A DNA stretch of 50,929 bases, taken from the NCBI GenBank assembly GCA_022508485.1, contig JAFLVD010000006.1, positions 1 through 50,929 of the forward strand, read 5' to 3'. Below, piece after piece: positions 1-50,929 of this stretch. A program made the position numbers and the translations under genes. Below the pieces are notes generated by a model, which saw nothing but the letters and a program-made list of their open reading frames with translations, was not told the origin of the DNA and did no database searches. Position 1 is the first letter of the stretch. Every line of letters starts with the position of its first letter. Origin of the DNA: Clostridiales bacterium. Lineage in GTDB: Bacteria; Bacillota; Clostridia; Christensenellales; Pumilibacteraceae.

Positions 1-11
1 TTGCGAGCACG

Positions 12-33
12 GCGGTTTTGTTTACAAAACCGC
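12..33. repeat. Perfect inverted repeat next to the tRNA fragment
   Basis: Two 9-base arms, GCGGTTTTG at 12-20 and CAAAACCGC at 25-33, pair perfectly around a TTTA loop. No T-run follows on the plus strand, so this is not a clear terminator. It abuts the tRNA 3'-end fragment, so it may belong to the edge of an inserted element. Confidence 0.6.
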
Positions 34-34
34 A

Positions 35-55
35 CGAGTCCCTCATTGCCCACCA
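35..55 (+). other. tRNA 3'-end fragment, probable attachment-site remnant
   Basis: The bases match the 3' part of a tRNA from position C56 of the T-loop to the CCA end. They read CGAGT of the T-loop, CCCTC as T-stem 3' strand, ATTGCCC as acceptor 3' strand, discriminator A and CCA. The bases before it cannot form the required T-stem (GAGGG would be needed, ACCGC is present), so no complete tRNA ends here. Elements that integrate at tRNA 3' ends leave this kind of copy. If so, the intact tRNA, with a GGGCAAT acceptor strand, and the element lie to the left of the window. A decayed tRNA pseudogene is the alternative. Confidence 0.5.
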
Positions 56-60
56 ATGGT

Positions 61-109
61 ACCTAAAACGAACCCCTTTTGTCGGGGAACAGTTTTAGGT
101 TTTTTTTTT
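61..109 (+). terminator. Rho-independent terminator behind the tRNA fragment
   Basis: The arms ACCTAAAAC (61-69) and GTTTTAGGT (92-100) pair perfectly. An inner CCCC/GGGG pairing lies inside, and nine T follow. It sits 5 bases after the CCA, where a tRNA terminator would be, which suggests it once ended the intact tRNA transcript. Confidence 0.8.
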
Positions 110-188
110 GCTCACTTGTATCAAGACAAGCACACGCCACGGTTGCAAATCGGTTATTTTCTGTCTTATATGTCCTATTCTGTTCCGC

Positions 189-217
189 TTGCTTTGGCAT
201 GATTAATATGATATAAT
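189..217 (+). promoter_or_regulatory. Promoter for the 270-2115 gene pair
   Basis: TTGCTT (189-194), a 17-base spacer and TATAAT (212-217), with TG one base before the -10 box (extended -10). Transcription would start near 224, about 45 bases before the first start codon. Confidence 0.6.
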
Positions 218-269
218 AATTGTACGATAAACAGTAGTTTTACGGTCAAATGGTTTTCTCGGAGGGAAT

Positions 270-899
270 ATGGAAGATAAAAAGCGTAAAAAAGGGGGGT
301 TGATTGCGTCGCTGATATGCTTAGGTTTGGCGCTCGCTTTGCTCGTTCCTACGCTTATACTTCTTTCAGGGGACTTTATGGTCGGCGTTATCGCATTTGG
401 CGGTGTCGGTGTTATTTTGCTAATTGTTTACTTCTTTGAAAAATGGGCAAAGCTGATTATCGGCATACTCTTTACAACTTTGTTTGCTATATTTTTAATA
501 TGCACTTTTGTAGCAACAGATGTGTTTATATGGTTTGCTGTTCCGTGCTTCGTAGTTGGTTTTTCACTTCTGTTTGACTGCCTTATGAAAAAAATCGGCT
601 CACAGTTGACGCTTCCTATACTGGCAGACGTTTTCAGTTTTTCATTTCTGCTGATGTGGCTTTTAGGGGAGATAATCAATTATTCTCAAATATCTACTCT
701 TTTTTTCATAATGGCAGTGTTGTTCCCTATTGTTGGGATTATTCTCGGTATCATTGCTCTATCTTCGGGAATGGAAAGTGAAAATCAACGCAGGATTTGC
801 TTGGGACTTTCCATTTCTGCAATAGCTTTTCCCATTTTGGTTGTTATTGTGTTAATTTTACTTTTGAGTACGGGCGTACTGGTTATCTCGTTAATGTAG
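270..899 (+). CDS. Multispan membrane protein of unknown function
   Basis: The protein has 209 residues. It starts with a short lysine-rich cytoplasmic stretch followed by about six or seven hydrophobic segments (roughly residues 10-32, 36-56, 62-84, 86-104, 113-137, 142-166 and 177-205). It has no catalytic motif I recognise. The ATG follows a good ribosome site (CGGAGGGA, five bases upstream) and a promoter at 189-217. The gene ends four bases before the next one, so the two are co-transcribed, and it may be the membrane partner of the binding-protein-like neighbour. It uses TTA and TCA codons that are rare in most of the window, a possible sign of transfer. I cannot assign a family. Confidence 0.85.
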   Translation: MEDKKRKKGGLIASLICLGLALALLVPTLILLSGDFMVGVIAFGGVGVILLIVYFFEKWAKLIIGILFTTLFAIFLICTFVATDVFIWFAVPCFVVGFSLLFDCLMKKIGSQLTLPILADVFSFSFLLMWLLGEIINYSQISTLFFIMAVLFPIVGIILGIIALSSGMESENQRRICLGLSISAIAFPILVVIVLILLLSTGVLVISLM

Positions 900-903
900 G
901 TTT

Positions 904-2115
904 ATGAAAAAGAAAATCATCAGTATTTTGCTACTTATCTTGCGGATATTACTCACAGCAGGAGTGTTAGTGCTCGGCGTGTGGCTTTTGTGGCGTTACG
1001 ACTACATTTCGCAGTTCGACCAAGTGGATAATATTGTTGGTGTTATTCCTATAGTTCTCGTACTGATTTTTTTAAGCGGTTTTATTGTGCTTCTTTGGAT
1101 TAAACACACTAAAAGACTTGCGGCACTTTCTATTTCGCTTGCAGTAATGGTTGTGCTATCAAGTGCGCTCTTCCCAAATTCTTTGCGAGGCAATTGGTGG
1201 ATACAGCAACCTTATTCAACCGAGGGCGATAACCCCGACATTACAGTTTATGCGCCGTTTATTGGTGAAAGGACGGCACGACTTGACGAACCTGCAACGC
1301 TCATGTTTACGGAAAAACTTCCCATAATGGACGGGGCACTTGCGCTCTATCCCGTATATGCGGCGATTGCCCAAGCGGTTTATGACGAAACAGCCTACGG
1401 TGCAGGTGAAAGCACTCCTTTTACAAATACTCTACGAGCGTTTGACTCTCTTATTGCAGGGGATCGGGATATTATATTTTCATCTCACGCTTCCGAAAAG
1501 CAAATTAAGACAGCAAAAGAAGCAGGCGTTGAGCTCGTCCATACGCCTATCGGTAAAGAAGCATTTGTTTTTCTTGTTGGCGAAAAGAACCCGACAGATA
1601 ATCTTTCATCTCAACAAATTTATAATATCTACTCGGGTAAAACTGCGAAGTGGCGTACACTCGGCTGGAAAGAAGGCGGAGACATTATTGCCTTTCAGCG
1701 ACCTGAAGGTTCGGGAAGTCAGACTGGTATTCAAACAATAATGCAAAATGTGAACCTACCGCTCATTGTTCCACAGCCTTTGCCCGACAAAAGCCTTGTT
1801 GGAACAAATAGTTTAATGAAACAGATTTCGGTTGAGTGGAAAGGTGTTCAACCTGCGCTGGGATATTCCTATAAATTTTTTGCAACGCAGATGCATCCAA
1901 ATTCCGAAGCGAAACTTTTAAATATTGACGGTATAGAGCCGTCTGCAGAGAATATTGCAAGTGGCGTATATCCGTTTACAGTAGAGTTTTATGCAATTAC
2001 GAATGGCGAACCCACGGGTAATACAAAATTATTGATTGATTGGATTTTATCTGCTCAAGGACAAACGCTTATTGAAAAAACAGGATATGCAGCAATTGGT
2101 TTGAAAGAAGACTAA
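904..2115 (+). CDS. Membrane-anchored PstS-like substrate-binding protein
   Basis: The protein has 403 residues. The first ~95 hold three hydrophobic segments (about 7-29, 43-67 and 72-92) in place of a normal signal peptide. The rest resembles the phosphate-type periplasmic-binding fold (PBP_like/PstS): a substrate-lobe start near residue 135 (PIMDGALALYPVY), a segment with FVFLVGEKNPTDNLS, and the typical YSGK...W and RPEGSGSQT stretches near residues 240-275. In PstS-type proteins the SGS(Q/G)T region helps bind the anion. No permease or ATPase gene is nearby, so a sensing or capture role is as likely as transport. It follows the upstream membrane gene by four bases and ends before a terminator at 2172-2202. 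The ligand is unknown; phosphate is only the family default. Confidence 0.8.
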   Translation: MKKKIISILLLILRILLTAGVLVLGVWLLWRYDYISQFDQVDNIVGVIPIVLVLIFLSGFIVLLWIKHTKRLAALSISLAVMVVLSSALFPNSLRGNWWIQQPYSTEGDNPDITVYAPFIGERTARLDEPATLMFTEKLPIMDGALALYPVYAAIAQAVYDETAYGAGESTPFTNTLRAFDSLIAGDRDIIFSSHASEKQIKTAKEAGVELVHTPIGKEAFVFLVGEKNPTDNLSSQQIYNIYSGKTAKWRTLGWKEGGDIIAFQRPEGSGSQTGIQTIMQNVNLPLIVPQPLPDKSLVGTNSLMKQISVEWKGVQPALGYSYKFFATQMHPNSEAKLLNIDGIEPSAENIASGVYPFTVEFYAITNGEPTGNTKLLIDWILSAQGQTLIEKTGYAAIGLKED

Positions 2116-2171
2116 ATTTAAATTTCAATTTATCGAACTGTATTCGTTTTACGTTACGACTGCCCCACCAC

Positions 2172-2202
2172 AAAAAGCGCACAGGTTGTCGGTGCGTTTT
2201 TT
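2172..2202 (+). terminator. Terminator of the 270-2115 transcript
   Basis: AAAAAGCGCAC (2172-2182) pairs with GTGCGTTTTTT (2192-2202), giving a GC stem flanked by an A-run and a T-run. It lies 57 bases after the preceding stop codon. A TTG codon inside its loop opens the longest frame of the next gene but is not a credible start. Confidence 0.75.
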
Positions 2203-2255
2203 GTGGGGAAAAATAAAGCGCCGCTGTCGCAGAAGGAAGAATATAAATCCCCTAT

Positions 2256-2285
2256 TTGACACGGTCGGGAAAAATATGTTAGAAT
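2256..2285 (+). promoter_or_regulatory. Promoter for the metallophosphoesterase
   Basis: A consensus TTGACA (2256-2261), an 18-base spacer and TAGAAT (2280-2285) with an extended -10 TG at 2277-2278. Transcription would begin near 2292. This places ATG 2276 upstream of the transcript start and supports a later start codon for the next gene. Confidence 0.6.
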
Positions 2286-2356
2286 ATTTAGATATGAGAC
2301 AACGGCGGAAAAATACCGATATAGAAAATGATAATAACACTACGGCAAAAAAAGTA

Positions 2357-3640
2357 ATGAAAAAAGGCCGAATTATTGCATTTGCCATAGTAGGCGGATT
2401 TTTGACAATCATACTCGTATTCGTGGCTGTGTGCGGCATACGTTGGGCTATACACAGCAAGACAGTCGGCGCCTACGGCGACTACAAGTTTGACGGCGGA
2501 CAGACTCGGTTTGATTTAGATTTATTTCCTTCGCTCGTTGTGGATAAGGACGCCAACGAGCTTAAAATACTTCAAATTGCCGATCCGCAAATTAAATTCG
2601 GCAGCTTTACACGGGACACCAAAACAATGGACCTGCTTGACAGGGCAATCAAGGCGGAAAAGCCCGATATTTGCGTTGTTACCGGCGACTTGACTTTATC
2701 CATTTTTACATACGACGCGTTCAACTACTTTGCAAAATTTATGGAAGAACGCAAGCAGTACTGGACGTTTACTTACGGCAATCACGACAGTCAGTTCGAT
2801 TGCAGCAAGTACACCATTTATAACTTATTGAAGGGCTACAAACATTGTCTGTTCAGTCCCGGACCGAGCGACGTGTACGGGGAAAGTAATTTCCTTGTCA
2901 ATATTTTTAAAGACAGTTACGGCGCCGATAATCTTATATACAGCTTGGTGCTTCTCGATAGCGGCATGTACCCTACCGATAACGCCTCGCTAAGCGACTG
3001 GGTGTACGACTGGATAAGACAAAGCCAAATGGACTGGTACGAGTGGGCGGTAGACGGACTGCGTACGGTAAAAGCGGACATACAGACAAGCATGTTTTTC
3101 CACATTCCCATACGTGAATTTGCAAACATGTACTATCTAAACGAGCTGGCAAAAGGGCGCGACGTTTCCGACGACGTAAAAAGCAAATTGCCGAACGTCG
3201 AAATCCGCGACGTAAAAGGCGTAGTGTGTGAAAGCGACAAGTCGGACAGCGAAATAGTCTACGGCGACGACGGATATACGGTAGGAATTTTCTATCAAGG
3301 CAACGCCGAGAACACAACCGACCACCCCGACGTATTTAAATACATCAAAAAACTTGACTGCACCAAAGCGCTGTTTTGCGGACACGACCACGTCAACAAT
3401 CTAAAAGGATATTATGACGGCGTGTATCTCGGCTACGGGCTGTGCTGCGGCTACCACACCTACCCCATCTTCGACGATCCCAAGATTTTGACGGACAAAG
3501 TATTGTACAATGCCAAGCTGTGGGTAGACGAGGACGGCAACCAAATGGAAAAAGGGGTAACCGCAATCCAAATCGACCTTGCGGACGGCGCTTACGGCGC
3601 TCTTACCGTAAACGACCAACAAAACAGCTACTATAAGTAA
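2357..3640 (+). CDS. Membrane-anchored metallophosphoesterase (calcineurin-like)
   Basis: From the ATG at 2357 the protein has 427 residues: an N-terminal membrane anchor (about residues 5-28), then a calcineurin-type phosphoesterase domain facing outside. The metal-binding motifs appear in family order: D76 in ADPQ (the usual DxH with Q in place of H), D111 in TGDL, N142/H143 in GNHD, H249 in FHIP, and H343/H345 in GHDH. The family uses two metals to cleave phosphomonoesters or diesters. This subgroup often acts on nucleotides or cell-wall phosphates, but the substrate is not readable here. The frame is open back to 2186. I prefer 2357 because a promoter covers 2256-2285 and the upstream part crosses a terminator; 2294 and 2276 remain possible. 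No start has a good ribosome site. Confidence 0.85.
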   Translation: MKKGRIIAFAIVGGFLTIILVFVAVCGIRWAIHSKTVGAYGDYKFDGGQTRFDLDLFPSLVVDKDANELKILQIADPQIKFGSFTRDTKTMDLLDRAIKAEKPDICVVTGDLTLSIFTYDAFNYFAKFMEERKQYWTFTYGNHDSQFDCSKYTIYNLLKGYKHCLFSPGPSDVYGESNFLVNIFKDSYGADNLIYSLVLLDSGMYPTDNASLSDWVYDWIRQSQMDWYEWAVDGLRTVKADIQTSMFFHIPIREFANMYYLNELAKGRDVSDDVKSKLPNVEIRDVKGVVCESDKSDSEIVYGDDGYTVGIFYQGNAENTTDHPDVFKYIKKLDCTKALFCGHDHVNNLKGYYDGVYLGYGLCCGYHTYPIFDDPKILTDKVLYNAKLWVDEDGNQMEKGVTAIQIDLADGAYGALTVNDQQNSYYK

Positions 3641-3747
3641 TTTGTGTTTGTCCGCAAAAAGCATTTAAAAATCACTTGGATTGACAATGCTCAACCGCCG
3701 AAAAGCACGCTTATGTTTTAATTGTTACAGTTACGAGGTTATAGTTC

Positions 3748-4347
3748 GTGCACGATAATCAACTTTTGACAAAGGAAATTCCCACTCGGCTCGAAGCCGA
3801 AGAAATCTTGCGAGAGGCTGAAACGCATAACGTAGGACTTTGGGGAAACCACAGCCGAAACGTCGCTTTCTGTTCTGAAAAAATAGCGAAATCTTGCGGA
3901 ATGGACGGCAATAAGGCGTATATTTTGGGATTGTTGCACGATATAGGCAGAAAGTTCGGCGTGCGGCATTTGGGGCACGTTTATGACGGCTATAAATATA
4001 TGTTCGAATTAGGCTATACGCAAGTTGCGAAAATATGCCTGACGCATTCTTTTTGCATTCAAGATTTGTCCGTATATATCGGGGAATTCGATATAACGGA
4101 CGCGGAGTTACTGGAATTAAAATCCGCGCTTAATTCCGTCGAATACGATGATTACGACAGGCTGATTCAGTTATGCGACGCGTTGGGTGCGGCAAACGGC
4201 ATTGTCGATATCGAGCGACGAATGCAGGACGTGAAAAACAGATACGGTTTTTACCCTCAAAACAAATGGGATAAAAATATCGAACTGAAAAGATATTTTG
4301 AAACCCTCGCCAAACGAGACATATATGATATAGTTAGAACACAATAA
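3748..4347 (+). CDS. HD-domain phosphohydrolase
   Basis: The protein has 199 residues and is cytosolic. It carries the HD metal-dependent phosphohydrolase signature: H35 in the first helix, the H64-D65 pair in LLHDIGR, further histidines at 74, 77 and 100, and a distal aspartate in QLCDALG near residue 147. Small proteins of this type hydrolyse nucleotides or related phosphates; which one cannot be told. The start is GTG, nine bases after a GAGG ribosome site. It lies 107 bases after the metallophosphoesterase in the same direction and may share its transcript. It ends before a strong terminator shared with the convergent GH16 operon. It uses TTA codons more often than the genes to its right. 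Confidence 0.85.
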   Translation: MHDNQLLTKEIPTRLEAEEILREAETHNVGLWGNHSRNVAFCSEKIAKSCGMDGNKAYILGLLHDIGRKFGVRHLGHVYDGYKYMFELGYTQVAKICLTHSFCIQDLSVYIGEFDITDAELLELKSALNSVEYDDYDRLIQLCDALGAANGIVDIERRMQDVKNRYGFYPQNKWDKNIELKRYFETLAKRDIYDIVRTQ

Positions 4348-4380
4348 CCGATTAACGACACAATTCTAAATTCGTTACAC

Positions 4381-4418
4381 AAAAACGAGCCGCCGTCATA
4401 CGACGGAGGCTCGTTTTA
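4381..4418. terminator. Bidirectional terminator between convergent genes
   Basis: AAAACGAGCC (4382-4391) pairs with GGCTCGTTTT (4408-4417), and CCGTC (4393-4397) with GACGG (4402-4406), with one mismatch and an ATAC loop. A-run and T-run flank it on both sides. It can end the HD gene from the left and the GH16 operon from the right. Confidence 0.9.
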
Positions 4419-4432
4419 TAATTAGCGTTTAA

Positions 4433-6319
4433 TCAGTTCTTTTTGGAAAAAACAAAGTCGCTGAACGTAATAGATCCGCTGTGCGTGTTTGTATCGCCGT
4501 AGGTTGCGGTGTCGAGATAAAGCTGCACGCGCTGAACGGCGCCCATCGGATTTGTATTGCTGTACGTAATCGTAACGGTCGCCTCCTCACCTGCGGCAAG
4601 GGTAATATAAGTTCCGCCCCACTCGGTGTCGGTATAGCAGCCGCTTCCACCTACGTTAGTCGAGGAAAGGTTGCAAACGTCCATGTCTTTATTGCCGCCT
4701 ACGGTAACTTTGCGCTCACCTATAAGGTCGACGCGTACGGTGGCGGACGCCGTGCCGTTATTTTTAATCTTGATAAAGAAGATATTCTTATCCGCCGCAA
4801 GGCTCGTCGCCGGCGCCTGAACGTTTTTATAGGTGCCGCCCGAAATATTATCGTAGGTTACGGTAACGGAATAGGCCGGCTCGCCCGACTTATCCACCGT
4901 AAACTCCTCGGTATTTGTAAAGGTAAGCCGGCAAGGCTCGCCCTCTTCGATTTCGCCTTGATCCTCTTCGCCCGGTTGCGCCACTATACCTTTAAGAGCG
5001 GAAATGGTAATATCGCCCGAGGTAGCTTCCGCTTCGTTAGACGAGTTGAGGAATATGACTATTTGGTCGACGCTTACAGTGCCGTTTATTTTGCACGCAA
5101 CGTCCGCTTCGTCGCCGGCGGCGAGCTTTATAACCGCCGCGCCTGCTGCAAGGTTATACTCCGCACCTTCGTACTCGGATATAACGCTCGAAATTCCGGG
5201 CGTCGAGGGACTTTCCTTTTTGATATCCACGCGGACAACCGCACCGTAACTTGCCGAGTTGTTCTTTATATGAAACTTGACCCACGAATAGCTGGCGGAA
5301 AGTCTCATGCCCGAGCAGGCGTAATCGGAAAGTTTTTCGGTGTGCGACATGCCGATAGTGCCGAGCGCTCCGGACACGGTGTACTTGTTGTCCCAAGCGG
5401 CAAATCCCGACGCGTCGATATCCGTCCAGCCGGTAACGGGCACCTCTTCGGGCGGCTCGGGCGGCGCGACGGTGGGATCGTCCAAAGGGGTGGCGGACGA
5501 AGCGATATACTTATACTCCGCCTTGCCCGAATAGTCCTCGTTAAACTTGCCCATCCAGTTATACGTTTTGTCCGTTCCCGTCCAGTAGTTTGTGAGTATT
5601 CTGCCGGGCGTGGAAGGCAAAGGATTTTTGGCGGAAGCCTTCACCTTGTATACGGGCTCGCCGTCTACGAACCAAACGATATACTCGCTCGTCCAGCGGA
5701 AGCCGTAGGTATGGAAACCCTTCGACGAGTCAAACCCGAGCTTATGGATATGCTCGTGTCCGCCCTTGCCGTTTACAAAATAGTTGAACTGGACGATTGT
5801 CGGGTCCTTGCCGAGAAACTCGATGTCTATCTCGTCGTGAGCGTTGGGCACCTTTGTTTCGTAGTTGACGTCGTACGGGCCTGTGCATACGAAGAAGGTG
5901 CTTGCCGTGCCGGGCACGCTCGACGTTTTCATACTAACCTCGTAATCTCCGTAGCCGTAGTATTCGGACGTACGTATTTCGCCGCCGTAGTACTCGGCCT
6001 GGCAGTCTTCGCCGTCGCCGTTTTTCTCTTTTTCGGTCATCTCGGAAATTGAAAGCGCGGCGACGCCGTTATCGAAGGTTACGTTGTCGGGGTTCCACCA
6101 AGTGTTAAACACGTCGCCGTTTTCAAAGCCGGCGGAAGCGAACACGCCCGATCTGTCGCTTGCCTTTCCCGTCGTGTAGTCGGCAACCTTAGTCGCCGAG
6201 GGCGCGTCGTCGGTGAGCGGTTCTTTCTCCGGCTCGTCGCAGGCCGCAAGCGTTCCTCCTACCAAAGAGAGCGCAAGCGCGGACGCCAAAGCCAAAGCTA
6301 TTGTCTTTTTGGTTTTCAT
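4433..6319 (-). CDS. GH16 beta-glucanase lipoprotein with two C-terminal beta domains
   Basis: The protein has 628 residues. A lipoprotein signal ends at Cys27 (LAAC), so it should be tethered outside the membrane. Residues ~45-270 form a GH16 glycoside hydrolase domain with the hallmark EIDIE: E163 as nucleophile, D165, and E167 as acid/base. GH16 enzymes cleave beta-1,3 or mixed-linkage glucans and some galactans; the exact polysaccharide cannot be read. After a proline-rich linker come two beta-rich regions (about 285-445 and 455-628) that look like carbohydrate-binding modules of no family I recognise. The start is the ATG at 6319, just after AGGAGG; an in-frame ATG 21 bases upstream lacks a ribosome site. 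It is the last gene of an operon with a second GH16 gene and a GtrA-like gene. Confidence 0.92.
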   Translation of the reverse strand: MKTKKTIALALASALALSLVGGTLAACDEPEKEPLTDDAPSATKVADYTTGKASDRSGVFASAGFENGDVFNTWWNPDNVTFDNGVAALSISEMTEKEKNGDGEDCQAEYYGGEIRTSEYYGYGDYEVSMKTSSVPGTASTFFVCTGPYDVNYETKVPNAHDEIDIEFLGKDPTIVQFNYFVNGKGGHEHIHKLGFDSSKGFHTYGFRWTSEYIVWFVDGEPVYKVKASAKNPLPSTPGRILTNYWTGTDKTYNWMGKFNEDYSGKAEYKYIASSATPLDDPTVAPPEPPEEVPVTGWTDIDASGFAAWDNKYTVSGALGTIGMSHTEKLSDYACSGMRLSASYSWVKFHIKNNSASYGAVVRVDIKKESPSTPGISSVISEYEGAEYNLAAGAAVIKLAAGDEADVACKINGTVSVDQIVIFLNSSNEAEATSGDITISALKGIVAQPGEEDQGEIEEGEPCRLTFTNTEEFTVDKSGEPAYSVTVTYDNISGGTYKNVQAPATSLAADKNIFFIKIKNNGTASATVRVDLIGERKVTVGGNKDMDVCNLSSTNVGGSGCYTDTEWGGTYITLAAGEEATVTITYSNTNPMGAVQRVQLYLDTATYGDTNTHSGSITFSDFVFSKKN

Positions 6320-6344
6320 TTTTCCTCCTAATAAAACCATTTTT

Positions 6345-6366
6345 ACTCGACTGATTATCAGCGAGT
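6345..6366. repeat. Intercistronic hairpin between the two GH16 genes
   Basis: ACTCGACTGAT pairs with TATCAGCGAGT apart from a one-base bulge. On the plus strand six T follow; on the transcribed minus strand there is no T-run. It may be an RNA-processing or stability hairpin between the two GH16 genes, since it lies 26 bases upstream of the second start codon. Confidence 0.4.
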
Positions 6367-6396
6367 TTTTTCCGTTACATTAGTTTAACCGTTTTG

Positions 6397-7179
6397 TTAT
6401 TGGTTAATCGGTTTGTACGCCACCCACTTATAGTAAGCGACCGCCTCCGAATAGTTTGTCTTATCGTATGTACCCAGCCAGCCCGAAATGTTGTTATCCC
6501 CTTCCGACTTGCCGTTCCACACGTTAAACATTATCTGCGCCCGAGAAGTCGGGATATCTCTTGTTACGCTGTAAACTCCCTTCCCGTCTACGTACCAGGT
6601 TAACTTATTCTCTTCCCACTTAAAACCGTACTCGTGGAAGCCCTCGGAAGCGTCGAAGCCAAGCTCGTACATATATTCGTGCTTGCCTACGCCATTTGTA
6701 AAATAATTGAACTGGACCTTTGTCGTGTCCTTACCGAGAATCTCCACGTCTATCTCGTCCCACTGCGGCCTGCTCGTGTAGGTGAAAAACGAGGTTACCA
6801 CGCCGTTTCGCTTAATCGCTTTAAGCCGAGCGGAAAAGTAACCGTAGCCGTACGAACCGTGGCTTTGATATTCGGCGCCGTAAATCTTGTTTCCGCCGTT
6901 TGTTATTTTAAAGCTCAATGCCTCCGCCTCGTCGTCGAACGCAGCGTTATTGTTTGTCCAATCGCAGTCGAACATTCCGCCGTTGCCGTAACCGTTAGAC
7001 GCTCTGAAAACGTCGAGTCCGGCGCCCGACGTAAAGTCGGCTATTTTATCGTTAATGCCGGTGTACGAATCGACAGGGTCGGTTCCGTCGTTCTTTTTTT
7101 CGGGAGGATTGCACCCGAAAAGCCCGACGGTCATAACCGCGGCAAGACATATCGATACAAATCTTATCGACCCTTTCAC
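6397..7179 (-). CDS. GH16 beta-glucanase lipoprotein, compact form
   Basis: The protein has 260 residues. The signal ends at Cys23 (GLFGC), giving a lipid-anchored extracellular enzyme. Nearly all of the mature chain is one GH16 domain with the catalytic EIDVE (E142, D144, E146) followed by the same GKDTTKVQFNYF context seen in the neighbouring larger enzyme, so the two are paralogues. It lacks the extra C-terminal domains, so it may act on shorter or soluble glucan. The frame is open upstream to 7383, but that part is arginine-rich and overlaps the preceding gene. I take GTG 7179 as start because AAGGAG lies ten bases before it and a typical signal sequence begins there. It follows the GtrA-like gene by 49 bases. 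Confidence 0.88.
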   Translation of the reverse strand: MKGSIRFVSICLAAVMTVGLFGCNPPEKKNDGTDPVDSYTGINDKIADFTSGAGLDVFRASNGYGNGGMFDCDWTNNNAAFDDEAEALSFKITNGGNKIYGAEYQSHGSYGYGYFSARLKAIKRNGVVTSFFTYTSRPQWDEIDVEILGKDTTKVQFNYFTNGVGKHEYMYELGFDASEGFHEYGFKWEENKLTWYVDGKGVYSVTRDIPTSRAQIMFNVWNGKSEGDNNISGWLGTYDKTNYSEAVAYYKWVAYKPINQ

Positions 7180-7228
7180 CGAACGCACACTCCTTTTTTC
7201 CGCCGAGCCTACTCGGCAAAGCAAGCGG

Positions 7229-8248
7229 TTACGCCAAACCGAAAACTCGGTTGTAAACCTCTTCCTTTTCGTTTTTAACTTTAACCGCCTCGACCGCTTC
7301 GCTAAACGCCTTTTCCGACTTTTCGGTAAGGGTCGCCTTTTCCTCGTCGGTCTTGGCCTTTTGTATTCTATCGACTGAGGCAAAGTAGCGCATCGCCTTT
7401 CCGCTTGCCTGCGACTTGGCCTTAGCGTATTCCTTATCCGCGTTGGATTTATCCGCCTTTATTTGCGCGGTCTCGTAAGCGACCTTCGCCTTTTCGATTT
7501 TTTCGGGATCGGCGTTTTTGGCTACTAAGTTATCGTACTTCTTTTTAGCGCGCTTTGCAACGGCGTTGTTGTCGGGGAATATTATCATGAAAATAAAGAA
7601 GAACACTACCATCGACACGCCACCGGTAAGCACCGTCTTTGCAAGCCCGATTACAAGCTCGGGAACGTTCCAATGCAGTAAGAAGGCGTTAGCTACGCCC
7701 CAGAGCGCGTTGGTCGCAACGGACACAAGCACCCAGCCTATAAAGTACCACATGGCCTGGAAATACGGGTTGCCGTGCGAGCGGTACGTAATGTTGCGCT
7801 GAAGCGGAAAGTTTATGCACTGTGCGGTGAAAACCGCTATCTCAAAGCAAATAAACATCGCCCAGCCCTGCTCGTCGCCGAAGATAATAAAGCTTCTTCC
7901 TCCCGCCGCGGCAAGAGGAATCATAGGCCAGCCGACGGCGGCGGTCTTGGGAAGCGCGAGCGGCACCACCGCCATAACTATGTACTGCCAAATGGTAACT
8001 CCCATCGAGAACACGAAAAAGAACACCACTTTGTAGATTAAGTCAGACAGCTTAGGGTGCTTGTCGCAAAACCCGTACCACACGCCAAGCCACTTGCGGT
8101 ATAGGTTTTGGAAAAATCGCACAAATCCGTTACTCGAAAGCGGCTTAATTTGAGCGCGAAGCTCGTCCGCGGTTACCGACGAATCGGCTGATACGGACTG
8201 CTCGTCCGCAGAAACACTTTCGCTCGAAACGACTTCGTCTTCCGTCAT
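7229..8248 (-). CDS. GtrA-like membrane protein with charged coiled-coil tail
   Basis: The protein has 339 residues. An N-terminal serine/acid-rich tail (~50 residues) leads into about four hydrophobic segments (roughly residues 70-92, 118-145, 162-190 and 195-222) with a central NFPLQRNITYRSHG stretch. This resembles GtrA/DPMS-type proteins, which are thought to help move lipid-linked sugars or assist glycosyltransferases. The last ~115 residues are lysine/glutamate/alanine-rich and predicted coiled coil. It is first in an operon with two GH16 genes, suggesting a shared role in surface or extracellular polysaccharide, though the link is only by position. The ATG at 8248 has a GGGGGATC ribosome site. 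The GtrA call is a resemblance, not a certainty. Confidence 0.75.
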   Translation of the reverse strand: MTEDEVVSSESVSADEQSVSADSSVTADELRAQIKPLSSNGFVRFFQNLYRKWLGVWYGFCDKHPKLSDLIYKVVFFFVFSMGVTIWQYIVMAVVPLALPKTAAVGWPMIPLAAAGGRSFIIFGDEQGWAMFICFEIAVFTAQCINFPLQRNITYRSHGNPYFQAMWYFIGWVLVSVATNALWGVANAFLLHWNVPELVIGLAKTVLTGGVSMVVFFFIFMIIFPDNNAVAKRAKKKYDNLVAKNADPEKIEKAKVAYETAQIKADKSNADKEYAKAKSQASGKAMRYFASVDRIQKAKTDEEKATLTEKSEKAFSEAVEAVKVKNEKEEVYNRVFGLA

Positions 8249-8334
8249 AACATGATCCCCCTTTTATTATTATCGACGTGAGCTTTATCTACCGAAAAAA
8301 AAGAATTTAATTCGGCACGCCGCAAGGTAAATAT

Positions 8335-8363
8335 ATTATATCATTCGTAAAGAATAAAGTCAA
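8335..8363 (-). promoter_or_regulatory. Promoter of the GtrA-GH16-GH16 operon
   Basis: On the minus strand TTGACT (8363-8358), a 17-base spacer and TATAAT (8340-8335). Transcription would start near 8328, leaving an ~80-base leader before the start codon at 8248. The leader shows no strong hairpin to my eye. Confidence 0.75.
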
Positions 8364-8461
8364 CCTTTATCCGCTCGCGCGCACGAGTTTTATACACTCG
8401 AATAAAAATTCGATTAAGTAGTATTTTAGTTCGCCGCGTTTTTATATTATCCTTTCAAATA

Positions 8462-8490
8462 TTGACAGCCGTATAAATATGTGGTATAAT
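8462..8490 (+). promoter_or_regulatory. Consensus promoter of the redox gene pair
   Basis: TTGACA (8462-8467), exactly 17 bases, then TATAAT (8485-8490) with an extended -10 TG at 8482-8483. This is a full consensus vegetative promoter. Transcription would start near 8497, so the ATG at 8479 cannot be used and TTG 8530 is the likely start. The 8249-8461 stretch between the two divergent promoters holds only a small TCGAAT-AAAA-ATTCGA palindrome at 8398-8413. Confidence 0.88.
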
Positions 8491-8529
8491 TATATTTACT
8501 ATATTCAACTTAATTGTCAGAGGGCAAGC

Positions 8530-9522
8530 TTGACTAAGACGCAGAAAATTCGCTTTATATACGGGATAGTCCTTACGGTTATGACTGTGATTGTAGGCAT
8601 AGCCTTTATAATCGCGGCGTCTCAACTGTATTACAGCGGAAAGGACGCCGGTTATCCGTATGAGATAAGCCGCATAAAGGAATATATACTCGTTCCGTTC
8701 GTTTTTTTGCTTTGCTGGATTGCGGCGATTATCGGCGGCGCGGTAATTTGCATAATCTTCCCTCTCGCCGAAAAAAAGAACGTTGGGTCTGACAGCCTTA
8801 CCCTGCTAAACAGGTACAAGTCCCGTATGCCTGCTTCGGGCGGCGAGGAATACGCCGACGCAAAAGCCGACATGTCAAAGTACGAAATAATCCGAAGCTT
8901 TATTTGGGGCGCGGCTTTTACTCTGTTTCTTGCGGTCGCAATCGTTATATTCGTTTATGCGTTCAATATCACACACTTCCACACCGACACGCTTTTAGAC
9001 GATATACTTAACCTTGTTAAAAACGTTCTTACCTGGACGGCGGCGGCGGTGGCCGTGGGAATAGCCGCGGCGGTGGTCGACGAGGTTTTACTTAAACGCG
9101 AAATAGCCGCCGCAAAAACGGCGATAGCAAAAGGCGACAAGTCCACTCCGCCGCTTACAAAAGAAGTTAAAAAAGGGATAATAACCTTAGCAGCGGTTTT
9201 GGCGTCTGTCATAACGGGCGTTGCACTTATAGCGTACATTGTTGCGCCTTTTATCGTTCAAACCGCTTACACCGTCTCGCAGACCGTTATATACGTTATT
9301 GTGTTTGTTGTTGCCGCGCTTACAATAATCGGCTTTACGGTATACAACATAATTAAGCGGTACATCCCTGACAAAGTAAACGGAATACTTCTTATAGTCT
9401 CGCGCGCCGCGGTCGGCGCGGTCGCGATAACCTTTATTGTCTTGGGCGTACTGAACGGCGGCGCTAACGACGTGCTTACAAAAGCAATCGCAATCTGCAC
9501 CGAGTGCATAGGACTGGGGTGA
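8530..9522 (+). CDS. Multispan membrane protein with C-terminal CD1871A-like CxxC tail
   Basis: The protein has 330 residues from TTG 8530, six bases after AGAGGG. About seven hydrophobic segments lie near residues 8-31, 51-77, 125-148, 165-187, 220-245, 252-278 and 290-312. The last ~40 residues end in AICTECIGLG, with C323 and C326. This closely resembles the small clostridial CD1871A family of CxxC proteins, which from memory sit next to polyferredoxin and TlpA-type genes. Here that module seems to be fused to a larger membrane protein of unknown function. The next gene starts four bases later and encodes a polyferredoxin-TlpA fusion, so a thiol-disulfide or electron-transfer role is inferred. 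The first 290 residues match nothing I know. Confidence 0.8.
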   Translation: MTKTQKIRFIYGIVLTVMTVIVGIAFIIAASQLYYSGKDAGYPYEISRIKEYILVPFVFLLCWIAAIIGGAVICIIFPLAEKKNVGSDSLTLLNRYKSRMPASGGEEYADAKADMSKYEIIRSFIWGAAFTLFLAVAIVIFVYAFNITHFHTDTLLDDILNLVKNVLTWTAAAVAVGIAAAVVDEVLLKREIAAAKTAIAKGDKSTPPLTKEVKKGIITLAAVLASVITGVALIAYIVAPFIVQTAYTVSQTVIYVIVFVVAALTIIGFTVYNIIKRYIPDKVNGILLIVSRAAVGAVAITFIVLGVLNGGANDVLTKAIAICTECIGLG

Positions 9523-9526
9523 GCAA

Positions 9527-11281
9527 ATGAAAAACTTTTTCCTTTCCGTAAAAAATTGGATAGTTCGCCACCTACCCACAAAGCGCCGACTTATTCAGGT
9601 GTACGTTGCGCTTCTTTATAACGTTAACTTTAAAGGTTTTGCAAACGGCACTATTTTTCAAGGCAACAGCAAGTATGCGTGCGTGCCGGGGCTTAACTGC
9701 TATTCGTGCCCGGGCGCGATAGGCGCATGTCCGCTTGGCGCGCTTCAAAACGCGTTCGCCCAGTCGGGGACTCGTGCGCCGTACTACATACTGGGAATAA
9801 TAGGATTGTTCGGGCTGCTGTTTGCACGGACGATTTGCGGCTTTCTCTGCCCCGTCGGACTGTGCCAAGAGCTGATTCACAAAATCCCCTCGGTCAAGAT
9901 TAAAAAGGGCCGCGCGACGCGCGCTCTGTCGTACTTAAAGTACGTGCTTCTCGTGGTTTTGGTTGTTGCGCTTCCCGTGATGTACGGCTTACAGGGAATA
10001 GCCGTCCCGGCATTCTGTAAATTCATCTGCCCCGCCGGAACGTTCGAGGGCGGAATCGGGCTTATCAGCAACCCCCTCAACTGGTCGGGAAGTCGGGATT
10101 TACTCGCGCAACTCGGCAACATATTCACCTGGAAGTTCTGCGTACTTATAACGTTTATAGTGCTTTGCGTATTCCTGTACCGTCCGTTCTGCCGTTTTAT
10201 TTGTCCGCTCGGCGCGATTTACGGGTTCTTTAATAAGATATCGTTTATCGGCGTCAAGGTGGATAAAATCAAGTGCATTGACTGCGGACTGTGCGTAAAG
10301 CACTGCCAAATGGACGTTAAGCACGTCGGCGATCACGAATGCATAAACTGCGGAAGATGTATAAGCGTCTGCCCCGTAAAAGCGATATCCTGGAAAGGCT
10401 CGGGACTGTTCGACAAGCTCGACCAAAAAGAGGAAGAAAAGAAAGAGGAAAAGCCGGCGCCGACGCCCGTACTTAAATCGGTTGCGCCCACGCCTGTGCT
10501 TGCGACCGCCGCTACGCAAAACGGCGCACCTAAAATAAAATCAACCATTCCCCCTCCGTACATGCCGGTAACCTTTATGTCGGCAGCGGCGGCGGAACCC
10601 GAAGCGAACAAATCAACAAACGAGGACGGCGATATAGAATTCCGTTCGGGCGCGCCGCCCCCTGCGGAAAAGAAAGCTCGACCAAAATCGTTTTGGATTC
10701 AGGTCGCGGCATGGTGCGTCGCACTCGTTGCGTTTATAGGTGCGGTACTGTACTACAACGTATTTACCACCACGGAAGAGATTAACGACATGCAAATAGG
10801 CACCGAGTGCCCCGACTTCTCGCTTAAAACTTACGGTAAAGGCTCTACGGGAAGCTACAAGCTGTTGGACGACACGTTCACGCTAAGCGAGCAGCGCGGA
10901 AGCGTAGTCGTAATAAACTTCTGGGCCACCTGGTGCGGCCCGTGCGTCGAGGAAATCCCCCACTTTAACAAGGCGGCAACCGAATTCCCCGACGTAAAGG
11001 TAGTTGCGATACACGGCAAATCCACCGAAAGTGTTCCGCAGTTTATAATCCGTCCGACGGATACAAAAGAAAGCTGGCGCGATTACAATCTTATATTCCT
11101 TCAAGACGACCTGGACGGTCAAACGTGTCTGACTTTTAAAGCGCTCGGCGGCAACGCTACATGGCCGATGACGCTTATAGTAGACGCCGAAGGCAAAATA
11201 TCCTTTACCCGTCAAGGCAAACTAAGCTACGAAGATCTTGTAAAGGAAATACAAAAAGCGCAAAACGCACATACAAATTAA
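9527..11281 (+). CDS. Membrane polyferredoxin fused to a TlpA thioredoxin domain
   Basis: The protein has 584 residues. The N-terminal half is a NapH/YccM-like 4Fe-4S membrane protein: a cysteine cluster in GLNCYSCPGAIGACP near residue 60, membrane helices with CGFLCPVG and CRFICPLG motifs, then two [4Fe-4S] sites, CIDCGLC...C (250-259) and CINCGRC...C (272-282). A proline- and lysine-rich linker (~300-385) leads to another helix (~388-410) and a C-terminal TlpA/thioredoxin domain with WCGPC (C470, C473), placed outside the membrane. The design suggests electrons pass from cytosolic iron-sulfur clusters to extracytoplasmic disulfides. It is translated just after the CxxC membrane protein and ends at a terminator (11316-11343). 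The family link is firm; the electron path is inferred. Confidence 0.9.
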   Translation: MKNFFLSVKNWIVRHLPTKRRLIQVYVALLYNVNFKGFANGTIFQGNSKYACVPGLNCYSCPGAIGACPLGALQNAFAQSGTRAPYYILGIIGLFGLLFARTICGFLCPVGLCQELIHKIPSVKIKKGRATRALSYLKYVLLVVLVVALPVMYGLQGIAVPAFCKFICPAGTFEGGIGLISNPLNWSGSRDLLAQLGNIFTWKFCVLITFIVLCVFLYRPFCRFICPLGAIYGFFNKISFIGVKVDKIKCIDCGLCVKHCQMDVKHVGDHECINCGRCISVCPVKAISWKGSGLFDKLDQKEEEKKEEKPAPTPVLKSVAPTPVLATAATQNGAPKIKSTIPPPYMPVTFMSAAAAEPEANKSTNEDGDIEFRSGAPPPAEKKARPKSFWIQVAAWCVALVAFIGAVLYYNVFTTTEEINDMQIGTECPDFSLKTYGKGSTGSYKLLDDTFTLSEQRGSVVVINFWATWCGPCVEEIPHFNKAATEFPDVKVVAIHGKSTESVPQFIIRPTDTKESWRDYNLIFLQDDLDGQTCLTFKALGGNATWPMTLIVDAEGKISFTRQGKLSYEDLVKEIQKAQNAHTN

Positions 11282-11315
11282 ACGGCGGAACAAACCCAAT
11301 AAATATAACAGCATA

Positions 11316-11343
11316 AAAAGAAGAGGCGCTCGCCTCTTCTTTT
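11316..11343 (+). terminator. Terminator of the polyferredoxin-TlpA transcript
   Basis: GAAGAGGCG (11320-11328) pairs with CGCCTCTTC (11331-11339), extended by an A-run and a T-run (TTTT). It lies 38 bases after the stop codon. The short region between it and the next terminator carries ATCGGCAC/GTGCCGAT (11358-11365 and 11409-11416), a spaced inverted repeat of unknown meaning. Confidence 0.85.
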
Positions 11344-11431
11344 GTTTTGCGTGAAATCATCGGCACGCTTTCCCCCATCGACACAAAAAGCTACTATTCT
11401 ACGTTAATGTGCCGATATCTAAACCGCAAAA

Positions 11432-11465
11432 CAAATCGGACCTGCGTATTCGCAAGTCCGATTTT
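11432..11465 (-). terminator. Terminator of the TlpA-lipoprotein operon
   Basis: CAAATCGGAC-CTGCG pairs with CGCA-AGTCCGATTTT around a TATT loop. On the minus strand the stem is followed by a T-rich run. It lies about 35 bases after the stop at 11501 and faces the convergent terminator at 11316-11343. Confidence 0.75.
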
Positions 11466-11500
11466 GGTTTGTTATGTTTTTATCGGAGTGGGAGTTTTCT

Positions 11501-14101
11501 CTATTTCGAATCGGAAACAGTAAAGCTGACGTCGTTAGAGCTTGCCGTCCAGGAATCGTTAACCATTACGGTAATGGTAATCTCGGACGCACCGGATACG
11601 TCCAATCCGTTCTTTAACAGTTCGGCGTCGGCGTCGTCTCTGGACGAAAGGTATCTGCCGTTAACAACCACCAATATTGCCGTATTGTCGTCCCAGTCGA
11701 AGTACAGGGTCGAAATACCCGAGATCGATAACAAGTAGTTAACGTCGTCGTACTTATCGTTAAGCGAGCTCGCGTATTGTTTAAGCTCGGTTATTACAAT
11801 CGGGTTTTCGGGCGAACCTTCCTCGTAATTGAACTGAACGTCCAAATACACGGTGTAGCTGTCGCCGGTCTCGTCGAGCGTTGTAAACTCCATAAGGATG
11901 TCGCCGAAGTAGCCGAGAACAAGCGTGAAAGAACCGTCGTTGGAGGTATAGGAATCGCTCAACACGTAGCCGAGCGTATCCATACTGAACTCGTAAATGT
12001 TAAGCTTAACGTTGTTCGAGTCGGAAGTAAGAGTGTAAGTGCCTGCGCCGTCCACAAAAATCGAATAGAACACGCCGCCGCCGTCGGGAACGACAACGTC
12101 GAAGTGGTCGTCGTCTTCCGAGATTGTGAAGGGGTTAAACATCGAGCCTAACGGCGAGGAAGCAACGGTAAAGGTGAAAGAGCTGTCCGATATAGACACG
12201 AGAACGACAATCCTGCTTATGTCGGCTACGGATAGTCCGTCCGCAAGCTCGGCAAACGTTTTGGTATGTACGGTGTCGGAAGTGTCGGTGTAGGACACGG
12301 AAACGATAGCGGCGTTATCGCCGTTGTAGAAGTAAAGCGTAGTCTCGTCGGTTACGTTGTAGAAGTAGTAAACCTGTTCGACGTCGGGATAATCTTCGAC
12401 GTAGCCGTACTGCGTGCCGACGCTCGAAATCTCGAACGGATGATCTAAGGATCCGTCCGGCTCATTTTCCGTTAGCGTTACGTAAATATCGTAGTTTTCC
12501 GCTTGACCGTTAACGGTGGAAAATACGAGGTAGTACGGAGTGAATGCCTCCGGCTCGAAAGAGGCATAGAAGCCGCCTGCGGTCGACTGAACGGTGGTAA
12601 GCACTTGAAGCTCTCCGTCCTCGCCGATTCCTTTTACCGTAAGAAGAACGTTTGTAGAGGCGGACTCTATCTCGCAGGTAACCTCGCCGAAAACAAGCGC
12701 AGAGTAAACAACCTCGCCGCCCGTGGGAACCTTAACGGTGTGAGTGCCTTCGGTTAAGGGGTACGGATCGTCGACGGTGCCGGCCGGCACTACGTAGAAG
12801 CCGCACCATACAAGCCACTCCTCGCCTTCGGGAAGCGTGGTGTAGTACATGGACTGCATCCACGACTCGAAACCTGTTTTTTCGATATAAACTGTAAAGA
12901 ATTCGATAAGGTCGTCGGTTAACGGGTAACGACCTTCGTCGTTGGATTTGTCGGTATACGCTTCGACGAGCGGATAGTAGTTTTTGCTTACGCCGTCGAC
13001 GCTGAACGTAAAGGCTTGACCCTGTTCGTGGATAGCCGTAAACGAGTCGTTAAGCCCGTAAGGCGTAACGGACCCTTTTCCGAGCGTGGCGTACAAAACG
13101 GCGCCGCTCGAAGTGCGGTATTTGCCGTCGGCGCTTTTTTCGTACTCGAAGGAACCGTCAAGGTCGGCCTCGACAAAGTAGCCGTCGTGATTTTCCTGTT
13201 GGGTAAGCGTTACCGAGGGGGTAACGTCGACGACTTCCTCTTCCGGCTCTTCCTCGTATTCTTTAACGAACTCGAAGCAGATTAGAGAGTCTTTGTTAAC
13301 GTCGGCCGCGTTTTCAAGCGAGACCTCGAAGTACGATAAAGCGATGCCGCTGTCGTTCATGCTGAAGTTGGAAGGATCTACCACAAAATCGAGCGAGAAG
13401 TTTTTGTTTGTAGAGGAAATGTTATCGTTACTGAACTCGCTGCCGCCGGAGTGTAGTCCTGTCATAATCGAGCCGAGATACTGCGTAACAGATAAGTCCG
13501 CCTCGCCGTACGAATACACTTTGTAAAAACCTTCCTCATACGCTTCGTAAGCGAAGTATATGTTTTGGTTGACGGAAGTGAACTTAACGGCGTACGCACC
13601 GTTGCCTACAACGTACGGGTCGAACGCCTCGAGATCGAACAAAACGTTACCCAAAGCGTCCTCGACGTATCTGCCCGCGCCGGTACCACCGGAGGGCTTA
13701 TTAAGCTTATCGCCCGACTTAACCGAAACGGTAATGGTAGTCTTTGCTCCCCTCTTTATTCTCGGCGCCGTGTACGTAAGGTACGCCGGAAGTCCCAAAA
13801 GGTGAACCTCTATAAGGTTCGCTTTTTTATCGGGAATGGTTTTGCCGATTTCGAGCACCGCAACGCCGTTAGCGTCGGGCTTAACGCCCTCGTAGCACGC
13901 GCCGAGCGCGCCGTTGGATTCCACTATGCACGGCTGAACAAGTGCGTCGGTGTACGGATTGCCGGCCTCGTCCACTACGGTTACCGTGTAGGTAGTCGCG
14001 GTGTTTTCGGGCTTGTTATCGCATGCGGTAAACGCAAACACGGAAAGCGCCGCAACGACAGCCAACAAAACAATCGAAAGCTTTTTTGCTATGTTTTTCA
14101 T
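11501..14101 (-). CDS. Repeat lipoprotein with PPC-like beta domains
   Basis: The protein has 866 residues. The signal ends at Cys27 (FTAC), so it is lipid-anchored outside. Next comes a CnaB/Ig-like segment (~34-125: VVDEAGNPYTDALVQP), then several copies of a beta-rich unit introduced by similar short motifs: DDPYPLTEGTH, DGSLDHPFEI, LGSMFNPFTI and GSPENPIVI. They resemble bacterial pre-peptidase C-terminal (PPC) domains, which usually aid binding or secretion of extracellular proteins. I see no catalytic motif. The ATG at 14101 follows AAGGAGA. It is co-transcribed with, and starts 32 bases after, the TlpA-domain lipoprotein gene, so the two products may work together at the cell surface. 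Its ligand is unknown. Confidence 0.85.
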   Translation of the reverse strand: MKNIAKKLSIVLLAVVAALSVFAFTACDNKPENTATTYTVTVVDEAGNPYTDALVQPCIVESNGALGACYEGVKPDANGVAVLEIGKTIPDKKANLIEVHLLGLPAYLTYTAPRIKRGAKTTITVSVKSGDKLNKPSGGTGAGRYVEDALGNVLFDLEAFDPYVVGNGAYAVKFTSVNQNIYFAYEAYEEGFYKVYSYGEADLSVTQYLGSIMTGLHSGGSEFSNDNISSTNKNFSLDFVVDPSNFSMNDSGIALSYFEVSLENAADVNKDSLICFEFVKEYEEEPEEEVVDVTPSVTLTQQENHDGYFVEADLDGSFEYEKSADGKYRTSSGAVLYATLGKGSVTPYGLNDSFTAIHEQGQAFTFSVDGVSKNYYPLVEAYTDKSNDEGRYPLTDDLIEFFTVYIEKTGFESWMQSMYYTTLPEGEEWLVWCGFYVVPAGTVDDPYPLTEGTHTVKVPTGGEVVYSALVFGEVTCEIESASTNVLLTVKGIGEDGELQVLTTVQSTAGGFYASFEPEAFTPYYLVFSTVNGQAENYDIYVTLTENEPDGSLDHPFEISSVGTQYGYVEDYPDVEQVYYFYNVTDETTLYFYNGDNAAIVSVSYTDTSDTVHTKTFAELADGLSVADISRIVVLVSISDSSFTFTVASSPLGSMFNPFTISEDDDHFDVVVPDGGGVFYSIFVDGAGTYTLTSDSNNVKLNIYEFSMDTLGYVLSDSYTSNDGSFTLVLGYFGDILMEFTTLDETGDSYTVYLDVQFNYEEGSPENPIVITELKQYASSLNDKYDDVNYLLSISGISTLYFDWDDNTAILVVVNGRYLSSRDDADAELLKNGLDVSGASEITITVMVNDSWTASSNDVSFTVSDSK

Positions 14102-14133
14102 GTAAACTTCTCCTTTTTAAGATTACTTGTTAT

Positions 14134-17100
14134 TTATTCGGCAGGGCCGAAATACTCGTAGTGAGCGCAAAGGCGCAGCCAGTCTGTATCAAGCTCGGGG
14201 AAGCCGCCCACGCGCTTGCAGAACATATCGAGCGCGTCGCGGAGAGGCTCTGTGAGCTTTACGCAGCCCTTGTCGGCATAGCGGCGGTTGGGGTCGCCGG
14301 TATTGGCCTTTGCGTCGTTGTAGTACTGACGGATAAGCGGCGTATAGTCCTTATACCTATCGGGATCGATGTTGTACTTGTCGTCGTAGAGTATAAACGT
14401 CTGATCGTACAGGTTAAGGTAGAAGTTGATAAGGAAGTCCGCAAGCTCGCCTACCGTGCCGCGAGACGTAACCGCCGCGAGCATTGCGTCGCCGTCGATA
14501 TATGCGGTGTCGCCGTAGGTGTTGAAAATTTCGGTAAGTATGCTTATCCAATCATCTTCGTTAAGTGCCGTGCCTTTAATTTCGGCGAGACCGTTTCGCT
14601 CGGTCCAGCCGCCCGACGGCTTGGTTTTGTTCCATACCCTTGCAAAGATATCGTTAAGCGTTTTGATTACCTGATTTCTGTCGCTGTAAGTAAACACAAG
14701 CTCGAGCGAGCCGTATTCAAAGAAGCGCGCACCGGTAAGAAAGTCGACGTAGATAGGGTCGTTGGTATTGGCAACGTACTCGCCGTTAACCTTAATATAT
14801 TGACCGTTAGCATTCTTTTTGGCGTTGTAGTATATGCCGTCGTCGCCGAGCACGGGCTGAACGTACATGATGTTGGTTACCTGGGTCATACTGTCGTCCG
14901 TGGTTGTAAAGAGGTTGGACGCGGCGAACTGCCATGCGTAGTAGGTAGGTCCGAGATATTCCACGGTAAAGGTGTACTCGCCCGTACCGTACATATCAGC
15001 AAAGCACGTAGCAAGAATGTACTTCTCGCCGGCTTTAAGATAGTAGGTTATAATAAAGTTGTACGTTTCGTCGGGGTTTTCAAGCTGACTATCCGAGGTT
15101 GCCAAATACACCTCGGCAGGGGCGTCATATTCGGACAGCCAAGCCATAGTGTCGGACAGCTCTTTGCTCTGCGAGCGGAAACGGTATACGCCGTCCTGTT
15201 CCGGTACAAACAGATACTTAAAGCCGCGAGGTACTATAAGCCTTGTAAGAAGGACTTTGTTTTTATATTCGTTAGGAATGTTATTTAGGTCGAGTTCCCC
15301 GTCGTAAGGTGCGACCGTAGGCACCGCGGTGGAATTAAGCAAGCCGCGGATAGGGTTACGTTCGGGCCTGTTAATGCCGGCGTCGCTCTTATCCGTGCCG
15401 TAGTGGTCGAAGTATCTGCAATATTCGAGCCACATCTTGTCGTTATACTTGTTGCCCACCTGCGTCTTAATGAATTTTTCAAGAAGCGCTTTAAGCTCGT
15501 CGTTTATAAGCGTAAGGCCGTAAAGCTCGGAGTTGTTTGCCGCCTGCGCCCATACGGTTATGGCGTCGGTATCGTCCAAATCGGGATTGTAGTTGGGGTC
15601 GTCGGTATCGTCCGTGGTGTTGTAGTTAAAGTAGCCGTTAATGGCAAACTCGGAAATACCCCACGAGGTGGTAAGGCGCTTATTAAACGCGCTTACGCCC
15701 ATCAATTCCGCAAGAATGTACGGACCGTCGGCCGATCCCATGTGGTAGAAGCCGTCGGCGTCTTTTACTACGGAAACGTACGTATTAAAGTCGTTGCCGT
15801 CCCAGTCGCGCGCCGCCTCTCTCGGCATGTCGAGCGACGGTATATCGATCTGCGGTATGGAGAGCATACGCATGTTCTTTATACGCACCGTGTCGGCGCC
15901 CTCCGACTGCTGCTCGTCCTTAACGAACATAAGACACAGCACGTACTCGCCCGGCTCGGTAGCGACAAGCGCGAAGCACGATTGCCATTTACCCCACTGC
16001 TCTGTTCCCGTGTACTCGTAAACAAGCGAGTTGTTTACGATAACGTAGAAGTAGTCGTAAAGGTTTTCGCACGCCCATTGAAGATCGAACGCAAGCACGA
16101 CCTTGCCGTTTTCGTCCGCAATGTCCGCGGCGGAGATGTTCACTTTGGTGTATATGGTCGCAAACGAGTAGTTAACGCCGGTGTTTGCCGGATAGATATA
16201 TTTTTCGTTGTTGGTCTCGCCTACAAGCCACGGCCACGAATATTCCGCGTCATCCGTTTCCGTCTCGGGATAGTACGAGCCGGTAAAGCCGGTGCCGTTA
16301 ATCGCGGCTTCTATCTCGGACGAAGCGGGCTGGGAAACGTTGGGCTTTTCACGCTCGAGTTCATCCTTCGGTTTATCGGGATTCTCTTCGTCGGGTAATT
16401 TATCCTGAACGTAGTTGTCCGAGGTGTATTTTTCGAACAGTTTTCTGAACGTCGGCCTATCCATGCCTCCGACGTGGATAAGCGCTATAACGCCGTAACG
16501 GTCGACAACGACGGAAACGGGAATGGCGTCCATTGCAAAGTGGTACGGCATTTCGTTGTCGTCGATTGCAAGCGGATACGTTAAGCTGTACGGATTCATG
16601 TCGTCGTCGTAGTACGTCGCGTTTCTGTATTGTCTTATATTCGCAATTCTGTCAACGCCGAGAAGCGGCACGTCTATACCGAACACTTCGGCCTGCGATT
16701 TAAATTCTCTGTAAACAAGCTCGAGGTCGGGCATTTCCTCAACGCACGGACCGCAGTTTGTATTCCAAAAATTTAGAAGCACCATTCTCTTGCTTTCCAG
16801 AACGGTGGAAAGCGTATAGGTAACGGGGTTATTCCTGTCCGTCTCGTCGGTTATGGAAAAGTCGTAGATAACGTCCCCCTGCTTATATATTTTGTCCGAG
16901 GGAATCGTATCCTTAATAACCGAGGATGTCGCATGGATAAGCAAAGAGAGCTTATCCGCAGAGGTTTTGTAGACGTTGGCATCGTCAAGCTTGTAGCCGA
17001 GCGGAAGATTGTCGACAGCAACGTCGTAAACGCCTTTTTCGGCGCTGAATGTGTACTTACCGTTTTTATCCGTCTTACCCGAAGCCACCTTCGAGTCGGA

Positions 17101-17268
17101 CGAAGTAACCGTAACGGAAACGTCCTGCAAGCCGAGACCGCCCATACTCGTAACGTAAATCGAATACGTGGCTTTTCCGTTGTCGTTGCAGCTGCAACCG
17201 ACAAGAACGGGTAACACCAAAAGTGCGGCGCAAATCAAAAACAATATTAGTTTTTTAAGTCTGTTCAT
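14134..17268 (-). CDS. Large lipoprotein with TlpA thioredoxin domain
   Basis: The protein has 1,044 residues from ATG 17268, which follows a GAGGTG ribosome site; the frame is open 25 codons further but without a site. The signal ends at Cys25 (VLVGC). Residues ~30-100 form a CnaB-like regulatory beta domain. Residues ~120-300 form a TlpA/ResA-like thioredoxin fold with NCGPC (C172, C175). TlpA proteins reduce or rearrange disulfides outside the membrane. The remaining ~700 residues are extracellular: beta-sandwich regions plus two copies of a helical motif ending WLEYCRYFDHYG and WLRLCAHYEYFG, each with a cysteine that could be a redox target. It heads a two-gene operon and lies opposite the polyferredoxin-TlpA gene, which could reduce it. 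Its substrate is unknown. Confidence 0.88.
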   Translation of the reverse strand: MNRLKKLILFLICAALLVLPVLVGCSCNDNGKATYSIYVTSMGGLGLQDVSVTVTSSDSKVASGKTDKNGKYTFSAEKGVYDVAVDNLPLGYKLDDANVYKTSADKLSLLIHATSSVIKDTIPSDKIYKQGDVIYDFSITDETDRNNPVTYTLSTVLESKRMVLLNFWNTNCGPCVEEMPDLELVYREFKSQAEVFGIDVPLLGVDRIANIRQYRNATYYDDDMNPYSLTYPLAIDDNEMPYHFAMDAIPVSVVVDRYGVIALIHVGGMDRPTFRKLFEKYTSDNYVQDKLPDEENPDKPKDELEREKPNVSQPASSEIEAAINGTGFTGSYYPETETDDAEYSWPWLVGETNNEKYIYPANTGVNYSFATIYTKVNISAADIADENGKVVLAFDLQWACENLYDYFYVIVNNSLVYEYTGTEQWGKWQSCFALVATEPGEYVLCLMFVKDEQQSEGADTVRIKNMRMLSIPQIDIPSLDMPREAARDWDGNDFNTYVSVVKDADGFYHMGSADGPYILAELMGVSAFNKRLTTSWGISEFAINGYFNYNTTDDTDDPNYNPDLDDTDAITVWAQAANNSELYGLTLINDELKALLEKFIKTQVGNKYNDKMWLEYCRYFDHYGTDKSDAGINRPERNPIRGLLNSTAVPTVAPYDGELDLNNIPNEYKNKVLLTRLIVPRGFKYLFVPEQDGVYRFRSQSKELSDTMAWLSEYDAPAEVYLATSDSQLENPDETYNFIITYYLKAGEKYILATCFADMYGTGEYTFTVEYLGPTYYAWQFAASNLFTTTDDSMTQVTNIMYVQPVLGDDGIYYNAKKNANGQYIKVNGEYVANTNDPIYVDFLTGARFFEYGSLELVFTYSDRNQVIKTLNDIFARVWNKTKPSGGWTERNGLAEIKGTALNEDDWISILTEIFNTYGDTAYIDGDAMLAAVTSRGTVGELADFLINFYLNLYDQTFILYDDKYNIDPDRYKDYTPLIRQYYNDAKANTGDPNRRYADKGCVKLTEPLRDALDMFCKRVGGFPELDTDWLRLCAHYEYFGPAE

Positions 17269-17358
17269 AAGCACCTCGCTAGCGCAATACTTTTTTAAAA
17301 AGAAAATGGCAATCGAAAAAAATCCAACGCCATCGTCTCGCACAGATATAGTGTATGT

Positions 17359-17388
17359 ATTATATCATTATATGAAGCCTATTGTCAA
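17359..17388 (-). promoter_or_regulatory. Promoter of the TlpA-lipoprotein operon
   Basis: On the minus strand TTGACA (17388-17383), an 18-base spacer and TATAAT (17364-17359). Transcription would start near 17352, leaving an ~85-base leader without an evident terminator-like hairpin. The rest of 17269-17460 holds nothing else I can recognise. Confidence 0.8.
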
Positions 17389-17460
17389 GTATTTTACCTT
17401 CCCCCGGGATATTTTAGTGGGCGGCGTGCTTTAACACGGTCTTTTTATAGGTATTTTTAT

Positions 17461-17495
17461 AAAAAAGGCGCTTGCTTTCGTCAGCAAGCGCCTTT
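17461..17495 (-). terminator. Terminator of the nadE operon
   Basis: AAAGGCGCTTGCT (17464-17476) pairs perfectly with AGCAAGCGCCTTT (17483-17495) around a six-base loop. On the minus strand the stem is followed by TTTTTT. It lies 18 bases beyond the stop at 17514. Confidence 0.92.
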
Positions 17496-17513
17496 ACAAA
17501 AATCTCTTCTGTT

Positions 17514-19439
17514 TTAATTCCCGTTACATTTTTTAATCTCTCTTACCGAGTAGTTTTTGCCGTAAAGCGCATTTGCAAGCTTAATTATTATCGGCATATT
17601 ATAAAGCGGCAGCTCGTCCTCTTTGTCGAAATCCCGTCCGGTTAGAGCGGTAAGCTCATTTATGTAACGGTTGTCGAGCCGCGCGTTTTTCTTTTTCAGC
17701 TTGTCGCCCAGCCGACCCTGTTTTATATCCGATATAGGCAAATCCGTCCAGCCGTTGCCGCGCATAAACACTTCGTAACGCTTATTTTCGTGTGCGCGCA
17801 AAGTAGCGACGTTCGCTTTGTCGGAGAGCTTTTCTTCCAAAAGTCGAACGTCCCCCTCGCCGTCGTCAGTCAGTTCAAGACCAAGTAGGTGCAGCTTGTA
17901 CGGAATAGACACCGCAAATCCGTCCGAAAAGTCTTTAAAGAAAATAACCTGATTGTAAATGTCGGTAAGTACTGCCGGCGTGTACCTTTCGTTAAGCTCG
18001 GTAACGCCGCAGTACGCCGCGTTATGCGCGACGGCGAGACAGTCGAGGTACGACGCGCTTATCCTCAAATCGCTGTAAGTTTCCTCGTAGCTGCCGAACG
18101 GCTTAATCCCGAGCGAACCGATAAACTCGCTTTTGTGTTTGAGCGAGTCCTCGTCGTACGTCCAGTACGACACGCACAGATTGGGAAGAATCTGTTCCTC
18201 GATACGCTTATGGTCGACAAGCGCGTGAATGTGCGGCAGTCCGTTTTCCATGCCGTAGAATCTTCTTATATAAATTGCCGTTTCGAGGTTGCGGTTAAGA
18301 TTGCCGAGCGCAAGCACTATGTACGTCGGCTTTATCTTCCCGAGGATTTCGGTAAACTCGGACGAATTGATATCGGCGGTGTGGAATTTAATGTACATCT
18401 TTTCGCGGAGAGATGGCGCCGTTTTATCGAAAGCGGACTGCGCCTTATCGCCGTACATATCGACTACGTTAATCTCTGCTTCCACGCCCTCACCGAGGCA
18501 CGAACAGTGCGCTGCGACGCGAACAATCTCAAGCCCGATACTTCCGCTGCCCACGACGAGAACGGACAATTTGCCCCCTTCTACGGCGTTATACAGCGGA
18601 TAATCAGACACAAGCCGCCGAGCGATAAGCTTTTCCTCGTTTATAAGCCTAACGTTAAAGGTTTCGTACAGGTGGTCGAAAATCACCTCGGAAATCTCGT
18701 CGTTGGTGTAAATCCACATGTTTACGTTAGACGTTTGAGCGCCGTTGTACTTTTTGTACAGCCTGAGTCCGGCGTCGAGGTTTGCCGTGCTGTCGGCGCA
18801 AAACATGTAGTAATTGCGCTCGCGTTTCAGCGAGTGGTTTATGTTAACTATATCGTCGCTTATAATGCTTGCGCCGATGCTTTTTATTCGGTCGAGCGAG
18901 CCGGCGTCGACGTCGTTTTTGTCGGTACGAACGGCAAACACGATAACAGGTTTTTTGTTTTTGCGCGCAATATCCTCCGCCGCGCAAAGCGTGCGCTCGT
19001 TAATTTCGGAAAACAGGTACGTCGGCTTATACGACGAGCGTATACGGTACAGAAGCCTTGTGAACTTGTCCGAGAAAAACGAAAGCGTAATACCTACGGT
19101 AAAGAGCGGCGCGATAATAAGCAGCGCAAGCACTACTCCCTTATAAAAATCGATAAATCCCAGCGTATAGCCGTCGAACGCCGAAAGTATGGCGCCGGCG
19201 TCGGCGTTAAGAAGCATTGCGCACATACTCTGAACAAGCGCAAGTCCCAAAGCGTAACTCTCGCCTTGTATCGAGTACGACGGGAAAATCATGGCGACGA
19301 GCATTAAAAACACGCCTGCGCCCAAAATACGCACAATGCGTTTAAGATTGCGCCTGGCGAGCACGGCAAAGGTAACGCTAGCACCCAAAACCGCAAGCGC
19401 AATAACAGAACATAAAATTATAATCGCTTTGTCCGACAT
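17514..19439 (-). CDS. Membrane protein with TrkA-N-like Rossmann domain
   Basis: The protein has 641 residues. About four hydrophobic segments occupy residues ~5-130 (for example 5-27, 36-57 and 100-125). A large cytosolic part follows. It contains one Rossmann-like region near residues 140-230 and a clear dinucleotide-binding loop VVGSGSIGLEIV near residue 300 (GxGxxG), as in TrkA-N/RCK domains that bind NAD(H) and gate ion transport. There is no recognisable potassium-channel filter, so it is not a plain Kch-type channel. The last ~130 residues are charged and unfamiliar. It is the third gene after nadE and a Sel1 protein, so a nucleotide-responsive membrane role is plausible but inferred. 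The ATG at 19439 follows AAGGAAAG. Confidence 0.75.
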   Translation of the reverse strand: MSDKAIIILCSVIALAVLGASVTFAVLARRNLKRIVRILGAGVFLMLVAMIFPSYSIQGESYALGLALVQSMCAMLLNADAGAILSAFDGYTLGFIDFYKGVVLALLIIAPLFTVGITLSFFSDKFTRLLYRIRSSYKPTYLFSEINERTLCAAEDIARKNKKPVIVFAVRTDKNDVDAGSLDRIKSIGASIISDDIVNINHSLKRERNYYMFCADSTANLDAGLRLYKKYNGAQTSNVNMWIYTNDEISEVIFDHLYETFNVRLINEEKLIARRLVSDYPLYNAVEGGKLSVLVVGSGSIGLEIVRVAAHCSCLGEGVEAEINVVDMYGDKAQSAFDKTAPSLREKMYIKFHTADINSSEFTEILGKIKPTYIVLALGNLNRNLETAIYIRRFYGMENGLPHIHALVDHKRIEEQILPNLCVSYWTYDEDSLKHKSEFIGSLGIKPFGSYEETYSDLRISASYLDCLAVAHNAAYCGVTELNERYTPAVLTDIYNQVIFFKDFSDGFAVSIPYKLHLLGLELTDDGEGDVRLLEEKLSDKANVATLRAHENKRYEVFMRGNGWTDLPISDIKQGRLGDKLKKKNARLDNRYINELTALTGRDFDKEDELPLYNMPIIIKLANALYGKNYSVREIKKCNGN

Positions 19440-19471
19440 TCCGTTAGCTTTCCTTGTGTGTTATTACTCCG

Positions 19472-20056
19472 CTATTCGACCGCCGTAACGGAATAGCTTT
19501 CCTGCGTGTCGTAAGCAACCTCGTAGCTGCAATAGAACCCTTTTCTCGCATTAAAAGCGAACACCGAGTCGAACTTGTTTGTAAAATACACTACGTCGTT
19601 TACGACCGCCCGAATATATATCGTTTCTATAAAAAGCGGCTTTTGTCCTTCAAGCTCGGTTAGTAAAATCACTCTTCCGCCCGTCTCGGTATAATCGGAA
19701 AGATTGGTGCCGCCGCGGCCTCTGTATCCGCCGCCATACCTAAGCCCTTTTATCGTGTTATCCTTAACGACAATCGTCCGCATTGCGAGGATTTCTTTCT
19801 TTTTTAACGGAAGAATTTTTCCGTCGAGCCTAATGCTGTCGCTTCTGTCCGCCACCCTTTCTTTATACTGCTCTAATTCGCGTACGGCTAAGTTGTACCC
19901 TTGCTTTGCGGCAAGCCTGAAAAACCCGGCGCCGCGCTTTTCGCACCGTCTTACGCCGCACATGCCGTACATATAAATTTTACCGAGCCTATACTGCGCC
20001 TCGTCGTCGCCGTTTTCGGCACGCGCGGTAAGATTTTTAAGTTCCTCGTCCGTCAT
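19472..20056 (-). CDS. Sel1-repeat protein, otherwise unknown
   Basis: The protein has 194 residues and no signal or membrane segment, so it is cytosolic. Its first ~65 residues contain a Sel1/TPR-like pair of helices (AENGDDEAQYRLGKIYMYG and RLAAKQGYNLAVRELEQY), a protein-binding fold. The rest, from about residue 80, is a beta-rich region with a glycine-rich turn (GGGYRGRGG) that I do not recognise. It starts six bases after nadE ends and lies 32 bases upstream of the membrane Rossmann gene, so all three are one operon. It may link those products as an adaptor, but this is only by position. Confidence 0.7.
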   Translation of the reverse strand: MTDEELKNLTARAENGDDEAQYRLGKIYMYGMCGVRRCEKRGAGFFRLAAKQGYNLAVRELEQYKERVADRSDSIRLDGKILPLKKKEILAMRTIVVKDNTIKGLRYGGGYRGRGGTNLSDYTETGGRVILLTELEGQKPLFIETIYIRAVVNDVVYFTNKFDSVFAFNARKGFYCSYEVAYDTQESYSVTAVE

Positions 20057-20062
20057 ATCCGC

Positions 20063-20788
20063 CTACTTTTTAAACATGGGCATAGGACTTATCTTGTGAA
20101 GATTGGCTTTATGCATTTTGTCGATTTTTTCCTTTACGGCAAGGTCGTCGATCTCGCCGGTGGAAATATACCTATCGAGTACGGCGTAGGTAAAGCCGAG
20201 GTTATCCTCGTCCGTCTTGCCCGAAAGCCCGTCCTCGGGAACCTTTTCGATAAATTTTTTGGGAAGACCGAGCTCATATCCGAGCGCCTTGACCTCGCTT
20301 ACGAGAAGGTCGCTTAACGGGCTGAAATCACCTGCGCTGTCGCCGAACTTGGTGGAGTACCCCACGTAGTCCTCCGACTTGTTGCAGGTGTTGGCCACCC
20401 TTCCGTTAAACATAGCCGAAACGCCGTAAAGCACCGTCATTCTTACGCGCGCCGGCGTATTGGAATAGTACACCTTGTTGGAGCGGAGATCCTTTTCGGG
20501 AATGCCGCCGCCGTCTATCGCGCGGATAAGCTCTTCGCACGCCTCGCCTATATTTACAACGTAGTGCTTAATGCCCAAAAGCTCGACCAGCTCGTGCGAC
20601 ACGCCTATGTCGTGCTGGGTGCCCTGCGGCATAAGCACGCCTATAACCCTGTCGCGGCCGAGCGCCTCGACGAGAAGCGCGGCGCATACCGAGCTGTCCT
20701 TACCGCCCGAAATGCCGATAACGGCATTACAACCCTTGCCGTTTTCCTCGAAGTAGTCTCTTATCCACTTTACAATTCTTTCTTTCAT
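20063..20788 (-). CDS. nadE: Ammonia-dependent NAD+ synthetase
   Basis: The protein has 241 residues. It carries the ATP-pyrophosphatase loop SGGKDSS (27-33) and the NadE features NTCNKSEDYVGYSTKFGDSAGDF region and PEDGLSGKTDED, covering adenylation of nicotinate adenine dinucleotide and ATP binding. It makes NAD+ from deamido-NAD+, ATP and ammonia. At this length there is no glutaminase domain, so it uses free ammonia. The start is ATG 20788, nine bases after GGAG; the frame stays open twelve codons upstream, but those would overlap the promoter. It is the first gene of an operon with a Sel1-repeat protein and a membrane protein with a Rossmann domain. Confidence 0.95.
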   Translation of the reverse strand: MKERIVKWIRDYFEENGKGCNAVIGISGGKDSSVCAALLVEALGRDRVIGVLMPQGTQHDIGVSHELVELLGIKHYVVNIGEACEELIRAIDGGGIPEKDLRSNKVYYSNTPARVRMTVLYGVSAMFNGRVANTCNKSEDYVGYSTKFGDSAGDFSPLSDLLVSEVKALGYELGLPKKFIEKVPEDGLSGKTDEDNLGFTYAVLDRYISTGEIDDLAVKEKIDKMHKANLHKISPMPMFKK

Positions 20789-20822
20789 TGTTTTATTCTC
20801 CACGCGCCGCGTTATTTTAATC

Positions 20823-20851
20823 ATTATACCACAGCCGTTCCGTCATTTCAA
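20823..20851 (-). promoter_or_regulatory. Promoter of the nadE operon
   Basis: On the minus strand TTGAAA (20851-20846), a 17-base spacer and TATAAT (20828-20823) with an extended -10 TG. Transcription would start near 20816, 28 bases before ATG 20788. Confidence 0.82.
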
Positions 20852-20874
20852 CACTTTCGCCGGAAAGAACGCAT

Positions 20875-20906
20875 AAAAAATCGCCGAAAGAAACTTCGGC
20901 GATTTT
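20875..20906 (-). terminator. Terminator of the glycogen operon
   Basis: AATCGCCGAA pairs with TTCGGCGATT around a six-base loop, flanked by A- and T-runs. On the minus strand the stem is followed by a long T-run. It lies 11 bases after the glgA stop and separates glgCDA from nadE. Confidence 0.92.
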
Positions 20907-20916
20907 CGGAAACAAA

Positions 20917-22884
20917 TTACTTCTTTAATAATTCATTGTACATGGCGATATATTCTTTTGCGCTCGCCGCCCACGAGAAGTCGGTGCGCATCGCTCTGTC
21001 GACAAGCCCCACCCACTTGTTTTTAAAGCCGTTATAAAGCCCGAGCGCTCGGTCCACTGCGTTAATAAGGTCTCTCGGCTCGTACTTGGCGAACTTGTAG
21101 CCGTTGCCTATTTCGCCGTCGTATGCGTCGACTATGCTGTCCATAAGTCCGCCCGTTTCTCGAACGACGGGGATTGTACCGTAGCGGCACGCCATCATCT
21201 GGCTCAATCCGCACGGCTCGCTTCGGCTCGGCATAAGGAAGATATCCGAACCCGAATAAATCTTGTGCGAAAGGTCGGTGTTAAACGCTATGACGGCGCG
21301 AAGCTTGTTGCCGTAAATATCCTGCAAGTGGCGGAAATAGTCCTCGTAGTCGTTTTCGCCGGTGCCGAGCATAATAAACTGAATGTCGCGAGAGAGTAGC
21401 TCAGTCATAGCCGCTCTGACGATGTCAAGCCCTTTGTGCGCCGCGAGCCGAGTTATCATCGAGATAACGGGGACGTCCGCTCTTACCGGCAGTCCGAGCA
21501 TTTTTTGAAGCTCGGCTTTACAAACGGCCTTGCCGGCTTTGTCGTCCGCCGAGTAGTGAGCAAACAGCGACGGACTTGTTTCGGGGTTATAAGACTCGGT
21601 GTTAACGCCGTTAAGAATGCCTATAAGCTTGTGCGCGTTTCTGTTTAAGTCGTAGTCGAGCGTGTGAGCGTATTCCTGCGTAAGAATTTCTTTGGCGTAC
21701 GTCGGGCTGACCGTCGTAACCATGTCGGCGTAGTCGATAGCGCCTTTCATAAGGTTAATCGCGCCGAAATGCTCGATGCTGTGGAATTCATGGTCGGGTA
21801 TGCCGAACACGTCGCCTAACGTCGAGCGGTCGAACCAACCCTGGTATTCGATATTGTGAATGGTGTACACCGTCTTAATGCCTTCGAAGCCGTAGGTGTA
21901 CATATAGAACAGCTTGTAGTAAATGGGAACGAGCGCGCTCTGCCAGTCGTTACAGTGAAGTATATCGGGCTTAAAGCCGAGACGGGGGATTAAATCTATA
22001 ACCGCCTTGCTGAAAAACGCAAAACGCTCGCCGTCGTCGCCGTAACCGTACAGCTTGTCGCGCTTAAAGTAGTACTCGTTGTCTATAAAGTAGTAGACGG
22101 TGTTGCCCTCTACAATCTTAAACAGTCCGCAGTACTGACGGCGCCACGACAGCTCGATAAACGTCCAGCAAACAAACTGCAAATCCTTGCGGCGCTTTTC
22201 GGGGAAGGATCCGTACAGCGGAAGTATAACGCTCGCCTCGTACTCGCCGCTGTCGTTAACAGCGCGCGGAAGGCTGCCCATAACCTCGCCGAGTCCGCCC
22301 GTCCCTGCAAACGGGAACGCTTCGGACGCGACGAAAAGTATTTTCTTTTTGGTCGGCTTTTCGTCGGGCGTTTTCGTCCCCTCTTCGGGAACGACTTTTT
22401 CGGCTTTTTTAGGCGCGTCCAACTTTTCTATCTTTTCCTTTTTAGGCGCCTCGAGCTTTTCCACCTTTTCCTTTTTAGGTGCTTCGAGCTTTGCAATCTT
22501 TTCCTTTTTGGGCGCTTCAAGCTTTTCTACTTTGTTCTTTTGGGGCGCTTCCAATTTTTCGAACTTTTCTTTCTTGGGCGCCTCAAGCTTTTCCGTCTTG
22601 TCCTTTTTGAGCGGAGTAAGCCTGTCCGCGGCTTTTTTGGGCGCGGTCGCCTTTTCCTCCGTGGGCTTCGTCTCGGCCTTTGTATTTACCGTCTTGCTCT
22701 TTTTAGCCGCCGTTTTTTCGTCGGAGGGCTTTTTATCGGCCGAACTTACTGTCGCTTTCTTTTTTGACACCGCATTTTTGGCGGCGGTTTTTTCGGCCGC
22801 ATTTACTTTCTGCTTTTGTTCGGTTTCTTTTTCCGGCGTAGTAGTACTCGCCGTCTTTTTTATATCTTGCTTTTTGGTTGCCAT
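20917..22884 (-). CDS. glgA: Glycogen synthase with lysine-rich repeat N-terminal extension
   Basis: The protein has 655 residues, against ~480 for most GlgA. Residues ~180-655 are the GT5 ADP-glucose glycogen synthase: N-lobe start KILFVASEAFPF, a HCNDWQSALVP loop near residue 330, and the C-lobe RSEPCGLSQMMACRYG with its conserved glutamate. It extends alpha-1,4-glucan chains from ADP-glucose. Residues 1-180 are lysine/alanine-rich and disordered, and include about six copies of an 11-residue unit of the type KLEAPKKEKxE (~92-160). The usual KTGGL near the N-lobe start reads GTGGL here (Gly194 in place of Lys). The ATG at 22884 follows AGAGGTC, with the stop of glgD nine bases before it. 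The extension is unlike anything normal for the enzyme. Confidence 0.93.
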   Translation of the reverse strand: MATKKQDIKKTASTTTPEKETEQKQKVNAAEKTAAKNAVSKKKATVSSADKKPSDEKTAAKKSKTVNTKAETKPTEEKATAPKKAADRLTPLKKDKTEKLEAPKKEKFEKLEAPQKNKVEKLEAPKKEKIAKLEAPKKEKVEKLEAPKKEKIEKLDAPKKAEKVVPEEGTKTPDEKPTKKKILFVASEAFPFAGTGGLGEVMGSLPRAVNDSGEYEASVILPLYGSFPEKRRKDLQFVCWTFIELSWRRQYCGLFKIVEGNTVYYFIDNEYYFKRDKLYGYGDDGERFAFFSKAVIDLIPRLGFKPDILHCNDWQSALVPIYYKLFYMYTYGFEGIKTVYTIHNIEYQGWFDRSTLGDVFGIPDHEFHSIEHFGAINLMKGAIDYADMVTTVSPTYAKEILTQEYAHTLDYDLNRNAHKLIGILNGVNTESYNPETSPSLFAHYSADDKAGKAVCKAELQKMLGLPVRADVPVISMITRLAAHKGLDIVRAAMTELLSRDIQFIMLGTGENDYEDYFRHLQDIYGNKLRAVIAFNTDLSHKIYSGSDIFLMPSRSEPCGLSQMMACRYGTIPVVRETGGLMDSIVDAYDGEIGNGYKFAKYEPRDLINAVDRALGLYNGFKNKWVGLVDRAMRTDFSWAASAKEYIAMYNELLKK

Positions 22885-22893
22885 ATAGACCTC

Positions 22894-24003
22894 TTATATT
22901 ACAGCGTGTTTGGAGATAAAGTACGGGTGCGTTTCATGGCCGGACAGCATTCTTCCGTCAAGGACGGTAACAAGCTTATCGGAAATCACGCAGTTAAGAG
23001 TGCTGCCTTCGCCTATAACGGTGTCCTGGAAGAGTATGCAGTTGGTTATTTTTGCGCCCTTTGCCACCTTGACTCCGCGGAAAAGAATGGAGTTTTTCAC
23101 TTCGCCCTGAATATCGCAGCCGTCGGCTATGAGCGAGTTGGAGATACTTCCGGTGCTACCCACTCTAAACGGTGCGCTATCGCGGACCTTAGTGTAGATA
23201 TTGGCGCCGTCGCGGTAGAACAGCTCGTCGCGAATGGACTTATTCAGTAGCTCGAGCGAATGCTTATAATAATTGCCGAGACTGTCGATTGTCGCAAAGT
23301 ATCCGTCCTGCATGTACGAGTAGATGTTATACTGGCTGCAACCCTTTGCGAGAATGTCGTTGGTAAAGCTGACGTAGCCAAGCTCTGACGCCGTTTCGAG
23401 AAGGTTCAAAAGGAATTTGCGGTTCATGACGAAGATGTTGGCAAAGACGATATTTTCGCCCTGCGCCTTAGTCGTGTTTACAACCTTAGTAACCTTACCC
23501 GACTTGTCCACTTCCATAATGGTGCGCGGCTTTTGATTGGTAAGGTTCTTTTTGCGCGCGACAAGCGTTATGTCGGCGTGGTTGTCGATATGCGCCTGAA
23601 CGACGGAAGCAAAGTTCATATTGCAAACGTTGTCGCAATCGCTGAAAATTACGTATTCCTCGTCGCAGTGGCGAATAAATCCGCTTATGTTTTTAATCGC
23701 GCCGAGACGGTGCGAGTACAAATCCTTATCGCCGCCGCCGTACGGAGGAAGGATAATAAGACCGCCGTTTTTACGCGACAAATCCCAGTGCTTGCCGCTT
23801 CCGACGTGGTCCATAAGCGACTGATAATTGTTCTTTGTGATTACGCCGACTTTGGAAATTCCGCTGTTAACCATGTTGGAAAGCACAAAGTCGATAAGCC
23901 TAAACCTGCCGCCGAACGGCACCGACGCGATAGAGCGGACGGCGGTAAGCTCGCCGATTTCGTCGTCGTGAATATTACCGAATACAATTCCGAGTGTTTT
24001 CAT
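22894..24003 (-). CDS. glgD: GlgD, regulatory subunit of glucose-1-phosphate adenylyltransferase
   Basis: The protein has 369 residues, usual for GlgD. The N-terminal part has the nucleotidyltransferase fold but with GNIHDDEIGELTAVRS in place of the GGxGTRL loop, and SDCDN where GlgC has SGDH. This loss of catalytic residues is typical of the firmicute GlgD, which forms a complex with GlgC and raises its activity. A left-handed beta-helix of hexapeptide repeats (~residues 275-355) follows. AGGAG precedes the ATG at 24003. The gene lies between glgC and glgA in one operon; a palindromic repeat element sits in the glgC-glgD gap. Confidence 0.95.
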   Translation of the reverse strand: MKTLGIVFGNIHDDEIGELTAVRSIASVPFGGRFRLIDFVLSNMVNSGISKVGVITKNNYQSLMDHVGSGKHWDLSRKNGGLIILPPYGGGDKDLYSHRLGAIKNISGFIRHCDEEYVIFSDCDNVCNMNFASVVQAHIDNHADITLVARKKNLTNQKPRTIMEVDKSGKVTKVVNTTKAQGENIVFANIFVMNRKFLLNLLETASELGYVSFTNDILAKGCSQYNIYSYMQDGYFATIDSLGNYYKHSLELLNKSIRDELFYRDGANIYTKVRDSAPFRVGSTGSISNSLIADGCDIQGEVKNSILFRGVKVAKGAKITNCILFQDTVIGEGSTLNCVISDKLVTVLDGRMLSGHETHPYFISKHAVI

Positions 24004-24037
24004 TATTTAACTCCTAATCTCTTTTTTTTGCGTAAGA

Positions 24038-24167
24038 CCCCTAAAAGTGCAGTCGCGGCGCAGGCGCGTAACAGTTGGCGCGGAGAGGAAGGGAGTGTAG
24101 TAAGACCTACATGACCGACTCGCCGCGACAAGCGTAGCGCGCATCCGCCGATGAATGCGGTTTTAGG
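24038..24167. repeat. Palindromic MITE-like element after glgC
   Basis: The ends are inverted copies: CCTAAAAGTGCA (24040-24051) and TGCGGTTTTAGG (24156-24167) match at 10 of 12 positions. Inside, two ~30-base GC-rich arms (about 24055-24092 and 24117-24150) are imperfect inverted copies around an unpaired centre. It has no coding capacity. The right end supplies the glgC stop codon. Its form suggests a small non-autonomous element or a structured RNA. The number of genomic copies cannot be judged from this window. Confidence 0.6.
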
Positions 24168-25353
24168 ACTCTCCTCCGTTGTCGACTATATCCCCCGAGG
24201 GAACAATAGTTCCGCGCTTAATGACGGAATTTCTTCCTACAAGCGCTATGCGCGTTTTATCCGACTTTTCGTCGCCGATTTGCGCCTTGTCCTCTATGGT
24301 AACGTGCTCGTCTATCATGCCGTACTTAATTTTAACGTTCTTTCCGACGACCGAGCCTTGCATGACGATACTGTTTTCCACGACCGCGCCCTTTCCGACG
24401 ATTACGCCCTCGCCTATTACCGAGTTTATAACCGTGCCGTGAATTTCGCAGCCGGTAGTCATAATGGAATTGATAAACTTGCCTGTTTCGCCTATGTACG
24501 ACGGCGGAAGGGGCTGGTTGCGCGAGTAAATCTTAAACGACGGGTCGTCGAGGTCGAAAATCGGCTTGTCGCCCAGTAGATCCATATTCGCTTCCCAAAG
24601 ACTCGTAACCGTACCGACGTCCTTCCAGTATCCGTCGAACTGATAGGCATACATGCGCGCTTTTGCGGCGAGCATCTTGGGAATGATATTTTTTCCGAAG
24701 TCGTTGACCGAGTTTTTATCCGCCTCGTCGGCGACAAGCTCGCGCACGAGCACGTCCTTTTTAAAGATGTAAATACCCATGCTCGCGTGGTTGCTCTTGG
24801 GATTTTTCGGCTTTTCCTCGAAAGAAGTTATGCTCTTATCGGGCGCATAGTCCATTATGCCGAAGCGGCTCGCCTCTTCGGTGGGAACGTCTATAACCGC
24901 AATCGTGCAGTCGGCGTTGTGCGCAATGTGCTCGGCAAGCATTTTGCCGTAATCCATTTTGTAAATGTGGTCGCCCGATAAAATCAAAACGTGCTCGGAG
25001 TCGTACTCGTTAAGGAAATGCAGGTTTTGATAAATGGCGTTTGCGGTGCCTTTATACCACTCGCCGCCCTTTTTTGCCTGGTACGGCGGAAGGGTGTGAA
25101 CGCCGCCGTAGCTGCGGTCAAGGTCCCACGGCTCGCCGTTACCGACGTACTCGTTAAGGATAAGCGGCTGGTACTGCGTGAGCACGCCGACGGTGTCGAT
25201 TCCCGAGTTGGTGCAGTTGCTTAACGGGAAGTCGATAATGCGGTACTTGGCGCCGAACGACACGGCCGGCTTTGCCACGCTGTTGGTAAGCGCAAAAAGC
25301 CGCGTACCCTGTCCGCCGGCAAGAAGCATTGCGATACATTTTTTCTTTTTCAT
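24163..25353 (-). CDS. glgC: Glucose-1-phosphate adenylyltransferase, catalytic subunit
   Basis: The protein has 396 residues, normal for GlgC. It makes ADP-glucose from glucose-1-phosphate and ATP, the committed step of glycogen synthesis. The sequence shows the GGQGTRL nucleotide loop (13-19), [15 protein letters not shown], the metal-binding [10 protein letters not shown] (~residues 125-134), FEEKPKNP for glucose-1-phosphate contact, and a C-terminal beta-helix. The ATG at 25353 follows a CGGAG site. It leads the operon glgC-glgD-glgA. The last codons and the stop (TCC TAA) lie within the right end of the palindromic repeat element, so an insertion may have replaced the original C-terminal end. 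Confidence 0.96.
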
Positions 25354-25395
25354 ATTTTCACTCCGTATATGATTATATTAAATTATGTTTTTAAT

Positions 25396-25423
25396 AGTAT
25401 AGCACTTAATAAATAAATGTCAA
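25396..25423 (-). promoter_or_regulatory. Promoter of glgC-glgD-glgA
   Basis: On the minus strand TTGACA (25423-25418), a 16-base spacer and TATACT (25401-25396). Transcription would begin near 25389, 36 bases before the glgC ATG. Two copies of a dyad-bearing repeat lie directly upstream. Confidence 0.75.
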
Positions 25424-25431
25424 TACTTTTG

Positions 25432-25458
25432 CCAACCAAATGTTGGACGATTGTCGTG
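25432..25458. promoter_or_regulatory. Dyad repeat, copy 1, upstream of the glgC promoter
   Basis: The core is CCAAC-CAAAT-GTTGG (25432-25446), a perfect dyad, followed by CGATTGTC-TG after one base. It sits eight bases upstream of the -35 box. A near-identical copy lies 91 bases farther on, which suggests a regulator site. The regulator is unknown. Confidence 0.55.
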
Positions 25459-25522
25459 TGTGTACATAAATGTTTGTTTGAGGTTTCACCCGACTAATTG
25501 CATTTACTTTTGTCACTCGATA

Positions 25523-25549
25523 CCAACCAAATGTTGGGCGATTGTCATG
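25523..25549. promoter_or_regulatory. Dyad repeat, copy 2, upstream of the glgC promoter
   Basis: This copy agrees with copy 1 at 25 of 27 positions and has the same CCAAC/GTTGG dyad (25523-25537). It lies between the glgC promoter and the end of the neighbouring surface-protein gene. A weak second copy of an insertion footprint is the alternative. Confidence 0.5.
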
Positions 25550-25567
25550 AGTAGCGATAACACATAA

Positions 25568-25605
25568 GCAAAGCGGCGGACCGAATAATCGACCGCCGCT
25601 TTGTG
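25568..25605 (-). terminator. Terminator of the surface-lipoprotein operon
   Basis: GCAAAGCGGCGG (25568-25579) pairs with CCGCCGCTTTGTG (25593-25605). The stem is GC-strong but the T-run on the minus strand is short (CTTTGCTT). It lies 30 bases after the stop at 25635. Confidence 0.7.
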
Positions 25606-25634
25606 TGCTTTAATACTGTCGGCTAAACTTATTT

Positions 25635-28600
25635 TCAGCCCTGTTTTGTGAGCGTAGGCGTGCCTGTAACCTTAATGATGTTCCTCGACAAGGTGTTGCT
25701 GACGTGCGTCAGTTTAGTCATATCGTCGGAAATAGTAAACGTTAAGGTGTGTCCCACTTCGCTGCTGCTCGAAAAAGTGTTGGTAACGGTAAACACTATC
25801 GTTTTTCCGGTGATTTCGGCTGTAAAGTCTAACCACTCGGTGCTTATCGTAATTCTGCCGGAAAGATCTGCCGAATCGTTAAACACAATGCTCATCGACT
25901 CGCCGGTATCCCATTCGGTATTAACGGTGCCGCTGAACCTCATGCCTGCAAACACGCTCTTGCCGAGAAGGTCGGGATTGCCCTTTTCGATGCCGTACGA
26001 GGCGGAAGAGCCGTCGGCGGCGTTGAATATGGTAAGCTGCGTGCCGTTTACGATATTGTACACTCTGCCGTCGCCCGTCTTGCCGTAACCGTCGAGAGTA
26101 ACGGTGCCTGCGCCGCCCGGAAGGTTGTAGGTGCCCTCGAAGCCGTCAAGCTCTTTGGTGTAGGCGCCGTCGCCGAGCGTAACAACGTACATTCTCGAAG
26201 CGTTTACAAACGTAATCTTTCTTCCTTCGATAACGGTGTAAGCGAGAGAGAGCGTTCCGCCTGCGAAGGTCAGATTGCCGTAGCCGTCGACTACTATTTG
26301 ACCGTACTCGCCTTCGTAGGTTCCGTCAAGTCCGTCCGCACCGACAAAGCCGCTGCCGTCGTACGAGCCTTTAAACACTTGGTTGCCATTTGCGTCTTTT
26401 ATGGTAACGACGTTGTTTTTGGTCTTGAGCCCGGTCAAGTTGGTGGTTGCGGTGCCGTTAATCAAAACCTCGACGTTTCCGTAAACCTTGCCATTGTATA
26501 CGAAGAATACTTTATCTACATTGTTCACTTTAAACACGCCGAGCTTGGTGTAGTTGCTGTCCCATACCGCATACGTAGATGTATTCTGGTTAGCGTAGGA
26601 TCCGGAAACGGTATCGGTGTCGGGATTGGCTAAGTAAGTGTAAACGTAAAGGTCGGTGCCGAGCGTCGTGCCGTTGCCGTAGTTTGTAACGATGGTCTTA
26701 CCTACTGCGTCGTAGTACAGGTAAGAGCCGTTTAAGGTGTAAACACCGTCGCCTACCTCAACGAGAGTGCCGCTCTTTGTGCCGCTAACGGTACCCAGAG
26801 GATCTATCGTAAGGTTGCCGTAAGTGGATCCGCGCAAAGCCGTGCTGTCAAACTCAACGCCTTTGTACGTTCCCGTAAGCGCGTGCGCCTCGCCCCACTT
26901 GGCGTAGTAGGTTACCGCAACGCCGGCTACTACCGTGTCGGCGGTTACCTGTTCGCCCCAGTCGCCGGACTGGGTGCCGTCCGCGGTAAACCAACCGAAG
27001 AACAGCAAGGTGCCGTTGGTTACGTCGCCGATAGCCTTAACGGTGCCGATCTTGTCGCCGACGTACTTGTCGGTCTGGGTGTCGTTGGGCGTGCCCGAAA
27101 CGAGATAGTTCCAGGTAATGGTAGCCGCGGCGTCCCACTTGGCGTAGTAGGTGTAGGTTTCGCCAAGCTCGGGAGTTACGGTGTCTATCAGGCTGCCCCA
27201 CTCGCCGCTCGTCGTGCCGTCGTTGTTATACCAGCCGCGGAATATATAGCCTTCCTCGGTAAGGCCGGTGGGAAGCGTATACTCTACGTCCGCCCAAACG
27301 GTCTCGGCATCTTGCGAAGCGTGTGCGGTTTCGTAATTGATTGTTACCTTATTTTCGGTAGCGGTGTAGGTGCGATTATCGGTATCGCTGTAATTGATAA
27401 CGACCGTGTACGATTCTACGTTCTTGCCGCCCTCTTTAACGAGCAGCTTGTACGTAAATGCGTCGGCGTCGACTTCGTAGTACTTGCCGGACTTATCGCC
27501 CCAAGTAAAGTCCTCGCTTCCGTTAAGGAAGAGGTCGTCGCCGGCGTCGCTCTTGTAGGTGCCGCGCGTTACGTCGGCCTCCTGAATTTCAGAGCCTTTG
27601 GCGCCGGTGCTTATAAACTCGAGGATAATGTTGCCTTCGCTGTCCTTTACCGTTACGAAGTTGCCTGCGGTGGCAAATTCGGGAACGGTCTGCACGTTCT
27701 CGCCTGCGGCGGTGGTAGCCGAAGCCTGCACGTCGCCGTAAACCTTGTTGTTATGGACGAAGTATGTTTTTACTTCGTCGTCCACATTAAACTCAACAAT
27801 GTAGGTGTAGAGCGAGTTCATTACCCAGTATGCAACGTTGTCGTACTGAGAAATTGCAGATACGTTGTCGGATTTAACGAATACGTAAATATCGTTATTG
27901 AGAGTTGCGGTGGATTGGTTATATCCCATAGCGATGGTTTCGGTTTCGGCGTCGTAGTAGACGTACCTTGCCTGGCCGGTAATTACCGCGATTCCGGTCT
28001 CGGGCGAGTACTCGCCGATAACGCCGGTAACAGAGCCGGACACGTTGCCGAGCGCGTCAACGGTAAGCGTTTTCGCCGCGGAAGACGCGCCGTAAACATA
28101 ACCGTTGTAAAGCTCGTAGCCCTTGTAAGAGCCTGCCATCGGGTGCGGATCGACCCACTTAGCGTAGAAGGTTACGTTAGTTTCGGTAAGCACGGTGTTA
28201 ACGGTAACCTGCGTACCCCAATCTCCGTCGAGCGTTCCGTTTTTGGTGAACCAGCCGGCAAACGTCTTGTTGCCGTTTACTATGCCCTCAATCGACTGTA
28301 AGTACTCGATAGAGTCGCTTACGTACTTGGTATTGTCCGTCGCGTTGGGCGTGCCGTCGACGAGGTAATTCCAGGTTACGGTTACCTGCGCCTCGTACTT
28401 GCCGAATACGGTAACGTTGGCGTCGGGAGTTACGGAAAGAAGCTTATTGCCCCACTCGCCGCTCGAAGCGCCGTTTTGGCTGTACCAGCCGCGGAATATG
28501 TAACCTGCGTTTACAATGCCTTCCGCAAGCGTGTACTCGATATACTTGTTGACCGAAACGGTAGAAGGAACGTTATGGCTACCGGCCGAGTACGAAACGT

Positions 28601-31600
28601 TAACCATTGCTTTATTGACGGAGTACGCCGAGCCGTTAAGAGTAAGCTCGTAGTATTCGGTGCGCTTGCCATCTTCTACGACGAACATGTCGTAGTAGGA
28701 CTTGCCTTCCGCCTTTTTATAGGTACCGGTCTTATCGCCCCAAGTAAAGTTGCCGTAACCGTCGAGAACGAGGCTGTCGCCGCTCGAGGAATAAGAGCCT
28801 TCCATAAAGTCGGGCGAATTGGGAACGGTGATAACTCTGCCGTTAATCATAAGCTCGGCAAGGTACACGCGGTCGTCGTAGGAATCAACGCTGCTGTCCT
28901 TTTTGTAATCGAAGAACAGAGACTGTCCGTCGGTAAGCGTAATCTTTATTTCCTGCGCGTCGGCTATAGTTTTGTTGCCGCCCACGCCGTTAACCAAAAC
29001 ATCGTTGCTTTGACTCGCATCCTTATAGTGGCGAATGGTGAGTTTATCGGAAGTTTCGGTGCTCGTCCACCATTTAAACGAAATCGTTATAGGTCCGTCG
29101 TTGGCTGTAATCCTCATCGTAGCGCTGGAATTGCTTGCGTTTATTTTGGCACTGTTGCTCTTCCAGTAGCCGGTTGCGCCGTCGTATACCCAGCCGTACC
29201 TATTATCCATCTCGAACGACCAAATTCCGAGCGGATCCCACTTGCCGTAGTAGACCGAACCGTCATCATACTCGGTGGAAAGCAAAGCTTCCTCATCGGC
29301 CGAGTATTCTACGCCGTCCACTTCCACGAACCAACCGACAAAGCCGGTGTTGTTTACGGGGTTAATCTTTTGCGCGTCGGTAAGCTCGGGCAGAATGTCG
29401 CCGAGCGTGTCGCCGTCCGCAAAGTATACGGTTACGTACGTTTCGGCGGTTTTGCCGTAAAGCTTAAACTCTATGCTGGCAAGCGACCACTTTCCGTAAA
29501 GCGTTACGTCGGTCTCGCTGTTAACCTCGTGAACGGGAGAGCCGTTAAGACCGGGGTTATCGTACCAACCGAGGAAGCCGACCTCGTCAAAGTCGCCTAC
29601 CTCCGTGGTAACGTTCGCAAACCAAGTCGCACTGTCGGTGTCTTTACCGTCAACAGTGTTGTTGTAAACGCGCGTAATCGTTATAAGCTGAACCTCGCCG
29701 GTAAACGTGTAGCTGTCGTCGCCTACCGAAATATGATAGTACGCGGCGTCGGTACCGTCGTTAACGATATACAGCCCGAACGCATAGCCTGCGCCTGCCG
29801 CCGCCTTTACGTAGCGAAGAGTAAAGTTCGAACCGGTGTATTTCTCGGGGCCGGATACAATCGTGCCGAAGCCGGCGCCGTTAAGCGTAAAGCTGAACGC
29901 CTTGTTGCCGTCCGTCGTCTGCTCTTCAAAGTCGAACACGTCGATTGTGCCGGTGTAAGTACCTTCAAGCCCGTCGGTTTCCACGAGCACGCCCGAAGCG
30001 TTTTTGCCGAAGCCGTAAAGCTTGTCGTCATCCTTGTCGAACACCGCGACGTAATCCGCTTTAAAGCAGTTTTCCGCGGCGATATCGGTGCCGGTGATAA
30101 GCGGCGAATTCTTAAACTTAACGTTAAAGTAAGCGTCGCCGTCGCGAACGAAAATATTGTTGGTTGCGGCCGCTGCGCTTACTTTAAGCGAAACGGCAAT
30201 GCCGCCATCCCATATAGACATTGTGGACTCGATGGCGTCTACGGTATCGAGCGCCTCTTTTGTGGTGTAGTCGTCGATATCGACGGGAACGAACACTACA
30301 AGTCTGTTGGGCGTGGGAACAACCATGACGCCCGACGACATTTCCACGAAGCCGTAGTATTCGGTTACCTTGCCGTTCGGCTTAATAGTGGGGATCGAAT
30401 CGGTCCTGTCCATCTCGCGAACGGTAATTTTAAGCTTGCCGTTACTCGCGTCGATAAGCTCTAACGTAAAGTGGCCCTGGGAAATGACCCATGCATACTC
30501 GTTAAAGCACGAGGCTGCGACGAATCCGTCCGTTTCGGGGGTAAACACCATCGTGCCGGACAGCGACGTACGCTCGTGCGTGTCGGGATCGTTGTTATAA
30601 CTCCAGTGGTTGTAGCGGCTGACAGCCGTGTTAACCTCGTCGGTATCGTAGGAGAACGAAACGTAATCCTTGTTGTCGTAAGGCGCGGTCAGCTTGTCTG
30701 CCGTCTTGTACCTCACGACCAACTCGCCTACGTCCTCTATGTTAGCTTTATACACGTCAAACGCCGCCGTATTGTAGTTGGCGGAAACAGACGCGTTAAC
30801 GTCCTTAGTCCAAACGCTTGAATTGTTAAGAGCCGCAACGGACTTTGTTTCGCTATACTCTTCGTCGCCCTCGCGCTTGCAGTGGCGTGTAAGCGTGCCG
30901 CCCGATGTAAGGGTCGGCTCGCCGTCCTCCCATTCCCAATCGGTCAAATCGTGGCCGAGCGGAGGAACTTCTACGCCGAACGAAACGGAATACTGCGAGT
31001 TTACGTACTGTCTCGTACCCGGAGTTTCGCAGTCGCCGCCCACTATCTCGCCGGGAACCCAGAACGTGGTGTTGCTAAGCGCAGGGACGTCGCGCGTTTC
31101 CTCGCCGCCGTCGTTGTCGAGGCAGGTGCGGATTATCTTGCCGCCGGCTGTAAACGAAGGCTCGTTGCCCTCTTTTACCGTCCATGCGGACCAACGGTCG
31201 CCGTGGCCTTTGGCGGCAACGGTAACGGTGTAATCCAGGCTGTATGTATCGTTATGGTAGACGGTCTTACCGGCTGCGGTGTGCGTAGCTTCGGTCTGCT
31301 CTTTTACCGTCCAGAACTCGGCGTCGGATAAAGGCTTAAGCTCTGCGGTTTCCTGACCGCCGTCATTTGCGGTGCAGTAGTGAATTGCAAGGCCGGATCC
31401 GTTCTGGGTCGGCTTGCTGTCCGCCTTAACCTCCCACGCGCCCCAGTCGTGGCCGAGCGCGGGGTCGCCGGGTACTCTTACCGATACGTTATACTCGGCG
31501 GAGGTGTACGAAGTGTAGCCTGCGTCGGTATGAGTGGGCGCTTTTACCGTCGACTTCCAAAAGTCGGTGTCGGAAAGTGCCGGAACTTCGACCGTTTTTG

Positions 31601-31784
31601 TACTGCCGTCCGCTTCGCAGGCGCCCGTCAGGGTACCGCCTTTGTCGAGGGTGGGCGCAGTTGTAACGGTCCACTTGTACTCGTGCGTGTGCTCTGTCTG
31701 TTCCTCACACGCAATCATCGTAAAGCATGCGCACACGCCGAGGACGATTGCAACGAGGATTGAGAGCGTTTTGGTCTTTTTCAT
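25635..31784 (-). CDS. Giant repeat lipoprotein with InlB-type B repeats
   Basis: The protein has 2,049 residues. The signal ends at Cys26 (MIAC). Residues ~30-330 hold four or five copies of a ~75-residue unit with GHDWGAW and cysteine/glycine spots (CxxDGG). A wide beta region follows (~340-730). From ~730 there are InlB B-repeat/Flg_new units ending in YGKW or YAKW. Residues ~995-1820 are a tandem duplication of a ~415-residue block, each copy starting with a DGYGNFTWGDKxGxY-type strand and containing two B-repeat units. The rest is more DGYG modules. There is no catalytic motif; it looks like a large adhesion or structural surface protein. AAGGAG precedes the ATG at 31784. It has its own promoter (31902-31930) with a terminator-like hairpin in its leader. 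Confidence 0.9.
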   Translation of the reverse strand: MKKTKTLSILVAIVLGVCACFTMIACEEQTEHTHEYKWTVTTAPTLDKGGTLTGACEADGSTKTVEVPALSDTDFWKSTVKAPTHTDAGYTSYTSAEYNVSVRVPGDPALGHDWGAWEVKADSKPTQNGSGLAIHYCTANDGGQETAELKPLSDAEFWTVKEQTEATHTAAGKTVYHNDTYSLDYTVTVAAKGHGDRWSAWTVKEGNEPSFTAGGKIIRTCLDNDGGEETRDVPALSNTTFWVPGEIVGGDCETPGTRQYVNSQYSVSFGVEVPPLGHDLTDWEWEDGEPTLTSGGTLTRHCKREGDEEYSETKSVAALNNSSVWTKDVNASVSANYNTAAFDVYKANIEDVGELVVRYKTADKLTAPYDNKDYVSFSYDTDEVNTAVSRYNHWSYNNDPDTHERTSLSGTMVFTPETDGFVAASCFNEYAWVISQGHFTLELIDASNGKLKITVREMDRTDSIPTIKPNGKVTEYYGFVEMSSGVMVVPTPNRLVVFVPVDIDDYTTKEALDTVDAIESTMSIWDGGIAVSLKVSAAAATNNIFVRDGDAYFNVKFKNSPLITGTDIAAENCFKADYVAVFDKDDDKLYGFGKNASGVLVETDGLEGTYTGTIDVFDFEEQTTDGNKAFSFTLNGAGFGTIVSGPEKYTGSNFTLRYVKAAAGAGYAFGLYIVNDGTDAAYYHISVGDDSYTFTGEVQLITITRVYNNTVDGKDTDSATWFANVTTEVGDFDEVGFLGWYDNPGLNGSPVHEVNSETDVTLYGKWSLASIEFKLYGKTAETYVTVYFADGDTLGDILPELTDAQKINPVNNTGFVGWFVEVDGVEYSADEEALLSTEYDDGSVYYGKWDPLGIWSFEMDNRYGWVYDGATGYWKSNSAKINASNSSATMRITANDGPITISFKWWTSTETSDKLTIRHYKDASQSNDVLVNGVGGNKTIADAQEIKITLTDGQSLFFDYKKDSSVDSYDDRVYLAELMINGRVITVPNSPDFMEGSYSSSGDSLVLDGYGNFTWGDKTGTYKKAEGKSYYDMFVVEDGKRTEYYELTLNGSAYSVNKAMVNVSYSAGSHNVPSTVSVNKYIEYTLAEGIVNAGYIFRGWYSQNGASSGEWGNKLLSVTPDANVTVFGKYEAQVTVTWNYLVDGTPNATDNTKYVSDSIEYLQSIEGIVNGNKTFAGWFTKNGTLDGDWGTQVTVNTVLTETNVTFYAKWVDPHPMAGSYKGYELYNGYVYGASSAAKTLTVDALGNVSGSVTGVIGEYSPETGIAVITGQARYVYYDAETETIAMGYNQSTATLNNDIYVFVKSDNVSAISQYDNVAYWVMNSLYTYIVEFNVDDEVKTYFVHNNKVYGDVQASATTAAGENVQTVPEFATAGNFVTVKDSEGNIILEFISTGAKGSEIQEADVTRGTYKSDAGDDLFLNGSEDFTWGDKSGKYYEVDADAFTYKLLVKEGGKNVESYTVVINYSDTDNRTYTATENKVTINYETAHASQDAETVWADVEYTLPTGLTEEGYIFRGWYNNDGTTSGEWGSLIDTVTPELGETYTYYAKWDAAATITWNYLVSGTPNDTQTDKYVGDKIGTVKAIGDVTNGTLLFFGWFTADGTQSGDWGEQVTADTVVAGVAVTYYAKWGEAHALTGTYKGVEFDSTALRGSTYGNLTIDPLGTVSGTKSGTLVEVGDGVYTLNGSYLYYDAVGKTIVTNYGNGTTLGTDLYVYTYLANPDTDTVSGSYANQNTSTYAVWDSNYTKLGVFKVNNVDKVFFVYNGKVYGNVEVLINGTATTNLTGLKTKNNVVTIKDANGNQVFKGSYDGSGFVGADGLDGTYEGEYGQIVVDGYGNLTFAGGTLSLAYTVIEGRKITFVNASRMYVVTLGDGAYTKELDGFEGTYNLPGGAGTVTLDGYGKTGDGRVYNIVNGTQLTIFNAADGSSASYGIEKGNPDLLGKSVFAGMRFSGTVNTEWDTGESMSIVFNDSADLSGRITISTEWLDFTAEITGKTIVFTVTNTFSSSSEVGHTLTFTISDDMTKLTHVSNTLSRNIIKVTGTPTLTKQG
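26330..28806 (-). repeat. Tandem ~1.24-kb internal duplication in the giant lipoprotein
   Basis: Two adjacent blocks (about 27571-28806 and 26330-27570) encode the same order of motifs: a FTWGDKxGxY module, GYIFRGWY..G..SGEWG, FxGWFTxxGTxxGDWG, YYAKW or FYAKW, then a ~170-residue beta region with VFxVxNxxxVYG. The protein copies are clearly homologous but diverged, so this is an old duplication. Borders are approximate. Confidence 0.75.
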
Positions 31785-31807
31785 ATCCTACTCCTTAAAT
31801 GGGTTGT

Positions 31808-31831
31808 ACCGCGGTAAAAGCGCACCGCGGT
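31808..31831. repeat. Paired ACCGCGGT palindromes in the leader
   Basis: The self-complementary ACCGCGGT occurs at 31808-31815 and 31824-31831, separated by eight bases. They can form one hairpin. It lies 24 bases before the ATG at 31784, close to the ribosome site, and could affect translation or bind a regulator. Confidence 0.5.
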
Positions 31832-31852
31832 CCGTTTACAAAGTAATTATAA

Positions 31853-31896
31853 AAATACGCGCACAGAGACATCATCGTGCTCCTATGCGCGTATTT
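31853..31896 (-). terminator. Terminator or attenuator directly after a promoter
   Basis: AAATACGCGCA (31853-31863) pairs with TGCGCGTATTT (31886-31896) around a 22-base loop; on the minus strand TTTTTATA follows. It could end the upstream lipoprotein transcript, but the promoter at 31902-31930 starts RNA right at this stem, so it is also the first structure of the giant-lipoprotein leader. Confidence 0.8.
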
Positions 31897-31901
31897 AAAA
31901 T

Positions 31902-31930
31902 ATTATATAATTTTTCAGACACTATGTCAA
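31902..31930 (-). promoter_or_regulatory. Consensus promoter upstream of the giant lipoprotein
   Basis: On the minus strand TTGACA (31930-31925), exactly 17 bases, then TATAAT (31907-31902). Transcription would start near 31895, within or at the first base of the hairpin at 31853-31896, about 110 bases before the ATG at 31784. Confidence 0.85.
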
Positions 31931-31973
31931 ACGTTTTTACGGCGTTTTAGGCAATAATTTTTTGTAAAGCCGA

Positions 31974-34900
31974 CTATTCCTCGTAGTTGCTTAGTATGCT
32001 TATGCCTTCCGCGGTGTCGCCCCACTTGATTATTTTAACGTACTTAACCGAGCCGTCCGCCGTTTCGATTTTAACAACGCTGTCGTTTTCGACGCCGCCG
32101 GTCATGCTTGTAAGCGTTACAATCTCGCCGGTAGACGCCTTGCTCGATGAAAGAACGTATATCTTGCCGACGCCCGTTATCGTTATCTCGCGAAGCACTG
32201 TTCCCGAAATACCGGCAACACGGCTTGAACCGAGAGATTTTTTAACGTAGTAATCGGTAAAGTTAAACGAGCCGCCGACGGTGAGTATGATTGCGTTTGT
32301 CGAAATCGACTTCACCTCGCCCACTATCGTGCCGCCGTTTTCGGAGTACGCCTTAAATTTAAGTCCGTCCCCGTCCGCTTCGGAATAGCCGAAGTAGTTA
32401 GTACCGCTCGCGTTAAGCTCTATCTGACCGTTAGCGCCGATTGTAAAGTCGTAGCCGGCAAAGCATATACCCTCGTACTCTCCGACAAGCGGATTGTTCG
32501 CCTCGAGCGTACCCTTGACTATCTGAATGGAATAGTAAGAGGTAACCTTCTCGCCGCCTACCGTAACCGTTACCGAAAGTCGGTAGTAGCCCGAATACTG
32601 GGCGCTGACTTTGGTCAGGTCGACGTAGCCGTTGGCGCTGCTCGACGCCTTATCCGCCGCCGAAACCTCGCCGTCCTTAGTGATGATTTTAATCGAGTCG
32701 CGGATATCCGCTTTTACGCCGTCGGCGGTCTTGCTGCCGATTGCCGCGCCGAAGCGGTACTTACTGAGCGTTACTATCGCGCCGTCCGAGATTATCGAGT
32801 TTTGAAGCAGTACGCCGTCGAACAGATTTGTCTCGAACCGTTTTACTTTAAGGGTGTTTAAAAACTCGCCGATATAGAACTCCGCCGAAGTGCCGTACTC
32901 GAAGTTGGGCTTTGTGCGGATATAAGTAATCGTAAGAACGTCGCCGTTTACCGTGTAGCGCAGTCTGTACGTTTCGTAGGAAGCCGGATTGGGCTTAAAC
33001 ATGCCCGTGCCGTACCCGTCGAGGTAGAGGTACCGCCCTTCCGCCTCGTACAGTCCGTAGTACACGTCGCGGTCGACTATGGTAAAGATGTTATTATCGG
33101 TATTCAGCTTAAAGGTGTACGAATACTTTTTTTCATCGAACTGATAAAGGAAGAGCGTATCGGTTTCCCTGTCCTCATACCAGTTTTTGGTGTTGTTCTT
33201 TTCCATAAGCCCGAAGCTGAACACCGTATTGCCCTCTATTTTGAGAACGTACTGACTGCTTGCGGACACTTCCAGTCTTGCGCTCTTGCCGTCGACGGTG
33301 CCGGTAAAGTTTTGACCGGCGTACTTACTCGTATCGTTATCCTTGATTATTTTGCCGGTTTTGGCGTTTTCCATTGTGAAGGAATACTTTTCCCCACCGA
33401 ACGTAAACGACGATTCCGTACCGCTCGCCGCGTTAAAGCCGTCCGCAAAAATCACGTCGCCCCACTTAACGTCGTAAATGGTGTCGGACGCGTTTTTAAC
33501 GGCAAGCTCTACGTACAGACCGAACCACTTATCGCCGGTGCCGTCCGTCCTCACGATATGGAAAATATCAAAGCTGTACATGGTAGTCGTTCCGGTCAGA
33601 ACGTAATTGGACCCGTAGTTAATAACAATCGACTTGTCGAGCGTCCAGATTTCCTCGTTAAAGTACACGAGCGGACGCTTAACGTCCGAAAAGCCGAGCT
33701 TAATCCTGTTGTCGGGGTCGAGCACCACCACGCCGTCGATATAGTAAAGGGTGTAGTCGTTGTTGCCGAAGCGTATAACGAGCGTGCTTTCGTCTATGCC
33801 GCCGAGAAGCGTCGCAGTATAGCCGTTTACAGTCATGGTGCCGTCGTCGGAAACAACCATGTCTTTTAACGTCGTCGAAACCGCCGACTGCTCTACCGAA
33901 GAGTTTTTGGGCGCCGCGGAATAGTAATAATCGCCGTAGTCGCCCCAGTCGCCGTACTCGCCGTCGTCGTAATCATCGTCGTCGTCCGTCGTGGGAATGG
34001 GTGTAAGTCCGGTCTTGTAGCTGCCCATAAGCCTGCGGTCGAACACAGTAACAAGCGACGTCGCGCTCACGCCGCCAAGCTCGAGCGTAACGGCATACAC
34101 GCCCGGATTAAAGGTGTCCACCTTGCCCGAAATCATATCTGCCGTAACCTCGATAGCCGCGCCGTTTTTAACGACCTCGAAAAGCTCGGTCGTAAACAGC
34201 GTCGCGCCGGTAAACACGCTCGTATCGCGCGCGGTGATAACCACGTCGTCGCGAATACTCACGTCGTACTCGACTGTTACGGGCGCCTCGTCGACGCCGT
34301 TAACGTACACGTCTATCTCGACGTGCTGAACCTCCGTCGAATCGAAGTCGATAGGTTCGCTTTTTACGTCGGCATACACGTAGAGCACGTTTGCGCCGTT
34401 TCTGTCGGCGGTAAGCGCCATGCGCCTGCCGTTAACCGTGGCGTACACATTGTTAAACACGTTGTACGTATTGCCGCGGATAAGCGTTACGACAGGGTCG
34501 ATTGCGTTGGCTACGCCTATAACGGCGCGCACCGCGTACGTTACCTCGCACTCGGTATAGCTAAACTCGGGCGGCCTGCCCACGCCTATTCCGTTCACGT
34601 TGTACGGAATACGAAGCGTTACGGTGTAATCGCCCTCGGTCGAAAAGTCCACTTCGTCAAGACCTGCGAAAAACTCTTCGGGAATAGCAAAGTATTTAAC
34701 GCCGTTTATAACGAGCGTAAAGTCGTTCGAAAATGCGTAAAGCGATTTATCGGCGTCTTTTTGTACGTAAATTACGTCCTTGACAGACTTTACGATAACG
34801 CCTGCCTCTACCGTAACCGTCGCCGTAACAGACTGATTAAAAGCGGTAAGCGTTATTACGTACTCGCCGGCTTGCGAGTAGTTGACCGCGCCCGAAATCA

Positions 34901-35822
34901 TGTCGTTGGTAACGGGGATAATCTCGTCGCCGCGCCTAATCTCGAAAAGCGATTCGAGCAATATGTTTTCGCTGTGCGGATAAATAACTACGTCGCGCGA
35001 GGAAAGCGTATACGTTAAATCCTCGACGATACGGACGCGAACGGATGAGGTGTACGTCGTGCCGTCCTTTACGTACGAAAACCCGACGGAAACGGTGTCG
35101 CCCACGCCGGCGGACGAAACCGCGCTCGTATCGAGCATCGAGGTCGTTACTTTTTCCGCCTTACCATCTACGTACAGCGAGAACAAAAGCGTATAGTCGT
35201 ACGAGCTTACCTCGCTCTCTTCGAGCGTTTTAAGCGTGTAGCTCGGCACGACGATAACGTCGTCGATAACGTGAACGATAACGGTTTTAGTTACTCCGCC
35301 GAACGTAACCGAATAGGCATAAGTGCCGGCTGCGGCAACGACGGTGCTTGTAATCATGCTGTCCGTTATGCTCTGTCTTTCGCCGTCCTTTTTGAGCGTG
35401 AACATGCTCTTAAAGTCGTAGGTCGGGACCTGAGAGGTTAATATCGTAATTTCGGTCTCTGTAACGTCTACCGTGTATACTGTGCCCACGACGCGGACTT
35501 TTGCATTAGCCGACTGTCCGCCGTAAGAACACACTACGTTATAGCTTCCCTCCGCCGCAACGACCTCGCTGCTGTCGATGTATTCGGACTTTACCGCGAC
35601 CACCTTGCCGTCCGAAATAATGGAAAACATGTAGGTGTAGTCGTAACCCTCGACGTCGGTATCCTTTATGGTAATGTTATCGTACTTAACCGAAATGCTT
35701 ACCTCATGCTTGCCGGTATCGACGGGAGTGCCCGGCGAATCCGTTTTCGTGCAAGCGGCAAAAACCGATACCGTCGCGATAAGAGCGATAAGCGCCGATA
35801 TTAAAAAGTATCGTTTTTTCAT
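31974..35822 (-). CDS. Ig-like repeat lipoprotein
   Basis: The protein has 1,282 residues. The signal ends at Cys24 (VFAAC). Residues ~30-610 hold about six ~90-residue Ig-like units with the pattern ...YDYTYMFS..., ...G.Y.vtv..GG... and a closing valine-rich strand; each contains a ...SMI/MIS... turn. A flexible tyrosine-rich stretch (GDYGDYYYS) near 640 follows. Residues ~660-1282 are beta-rich modules with DGYG strands like those of the next lipoprotein downstream. No enzyme motif is visible. The start is ATG 35822, after GAGGAA; the frame is open 12 codons further without a site. It is part of the operon that continues from the S8 protease, after a hairpin at 35842-35875. Confidence 0.88.
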   Translation of the reverse strand: MKKRYFLISALIALIATVSVFAACTKTDSPGTPVDTGKHEVSISVKYDNITIKDTDVEGYDYTYMFSIISDGKVVAVKSEYIDSSEVVAAEGSYNVVCSYGGQSANAKVRVVGTVYTVDVTETEITILTSQVPTYDFKSMFTLKKDGERQSITDSMITSTVVAAAGTYAYSVTFGGVTKTVIVHVIDDVIVVPSYTLKTLEESEVSSYDYTLLFSLYVDGKAEKVTTSMLDTSAVSSAGVGDTVSVGFSYVKDGTTYTSSVRVRIVEDLTYTLSSRDVVIYPHSENILLESLFEIRRGDEIIPVTNDMISGAVNYSQAGEYVITLTAFNQSVTATVTVEAGVIVKSVKDVIYVQKDADKSLYAFSNDFTLVINGVKYFAIPEEFFAGLDEVDFSTEGDYTVTLRIPYNVNGIGVGRPPEFSYTECEVTYAVRAVIGVANAIDPVVTLIRGNTYNVFNNVYATVNGRRMALTADRNGANVLYVYADVKSEPIDFDSTEVQHVEIDVYVNGVDEAPVTVEYDVSIRDDVVITARDTSVFTGATLFTTELFEVVKNGAAIEVTADMISGKVDTFNPGVYAVTLELGGVSATSLVTVFDRRLMGSYKTGLTPIPTTDDDDDYDDGEYGDWGDYGDYYYSAAPKNSSVEQSAVSTTLKDMVVSDDGTMTVNGYTATLLGGIDESTLVIRFGNNDYTLYYIDGVVVLDPDNRIKLGFSDVKRPLVYFNEEIWTLDKSIVINYGSNYVLTGTTTMYSFDIFHIVRTDGTGDKWFGLYVELAVKNASDTIYDVKWGDVIFADGFNAASGTESSFTFGGEKYSFTMENAKTGKIIKDNDTSKYAGQNFTGTVDGKSARLEVSASSQYVLKIEGNTVFSFGLMEKNNTKNWYEDRETDTLFLYQFDEKKYSYTFKLNTDNNIFTIVDRDVYYGLYEAEGRYLYLDGYGTGMFKPNPASYETYRLRYTVNGDVLTITYIRTKPNFEYGTSAEFYIGEFLNTLKVKRFETNLFDGVLLQNSIISDGAIVTLSKYRFGAAIGSKTADGVKADIRDSIKIITKDGEVSAADKASSSANGYVDLTKVSAQYSGYYRLSVTVTVGGEKVTSYYSIQIVKGTLEANNPLVGEYEGICFAGYDFTIGANGQIELNASGTNYFGYSEADGDGLKFKAYSENGGTIVGEVKSISTNAIILTVGGSFNFTDYYVKKSLGSSRVAGISGTVLREITITGVGKIYVLSSSKASTGEIVTLTSMTGGVENDSVVKIETADGSVKYVKIIKWGDTAEGISILSNYEE

Positions 35823-35841
35823 AACTAATTCCTCAAAAAGC

Positions 35842-35875
35842 ACGGTATCCGCGCTCAATCGAACGCGGGTACCGT
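35842..35875 (-). terminator. Intercistronic terminator-like hairpin
   Basis: ACGGTATCCGCG (35842-35853) pairs with CGCGGGTACCGT (35864-35875) at 11 of 12 positions. On the minus strand the stem is followed by GCTTTTTGAGG, so a T-run runs into the ribosome site of the next gene. It could reduce read-through between the two lipoprotein genes. Confidence 0.65.
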
Positions 35876-35902
35876 CTTCCTTGACTATTATTTATTACGT
35901 TG

Positions 35903-38368
35903 TTAATTGTGGTATCTTGCGGCGTAGTCGTTGGTAAGGTAGATATCGCAGTAGAAGAAGCTTGTGTAGATGTTTTCTACCCTAATCGTAATGTCGTTGT
36001 TGCCGTAAACAATCAAACGGTTATAGTCGGTGCTGACAAAGCTGAGCTTGGCAAGTCCTGCTTTGGTCATTTCGGCGTCCATCTTTTCGAGGTACTTGTT
36101 AAACAGCTCGTCGGGAAGCTGTCTGTTCTCGTCGTATTCCATTGCCTGGCATGTTACCGCCATGTAACGGAGATATTTCGTTTTATCGTTGCCGAGGTCG
36201 ATATCGTATTCCTCGCAGAACGGACCGGACATATAGTCGTCGAAAATGTTGGTAAACAGCGTAGGCGCCGGAACCTTATTGTAAGACGAGCCGTACATGC
36301 TCTTAATCGCGGTAAGCGCGTCGGGATAGTAAACGTATCCGGTTTCGGGATCGCGAAGGTTGTTGCCCTCTGCGTCGACGTAATACTTCATTTCGTACTT
36401 ATCCCAAGTCGCCATTGCGCCGCGCTCTTTGTAGTTGGTGTCTATTCTCGCAAGCGCGATATCGGTTGAGCCGATGTCGTAGAACCTGGTGGTAATGGTG
36501 CCGTAGGCGGTGGTGATGTTGTAGGGATACGAAACGGAAACAACGTTGCCGTTGCTGTCGACCACAATCGTTACTGCGTGGGACGCGTCGGCGTACGAGC
36601 TGTCGTTGTACGAGTGCATCGATACCTGCTTAGCTATATCGCGAGTTACGTCCGCTTCCTGAAGCTTAAAAGTATAGGTGGTTTTTCCGCCCTGAGTGGA
36701 CGAGCCGACAAACTCGAAGATGTTGGCGGAGAAGTCGAACTTGGGAAGAACGCGCTCTTTCATAGATCCGTTAAGGCGCTTGGTGCCCTTAATGCCCTTT
36801 TCGGTTACGGTGGTAACGCCCTCGGAAGTGGTGGTATTTACGAACGGCTCGAACATCTCGAAGTAGCCGTCGAACTGTCTGTAACCGCTGTACTCGACGT
36901 GGTAAACCTTGTCGTCCATAGAGTACGAGTACTTGCCGGTGCGTTTAAGAACGATAGCCTCATCGGAAATATATCCGTCGAGACCTACCGAGCCGGTAGC
37001 CGAGTTGTAGTTAATAATCTCGTCGTCGAAGGTGAACGTAGCCGCCGCTCTCGGCGCGTTCAAAACGCGCGAAGAATTATAATCGGTGGAATAGTCGCCG
37101 TCATCGTAACCACCCTCATAGATAGCGTTTTCGGTAGCGGTAAACCTGTAGCTTGTAGCGTTTTTAAGGTTGTTAAGCGCGGTAACGAGCTTGTCTGCGT
37201 GTTCGGGCGCGGAGTAAGGCGACTTAGCCGCGATAGCGGTAGTGCCTATCTTAGAGAATTCGAGGTGAATTTCGCTTACGCTCATCGAGTCGTAGCCGGT
37301 AACGTTACCCGAATTGTCGGTTTCGACGCCCGAGTAAGTGGGATTGCACTGCGCGTCGATCGCTACGATATGCTCGTGATCTTCGTCGAGCACGAACACT
37401 ACGGTTGCAAACCACTCGGTGGAAGGATCGAGCATAGGGGTAAGCGACTGCGCAAGGTATGCCATAAGGAAGAACTCTTCCGAATTCCTTTCGTTTACGT
37501 TGTACTCGTAACGGATAGGGTCGGCAGGGTCGTACGACATTTTGGTATCGTTAATAAGGTTGTTAAATCCGCCGAGGTGATTCCAGTAGTGCTGAGCTTC
37601 CCAGGCAAGGGGCTTGCTTCTGTAATCTGTCTGCATTTTGCGGACAACCTCGTTGTCCTTATTGATCATCTCTTTTTCGATAGAGTGGCCGTCGCTGAGC
37701 GATTCGATTACGTAACCGTCAAGGTCGGTAATGGTGTACTTGACGTCGTTCTTTTCGCCCTTGTAGTAGGTGTCGACGAACTTTTCGGTATTCGCGCTCT
37801 GCCAAGCGCCGCTCCACGCACCGTCTTGCATCTCTACCGAGATGTTGTACACTCTCGTTCTGTTGTTGGAAGAGGTGTGCGAATCTTTGTACTTGTCGGT
37901 TACGGTACCGGTAACGGTAATGTTATCGCCGGCAATTTCGTCGAGCATGGCGGTGGTAAGATAACCTACCTGACCGTCGCGCTTAGGCGCAAGCACGGTA
38001 ACCGTCTTGGTAGCCTTAGCGTTGGCGCTTGCTACCGACGTAGCGGTGATGGTAACGAGCTTGTTAAGTATTTCCGGCTCGGTAAGCACGGAAACTACGC
38101 CGTTCTCGTCAATTCTGAGTGTAACGGGGTCGGAAACGGTCCAGGTAACCTCTTGATTATCCGTGCCCGTAACCTTAGCGGTAAGGGTCATTGTTTCGCC
38201 CTTTTTAATGGTGCTCGCGCCGCCCTCGATTTCAACGATAATGGGATTGGGCGCATTGGGACCGACGTTAGGGCCGGGGTTAACGTCGCAAGCTACGACG
38301 CCGATTGCCATGACAAACGCCAAAGCGAGCGTCGTCAGCAGTCCGAAAAACCTTTTAAGCTTTTTCAT
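35903..38368 (-). CDS. BIG2-domain lipoprotein, paralogue of the next gene
   Basis: The protein has 821 residues. The signal ends at Cys27 (GVVAC). Residues ~40-125 form a bacterial Ig-like BIG2 domain (...KKGETMTLTAKVTG...VTWTVSD). The rest is a large unknown region that aligns, motif by motif, with the neighbouring 798-residue lipoprotein: LTTAMLDEI/LTQAMIDEL, a YNISVEMQDGAW/YDISTAMNGSEW strand and FDFSANIF/FDFAAAIF. So the two arose by gene duplication. AAAGGAGA precedes the ATG at 38368. It follows the paralogue by 29 bases in the same operon. I see no enzymatic motif and cannot name a ligand. Confidence 0.87.
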   Translation of the reverse strand: MKKLKRFFGLLTTLALAFVMAIGVVACDVNPGPNVGPNAPNPIIVEIEGGASTIKKGETMTLTAKVTGTDNQEVTWTVSDPVTLRIDENGVVSVLTEPEILNKLVTITATSVASANAKATKTVTVLAPKRDGQVGYLTTAMLDEIAGDNITVTGTVTDKYKDSHTSSNNRTRVYNISVEMQDGAWSGAWQSANTEKFVDTYYKGEKNDVKYTITDLDGYVIESLSDGHSIEKEMINKDNEVVRKMQTDYRSKPLAWEAQHYWNHLGGFNNLINDTKMSYDPADPIRYEYNVNERNSEEFFLMAYLAQSLTPMLDPSTEWFATVVFVLDEDHEHIVAIDAQCNPTYSGVETDNSGNVTGYDSMSVSEIHLEFSKIGTTAIAAKSPYSAPEHADKLVTALNNLKNATSYRFTATENAIYEGGYDDGDYSTDYNSSRVLNAPRAAATFTFDDEIINYNSATGSVGLDGYISDEAIVLKRTGKYSYSMDDKVYHVEYSGYRQFDGYFEMFEPFVNTTTSEGVTTVTEKGIKGTKRLNGSMKERVLPKFDFSANIFEFVGSSTQGGKTTYTFKLQEADVTRDIAKQVSMHSYNDSSYADASHAVTIVVDSNGNVVSVSYPYNITTAYGTITTRFYDIGSTDIALARIDTNYKERGAMATWDKYEMKYYVDAEGNNLRDPETGYVYYPDALTAIKSMYGSSYNKVPAPTLFTNIFDDYMSGPFCEEYDIDLGNDKTKYLRYMAVTCQAMEYDENRQLPDELFNKYLEKMDAEMTKAGLAKLSFVSTDYNRLIVYGNNDITIRVENIYTSFFYCDIYLTNDYAARYHN

Positions 38369-38397
38369 ATTTTTTCTCCTTTAATGGGTAATACATT

Positions 38398-40794
38398 TTA
38401 GGGCGCAGACGTAACCCATACATAAATGAATAGGTCAAGCTGCGAGTCGAGCGGCTGTATGTGTACGACTTTACGAATTCCGTTTTTGTCGGTGTAGTTT
38501 TTGGAATAGGTGTTGTCGCGAGCACGGGTATAGCCGAGGTCTAATAGGAACGTTCTTAAAGTAAAAAGCGAGCTGTTAAGGGTGTAGTCTATATCGACAG
38601 ACACGTCGTAGAAGAAGCCTATCGTTCTGTTATTTCCCCTCATGGACGAGAGAGCAAAAGCGAAGGTGTCGCCGAGCGCATTGTCGAATACGGGAACTAT
38701 GCTTTCGATTGTTTCCTCGTCGCGCTCTACATCGAGGAAGGACGCGAGGTACGCGTCGGCGGCAATGTCTCCTCTGTCGGTAAGCAAGTCGGTTATAACG
38801 AAGCTGTCCCAGCTGTCGGGCACTTCCCTGACGGGGAGGTTTTCGAGCTTGCTTACCATGTCGCCGTCCGTTTCGGTCGTGCCGAAATCGTAATAGTTAA
38901 TTTCGATAACGCCGTAGAGATAACCAAGATAATAGTTAAAGCCTGCCGACTCGATATAGCCTTCGGGATTGACTACGACGTAAGGCGTAAACGATGAGCT
39001 GCCCGTGAAGTTGCTGTTGGTGGCGTAAATGCCGTAAAGGTCGGCGTCCGAGCCTAAGCCCTTATAGAAGGTAGTCGCCACGGCGCACATCGGATAATCG
39101 GCGTAGTAATACATCTTCCCCGTCTCCTCGTCGGTAATGCGCGTCGTAAATATCGCCGCCGCAAAATCGAAGGAAGGCATTGCGTCCTTAAAGCTCGAGG
39201 CGTACGCCCTGCCCGTTCCGATTGTTTTGGCACCAGTGCCCGACGAATCCTCGTCTATAAAGAAGGTGTTGTAATAGTCGGTACCCTTCTTTTCGGTTCT
39301 GTTAACGTAGCCGTAGTCGAAGCCGGTAAAGATTCTCGTACCGTTTCCTATCGTTACATTGCTGTAATCGGAAGGTATAAAGTTGTACGGCGCAAAATGA
39401 CAAATGTCATTTGTAACAGTTTCGATATATCCGCTATAGTCATAAGAATGCGTAAAAATGTTAATGCCGATATTTAGGAACTCGACTGTGTAGTTGTCAA
39501 GCGACTGCATTTTCGCTATGGCGTCTTGAAGCGGCTTATGCACTTCCTCGTCGTACTCGTACTTTTTGATTTTGGAAACCTTTACGCGATCCTCGCCGAT
39601 ATTAAGCGCAACGGTAAGCTCCATTGTCGCCCTGTACCCCTCGAACGAGGTATAGTCGATATTGGATTCCGCAAAGATGCCGGCTATTTCGCCGTCCTCG
39701 ATAATGAGCGACACCGTTTTCGGGTCGAAGCCGTACGGATTGGCTGCGGAGACGATTTTATTCATAAAGTCGGCTTTATCCTCCGCCTTTTCGTCATCGT
39801 CGTCGCCCATACCGATATACTCGTAACGCCACGTCTCGGTGTTAAACTCAAACGCGTCGAGCGTTACGTTTCTGCCGCTGAACGTGTTGTAAAGACCGGA
39901 TTCCTCCCAGGTAAGCGGATTGCCGTCCCCGTCCTCGAGCGGCGTAGGGTCGTCGTCGTTGTTAAGGCTTACCTGCACCTGCGACGCGATACCGCCGTTA
40001 TCGATAACGTATATGCCGGACGCGATACCAACGTCTATTTCGTACTTGCCGTACCACTCGGAACCGTTCATTGCGGTGCTTATGTCATACGAGATGCTGT
40101 TAAACAGCCTATTGGTCATAATGGAATACAGATTGACGGTTAAAAAGCCCTCAAAGCCGATGTAGTTGTCGTTAAGCTCGTCTATCATCGCTTGGGTAAG
40201 CTCTGTCTTGGCGGTTACCGTAAGCGCTTTGGTAACCGATACCGATTTATCGAATACGCTCGTCGCCTTAATCGATACAATCTTGTCGTCGTCAACCTCT
40301 TTTGCTGTTACGAGACCTTCGTTATCAATGGATATAACGTCGGCGCCAGAGAGTACTTCCCAGGTAACCCTTTTGTCGGCGGTGCCGTTTACAACCGCTT
40401 CCAGCTGAAGAGTACCGCCGCTTTTAACCTCGGAACCGCCGCGAACGCCGAGCGTAACGTCTTCGCGCTTATAGGTTACCGCATTCGATTTGGGCGAATC
40501 GTTATAGCCCTTTGCCTTAGCCGTTACTGTAACGGTGTAGTCGCTTACAAGCCCCAGGTCGATGTAGTAATATTCTGCGGAAACGATATGGTCGTCGCCG
40601 TTTACGGTTACCACGTACGAGGTGGCGTTTTCCACCTTAGTCCAAGTAACCGCGACAAGGTCCTCGTCCTCTATTTTGCTGAACCTTACGTTTTGAGGCG
40701 CGGAAAGAGTACGACCGACTTCGTCCGGCGTTTCGCAGCCGACAAAGCAAAACATTAACGTAAATGCAAGAATAACGCTAAGTATCTTTTTCAT
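38398..40794 (-). CDS. Fibronectin-III and BIG2 lipoprotein
   Basis: The protein has 798 residues. The signal ends at Cys20 (CFVGC). A fibronectin type III-like domain (~31-110: APQNVRFSKIEDEDLVAVTW) is followed by a BIG2 domain (~115-195: GGTLQLEAVVNG...VTWEVLSG) and an unknown region of ~600 residues shared with the 821-residue paralogue downstream. Its ATG overlaps the TAA stop of the S8 protease gene (TAATG at 40794), with the GAGGAGG ribosome site inside the last codons of that gene. This overlap indicates translational coupling, so the protease and the lipoprotein are made together. No catalytic residues are visible. Confidence 0.88.
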   Translation of the reverse strand: MKKILSVILAFTLMFCFVGCETPDEVGRTLSAPQNVRFSKIEDEDLVAVTWTKVENATSYVVTVNGDDHIVSAEYYYIDLGLVSDYTVTVTAKAKGYNDSPKSNAVTYKREDVTLGVRGGSEVKSGGTLQLEAVVNGTADKRVTWEVLSGADVISIDNEGLVTAKEVDDDKIVSIKATSVFDKSVSVTKALTVTAKTELTQAMIDELNDNYIGFEGFLTVNLYSIMTNRLFNSISYDISTAMNGSEWYGKYEIDVGIASGIYVIDNGGIASQVQVSLNNDDDPTPLEDGDGNPLTWEESGLYNTFSGRNVTLDAFEFNTETWRYEYIGMGDDDDEKAEDKADFMNKIVSAANPYGFDPKTVSLIIEDGEIAGIFAESNIDYTSFEGYRATMELTVALNIGEDRVKVSKIKKYEYDEEVHKPLQDAIAKMQSLDNYTVEFLNIGINIFTHSYDYSGYIETVTNDICHFAPYNFIPSDYSNVTIGNGTRIFTGFDYGYVNRTEKKGTDYYNTFFIDEDSSGTGAKTIGTGRAYASSFKDAMPSFDFAAAIFTTRITDEETGKMYYYADYPMCAVATTFYKGLGSDADLYGIYATNSNFTGSSSFTPYVVVNPEGYIESAGFNYYLGYLYGVIEINYYDFGTTETDGDMVSKLENLPVREVPDSWDSFVITDLLTDRGDIAADAYLASFLDVERDEETIESIVPVFDNALGDTFAFALSSMRGNNRTIGFFYDVSVDIDYTLNSSLFTLRTFLLDLGYTRARDNTYSKNYTDKNGIRKVVHIQPLDSQLDLFIYVWVTSAP

Positions 40795-43700
40795 TATTTC
40801 TTATCCTCCTCGCCGCCGTTGCCGCCGTTTTCCTTCTTTTTCATTCTCGAATACACGACGACCGAGTACGCCACAAACACAAGGGACACAACGAGCATCG
40901 CAGCGACTATGATAATCAATGCAACCTCTAAGCCTGCGTCGCCGTTTTCGGGCGGTTCTTCGAATTTAATGGGCGGCTCGCCTTTAAGCTCGAGCACTCT
41001 GTTTTTGGCGTTACGCACAGCCTTTACAAACGCGTTCCACTCTTCTTTAGTGTAACCGAAGTCGACGCCCGTTTTTGTAATTGCTTCAAGCTCGGTAAGC
41101 GCCTTATCGATAAGCGTTTCGTCCGCCATCGTTATTACGTTTATACGCATAATCTGCTTTGCGTAATCGATAAAGTCGGCAAGGTGCGCGTCCATTGCAA
41201 CGTAGTCGCTTATTATCGCCTTGTCCACGGTGCCGAAAAACGCCTGGTAAATAATCGAATCGTAGCCGGTTACGTCCGAGTTAGCCGGAAGTATCATAGC
41301 TATTCTCGATTGTTTTCCTGCCATATCTTTAAATGTGTAGTAGTAAAGTTCCTCATCGGCCAGATCGAACTGACTGTGTAATAGTCCGTAGCCGGGATCG
41401 GTTTCGTCGAGTACTGCGTCCTCATCGCCCACGTAGGTGCTTTCGAGCGTGGGCGCCTTAACCGAGCGGAACTCGACGGAAAGAAGCTTTTTATAGCCGT
41501 AGAACGCAAAGTTGCCTATCGAGCGTACCGAACCGGGAAGGACAATATACACGACGTTTGCGTTTTCGTTACCGGCGTAGAAGTCGATAACGAGCGTGCG
41601 TTCTCTTACGGTAAGCGTTTCGATATTCATTCCGGCCGGCACGGATGCAAGCATGTATTCTCCGTTGGGAAGCGTAACGTACAGTATGCCTTTATCGAGA
41701 AGCGCATAGTCGTTTATCTTACCGTCGTCCGACTTAATCCCCTCTTCCATAAAATAGAAGCTTTTGAGCTTGGTGCAGCCGAGGAACGCCATTTGACTGA
41801 TGCTTTCAAGCTCTCTGCTAAACACAAACTCGGTAAGATTGGGGTTGTACGCGAACGCGCCTATGCCGATCGTTACGAGTTTGGGTGCGGAAAAGCTTGT
41901 AAAGGTTGCGTTCTGGAATGCAAACGTGCCTACCGAAGTAAGATTGTTTGCGGTAATCACGCCGTCGATAAACGTATCGGCAAACGCACCGAAGCCAATC
42001 GACTTTGCCGATTCGAGGCTTATATCGGTAAGAGATTTGCTCGATGTAAACGCGTAGTCTTCGAACACCTCTACGCCCGACACGTCGATATCGGCAAGGT
42101 TTGTGCAGCCTGCGAACGCGAACACGCCTATACGCTTGATTGTTGCAGGAAGCTCTAACCTTTCAATCGACTCGCAGTAGCCGAATGTGTAATCGGGTAT
42201 TTCGGTAAGCTTGGCGTCAATCCTGACGTCTTTAAGAGCGTTGCATGCAAAGAACACGCCCTGTCCCATCTCGGCAAGCGACGCCGGAAGAACAACCGAT
42301 TTAATCTGCGGCGCGGTGGCGTACTCGTCATACTGACCGAACACAAAGTCGCCTATCTTTTTGACGTCGGGAATGGAAATCGAAGTAAGACCGCGGCAGT
42401 CCGCAAAAGCGTAATTGCCTATCTCGGTAACGCCGGCAAGATTGACGGATTTAAGCGAGGTGCAGCGGTAGAACGCGTCCTCTTCTATTATTCCGTCCGT
42501 CTTGCTCAAATCGATGATAGAGAGCGCGGCGTCGTTAAAGAAGCACGCCCTGCCGAAGTGCACGCCGCCCTGAGCAGGCATTGCGACGGTTGTAAGGTTA
42601 TCGCAGCCCTGGAACGCGCCGAAGCCGAACTCTGCGTTTGCGCCGATTGTTACGGTTTCGAGTGCCGAGCGGAAGAACGCGCCCTCGCCGTAGTGTGCGT
42701 TCGCCTTGATTGTCGCACCGGCAACTTTGGTCGAGGCAAACGCATACGAATCCACGTAGTCGACCGCATTAAGATTGATTACCGAAAGAGAGGAATCGTA
42801 GAATGCGCGGTGTCCTACCTTAATTCTGCCGGTGTTGGGCAAAACAACTTCAGTGAGTTCATCGCACGCCGCAAACGCATAATCGCCGATAGTAAGCGTG
42901 TAGTCGGTGCCTTCGGTCGAAGAAGGATTGGCGAAGGTTATCGTCTTAATGCCGAGGCCGCTGAACGCGCCGGCGCCGATATGCTTGTATTCGACGGGAA
43001 TGGTTACGTCTCCGCTAACCGCATTGGAAGCGAACAGTATAGTGTCGCCCGTCTTATTGAGAAGGTAATGTCCGTCGGCGGAATTCATGTACCTGCTATT
43101 AGCCACAGGAACGACAAAGGTCGTAATGCTCGTGCCGCGGAGAGTCGCGCCCGAAATATCGGTAAGCGCGGTATTATTTCCGAAGCGAAGAGTGGTAAAC
43201 TTTTCGCTGTTAAGGAAGAGGTAGTTTCCGAGCGAAACCTCGCAGTCGGGAAGCGTAAGCCCTTCGAGCGAAGCGCAGTTATAAAATACCTGGTCGCCGA
43301 GCTTGTTTACTCTTTTAAACGATACCGAAGTAAGCTTGGGATTGCTCGCAAACGCACCCTCGCCTATCGAATACAAATCGTTGGAGACGACAACCCATTC
43401 GAGGTCCTCGCAGCCTGCGAAGCAGTAATCGGGGATTGACACTCTCTCGTAGATTGTAACGTTAGTTAGGCCGCTTTCCGCAAACATCTGCTTAGACAGC
43501 TTGGTGTGCTCGGTGAGGATAACCGACTTAACGTTTACGCAGCCCTGGAACGCCGATTCGCCGGTGTTACGAAGCGCGGTTAAATCGAGCTTACCGTTTC
43601 CGCCTGCCGTGCCGTCCTTTTTGGTGCCTATAAGCGAAGTGCAGTTTTGGAACGCACTCTTACCTATTGCGTACGCTCTCGTAAGGTCGACTTCGGTAAG

Positions 43701-46700
43701 ACTCGAGCAACCGTAAAACGCGCGCTCGCCTATCGAGTACGCAAGGCCGATGTTAATCTCTTCGAGCTTGCTGTCGGCGTAGAATGCGTACTCTCTTATA
43801 AACTTGACCTCGCCGAGAAGCGTTACCTTTCTCAGATTGGGGCAGTTATAAAACGCGTACTTACGAATTTCCTCAACGCCGTTAGGAACGATAACCTCTT
43901 CTATGAAGGGGTTGGCCATAGGAATCTTGTTCGCGTCGTAGTCGTCCTCGGTAAGCTGAATGGACCTATCGGTGTCGTACAAACAGAACGCGTACGAATC
44001 GATATAAAGTATACCCTCGTCGTCGGGGATTTTTACCACCTTGCTGTTGCCCTTGTATGCGACAAGCACGCGGTTTTCTATTATAAACTCGCTCTTAACC
44101 GTAACGGGCAAGCTTGCTATAAGGTTGGATCCGCTTACGCGAAGCGATATTGTGGCAGAGCCTTCCGATACCGCCGTTACAAGTCCGTTTTGGTCGACCG
44201 TTACGACTTGGTCGTTGGTTGTCGAATAGGTAAACTCGTACTTGTCGGAAACGTACCACGGCGTAACCTCGTAAAAGAGCTTAAACGCCTCGCCCGGGTA
44301 GAATTCCACCCTGCCGCCGAGCGAGTTTACGAATATCCTCGAACCCGTCTCGCCTATCTGGCTTGTCTGACCGGCAACCGAATAGGCGTAGGTCGTTTCG
44401 AAGTATGCAAACCTTACGTCCGTTATCGCCGCGTTCCGAGCGTCGTCCACGTCGTTTTGAGAGTTGAGCGCGCCCTTAGTAGCGTCGTCGATATTTCCGC
44501 CGCCGTCGCTATGCGTATCCGTTCCTTCCTCGCGCTTTTTGACGTTAAGAAGCAGTCTTGCGCGTTTAAGGTTCATTTGCTCGGTTACGGTTATCGTCGA
44601 GCGGCCCACCGAAAGACCGCGCACCAATCCGTCCTGCACCGTCGCGATGTCGGTGTTGGACGAGTTCCAGTTAAGGTATTTAAGGTAGTCCTTGCCTGCG
44701 TCGACCGTTGCGTCGCTCGTCGCAAGGTACTGCGTAAGATCTACAATCTCGTTTTCGTAGATTGTAAGCATGGTGAGCGGCGTGCCGTCTATCTCGCCCG
44801 ACTTGGTGAACTTAAAGTCGCCGCGAGTGCCGGGAAGCTGGCAGATAAAGAAGTTGCTGTTAAGTGCGTAGTCGTCTATCATAAAGCCGAGCGCGCTCGT
44901 AATAAGTGCGTCGTAGCCGACGTCGTCAAGAATGTCGGTTATCTCGATACGGACGCGGTTATCCTTGCCCTTCTCGCTGTAAACGGGTATGGCGTATCTT
45001 ACAAGCTGAGAGTACGAGGACGCGGAGTTGAATATTATGGGCGTTACCGACTGAACGTAATGGTTGTCGTACAGGGTAAGCGTAACGTAATATCTGTCCT
45101 TTTTACGCGTGCTGTCGTACGTCTTTTCGTACGCGGCACTCTTAATTACGGGCGCCTCGTTGTCGAAAGTAAAGTCGAAGCTGAACGTGTTGTTCATATT
45201 CGTCAGAAGTCCGCCGTCGCCGTAGTCCAAAAGCCCTACCATCTTAAACTCGTAAACCCTGTTGTTTACAAGGTTCATCTTGGCGGTTTGCCAGTTAAGA
45301 AGCTCATAGTACGGTATGGGGGTGCCGCCTTCCGAATACGCTTTGCGGCCGTTGTAGTCTACAAAGTCGTAAACCACCTCGCCCGTAAGCTTATCGGTTA
45401 TGGTATAAGTCATTGTTTTGGCGTTACGAAGCAGTCCGCCGTAAATGGTGGAAAAGCCGTCGATAGTGCCGAGTATTTCGGACACCGCGATATGCTCTCT
45501 TGTAGCCGGAATCTCGTCGTAGCCGGCAGGCACGGTGTAAAGGTACGTGCCGAGCGGAACTATATAGTTATAGTAGTACGTGCCGTAAGGCGTTGTCGCA
45601 AAGTAGTCCGCCTTAATCTTGTCCTCGTCGTCAATGGACTCGTCGTGCGCCTCCGACTCTACGTCGTAGTACGTAAGGTCGAACATGGGCGCCTGCGTCC
45701 AGTCGCCGTAGAACGCGAGGAAGGGTATGTTAAGATCCACTCCATCCTTATACGAGGGGGCAAGCTTAACAAAGCCCTCGACGTACATTCCGTAAGGGAA
45801 CGAGGAATCGATATACTTTTTGTCCGCCGAGCTGAGCTTGTATTTAAGCGAAATCTTGGCGGTTGTGTTGGGTGCAACCGTTACCTTGTTGCCTTTTTTG
45901 GCGCCGTTCGTAACGCTGAAAGTAAAGTCGCCGCCGAGGAGGTAGCCCGTTTCCGCGACGAACTTATCATCGGAGGAAGATACCGTCTCGCTCATTCCGA
46001 CAATCGAAAGGTCGTATTCGAGCGAGTCGTCCGAATAGTTTACGATATTAAAGTTCATATCGTAAACGCCGGTACGGTCGGGATCGTCGTAAAGCTCGAG
46101 CTTGGCCTTATTTTTTCCGTCTACGGAAAGGTACGCCTTTGTCGCAATAACATTGTTAAGGCTTGCAAGACCTGCGCCCTGCTTGCGCGGCGAATACGGT
46201 ACGCCCTGCTCGTTAAGAAGAACCGTCGCCGTCGACATTACTATCTGGTTGGCAACCGCAACTATCTGTTGAGGGGAATACTCGGGGAACTTGTCTTTAA
46301 GGAACTGACGGATAAGAACCATCGCGCCGCAGGTATTGGGGGAAGCCATACTCGTGCCGCTCTGCTCGTCGTAGCCGCCGCCCGGAACGGCGGAAATAAT
46401 CGTGCCGCCGTGTCCGGTGATTTCGGGTTTAAGCTGAAGGTCGGGACAAGGTCCCCAGCTCGAAAAGTCGGACATAAACGGGCCTGCCTGGTATTCGGGC
46501 GCAACCTTCATTGTGCCGGTGCGCTGCGCGGCAAGACGGGTGCCGACGTCCTTGCTTATCGAAACGCAAGGGATATGGTCGGTCTTACCCATCGACATGG
46601 CTATATCGCCTTCTACGTTGTTATATATAATTATTGCGGCGGCGCCCGCGACCTTAGCCTGCAACGCCTTATCCTCGAAGGTGTTGCTGCCGCGACGGAC

Positions 46701-48284
46701 AAGCGCTATCTTGCCCTTAACGTCAAGACCTATATAGTTAACGCGCGAGCCGTTGCCGGGTACGGTAACGTAGTCGAACGTTCTCGACTCGTTTGACGGG
46801 ATGTTCTGCTGTTCGTAAAGCTCGGCGATAAAGTCGTTCTGCTTGCCGGATATAGAGCTGGATTCAAGGAAGAAAACAACGTCGGTATCGTTGCAGAGAA
46901 GGTATCTGCTCGCAACGCCGCTGACCGACGCTACGCTGAGCGCCGAGCTGTACGTCGAGGGGGATCCGACTGTAGCCGAGTCGGGGTTTGTTACCATGTT
47001 GGTATTGCCCTGGTCGCCGCCGAACGCCGAGCTGTAGCTGTTGCTCGCCGCGGCGACGAGGGTGATACCGGCAGTTTCTATCTTGCCGTAAATCTCGTTC
47101 ATCTTGTCGCCGTCCGGCTCGCGCGCAAATCCGCACGACATACCGAGCGACATGTTAATGCAGTCTACTTCGAGCTTAACCGCGTCCTCTACGGCATAGA
47201 GAATATCGTCGGTTTCGGCACCGGCGGAAAGATCGGGGAAAACCTTCATTAAAACGAGCTGCGTGTCGGTAGCGACGCCGCGTACAACGTAGCCGTCCTC
47301 TGCGGCGGTGCCGCCGTTATCGCGCGGATCGTGGCCGCCGATAATGCCGGCAACGTGCGTGCCGTGCTCGGAATCGTACGGGAAAACGTCGTAGTCCTTA
47401 TCGGCATAGTCGTACATGAACGGAATCTTTTCGCTGTACCATACGTCGTTAAGCTCGAGTCCCGGAGTAAAGGACGCCGCGCGCGTTTCGGGAAGCACCG
47501 CGGCAATATCCGCCTTTTCAAGGCTTAACGGGCCGTCGGGCATGCGCGAAAATACGATATGCGAGCAGTCGAAGCCGGAGTCGAGAATGGCAACCGAGGT
47601 GCCCTTACCCGTAATGCCGAGCGCGTTAGCCGCCGCCGCGTTAAATATACCCGTTTCGTAAACGTCGACGGGATTTACGACGCCGGACCCTCCGCCGAGC
47701 GAACCCTCCGCTTCCTGCGGACGGTTAAACGTGTCGGAAAGCATGACCGATTCCACGCCGGGAACTTCTTCCAGCTTTTTAATCTTGCCGTACTCGACGT
47801 TAACCGAAAAACCGTTCAAAATGGTGTCGTAGCGATTTTCGACGGACACGATAAGGTTATCCGCAAACAGCTTGTCTATAACTGCGTCCTGCTCGCGCTT
47901 GATAATGCGCGCGCGCGTTGCGCCGTTTTTCGTTTTAGCGTACGCGCCTGCGGACATTGTTTCGTACTCTGCGCTTTCGAGGTATGTATCGATTATATCG
48001 TCGCCCTCGAGTACGACAATCGCCGTAACGACGTCGCCTGAGCGGTAGCCGCCGTTTTGCTTTAAGTAATCCGCTTTAATGCGCGAAAGTTTTTCTTCTT
48101 GGGAAAACTCAAAGTCGGATTGCAAAACCTCAAGCTCTTGCGAAGACTGAACTATCTCGTCCGCCGGATTGGGAAGCGCCGGAATTTTAGCGTTGGCGCA
48201 GCCCACGGCAAAGAAGCTCACGCAGAAAAACAATGCCATCAGTATGACAATAAATCCGTTAAGCTTTTTTTGTAATTTACGCAT
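40794..48284 (-). CDS. Giant subtilisin-like (S8) protease with PA domain and BspA-like LRRs
   Basis: The protein has 2,496 residues. A signal with a lipobox-like end (AVGC, Cys29) and a final membrane helix (~2449-2473) with a charged tail give possible double anchoring. Residues ~60-180 look like an I9-type propeptide. The S8 domain carries D235 (LDSGFD), H307 (HGTHVAG) and S645 (GTSMASP), with a PA domain inserted at ~480-590, as in C5a-peptidase-like cell-envelope proteases. Fn3-like and BIG2 regions follow (~700-1420). Residues ~1465-2270 are a long array of LRR_5/BspA-like repeats (xxIGxxAFxxCxxL), often used to bind host or surface proteins. All three catalytic residues are present, so activity is likely. 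It starts after AAGGAG and precedes four surface lipoproteins. Confidence 0.95.
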   Translation of the reverse strand: MRKLQKKLNGFIVILMALFFCVSFFAVGCANAKIPALPNPADEIVQSSQELEVLQSDFEFSQEEKLSRIKADYLKQNGGYRSGDVVTAIVVLEGDDIIDTYLESAEYETMSAGAYAKTKNGATRARIIKREQDAVIDKLFADNLIVSVENRYDTILNGFSVNVEYGKIKKLEEVPGVESVMLSDTFNRPQEAEGSLGGGSGVVNPVDVYETGIFNAAAANALGITGKGTSVAILDSGFDCSHIVFSRMPDGPLSLEKADIAAVLPETRAASFTPGLELNDVWYSEKIPFMYDYADKDYDVFPYDSEHGTHVAGIIGGHDPRDNGGTAAEDGYVVRGVATDTQLVLMKVFPDLSAGAETDDILYAVEDAVKLEVDCINMSLGMSCGFAREPDGDKMNEIYGKIETAGITLVAAASNSYSSAFGGDQGNTNMVTNPDSATVGSPSTYSSALSVASVSGVASRYLLCNDTDVVFFLESSSISGKQNDFIAELYEQQNIPSNESRTFDYVTVPGNGSRVNYIGLDVKGKIALVRRGSNTFEDKALQAKVAGAAAIIIYNNVEGDIAMSMGKTDHIPCVSISKDVGTRLAAQRTGTMKVAPEYQAGPFMSDFSSWGPCPDLQLKPEITGHGGTIISAVPGGGYDEQSGTSMASPNTCGAMVLIRQFLKDKFPEYSPQQIVAVANQIVMSTATVLLNEQGVPYSPRKQGAGLASLNNVIATKAYLSVDGKNKAKLELYDDPDRTGVYDMNFNIVNYSDDSLEYDLSIVGMSETVSSSDDKFVAETGYLLGGDFTFSVTNGAKKGNKVTVAPNTTAKISLKYKLSSADKKYIDSSFPYGMYVEGFVKLAPSYKDGVDLNIPFLAFYGDWTQAPMFDLTYYDVESEAHDESIDDEDKIKADYFATTPYGTYYYNYIVPLGTYLYTVPAGYDEIPATREHIAVSEILGTIDGFSTIYGGLLRNAKTMTYTITDKLTGEVVYDFVDYNGRKAYSEGGTPIPYYELLNWQTAKMNLVNNRVYEFKMVGLLDYGDGGLLTNMNNTFSFDFTFDNEAPVIKSAAYEKTYDSTRKKDRYYVTLTLYDNHYVQSVTPIIFNSASSYSQLVRYAIPVYSEKGKDNRVRIEITDILDDVGYDALITSALGFMIDDYALNSNFFICQLPGTRGDFKFTKSGEIDGTPLTMLTIYENEIVDLTQYLATSDATVDAGKDYLKYLNWNSSNTDIATVQDGLVRGLSVGRSTITVTEQMNLKRARLLLNVKKREEGTDTHSDGGGNIDDATKGALNSQNDVDDARNAAITDVRFAYFETTYAYSVAGQTSQIGETGSRIFVNSLGGRVEFYPGEAFKLFYEVTPWYVSDKYEFTYSTTNDQVVTVDQNGLVTAVSEGSATISLRVSGSNLIASLPVTVKSEFIIENRVLVAYKGNSKVVKIPDDEGILYIDSYAFCLYDTDRSIQLTEDDYDANKIPMANPFIEEVIVPNGVEEIRKYAFYNCPNLRKVTLLGEVKFIREYAFYADSKLEEINIGLAYSIGERAFYGCSSLTEVDLTRAYAIGKSAFQNCTSLIGTKKDGTAGGNGKLDLTALRNTGESAFQGCVNVKSVILTEHTKLSKQMFAESGLTNVTIYERVSIPDYCFAGCEDLEWVVVSNDLYSIGEGAFASNPKLTSVSFKRVNKLGDQVFYNCASLEGLTLPDCEVSLGNYLFLNSEKFTTLRFGNNTALTDISGATLRGTSITTFVVPVANSRYMNSADGHYLLNKTGDTILFASNAVSGDVTIPVEYKHIGAGAFSGLGIKTITFANPSSTEGTDYTLTIGDYAFAACDELTEVVLPNTGRIKVGHRAFYDSSLSVINLNAVDYVDSYAFASTKVAGATIKANAHYGEGAFFRSALETVTIGANAEFGFGAFQGCDNLTTVAMPAQGGVHFGRACFFNDAALSIIDLSKTDGIIEEDAFYRCTSLKSVNLAGVTEIGNYAFADCRGLTSISIPDVKKIGDFVFGQYDEYATAPQIKSVVLPASLAEMGQGVFFACNALKDVRIDAKLTEIPDYTFGYCESIERLELPATIKRIGVFAFAGCTNLADIDVSGVEVFEDYAFTSSKSLTDISLESAKSIGFGAFADTFIDGVITANNLTSVGTFAFQNATFTSFSAPKLVTIGIGAFAYNPNLTEFVFSRELESISQMAFLGCTKLKSFYFMEEGIKSDDGKINDYALLDKGILYVTLPNGEYMLASVPAGMNIETLTVRERTLVIDFYAGNENANVVYIVLPGSVRSIGNFAFYGYKKLLSVEFRSVKAPTLESTYVGDEDAVLDETDPGYGLLHSQFDLADEELYYYTFKDMAGKQSRIAMILPANSDVTGYDSIIYQAFFGTVDKAIISDYVAMDAHLADFIDYAKQIMRINVITMADETLIDKALTELEAITKTGVDFGYTKEEWNAFVKAVRNAKNRVLELKGEPPIKFEEPPENGDAGLEVALIIIVAAMLVVSLVFVAYSVVVYSRMKKKENGGNGGEEDKK

Positions 48285-48318
48285 TTGTTCTCCTTCTTTT
48301 AAGGTTATCGGGTCGCCT

Positions 48319-48651
48319 TTAACCTCTTAGCCAAAAGTACAGCAGCAGCGCCGTAAGCGAGAAGCAAGCCACAACCCCTAAAAATATGGGTAAAAACCTT
48401 GCAAACGCAGCGCGTATAGCCGCCCACTTTTCTTTTCGTGTAAGCTTAATAGAGTCATCGCGCCTTTTTATGCCGCGTGCCTCATCAAGCCCCTCCATGC
48501 TGTAAACAGTGTGTCCGTCGTCAATGTACTTGACTTTCTTTTTCTTTTTGACCTTCCTCGCATCGACCTTTGCTTCGGATTTACCGTCTTTCTCGGGCGA
48601 GTCGCCCTCGTTCGGTATTTCGTCCGCGTCGTTTACGGGTTCGCCGATCAT
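48319..48651 (-). CDS. Small tail-anchored membrane protein
   Basis: The protein has 110 residues. The first ~75 are charged (acidic, then KKKKK) with no fold I recognise; a hydrophobic segment (~87-108: FLPIFLGVVACFSLTALLLY) ends the chain. It could be anchored with the charged part in the cytosol. Its ATG overlaps the stop of the OppF-like gene by four bases (ATGA), so it is translationally coupled to it, and it lies 34 bases upstream of the S8 protease gene. It has no known family to my eye; a membrane partner for the ABC ATPase or the protease is conceivable. Confidence 0.75.
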   Translation of the reverse strand: MIGEPVNDADEIPNEGDSPEKDGKSEAKVDARKVKKKKKVKYIDDGHTVYSMEGLDEARGIKRRDDSIKLTRKEKWAAIRAAFARFLPIFLGVVACFSLTALLLYFWLRG

Positions 48652-50929
48652 GATTTATCCTCGTTCGGCTTTTTTGTTTTTTTATTTGTCGTCGTCGACT
48701 TGGGCGTCGCCGCCTTCCTATCGGTCGTCGACTTGGGTGCCGCGGCAGACTTCGGCGCCGCTTTCTTTTGCGTTGGCGCGTTGGTCTTGGGTGCTGCGGA
48801 TTTAGGCGAAGTCGCCGTTTTGGGCGCCGTCTTTTTATTAGACGATGCTGCCGGCTTAGCCGACTTCTTTTTGTCGGTAGCCGCGCTCGGCTTGGGAGGC
48901 GCCGGCCTTGTCGACTTGGGAATGGCGGCCTTTTTCATCTCCGCCATTTCTTTGGTAACTATAGTTACCGTAGGCTCGATCTGATTTTTATTTGTCGACT
49001 TATTGGCTTTCGGCTTTTTCTCTTCCGCGACGACCTCTGTGGGCTTTACCGACGACGATTTTTTCTTTGTCGGCTTTTCGTCCTGCGCCGTTACTTCCGC
49101 TTGTTCCGCTTCCGGCTCGGTCGCCTGCTCGGTCGCCGCTTCCTGCTCGGAAGTTGCTTGCGGCTCGGGTTCTTCCTTAACCTCTTCCGCTTGCGCCGCC
49201 GTCTCCGCCGTCGGATCCGCTTCCGGCTCGGTCGCCTGCTCTGTCGTCGCTTCCTGCTCGGAAGTTACTTGCGGCTCGGCCGTCTCCGTTTCGAGCGGTT
49301 TTTGCTCGGCTTCCGTTTTAATCTCTTCCGCCGCGGACGCCGCGCTTACCGAAGCGTTTAAAGGCACTTTTACCGTATCGTCCGTATTGTCGGCGTTTTC
49401 GGTCTTGGGCGAAGTATCTTCCTGTTTATCTTCCGGCTTTTTGTCGTCGGGAGTTTCCGTTACCTTCGACTTTTTCTTGCCTCTTTTAGTTTGTGCGGCA
49501 AGCTCGATTGCGATACGCTTTTCTTCCTCTATTCTGTCATACTCTGCGTCGTACTTATCGAGATTGTTCATAATCTCTTCGTTATAGAGGTGGCAAGCGA
49601 CAAAGTGGTCGGGCTTGACCTCTATATACTCGGGGATTATATACTTACATACCTTCATGCACTTACTGCATCTCGTGTGGAACTTACAGCCTGCCGGCGG
49701 ATTTGCCGGCGACGGAATGTCGCCTTCGAGCATTATGCGGTTCATCTTAACGTTGGGGTTGGGCGCCGGAACGGCGGAGAACAACGCCTGCGTGTAAGGG
49801 TGCAGAGGGTTATCGAAAAGCTCGTCCGTCTCGCTTAACTCCATCGCGTTGCCGAGATACATAACGAGTATGTTGTCGGTAATGTATTTAACGACGGAAA
49901 GGTCGTGCGAGATGAAAACGTAAGTCAGTCCTATTGTTTTTTGAAGGTCCTTAAGAAGGTTTATAATCTGTGCCTGAATGGACACGTCGAGCGCGCTTAC
50001 CGGCTCGTCGCATATAACAAGCTTGGGTTTAACCGCAAGCGCGCGCGCTATACATATACGCTGGCGCTGACCGCCCGAAAACTCGTGAGGGTACCTATCG
50101 TAGTACGACGGCTTTAAACCGCACTTTTTCATAATATCGATAACGTACTCGTAGACTTCGTTCTTGGGCACTATCTTGTGAACTCGCACCGGCTCGGCTA
50201 TTATCGCGCCGACCGTCATACGCGGCGGAAGCGAGCTGTACGGGTCCTGGAAAATAAGCTGTATGTCGGTGCGGTACTTCATCATCTGGCGCTTTTTGAG
50301 ATTTGTTATATCGTCGCCCATGAAGTAAATTTTGCCGCCGTCCGACTCGTAAAGCTTGAGTATCGTCCTGCCGAGCGTGGTCTTGCCGCAACCCGACTCG
50401 CCGACGACGCCTATCGTTTTGCCCTGTTTCAGGTCGAAGGTTATGTCGTCCACCGCCTTTAAATATCGAAGCGGCTTACCGAAAAAGTTGGTTTGAATCG
50501 GGAAATATTTTTTAAGGTGCTCAACCCTTAGTATGGGCTGTTCCGGCTCGTCGGTCTGCGCCTCGTCTTTTGCGTCGGGAATATCGTCGAGCTTTTCCGC
50601 TTCCGTCGGCTCTGTCGGCTCTTCCGCCTGTACGGGCTGTTCCGTTTCGACCGGCTCTGTCGATTCTTCCGCCTGCACGGGCTGTTCCGCTTCCGTCGGC
50701 TCTGTCGGCTGTTCGGTCGGTGCCTCGTCTTTTACTTGTTCGGCGTTTTCGGTCGGCTGTTCGGTCGCTTCGTCCTCGGGTACGGTCTCCGCTTTTTCCT
50801 TCGGCGCGGCCTTTTTCTTCGCCGTCTTTTTGGTTGCCTTCGGCTTTTCTTCCGCCTTAGGTTCTTCGACCGGCTCGGTAGGCTCTGTCGGCGCCTGCTC
50901 TTCCTCTTTGGGCGCGGCCTTTTTCTTCG
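48648..50929 (-). CDS. oppF: OppF-type peptide ABC transporter ATPase with long disordered tails (5' end outside window)
   Basis: The frame is open from the stop at 48648 to the window edge: 759 residues visible, no ATG before the domain, only GTG 50678. The ABC domain shows Walker A GESGCGKTT, signature SGGQRQR and Walker B LVICDEPVSALD, plus the oligopeptide-transporter C-terminal region with PLHPYTQALFSAVP and the cysteine pair PPAGCKFHTRC. It should power peptide import. Before the domain lie >120 residues of glutamate/proline/threonine and lysine-rich tail; after it lie ~290 residues of disordered acidic, then lysine/alanine/proline-rich sequence. Normal OppF has ~320 residues. The upstream tail might be a linker to an OppD domain beyond the edge. 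The next gene overlaps its stop by four bases. Confidence 0.9.
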   Translation of the reverse strand, partial: KKKAAPKEEEQAPTEPTEPVEEPKAEEKPKATKKTAKKKAAPKEKAETVPEDEATEQPTENAEQVKDEAPTEQPTEPTEAEQPVQAEESTEPVETEQPVQAEEPTEPTEAEKLDDIPDAKDEAQTDEPEQPILRVEHLKKYFPIQTNFFGKPLRYLKAVDDITFDLKQGKTIGVVGESGCGKTTLGRTILKLYESDGGKIYFMGDDITNLKKRQMMKYRTDIQLIFQDPYSSLPPRMTVGAIIAEPVRVHKIVPKNEVYEYVIDIMKKCGLKPSYYDRYPHEFSGGQRQRICIARALAVKPKLVICDEPVSALDVSIQAQIINLLKDLQKTIGLTYVFISHDLSVVKYITDNILVMYLGNAMELSETDELFDNPLHPYTQALFSAVPAPNPNVKMNRIMLEGDIPSPANPPAGCKFHTRCSKCMKVCKYIIPEYIEVKPDHFVACHLYNEEIMNNLDKYDAEYDRIEEEKRIAIELAAQTKRGKKKSKVTETPDDKKPEDKQEDTSPKTENADNTDDTVKVPLNASVSAASAAEEIKTEAEQKPLETETAEPQVTSEQEATTEQATEPEADPTAETAAQAEEVKEEPEPQATSEQEAATEQATEPEAEQAEVTAQDEKPTKKKSSSVKPTEVVAEEKKPKANKSTNKNQIEPTVTIVTKEMAEMKKAAIPKSTRPAPPKPSAATDKKKSAKPAASSNKKTAPKTATSPKSAAPKTNAPTQKKAAPKSAAAPKSTTDRKAATPKSTTTNKKTKKPNEDKS
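49106..49279 (-). repeat. Direct repeat in the OppF acidic tail
   Basis: Two 63-base copies (49106-49168 and 49217-49279) differ at only a few positions. They encode the same TSEQEA-TEQATEPEA pattern. The high DNA identity suggests recent duplication or slippage, so this tail probably varies in length among strains. Confidence 0.8.

Follow-up and report, generated by a model that had tools for sequence, protein, structure and literature searches.

The locus considered here, which lies in a window of 50,929 nucleotides (the whole stretch of DNA analysed), raises the question of whether two neighbouring gene pairs could together deliver reducing power from the cytosol to disulfides outside the cell. 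We consider it probable, with odds of about two in three, that the cluster is a trans-membrane thiol-reducing relay, running from ferredoxin through the clusters of protein B to a CxxC tail, and from there through TlpA domains to surface lipoproteins. In such a relay B would take electrons from cytosolic ferredoxin and use 4Fe-4S clusters to move them through the membrane; at the external CxxC tail of A the cluster chemistry would be converted into dithiol chemistry, and the tail would pass the electrons to the TlpA domains, which would then reduce the disulfides of surface lipoproteins, with C and then D as putative downstream acceptors and with outward reduction as the presumed direction. 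An earlier note on this DNA had proposed a path from ferredoxin via iron-sulfur clusters to extracellular disulfides, for which the conserved CD1871A/polyferredoxin/TlpA operon and the predicted topology both speak, whereas the electron flow and its direction are what we infer.

Domains and cysteines of A and B

The features of the first gene pair are as follows.

8479..9522, plus strand: ORF A (347 aa), a membrane protein with seven predicted TM segments and a CD1871A domain at its C-terminus
9418..9519, plus strand: CD1871A domain (NF040920), residues 314-347 of A, predicted outside
9496..9507, plus strand: C-terminal CxxC of A (C340, C343), with only IGLG after it
9527..11281, plus strand: ORF B (584 aa), a polyferredoxin of NapH-like type with a fused TlpA domain (Fer4_5, two Fer4 motifs, AhpC-TSA/TlpA)
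9680..9730, plus strand: cysteine quartet C52, C58, C61 and C68 of B, predicted outside, not in E. coli YccM
9836..9850, plus strand: CX3CP motif C104/C108, predicted inner face
10016..10030, plus strand: CX3CP motif C164/C168, predicted outside, not in E. coli YccM
10190..10204, plus strand: CX3CP motif C222/C226, predicted inner face
10274..10372, plus strand: two 4Fe-4S ferredoxin motifs, predicted cytoplasmic
10796..11227, plus strand: TlpA/Redoxin domain of B, predicted outside (AhpC-TSA/TlpA at residues 424-559; CGPC 470-473, at 10934-10945)

The last 34 residues of A matched the curated NF040920 model at 38.3 bits, above its cut-off of 32, which score makes the domain a family member and bears out the description of A as a membrane protein with a CD1871A-like CxxC end. 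The later start suggested for A, a TTG near 8530, is likely the true one, and agrees with the 332-aa homologues found in two other loci (L004 and L005). CD1871A is usually short and stand-alone, and across most of the class sample its open frame spans 40-90 aa; A departs from that form, since its domain ends a 347-aa membrane protein, so that the protein as a whole is a fusion.

B begins 4 nt downstream of A. Its Fer4_5 match (PF12801; 41.8 bits, cut-off 22), together with the CX3CP motifs and the two C-terminal 4Fe-4S motifs, places B among the NapH-like membrane ferredoxins, while an AhpC-TSA/Redoxin domain with a CxxC, here CGPC, identifies a TlpA/ResA thiol-disulfide oxidoreductase; with the positive-inside rule the ferredoxin domain was predicted inside and both the TlpA domain and the CxxC tail outside, which results agree with the claim of a polyferredoxin fused to an external TlpA domain. 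Neither B (61.0 bits) nor C (52.1) qualifies as ResA proper (NF002854, cut-off 170 bits). All 18 polyferredoxin cysteines were invariant in the 13 homologues of a first alignment (A1), against which, among the 60 rows listed, solved structures matched only through the ferredoxin portion and the flank next to it. A second alignment (A2), composed of 86 of the best 120 (of 7999) matches to the fused query, was used for an AlphaFold2 model of a natural polyferredoxin-CD1871A fusion (P0121), whose pLDDT of 52.6 yielded no cluster or contact geometry. Homologues were taken from the best 120 of 5372 and the best 120 of 7999 matches, and of the latter 120, 81 have the CxxC tail at their end. A plasmid search returned 17 records, one of which, from Peptoclostridium acidaminophilum, spans most of the query.

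Conservation of the unit and in-frame UGA codons

Taken together, A and B represent, in fused form, a three-gene unit of TlpA, CD1871A and polyferredoxin that is widespread. A class sample of 391 genomes with 74 polyferredoxin places contained 70 genomes with both CD1871A and polyferredoxin and 318 with neither, against one genome with CD1871A alone and two with the polyferredoxin alone (kinship being ignored in these counts). CD1871A lies upstream of the polyferredoxin, at -22 to +289 nt, in 69 of the 74 places, and is fused downstream in two; TlpA is fused or adjacent at 62 (4 fused, 53 adjacent on the same strand, and 5 adjacent with an in-frame TGA), versus 0 of 20 control regions. No TlpA was found nearby at the other 12 places, of which three are at contig ends or on a short contig. 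Of 61 relatives, 16 have A, and it is these 16 that also have full-length B (E < 1e-100). The tail CxxC was kept in 70 of the 74 places, and in all 80 of the window-like loci, which set comprises the best 80 among 569 confirmed loci and so leans towards loci resembling the window. A lack of co-occurrence, or cysteines that were not conserved, either of which the earlier note regarded as fatal to its proposal, was therefore not what the survey returned. A strict tracking of CD1871A by the outer cysteines of B was not borne out, in that two genomes (G260 and G301) have a polyferredoxin relative which keeps most of the outer cysteines, but have no CD1871A.

Both fusions had been called unusual. 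For B that holds class-wide, where TlpA shares the ORF in 4 of 74 places, but not among nearer relatives, where it does so in 66 of the 70 recognised polyferredoxin ORFs that the 80 window-like loci gave.

A three-gene 4Fe-4S/TlpA/CxxC operon from several Clostridia has been printed as uncharacterised (PMC12637426, preprint 2025), in which account redox homeostasis is suggested and the reduction of extracellular or surface targets is raised. That operon brings together the same three parts, all of whose domains A and B jointly encode; in the preprint's account, however, they are separate genes with no worked-out mechanism, whereas in this locus the polyferredoxin carries TlpA in the same chain, CD1871A forms the end of a 7-TM protein, and there is an extra TlpA lipoprotein besides. 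The mechanism, the fusions, the selenocysteine forms, and the lipoprotein arm appear new, and the counts of co-occurrence given above go beyond that account as well. Our literature searches gave no match for CD1871A, and none for TlpA with polyferredoxin and thioredoxin.

An in-frame UGA occupies the position of the first active-site cysteine in five TlpA partners and in one CD1871A tail, which codons we infer to be read as selenocysteine. In the genome with the tail codon (G156) the UGA replaces the first tail cysteine and SelB is present; Rfam found no SECIS in six loci, and the fold after the tail UGA was no better than shuffles (z near 0). In the genome with CD1871A but without polyferredoxin (G228) both tail cysteines are gone. 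That five TlpA partners and one tail are predicted to use selenocysteine, and that both tail cysteines are lost where the polyferredoxin is missing, suggests a catalytic use of the cysteines.

These data bear on a different role for the tail, in which its CxxC would supply two ligands of an outer Fe-S cluster together with the outer CX3CP of B, and this cluster would reduce TlpA directly, in the manner of ferredoxin-thioredoxin reductase. By simple counting, the six outer cysteines of B (52, 58, 61, 68, 164 and 168) and the tail pair add up to eight, as many as two 4Fe-4S sites require, and the tail adjoins B or is fused with it. Selenocysteine is more usual in catalysis than in cluster binding, so that its predicted presence at the first position of the tail in G156, a single genome with an unconvincing SECIS fold (z near 0), tells against ligation; we regard the outer cluster as unlikely. 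Ferredoxin-thioredoxin reductase, which turns one-electron Fe-S chemistry into a dithiol, resembles the proposed relay by analogy in that step, and differs from it in being soluble and cytosolic.

Other routes across the membrane

The task proposed for A and B usually falls to CcdA/DsbD, as in the pneumococcal CcdA-Etrx-MsrAB2 system of PMC3914529, in which cytosolic electrons likewise reach an external TlpA-fold lipoprotein and then a surface client. The CcdA/DsbD step is a cysteine shuttle fed by thioredoxin, whereas here the membrane step would be an Fe-S protein: DsbD_TM (PF02683) was found neither in A or B nor in the organism's own genome, with 10 of 14 control genomes positive, and for want of such a match CcdA/DsbD was rejected as the membrane step. 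DsbD_TM does occur in 22 of 71 CD1871A genomes, and the 391 class genomes divide into 196 with and 195 without a match. Over the cut-off it was present in 5 of the 61 relatives and in none of the 16 with A and B (one match, in G020, fell below the cut-off); being rare throughout those relatives, it gives no sign there of a one-for-one replacement.

B also shares with the NapH-like extracytosolic electron transfer systems (PMC8238504; RdhC/PceC, PMC5928378), so far as these sources describe them, a membrane module with CX3CP motifs, and it resembles NapH and NosR in having two 4Fe-4S motifs at the C-terminus; it differs in its extra outer cysteines (the quartet and a third CX3CP), and in having as partner a TlpA domain with CD1871A instead of an FMN-binding domain. 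The main text of PMC8238504 makes no mention of TlpA. Since such modules feed diverse reductases according to that paper, and NapH/MauN (TIGR02163) was the best NCBIfam match of B at 64 bits, B might act as a NapH-type carrier linking quinol to some respiratory enzyme, with TlpA only helping in its maturation. We hold this to be very unlikely, in that the TIGR02163 cut-off of 213 was not reached and the seven window proteins scanned contained neither an FMN-binding domain nor a respiratory reductase. Moreover, UbiA prenyltransferase was absent from the own genome, the controls being positive, and occurred in only 3 of the 61 relatives (2 over the cut-off); there is thus no sign of own quinone synthesis, and quinol was judged unlikely as the donor.

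The convergent lipoproteins and the meaning of the proposed relay

Convergent to A and B lies the second gene pair.

14134..17268, minus strand: ORF C, a 1,044-residue lipoprotein (lipobox cysteine C25) with an Ig-like part, a TlpA domain, and a long beta-rich C-terminal part
16417..16878, minus strand: TlpA domain of C, with CGPC at residues 172-175 (16744-16755; cysteines 172/175)
11501..14101, minus strand: ORF D, a lipoprotein directly behind C (866 aa, 32 nt after C)
13895..13930, minus strand: C58-C69 pair of D (VQxC...C), a candidate client disulfide

The opposite operon of a 1,044-residue TlpA lipoprotein and a second lipoprotein was accordingly confirmed, as were the conserved cysteines ascribed to C, whose TlpA pair is kept in 37 of 38 homologues. 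Apparent repeats in D were seen by eye. Foldseek aligned C over 349-399 columns to the DipZ C-terminal domains of Mycobacterium tuberculosis (5cyy, 2hyx), a loose match at an rmsd of 17-18; that structure has more than one domain, a TlpA-like one among them, and the membrane part of DipZ is CcdA-like. The closest fold to the TlpA domain of C among the families listed by VIA-align, with coverage mainly of that domain and barely of the other parts, was ResA, which is a reductant. This likeness, and the CGPC followed by V-E-E in the TlpA domains of both B and C, argue against an inward flow, in which TlpA and the tail would oxidise surface thiols to disulfides while the polyferredoxin returned the electrons to the cytosol. 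The parts, as reversible redox carriers, would permit that direction, but ferredoxin in anaerobes is a strong reductant, and we consider inward flow highly improbable.

The link of A and B to C and D is weaker than the core relay. C occurs in 14 of the 16 genomes with B versus 2 of the 45 without it (61 relatives; raw counts, kinship ignored), which distribution favours the lipoprotein arm that the earlier note had proposed; against it, only 5 of the 14 genomes having both place C less than 5 kb from B, and in the other nine the two are more than 25 kb apart or on different contigs. C and D might hence be mere neighbours, which share a lineage with B and take no electrons from it: two genomes (G009 and G012) have C without B, and a cysteine enrichment of the lipoproteins at the position of D was rejected (7 versus 44 other lipoproteins, p 0.36; the 7, of 9 given, passed a crude lipobox filter, which also lets some membrane proteins into the 44). 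We are nonetheless doubtful of simple neighbourhood, in view of the 14 of 16 against 2 of 45, of the cysteines kept in C, and of the further TlpA ORF of 391-1199 aa that stands beside the core in 24 of the 80 window-like loci (best 80 of 569). Whether the passengers of those large ORFs, of which the Pfam scan took in 14 of the 24, count as unrelated to one another depends on the threshold, since they fall into a single connected group at E 1e-5, into three at 1e-10, and into six at 1e-20.

Should the relay operate as proposed, it may represent a new route for reducing power across the membrane, in which electrons from ferredoxin would pass along 4Fe-4S clusters and be converted into dithiol chemistry at a CxxC tail (with a predicted selenocysteine in one genome) that forms the extreme C-terminus of a membrane protein, and a TlpA-to-TlpA chain would lead on to giant surface lipoproteins. 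Throughout Clostridia such a route would serve anaerobes as their counterpart to CcdA/DsbD; for this broader proposal we see the chances as evenly balanced. If true, it would be, to our knowledge, the first trans-membrane thiol reductase to work by Fe-S chemistry. The polyferredoxin is carried by some 18% of the sampled class genomes (72 of 391), and in that sample DsbD_TM went unmatched in 195 genomes. In melanoma checkpoint therapy, according to the preprint PMC12637426, the stool abundance of the unfused operon's 4Fe-4S protein predicts immune side effects, and a testable wiring with named cysteines and candidate clients would turn that stool marker into biology.

Organisation of the locus and predicted topology

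The four genes considered here lie in two convergent pairs, A and B being placed head to tail (gap 4 nt), with D and C on the opposite strand:

8479-9522 (+): A, ending in a CD1871A CxxC tail
9527-11281 (+): B, downstream of A, a polyferredoxin fused to TlpA
11501-14101 (-): D, an 866-aa lipoprotein, 32 nt behind C
14134-17268 (-): C, a 1,044-residue lipoprotein with a TlpA domain

The CD1871A domain takes up the C-terminal 34 residues of A (38.3 bits against a cut-off of 32), and a Pfam scan of A returned no match; proteins similar to the portion upstream of that domain, 8479-9417(+), itself without a Pfam match, cluster in 57 of the best 80 of 569 polyferredoxin loci. B belongs among the NapH-like membrane ferredoxins; behind its two 4Fe-4S motifs come a further transmembrane helix and the TlpA domain. 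On the basis of hydropathy and the positive-inside rule, A has seven predicted helices, with K+R counts per loop alternating as 4, 3, 8, 1, 8, 0, 3, and 1, which alternation would place the CxxC end outside. With the first helix of B included by eye, since it fell under the hydropathy threshold, the ferredoxin domain, C104/C108, and C222/C226 are predicted on the inner face, and C52-C68, C164/C168, and TlpA on the outer.

Elsewhere in the window, two glycoside hydrolase family 16 proteins adjoin each other, 4433-6340(-) and 6397-7383(-), the latter resembling the beta-glucanase BglS (237.9 bits, under its cut-off of 300); 17514-19439(-) encodes 641 aa with a hydrophobic start and nothing beyond weak NAD-binding matches. 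In a row of large proteins, 25635-31784(-), 31974-35858(-), 35903-38368(-), and 38398-40794(-), three of the four have repeat, Ig-like or fibronectin-type matches and one is without a Pfam match. A 2,496-residue subtilase with BspA-type leucine-rich repeats, 40794-48284(-), shares its domain make-up with L111:1-6965, the representative of a cluster found in 10 of the best 80 of 569 polyferredoxin loci.

The unfused unit and its distribution

Judged from sequence, A plus B is the fused version of a common unit of TlpA, CD1871A, and polyferredoxin. Four order-level relatives (L019-L022) carry separate genes for TlpA, a CD1871A protein of 45-62 aa, and the polyferredoxin, whose match is split in two pieces in L022; in Peptoclostridium acidaminophilum the annotations read TlpA family, CD1871A family CXXC protein, and 4Fe-4S binding protein, with an opposite-strand MFS gene between the first two. 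Among 391 genomes of the class, CD1871A occurred in 71, the polyferredoxin (profile match at E 1e-30) in 72, and both in 70 (Fisher 5e-74, uncorrected for relatedness). CD1871A lay directly upstream in 69 of the 74 polyferredoxin places (-22 to +289 nt), was fused to the polyferredoxin C-terminus in two, and was missing at three, one of them on a short contig. That last type of fusion is common, 81 of the best 120 of 7999 matches ending in CD1871A. TlpA was fused at four of the 74 places and adjacent on the same strand at 53 (0-322 nt away), the total reaching 62 with the in-frame-TGA forms described below; no TlpA ORF appeared in 20 control regions of 11 kb drawn from 20 genomes having polyferredoxin places. 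Two polyferredoxin relatives without CD1871A, L150:2943-4076(+) and L151:3129-4262(+), keep C58, C61, C68, and the outer CX3C and, to judge by eye, are lined up with genes resembling chorismate synthase and shikimate kinase.

PMC12637426 describes the separate-gene operon as uncharacterised and links it to side effects of checkpoint therapy; its authors also raise the reduction of surface targets. The literature searches made here turned up no publication naming CD1871A, and none on a mechanism for the three-part unit.

Predicted selenocysteine in TlpA and in the CD1871A tail

No TlpA was called at 17 of the 74 places; at five of these 17, all five from one family, an adjacent TlpA was broken solely by a TGA standing in frame where the first active-site cysteine would be, giving the predicted motif W-x-x-U-x-x-C. 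Each of these predicted selenocysteine (Sec) TlpA genes has a conserved hairpin sequence behind the TGA:

L193:3301-3924 (-): predicted-Sec TlpA
L196:4379-5008 (-): predicted-Sec TlpA
L200:4430-5041 (-): predicted-Sec TlpA
L201:3043-3648 (-): predicted-Sec TlpA
L209:1673-2338 (+): predicted-Sec TlpA

The hairpin sequence, starting some 20 nt past the UGA, is kept in all five, with one pair changed on both sides in L193. The 51 nt from the UGA onward folded better than shuffles in which codons were not preserved (z -1.6 to -3.6); the conserved hairpin belongs to the best fold at two loci, a different pairing winning at three. SelB was above cut-off in 6/6 tested genomes of this family and absent at that cut-off from G000 and G050. 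UxxC thiol-disulfide isomerase-like selenoproteins are a known class (PMC13188914). TPP riboswitches lie near two of the loci, L196:6799-6899(-) and L200:6925-7025(-).

As for the tail, the alignment comprised 152 CD1871A sequences drawn from the class sample with its 74 places, from G228, and from the best 80 of 569 further loci; 149 of them matched CxxCxGxG, at the exact protein end in 145; the CxxC was intact at 70 of the 74 class places and at all 80 of those further loci. Both cysteines are lost in G228 (27.6 bits, under cut-off), the sole class genome with CD1871A and no polyferredoxin. In G156, which has SelB, the CD1871A gene L204:5004-5138(+) carries a TGA at the first tail cysteine (...KAVRV-U-LECIGIG, predicted Sec); the fold downstream was no better than shuffles, and a search for TlpA beside this gene found none. 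The predicted Sec variants speak for thiol chemistry at TlpA and probably at the tail; the tail may instead ligate a cluster.

Membrane thiol carriers and the proposed electron chain

The source genome of the window (96% complete) had no match to DsbD_TM, the CcdA/DsbD membrane domain, or to the prenyltransferase domain UbiA. Across the class, DsbD_TM was found in 22 of 71 genomes with CD1871A versus 174 of 320 without (p 4e-4, not tree-corrected), a tendency and no rule; among 61 nearer relatives it was above cut-off in five and in 0/16 having A plus B, most of those without A plus B lacking it as well. The nearest described systems are NapH-like carriers with FMN acceptors (PMC8238504) and CcdA-Etrx (PMC3914529).

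The anatomy of the parts is consistent with a chain from ferredoxin to surface clients, every arrow of which we infer: ferredoxin would reduce the two cytoplasmic clusters of the polyferredoxin, which would pass electrons through the inner CX3CP site to the outer cysteines, and these to the CxxC tail and on to the TlpA of B, which domain may then serve the TlpA of C and, through it, clients such as D.
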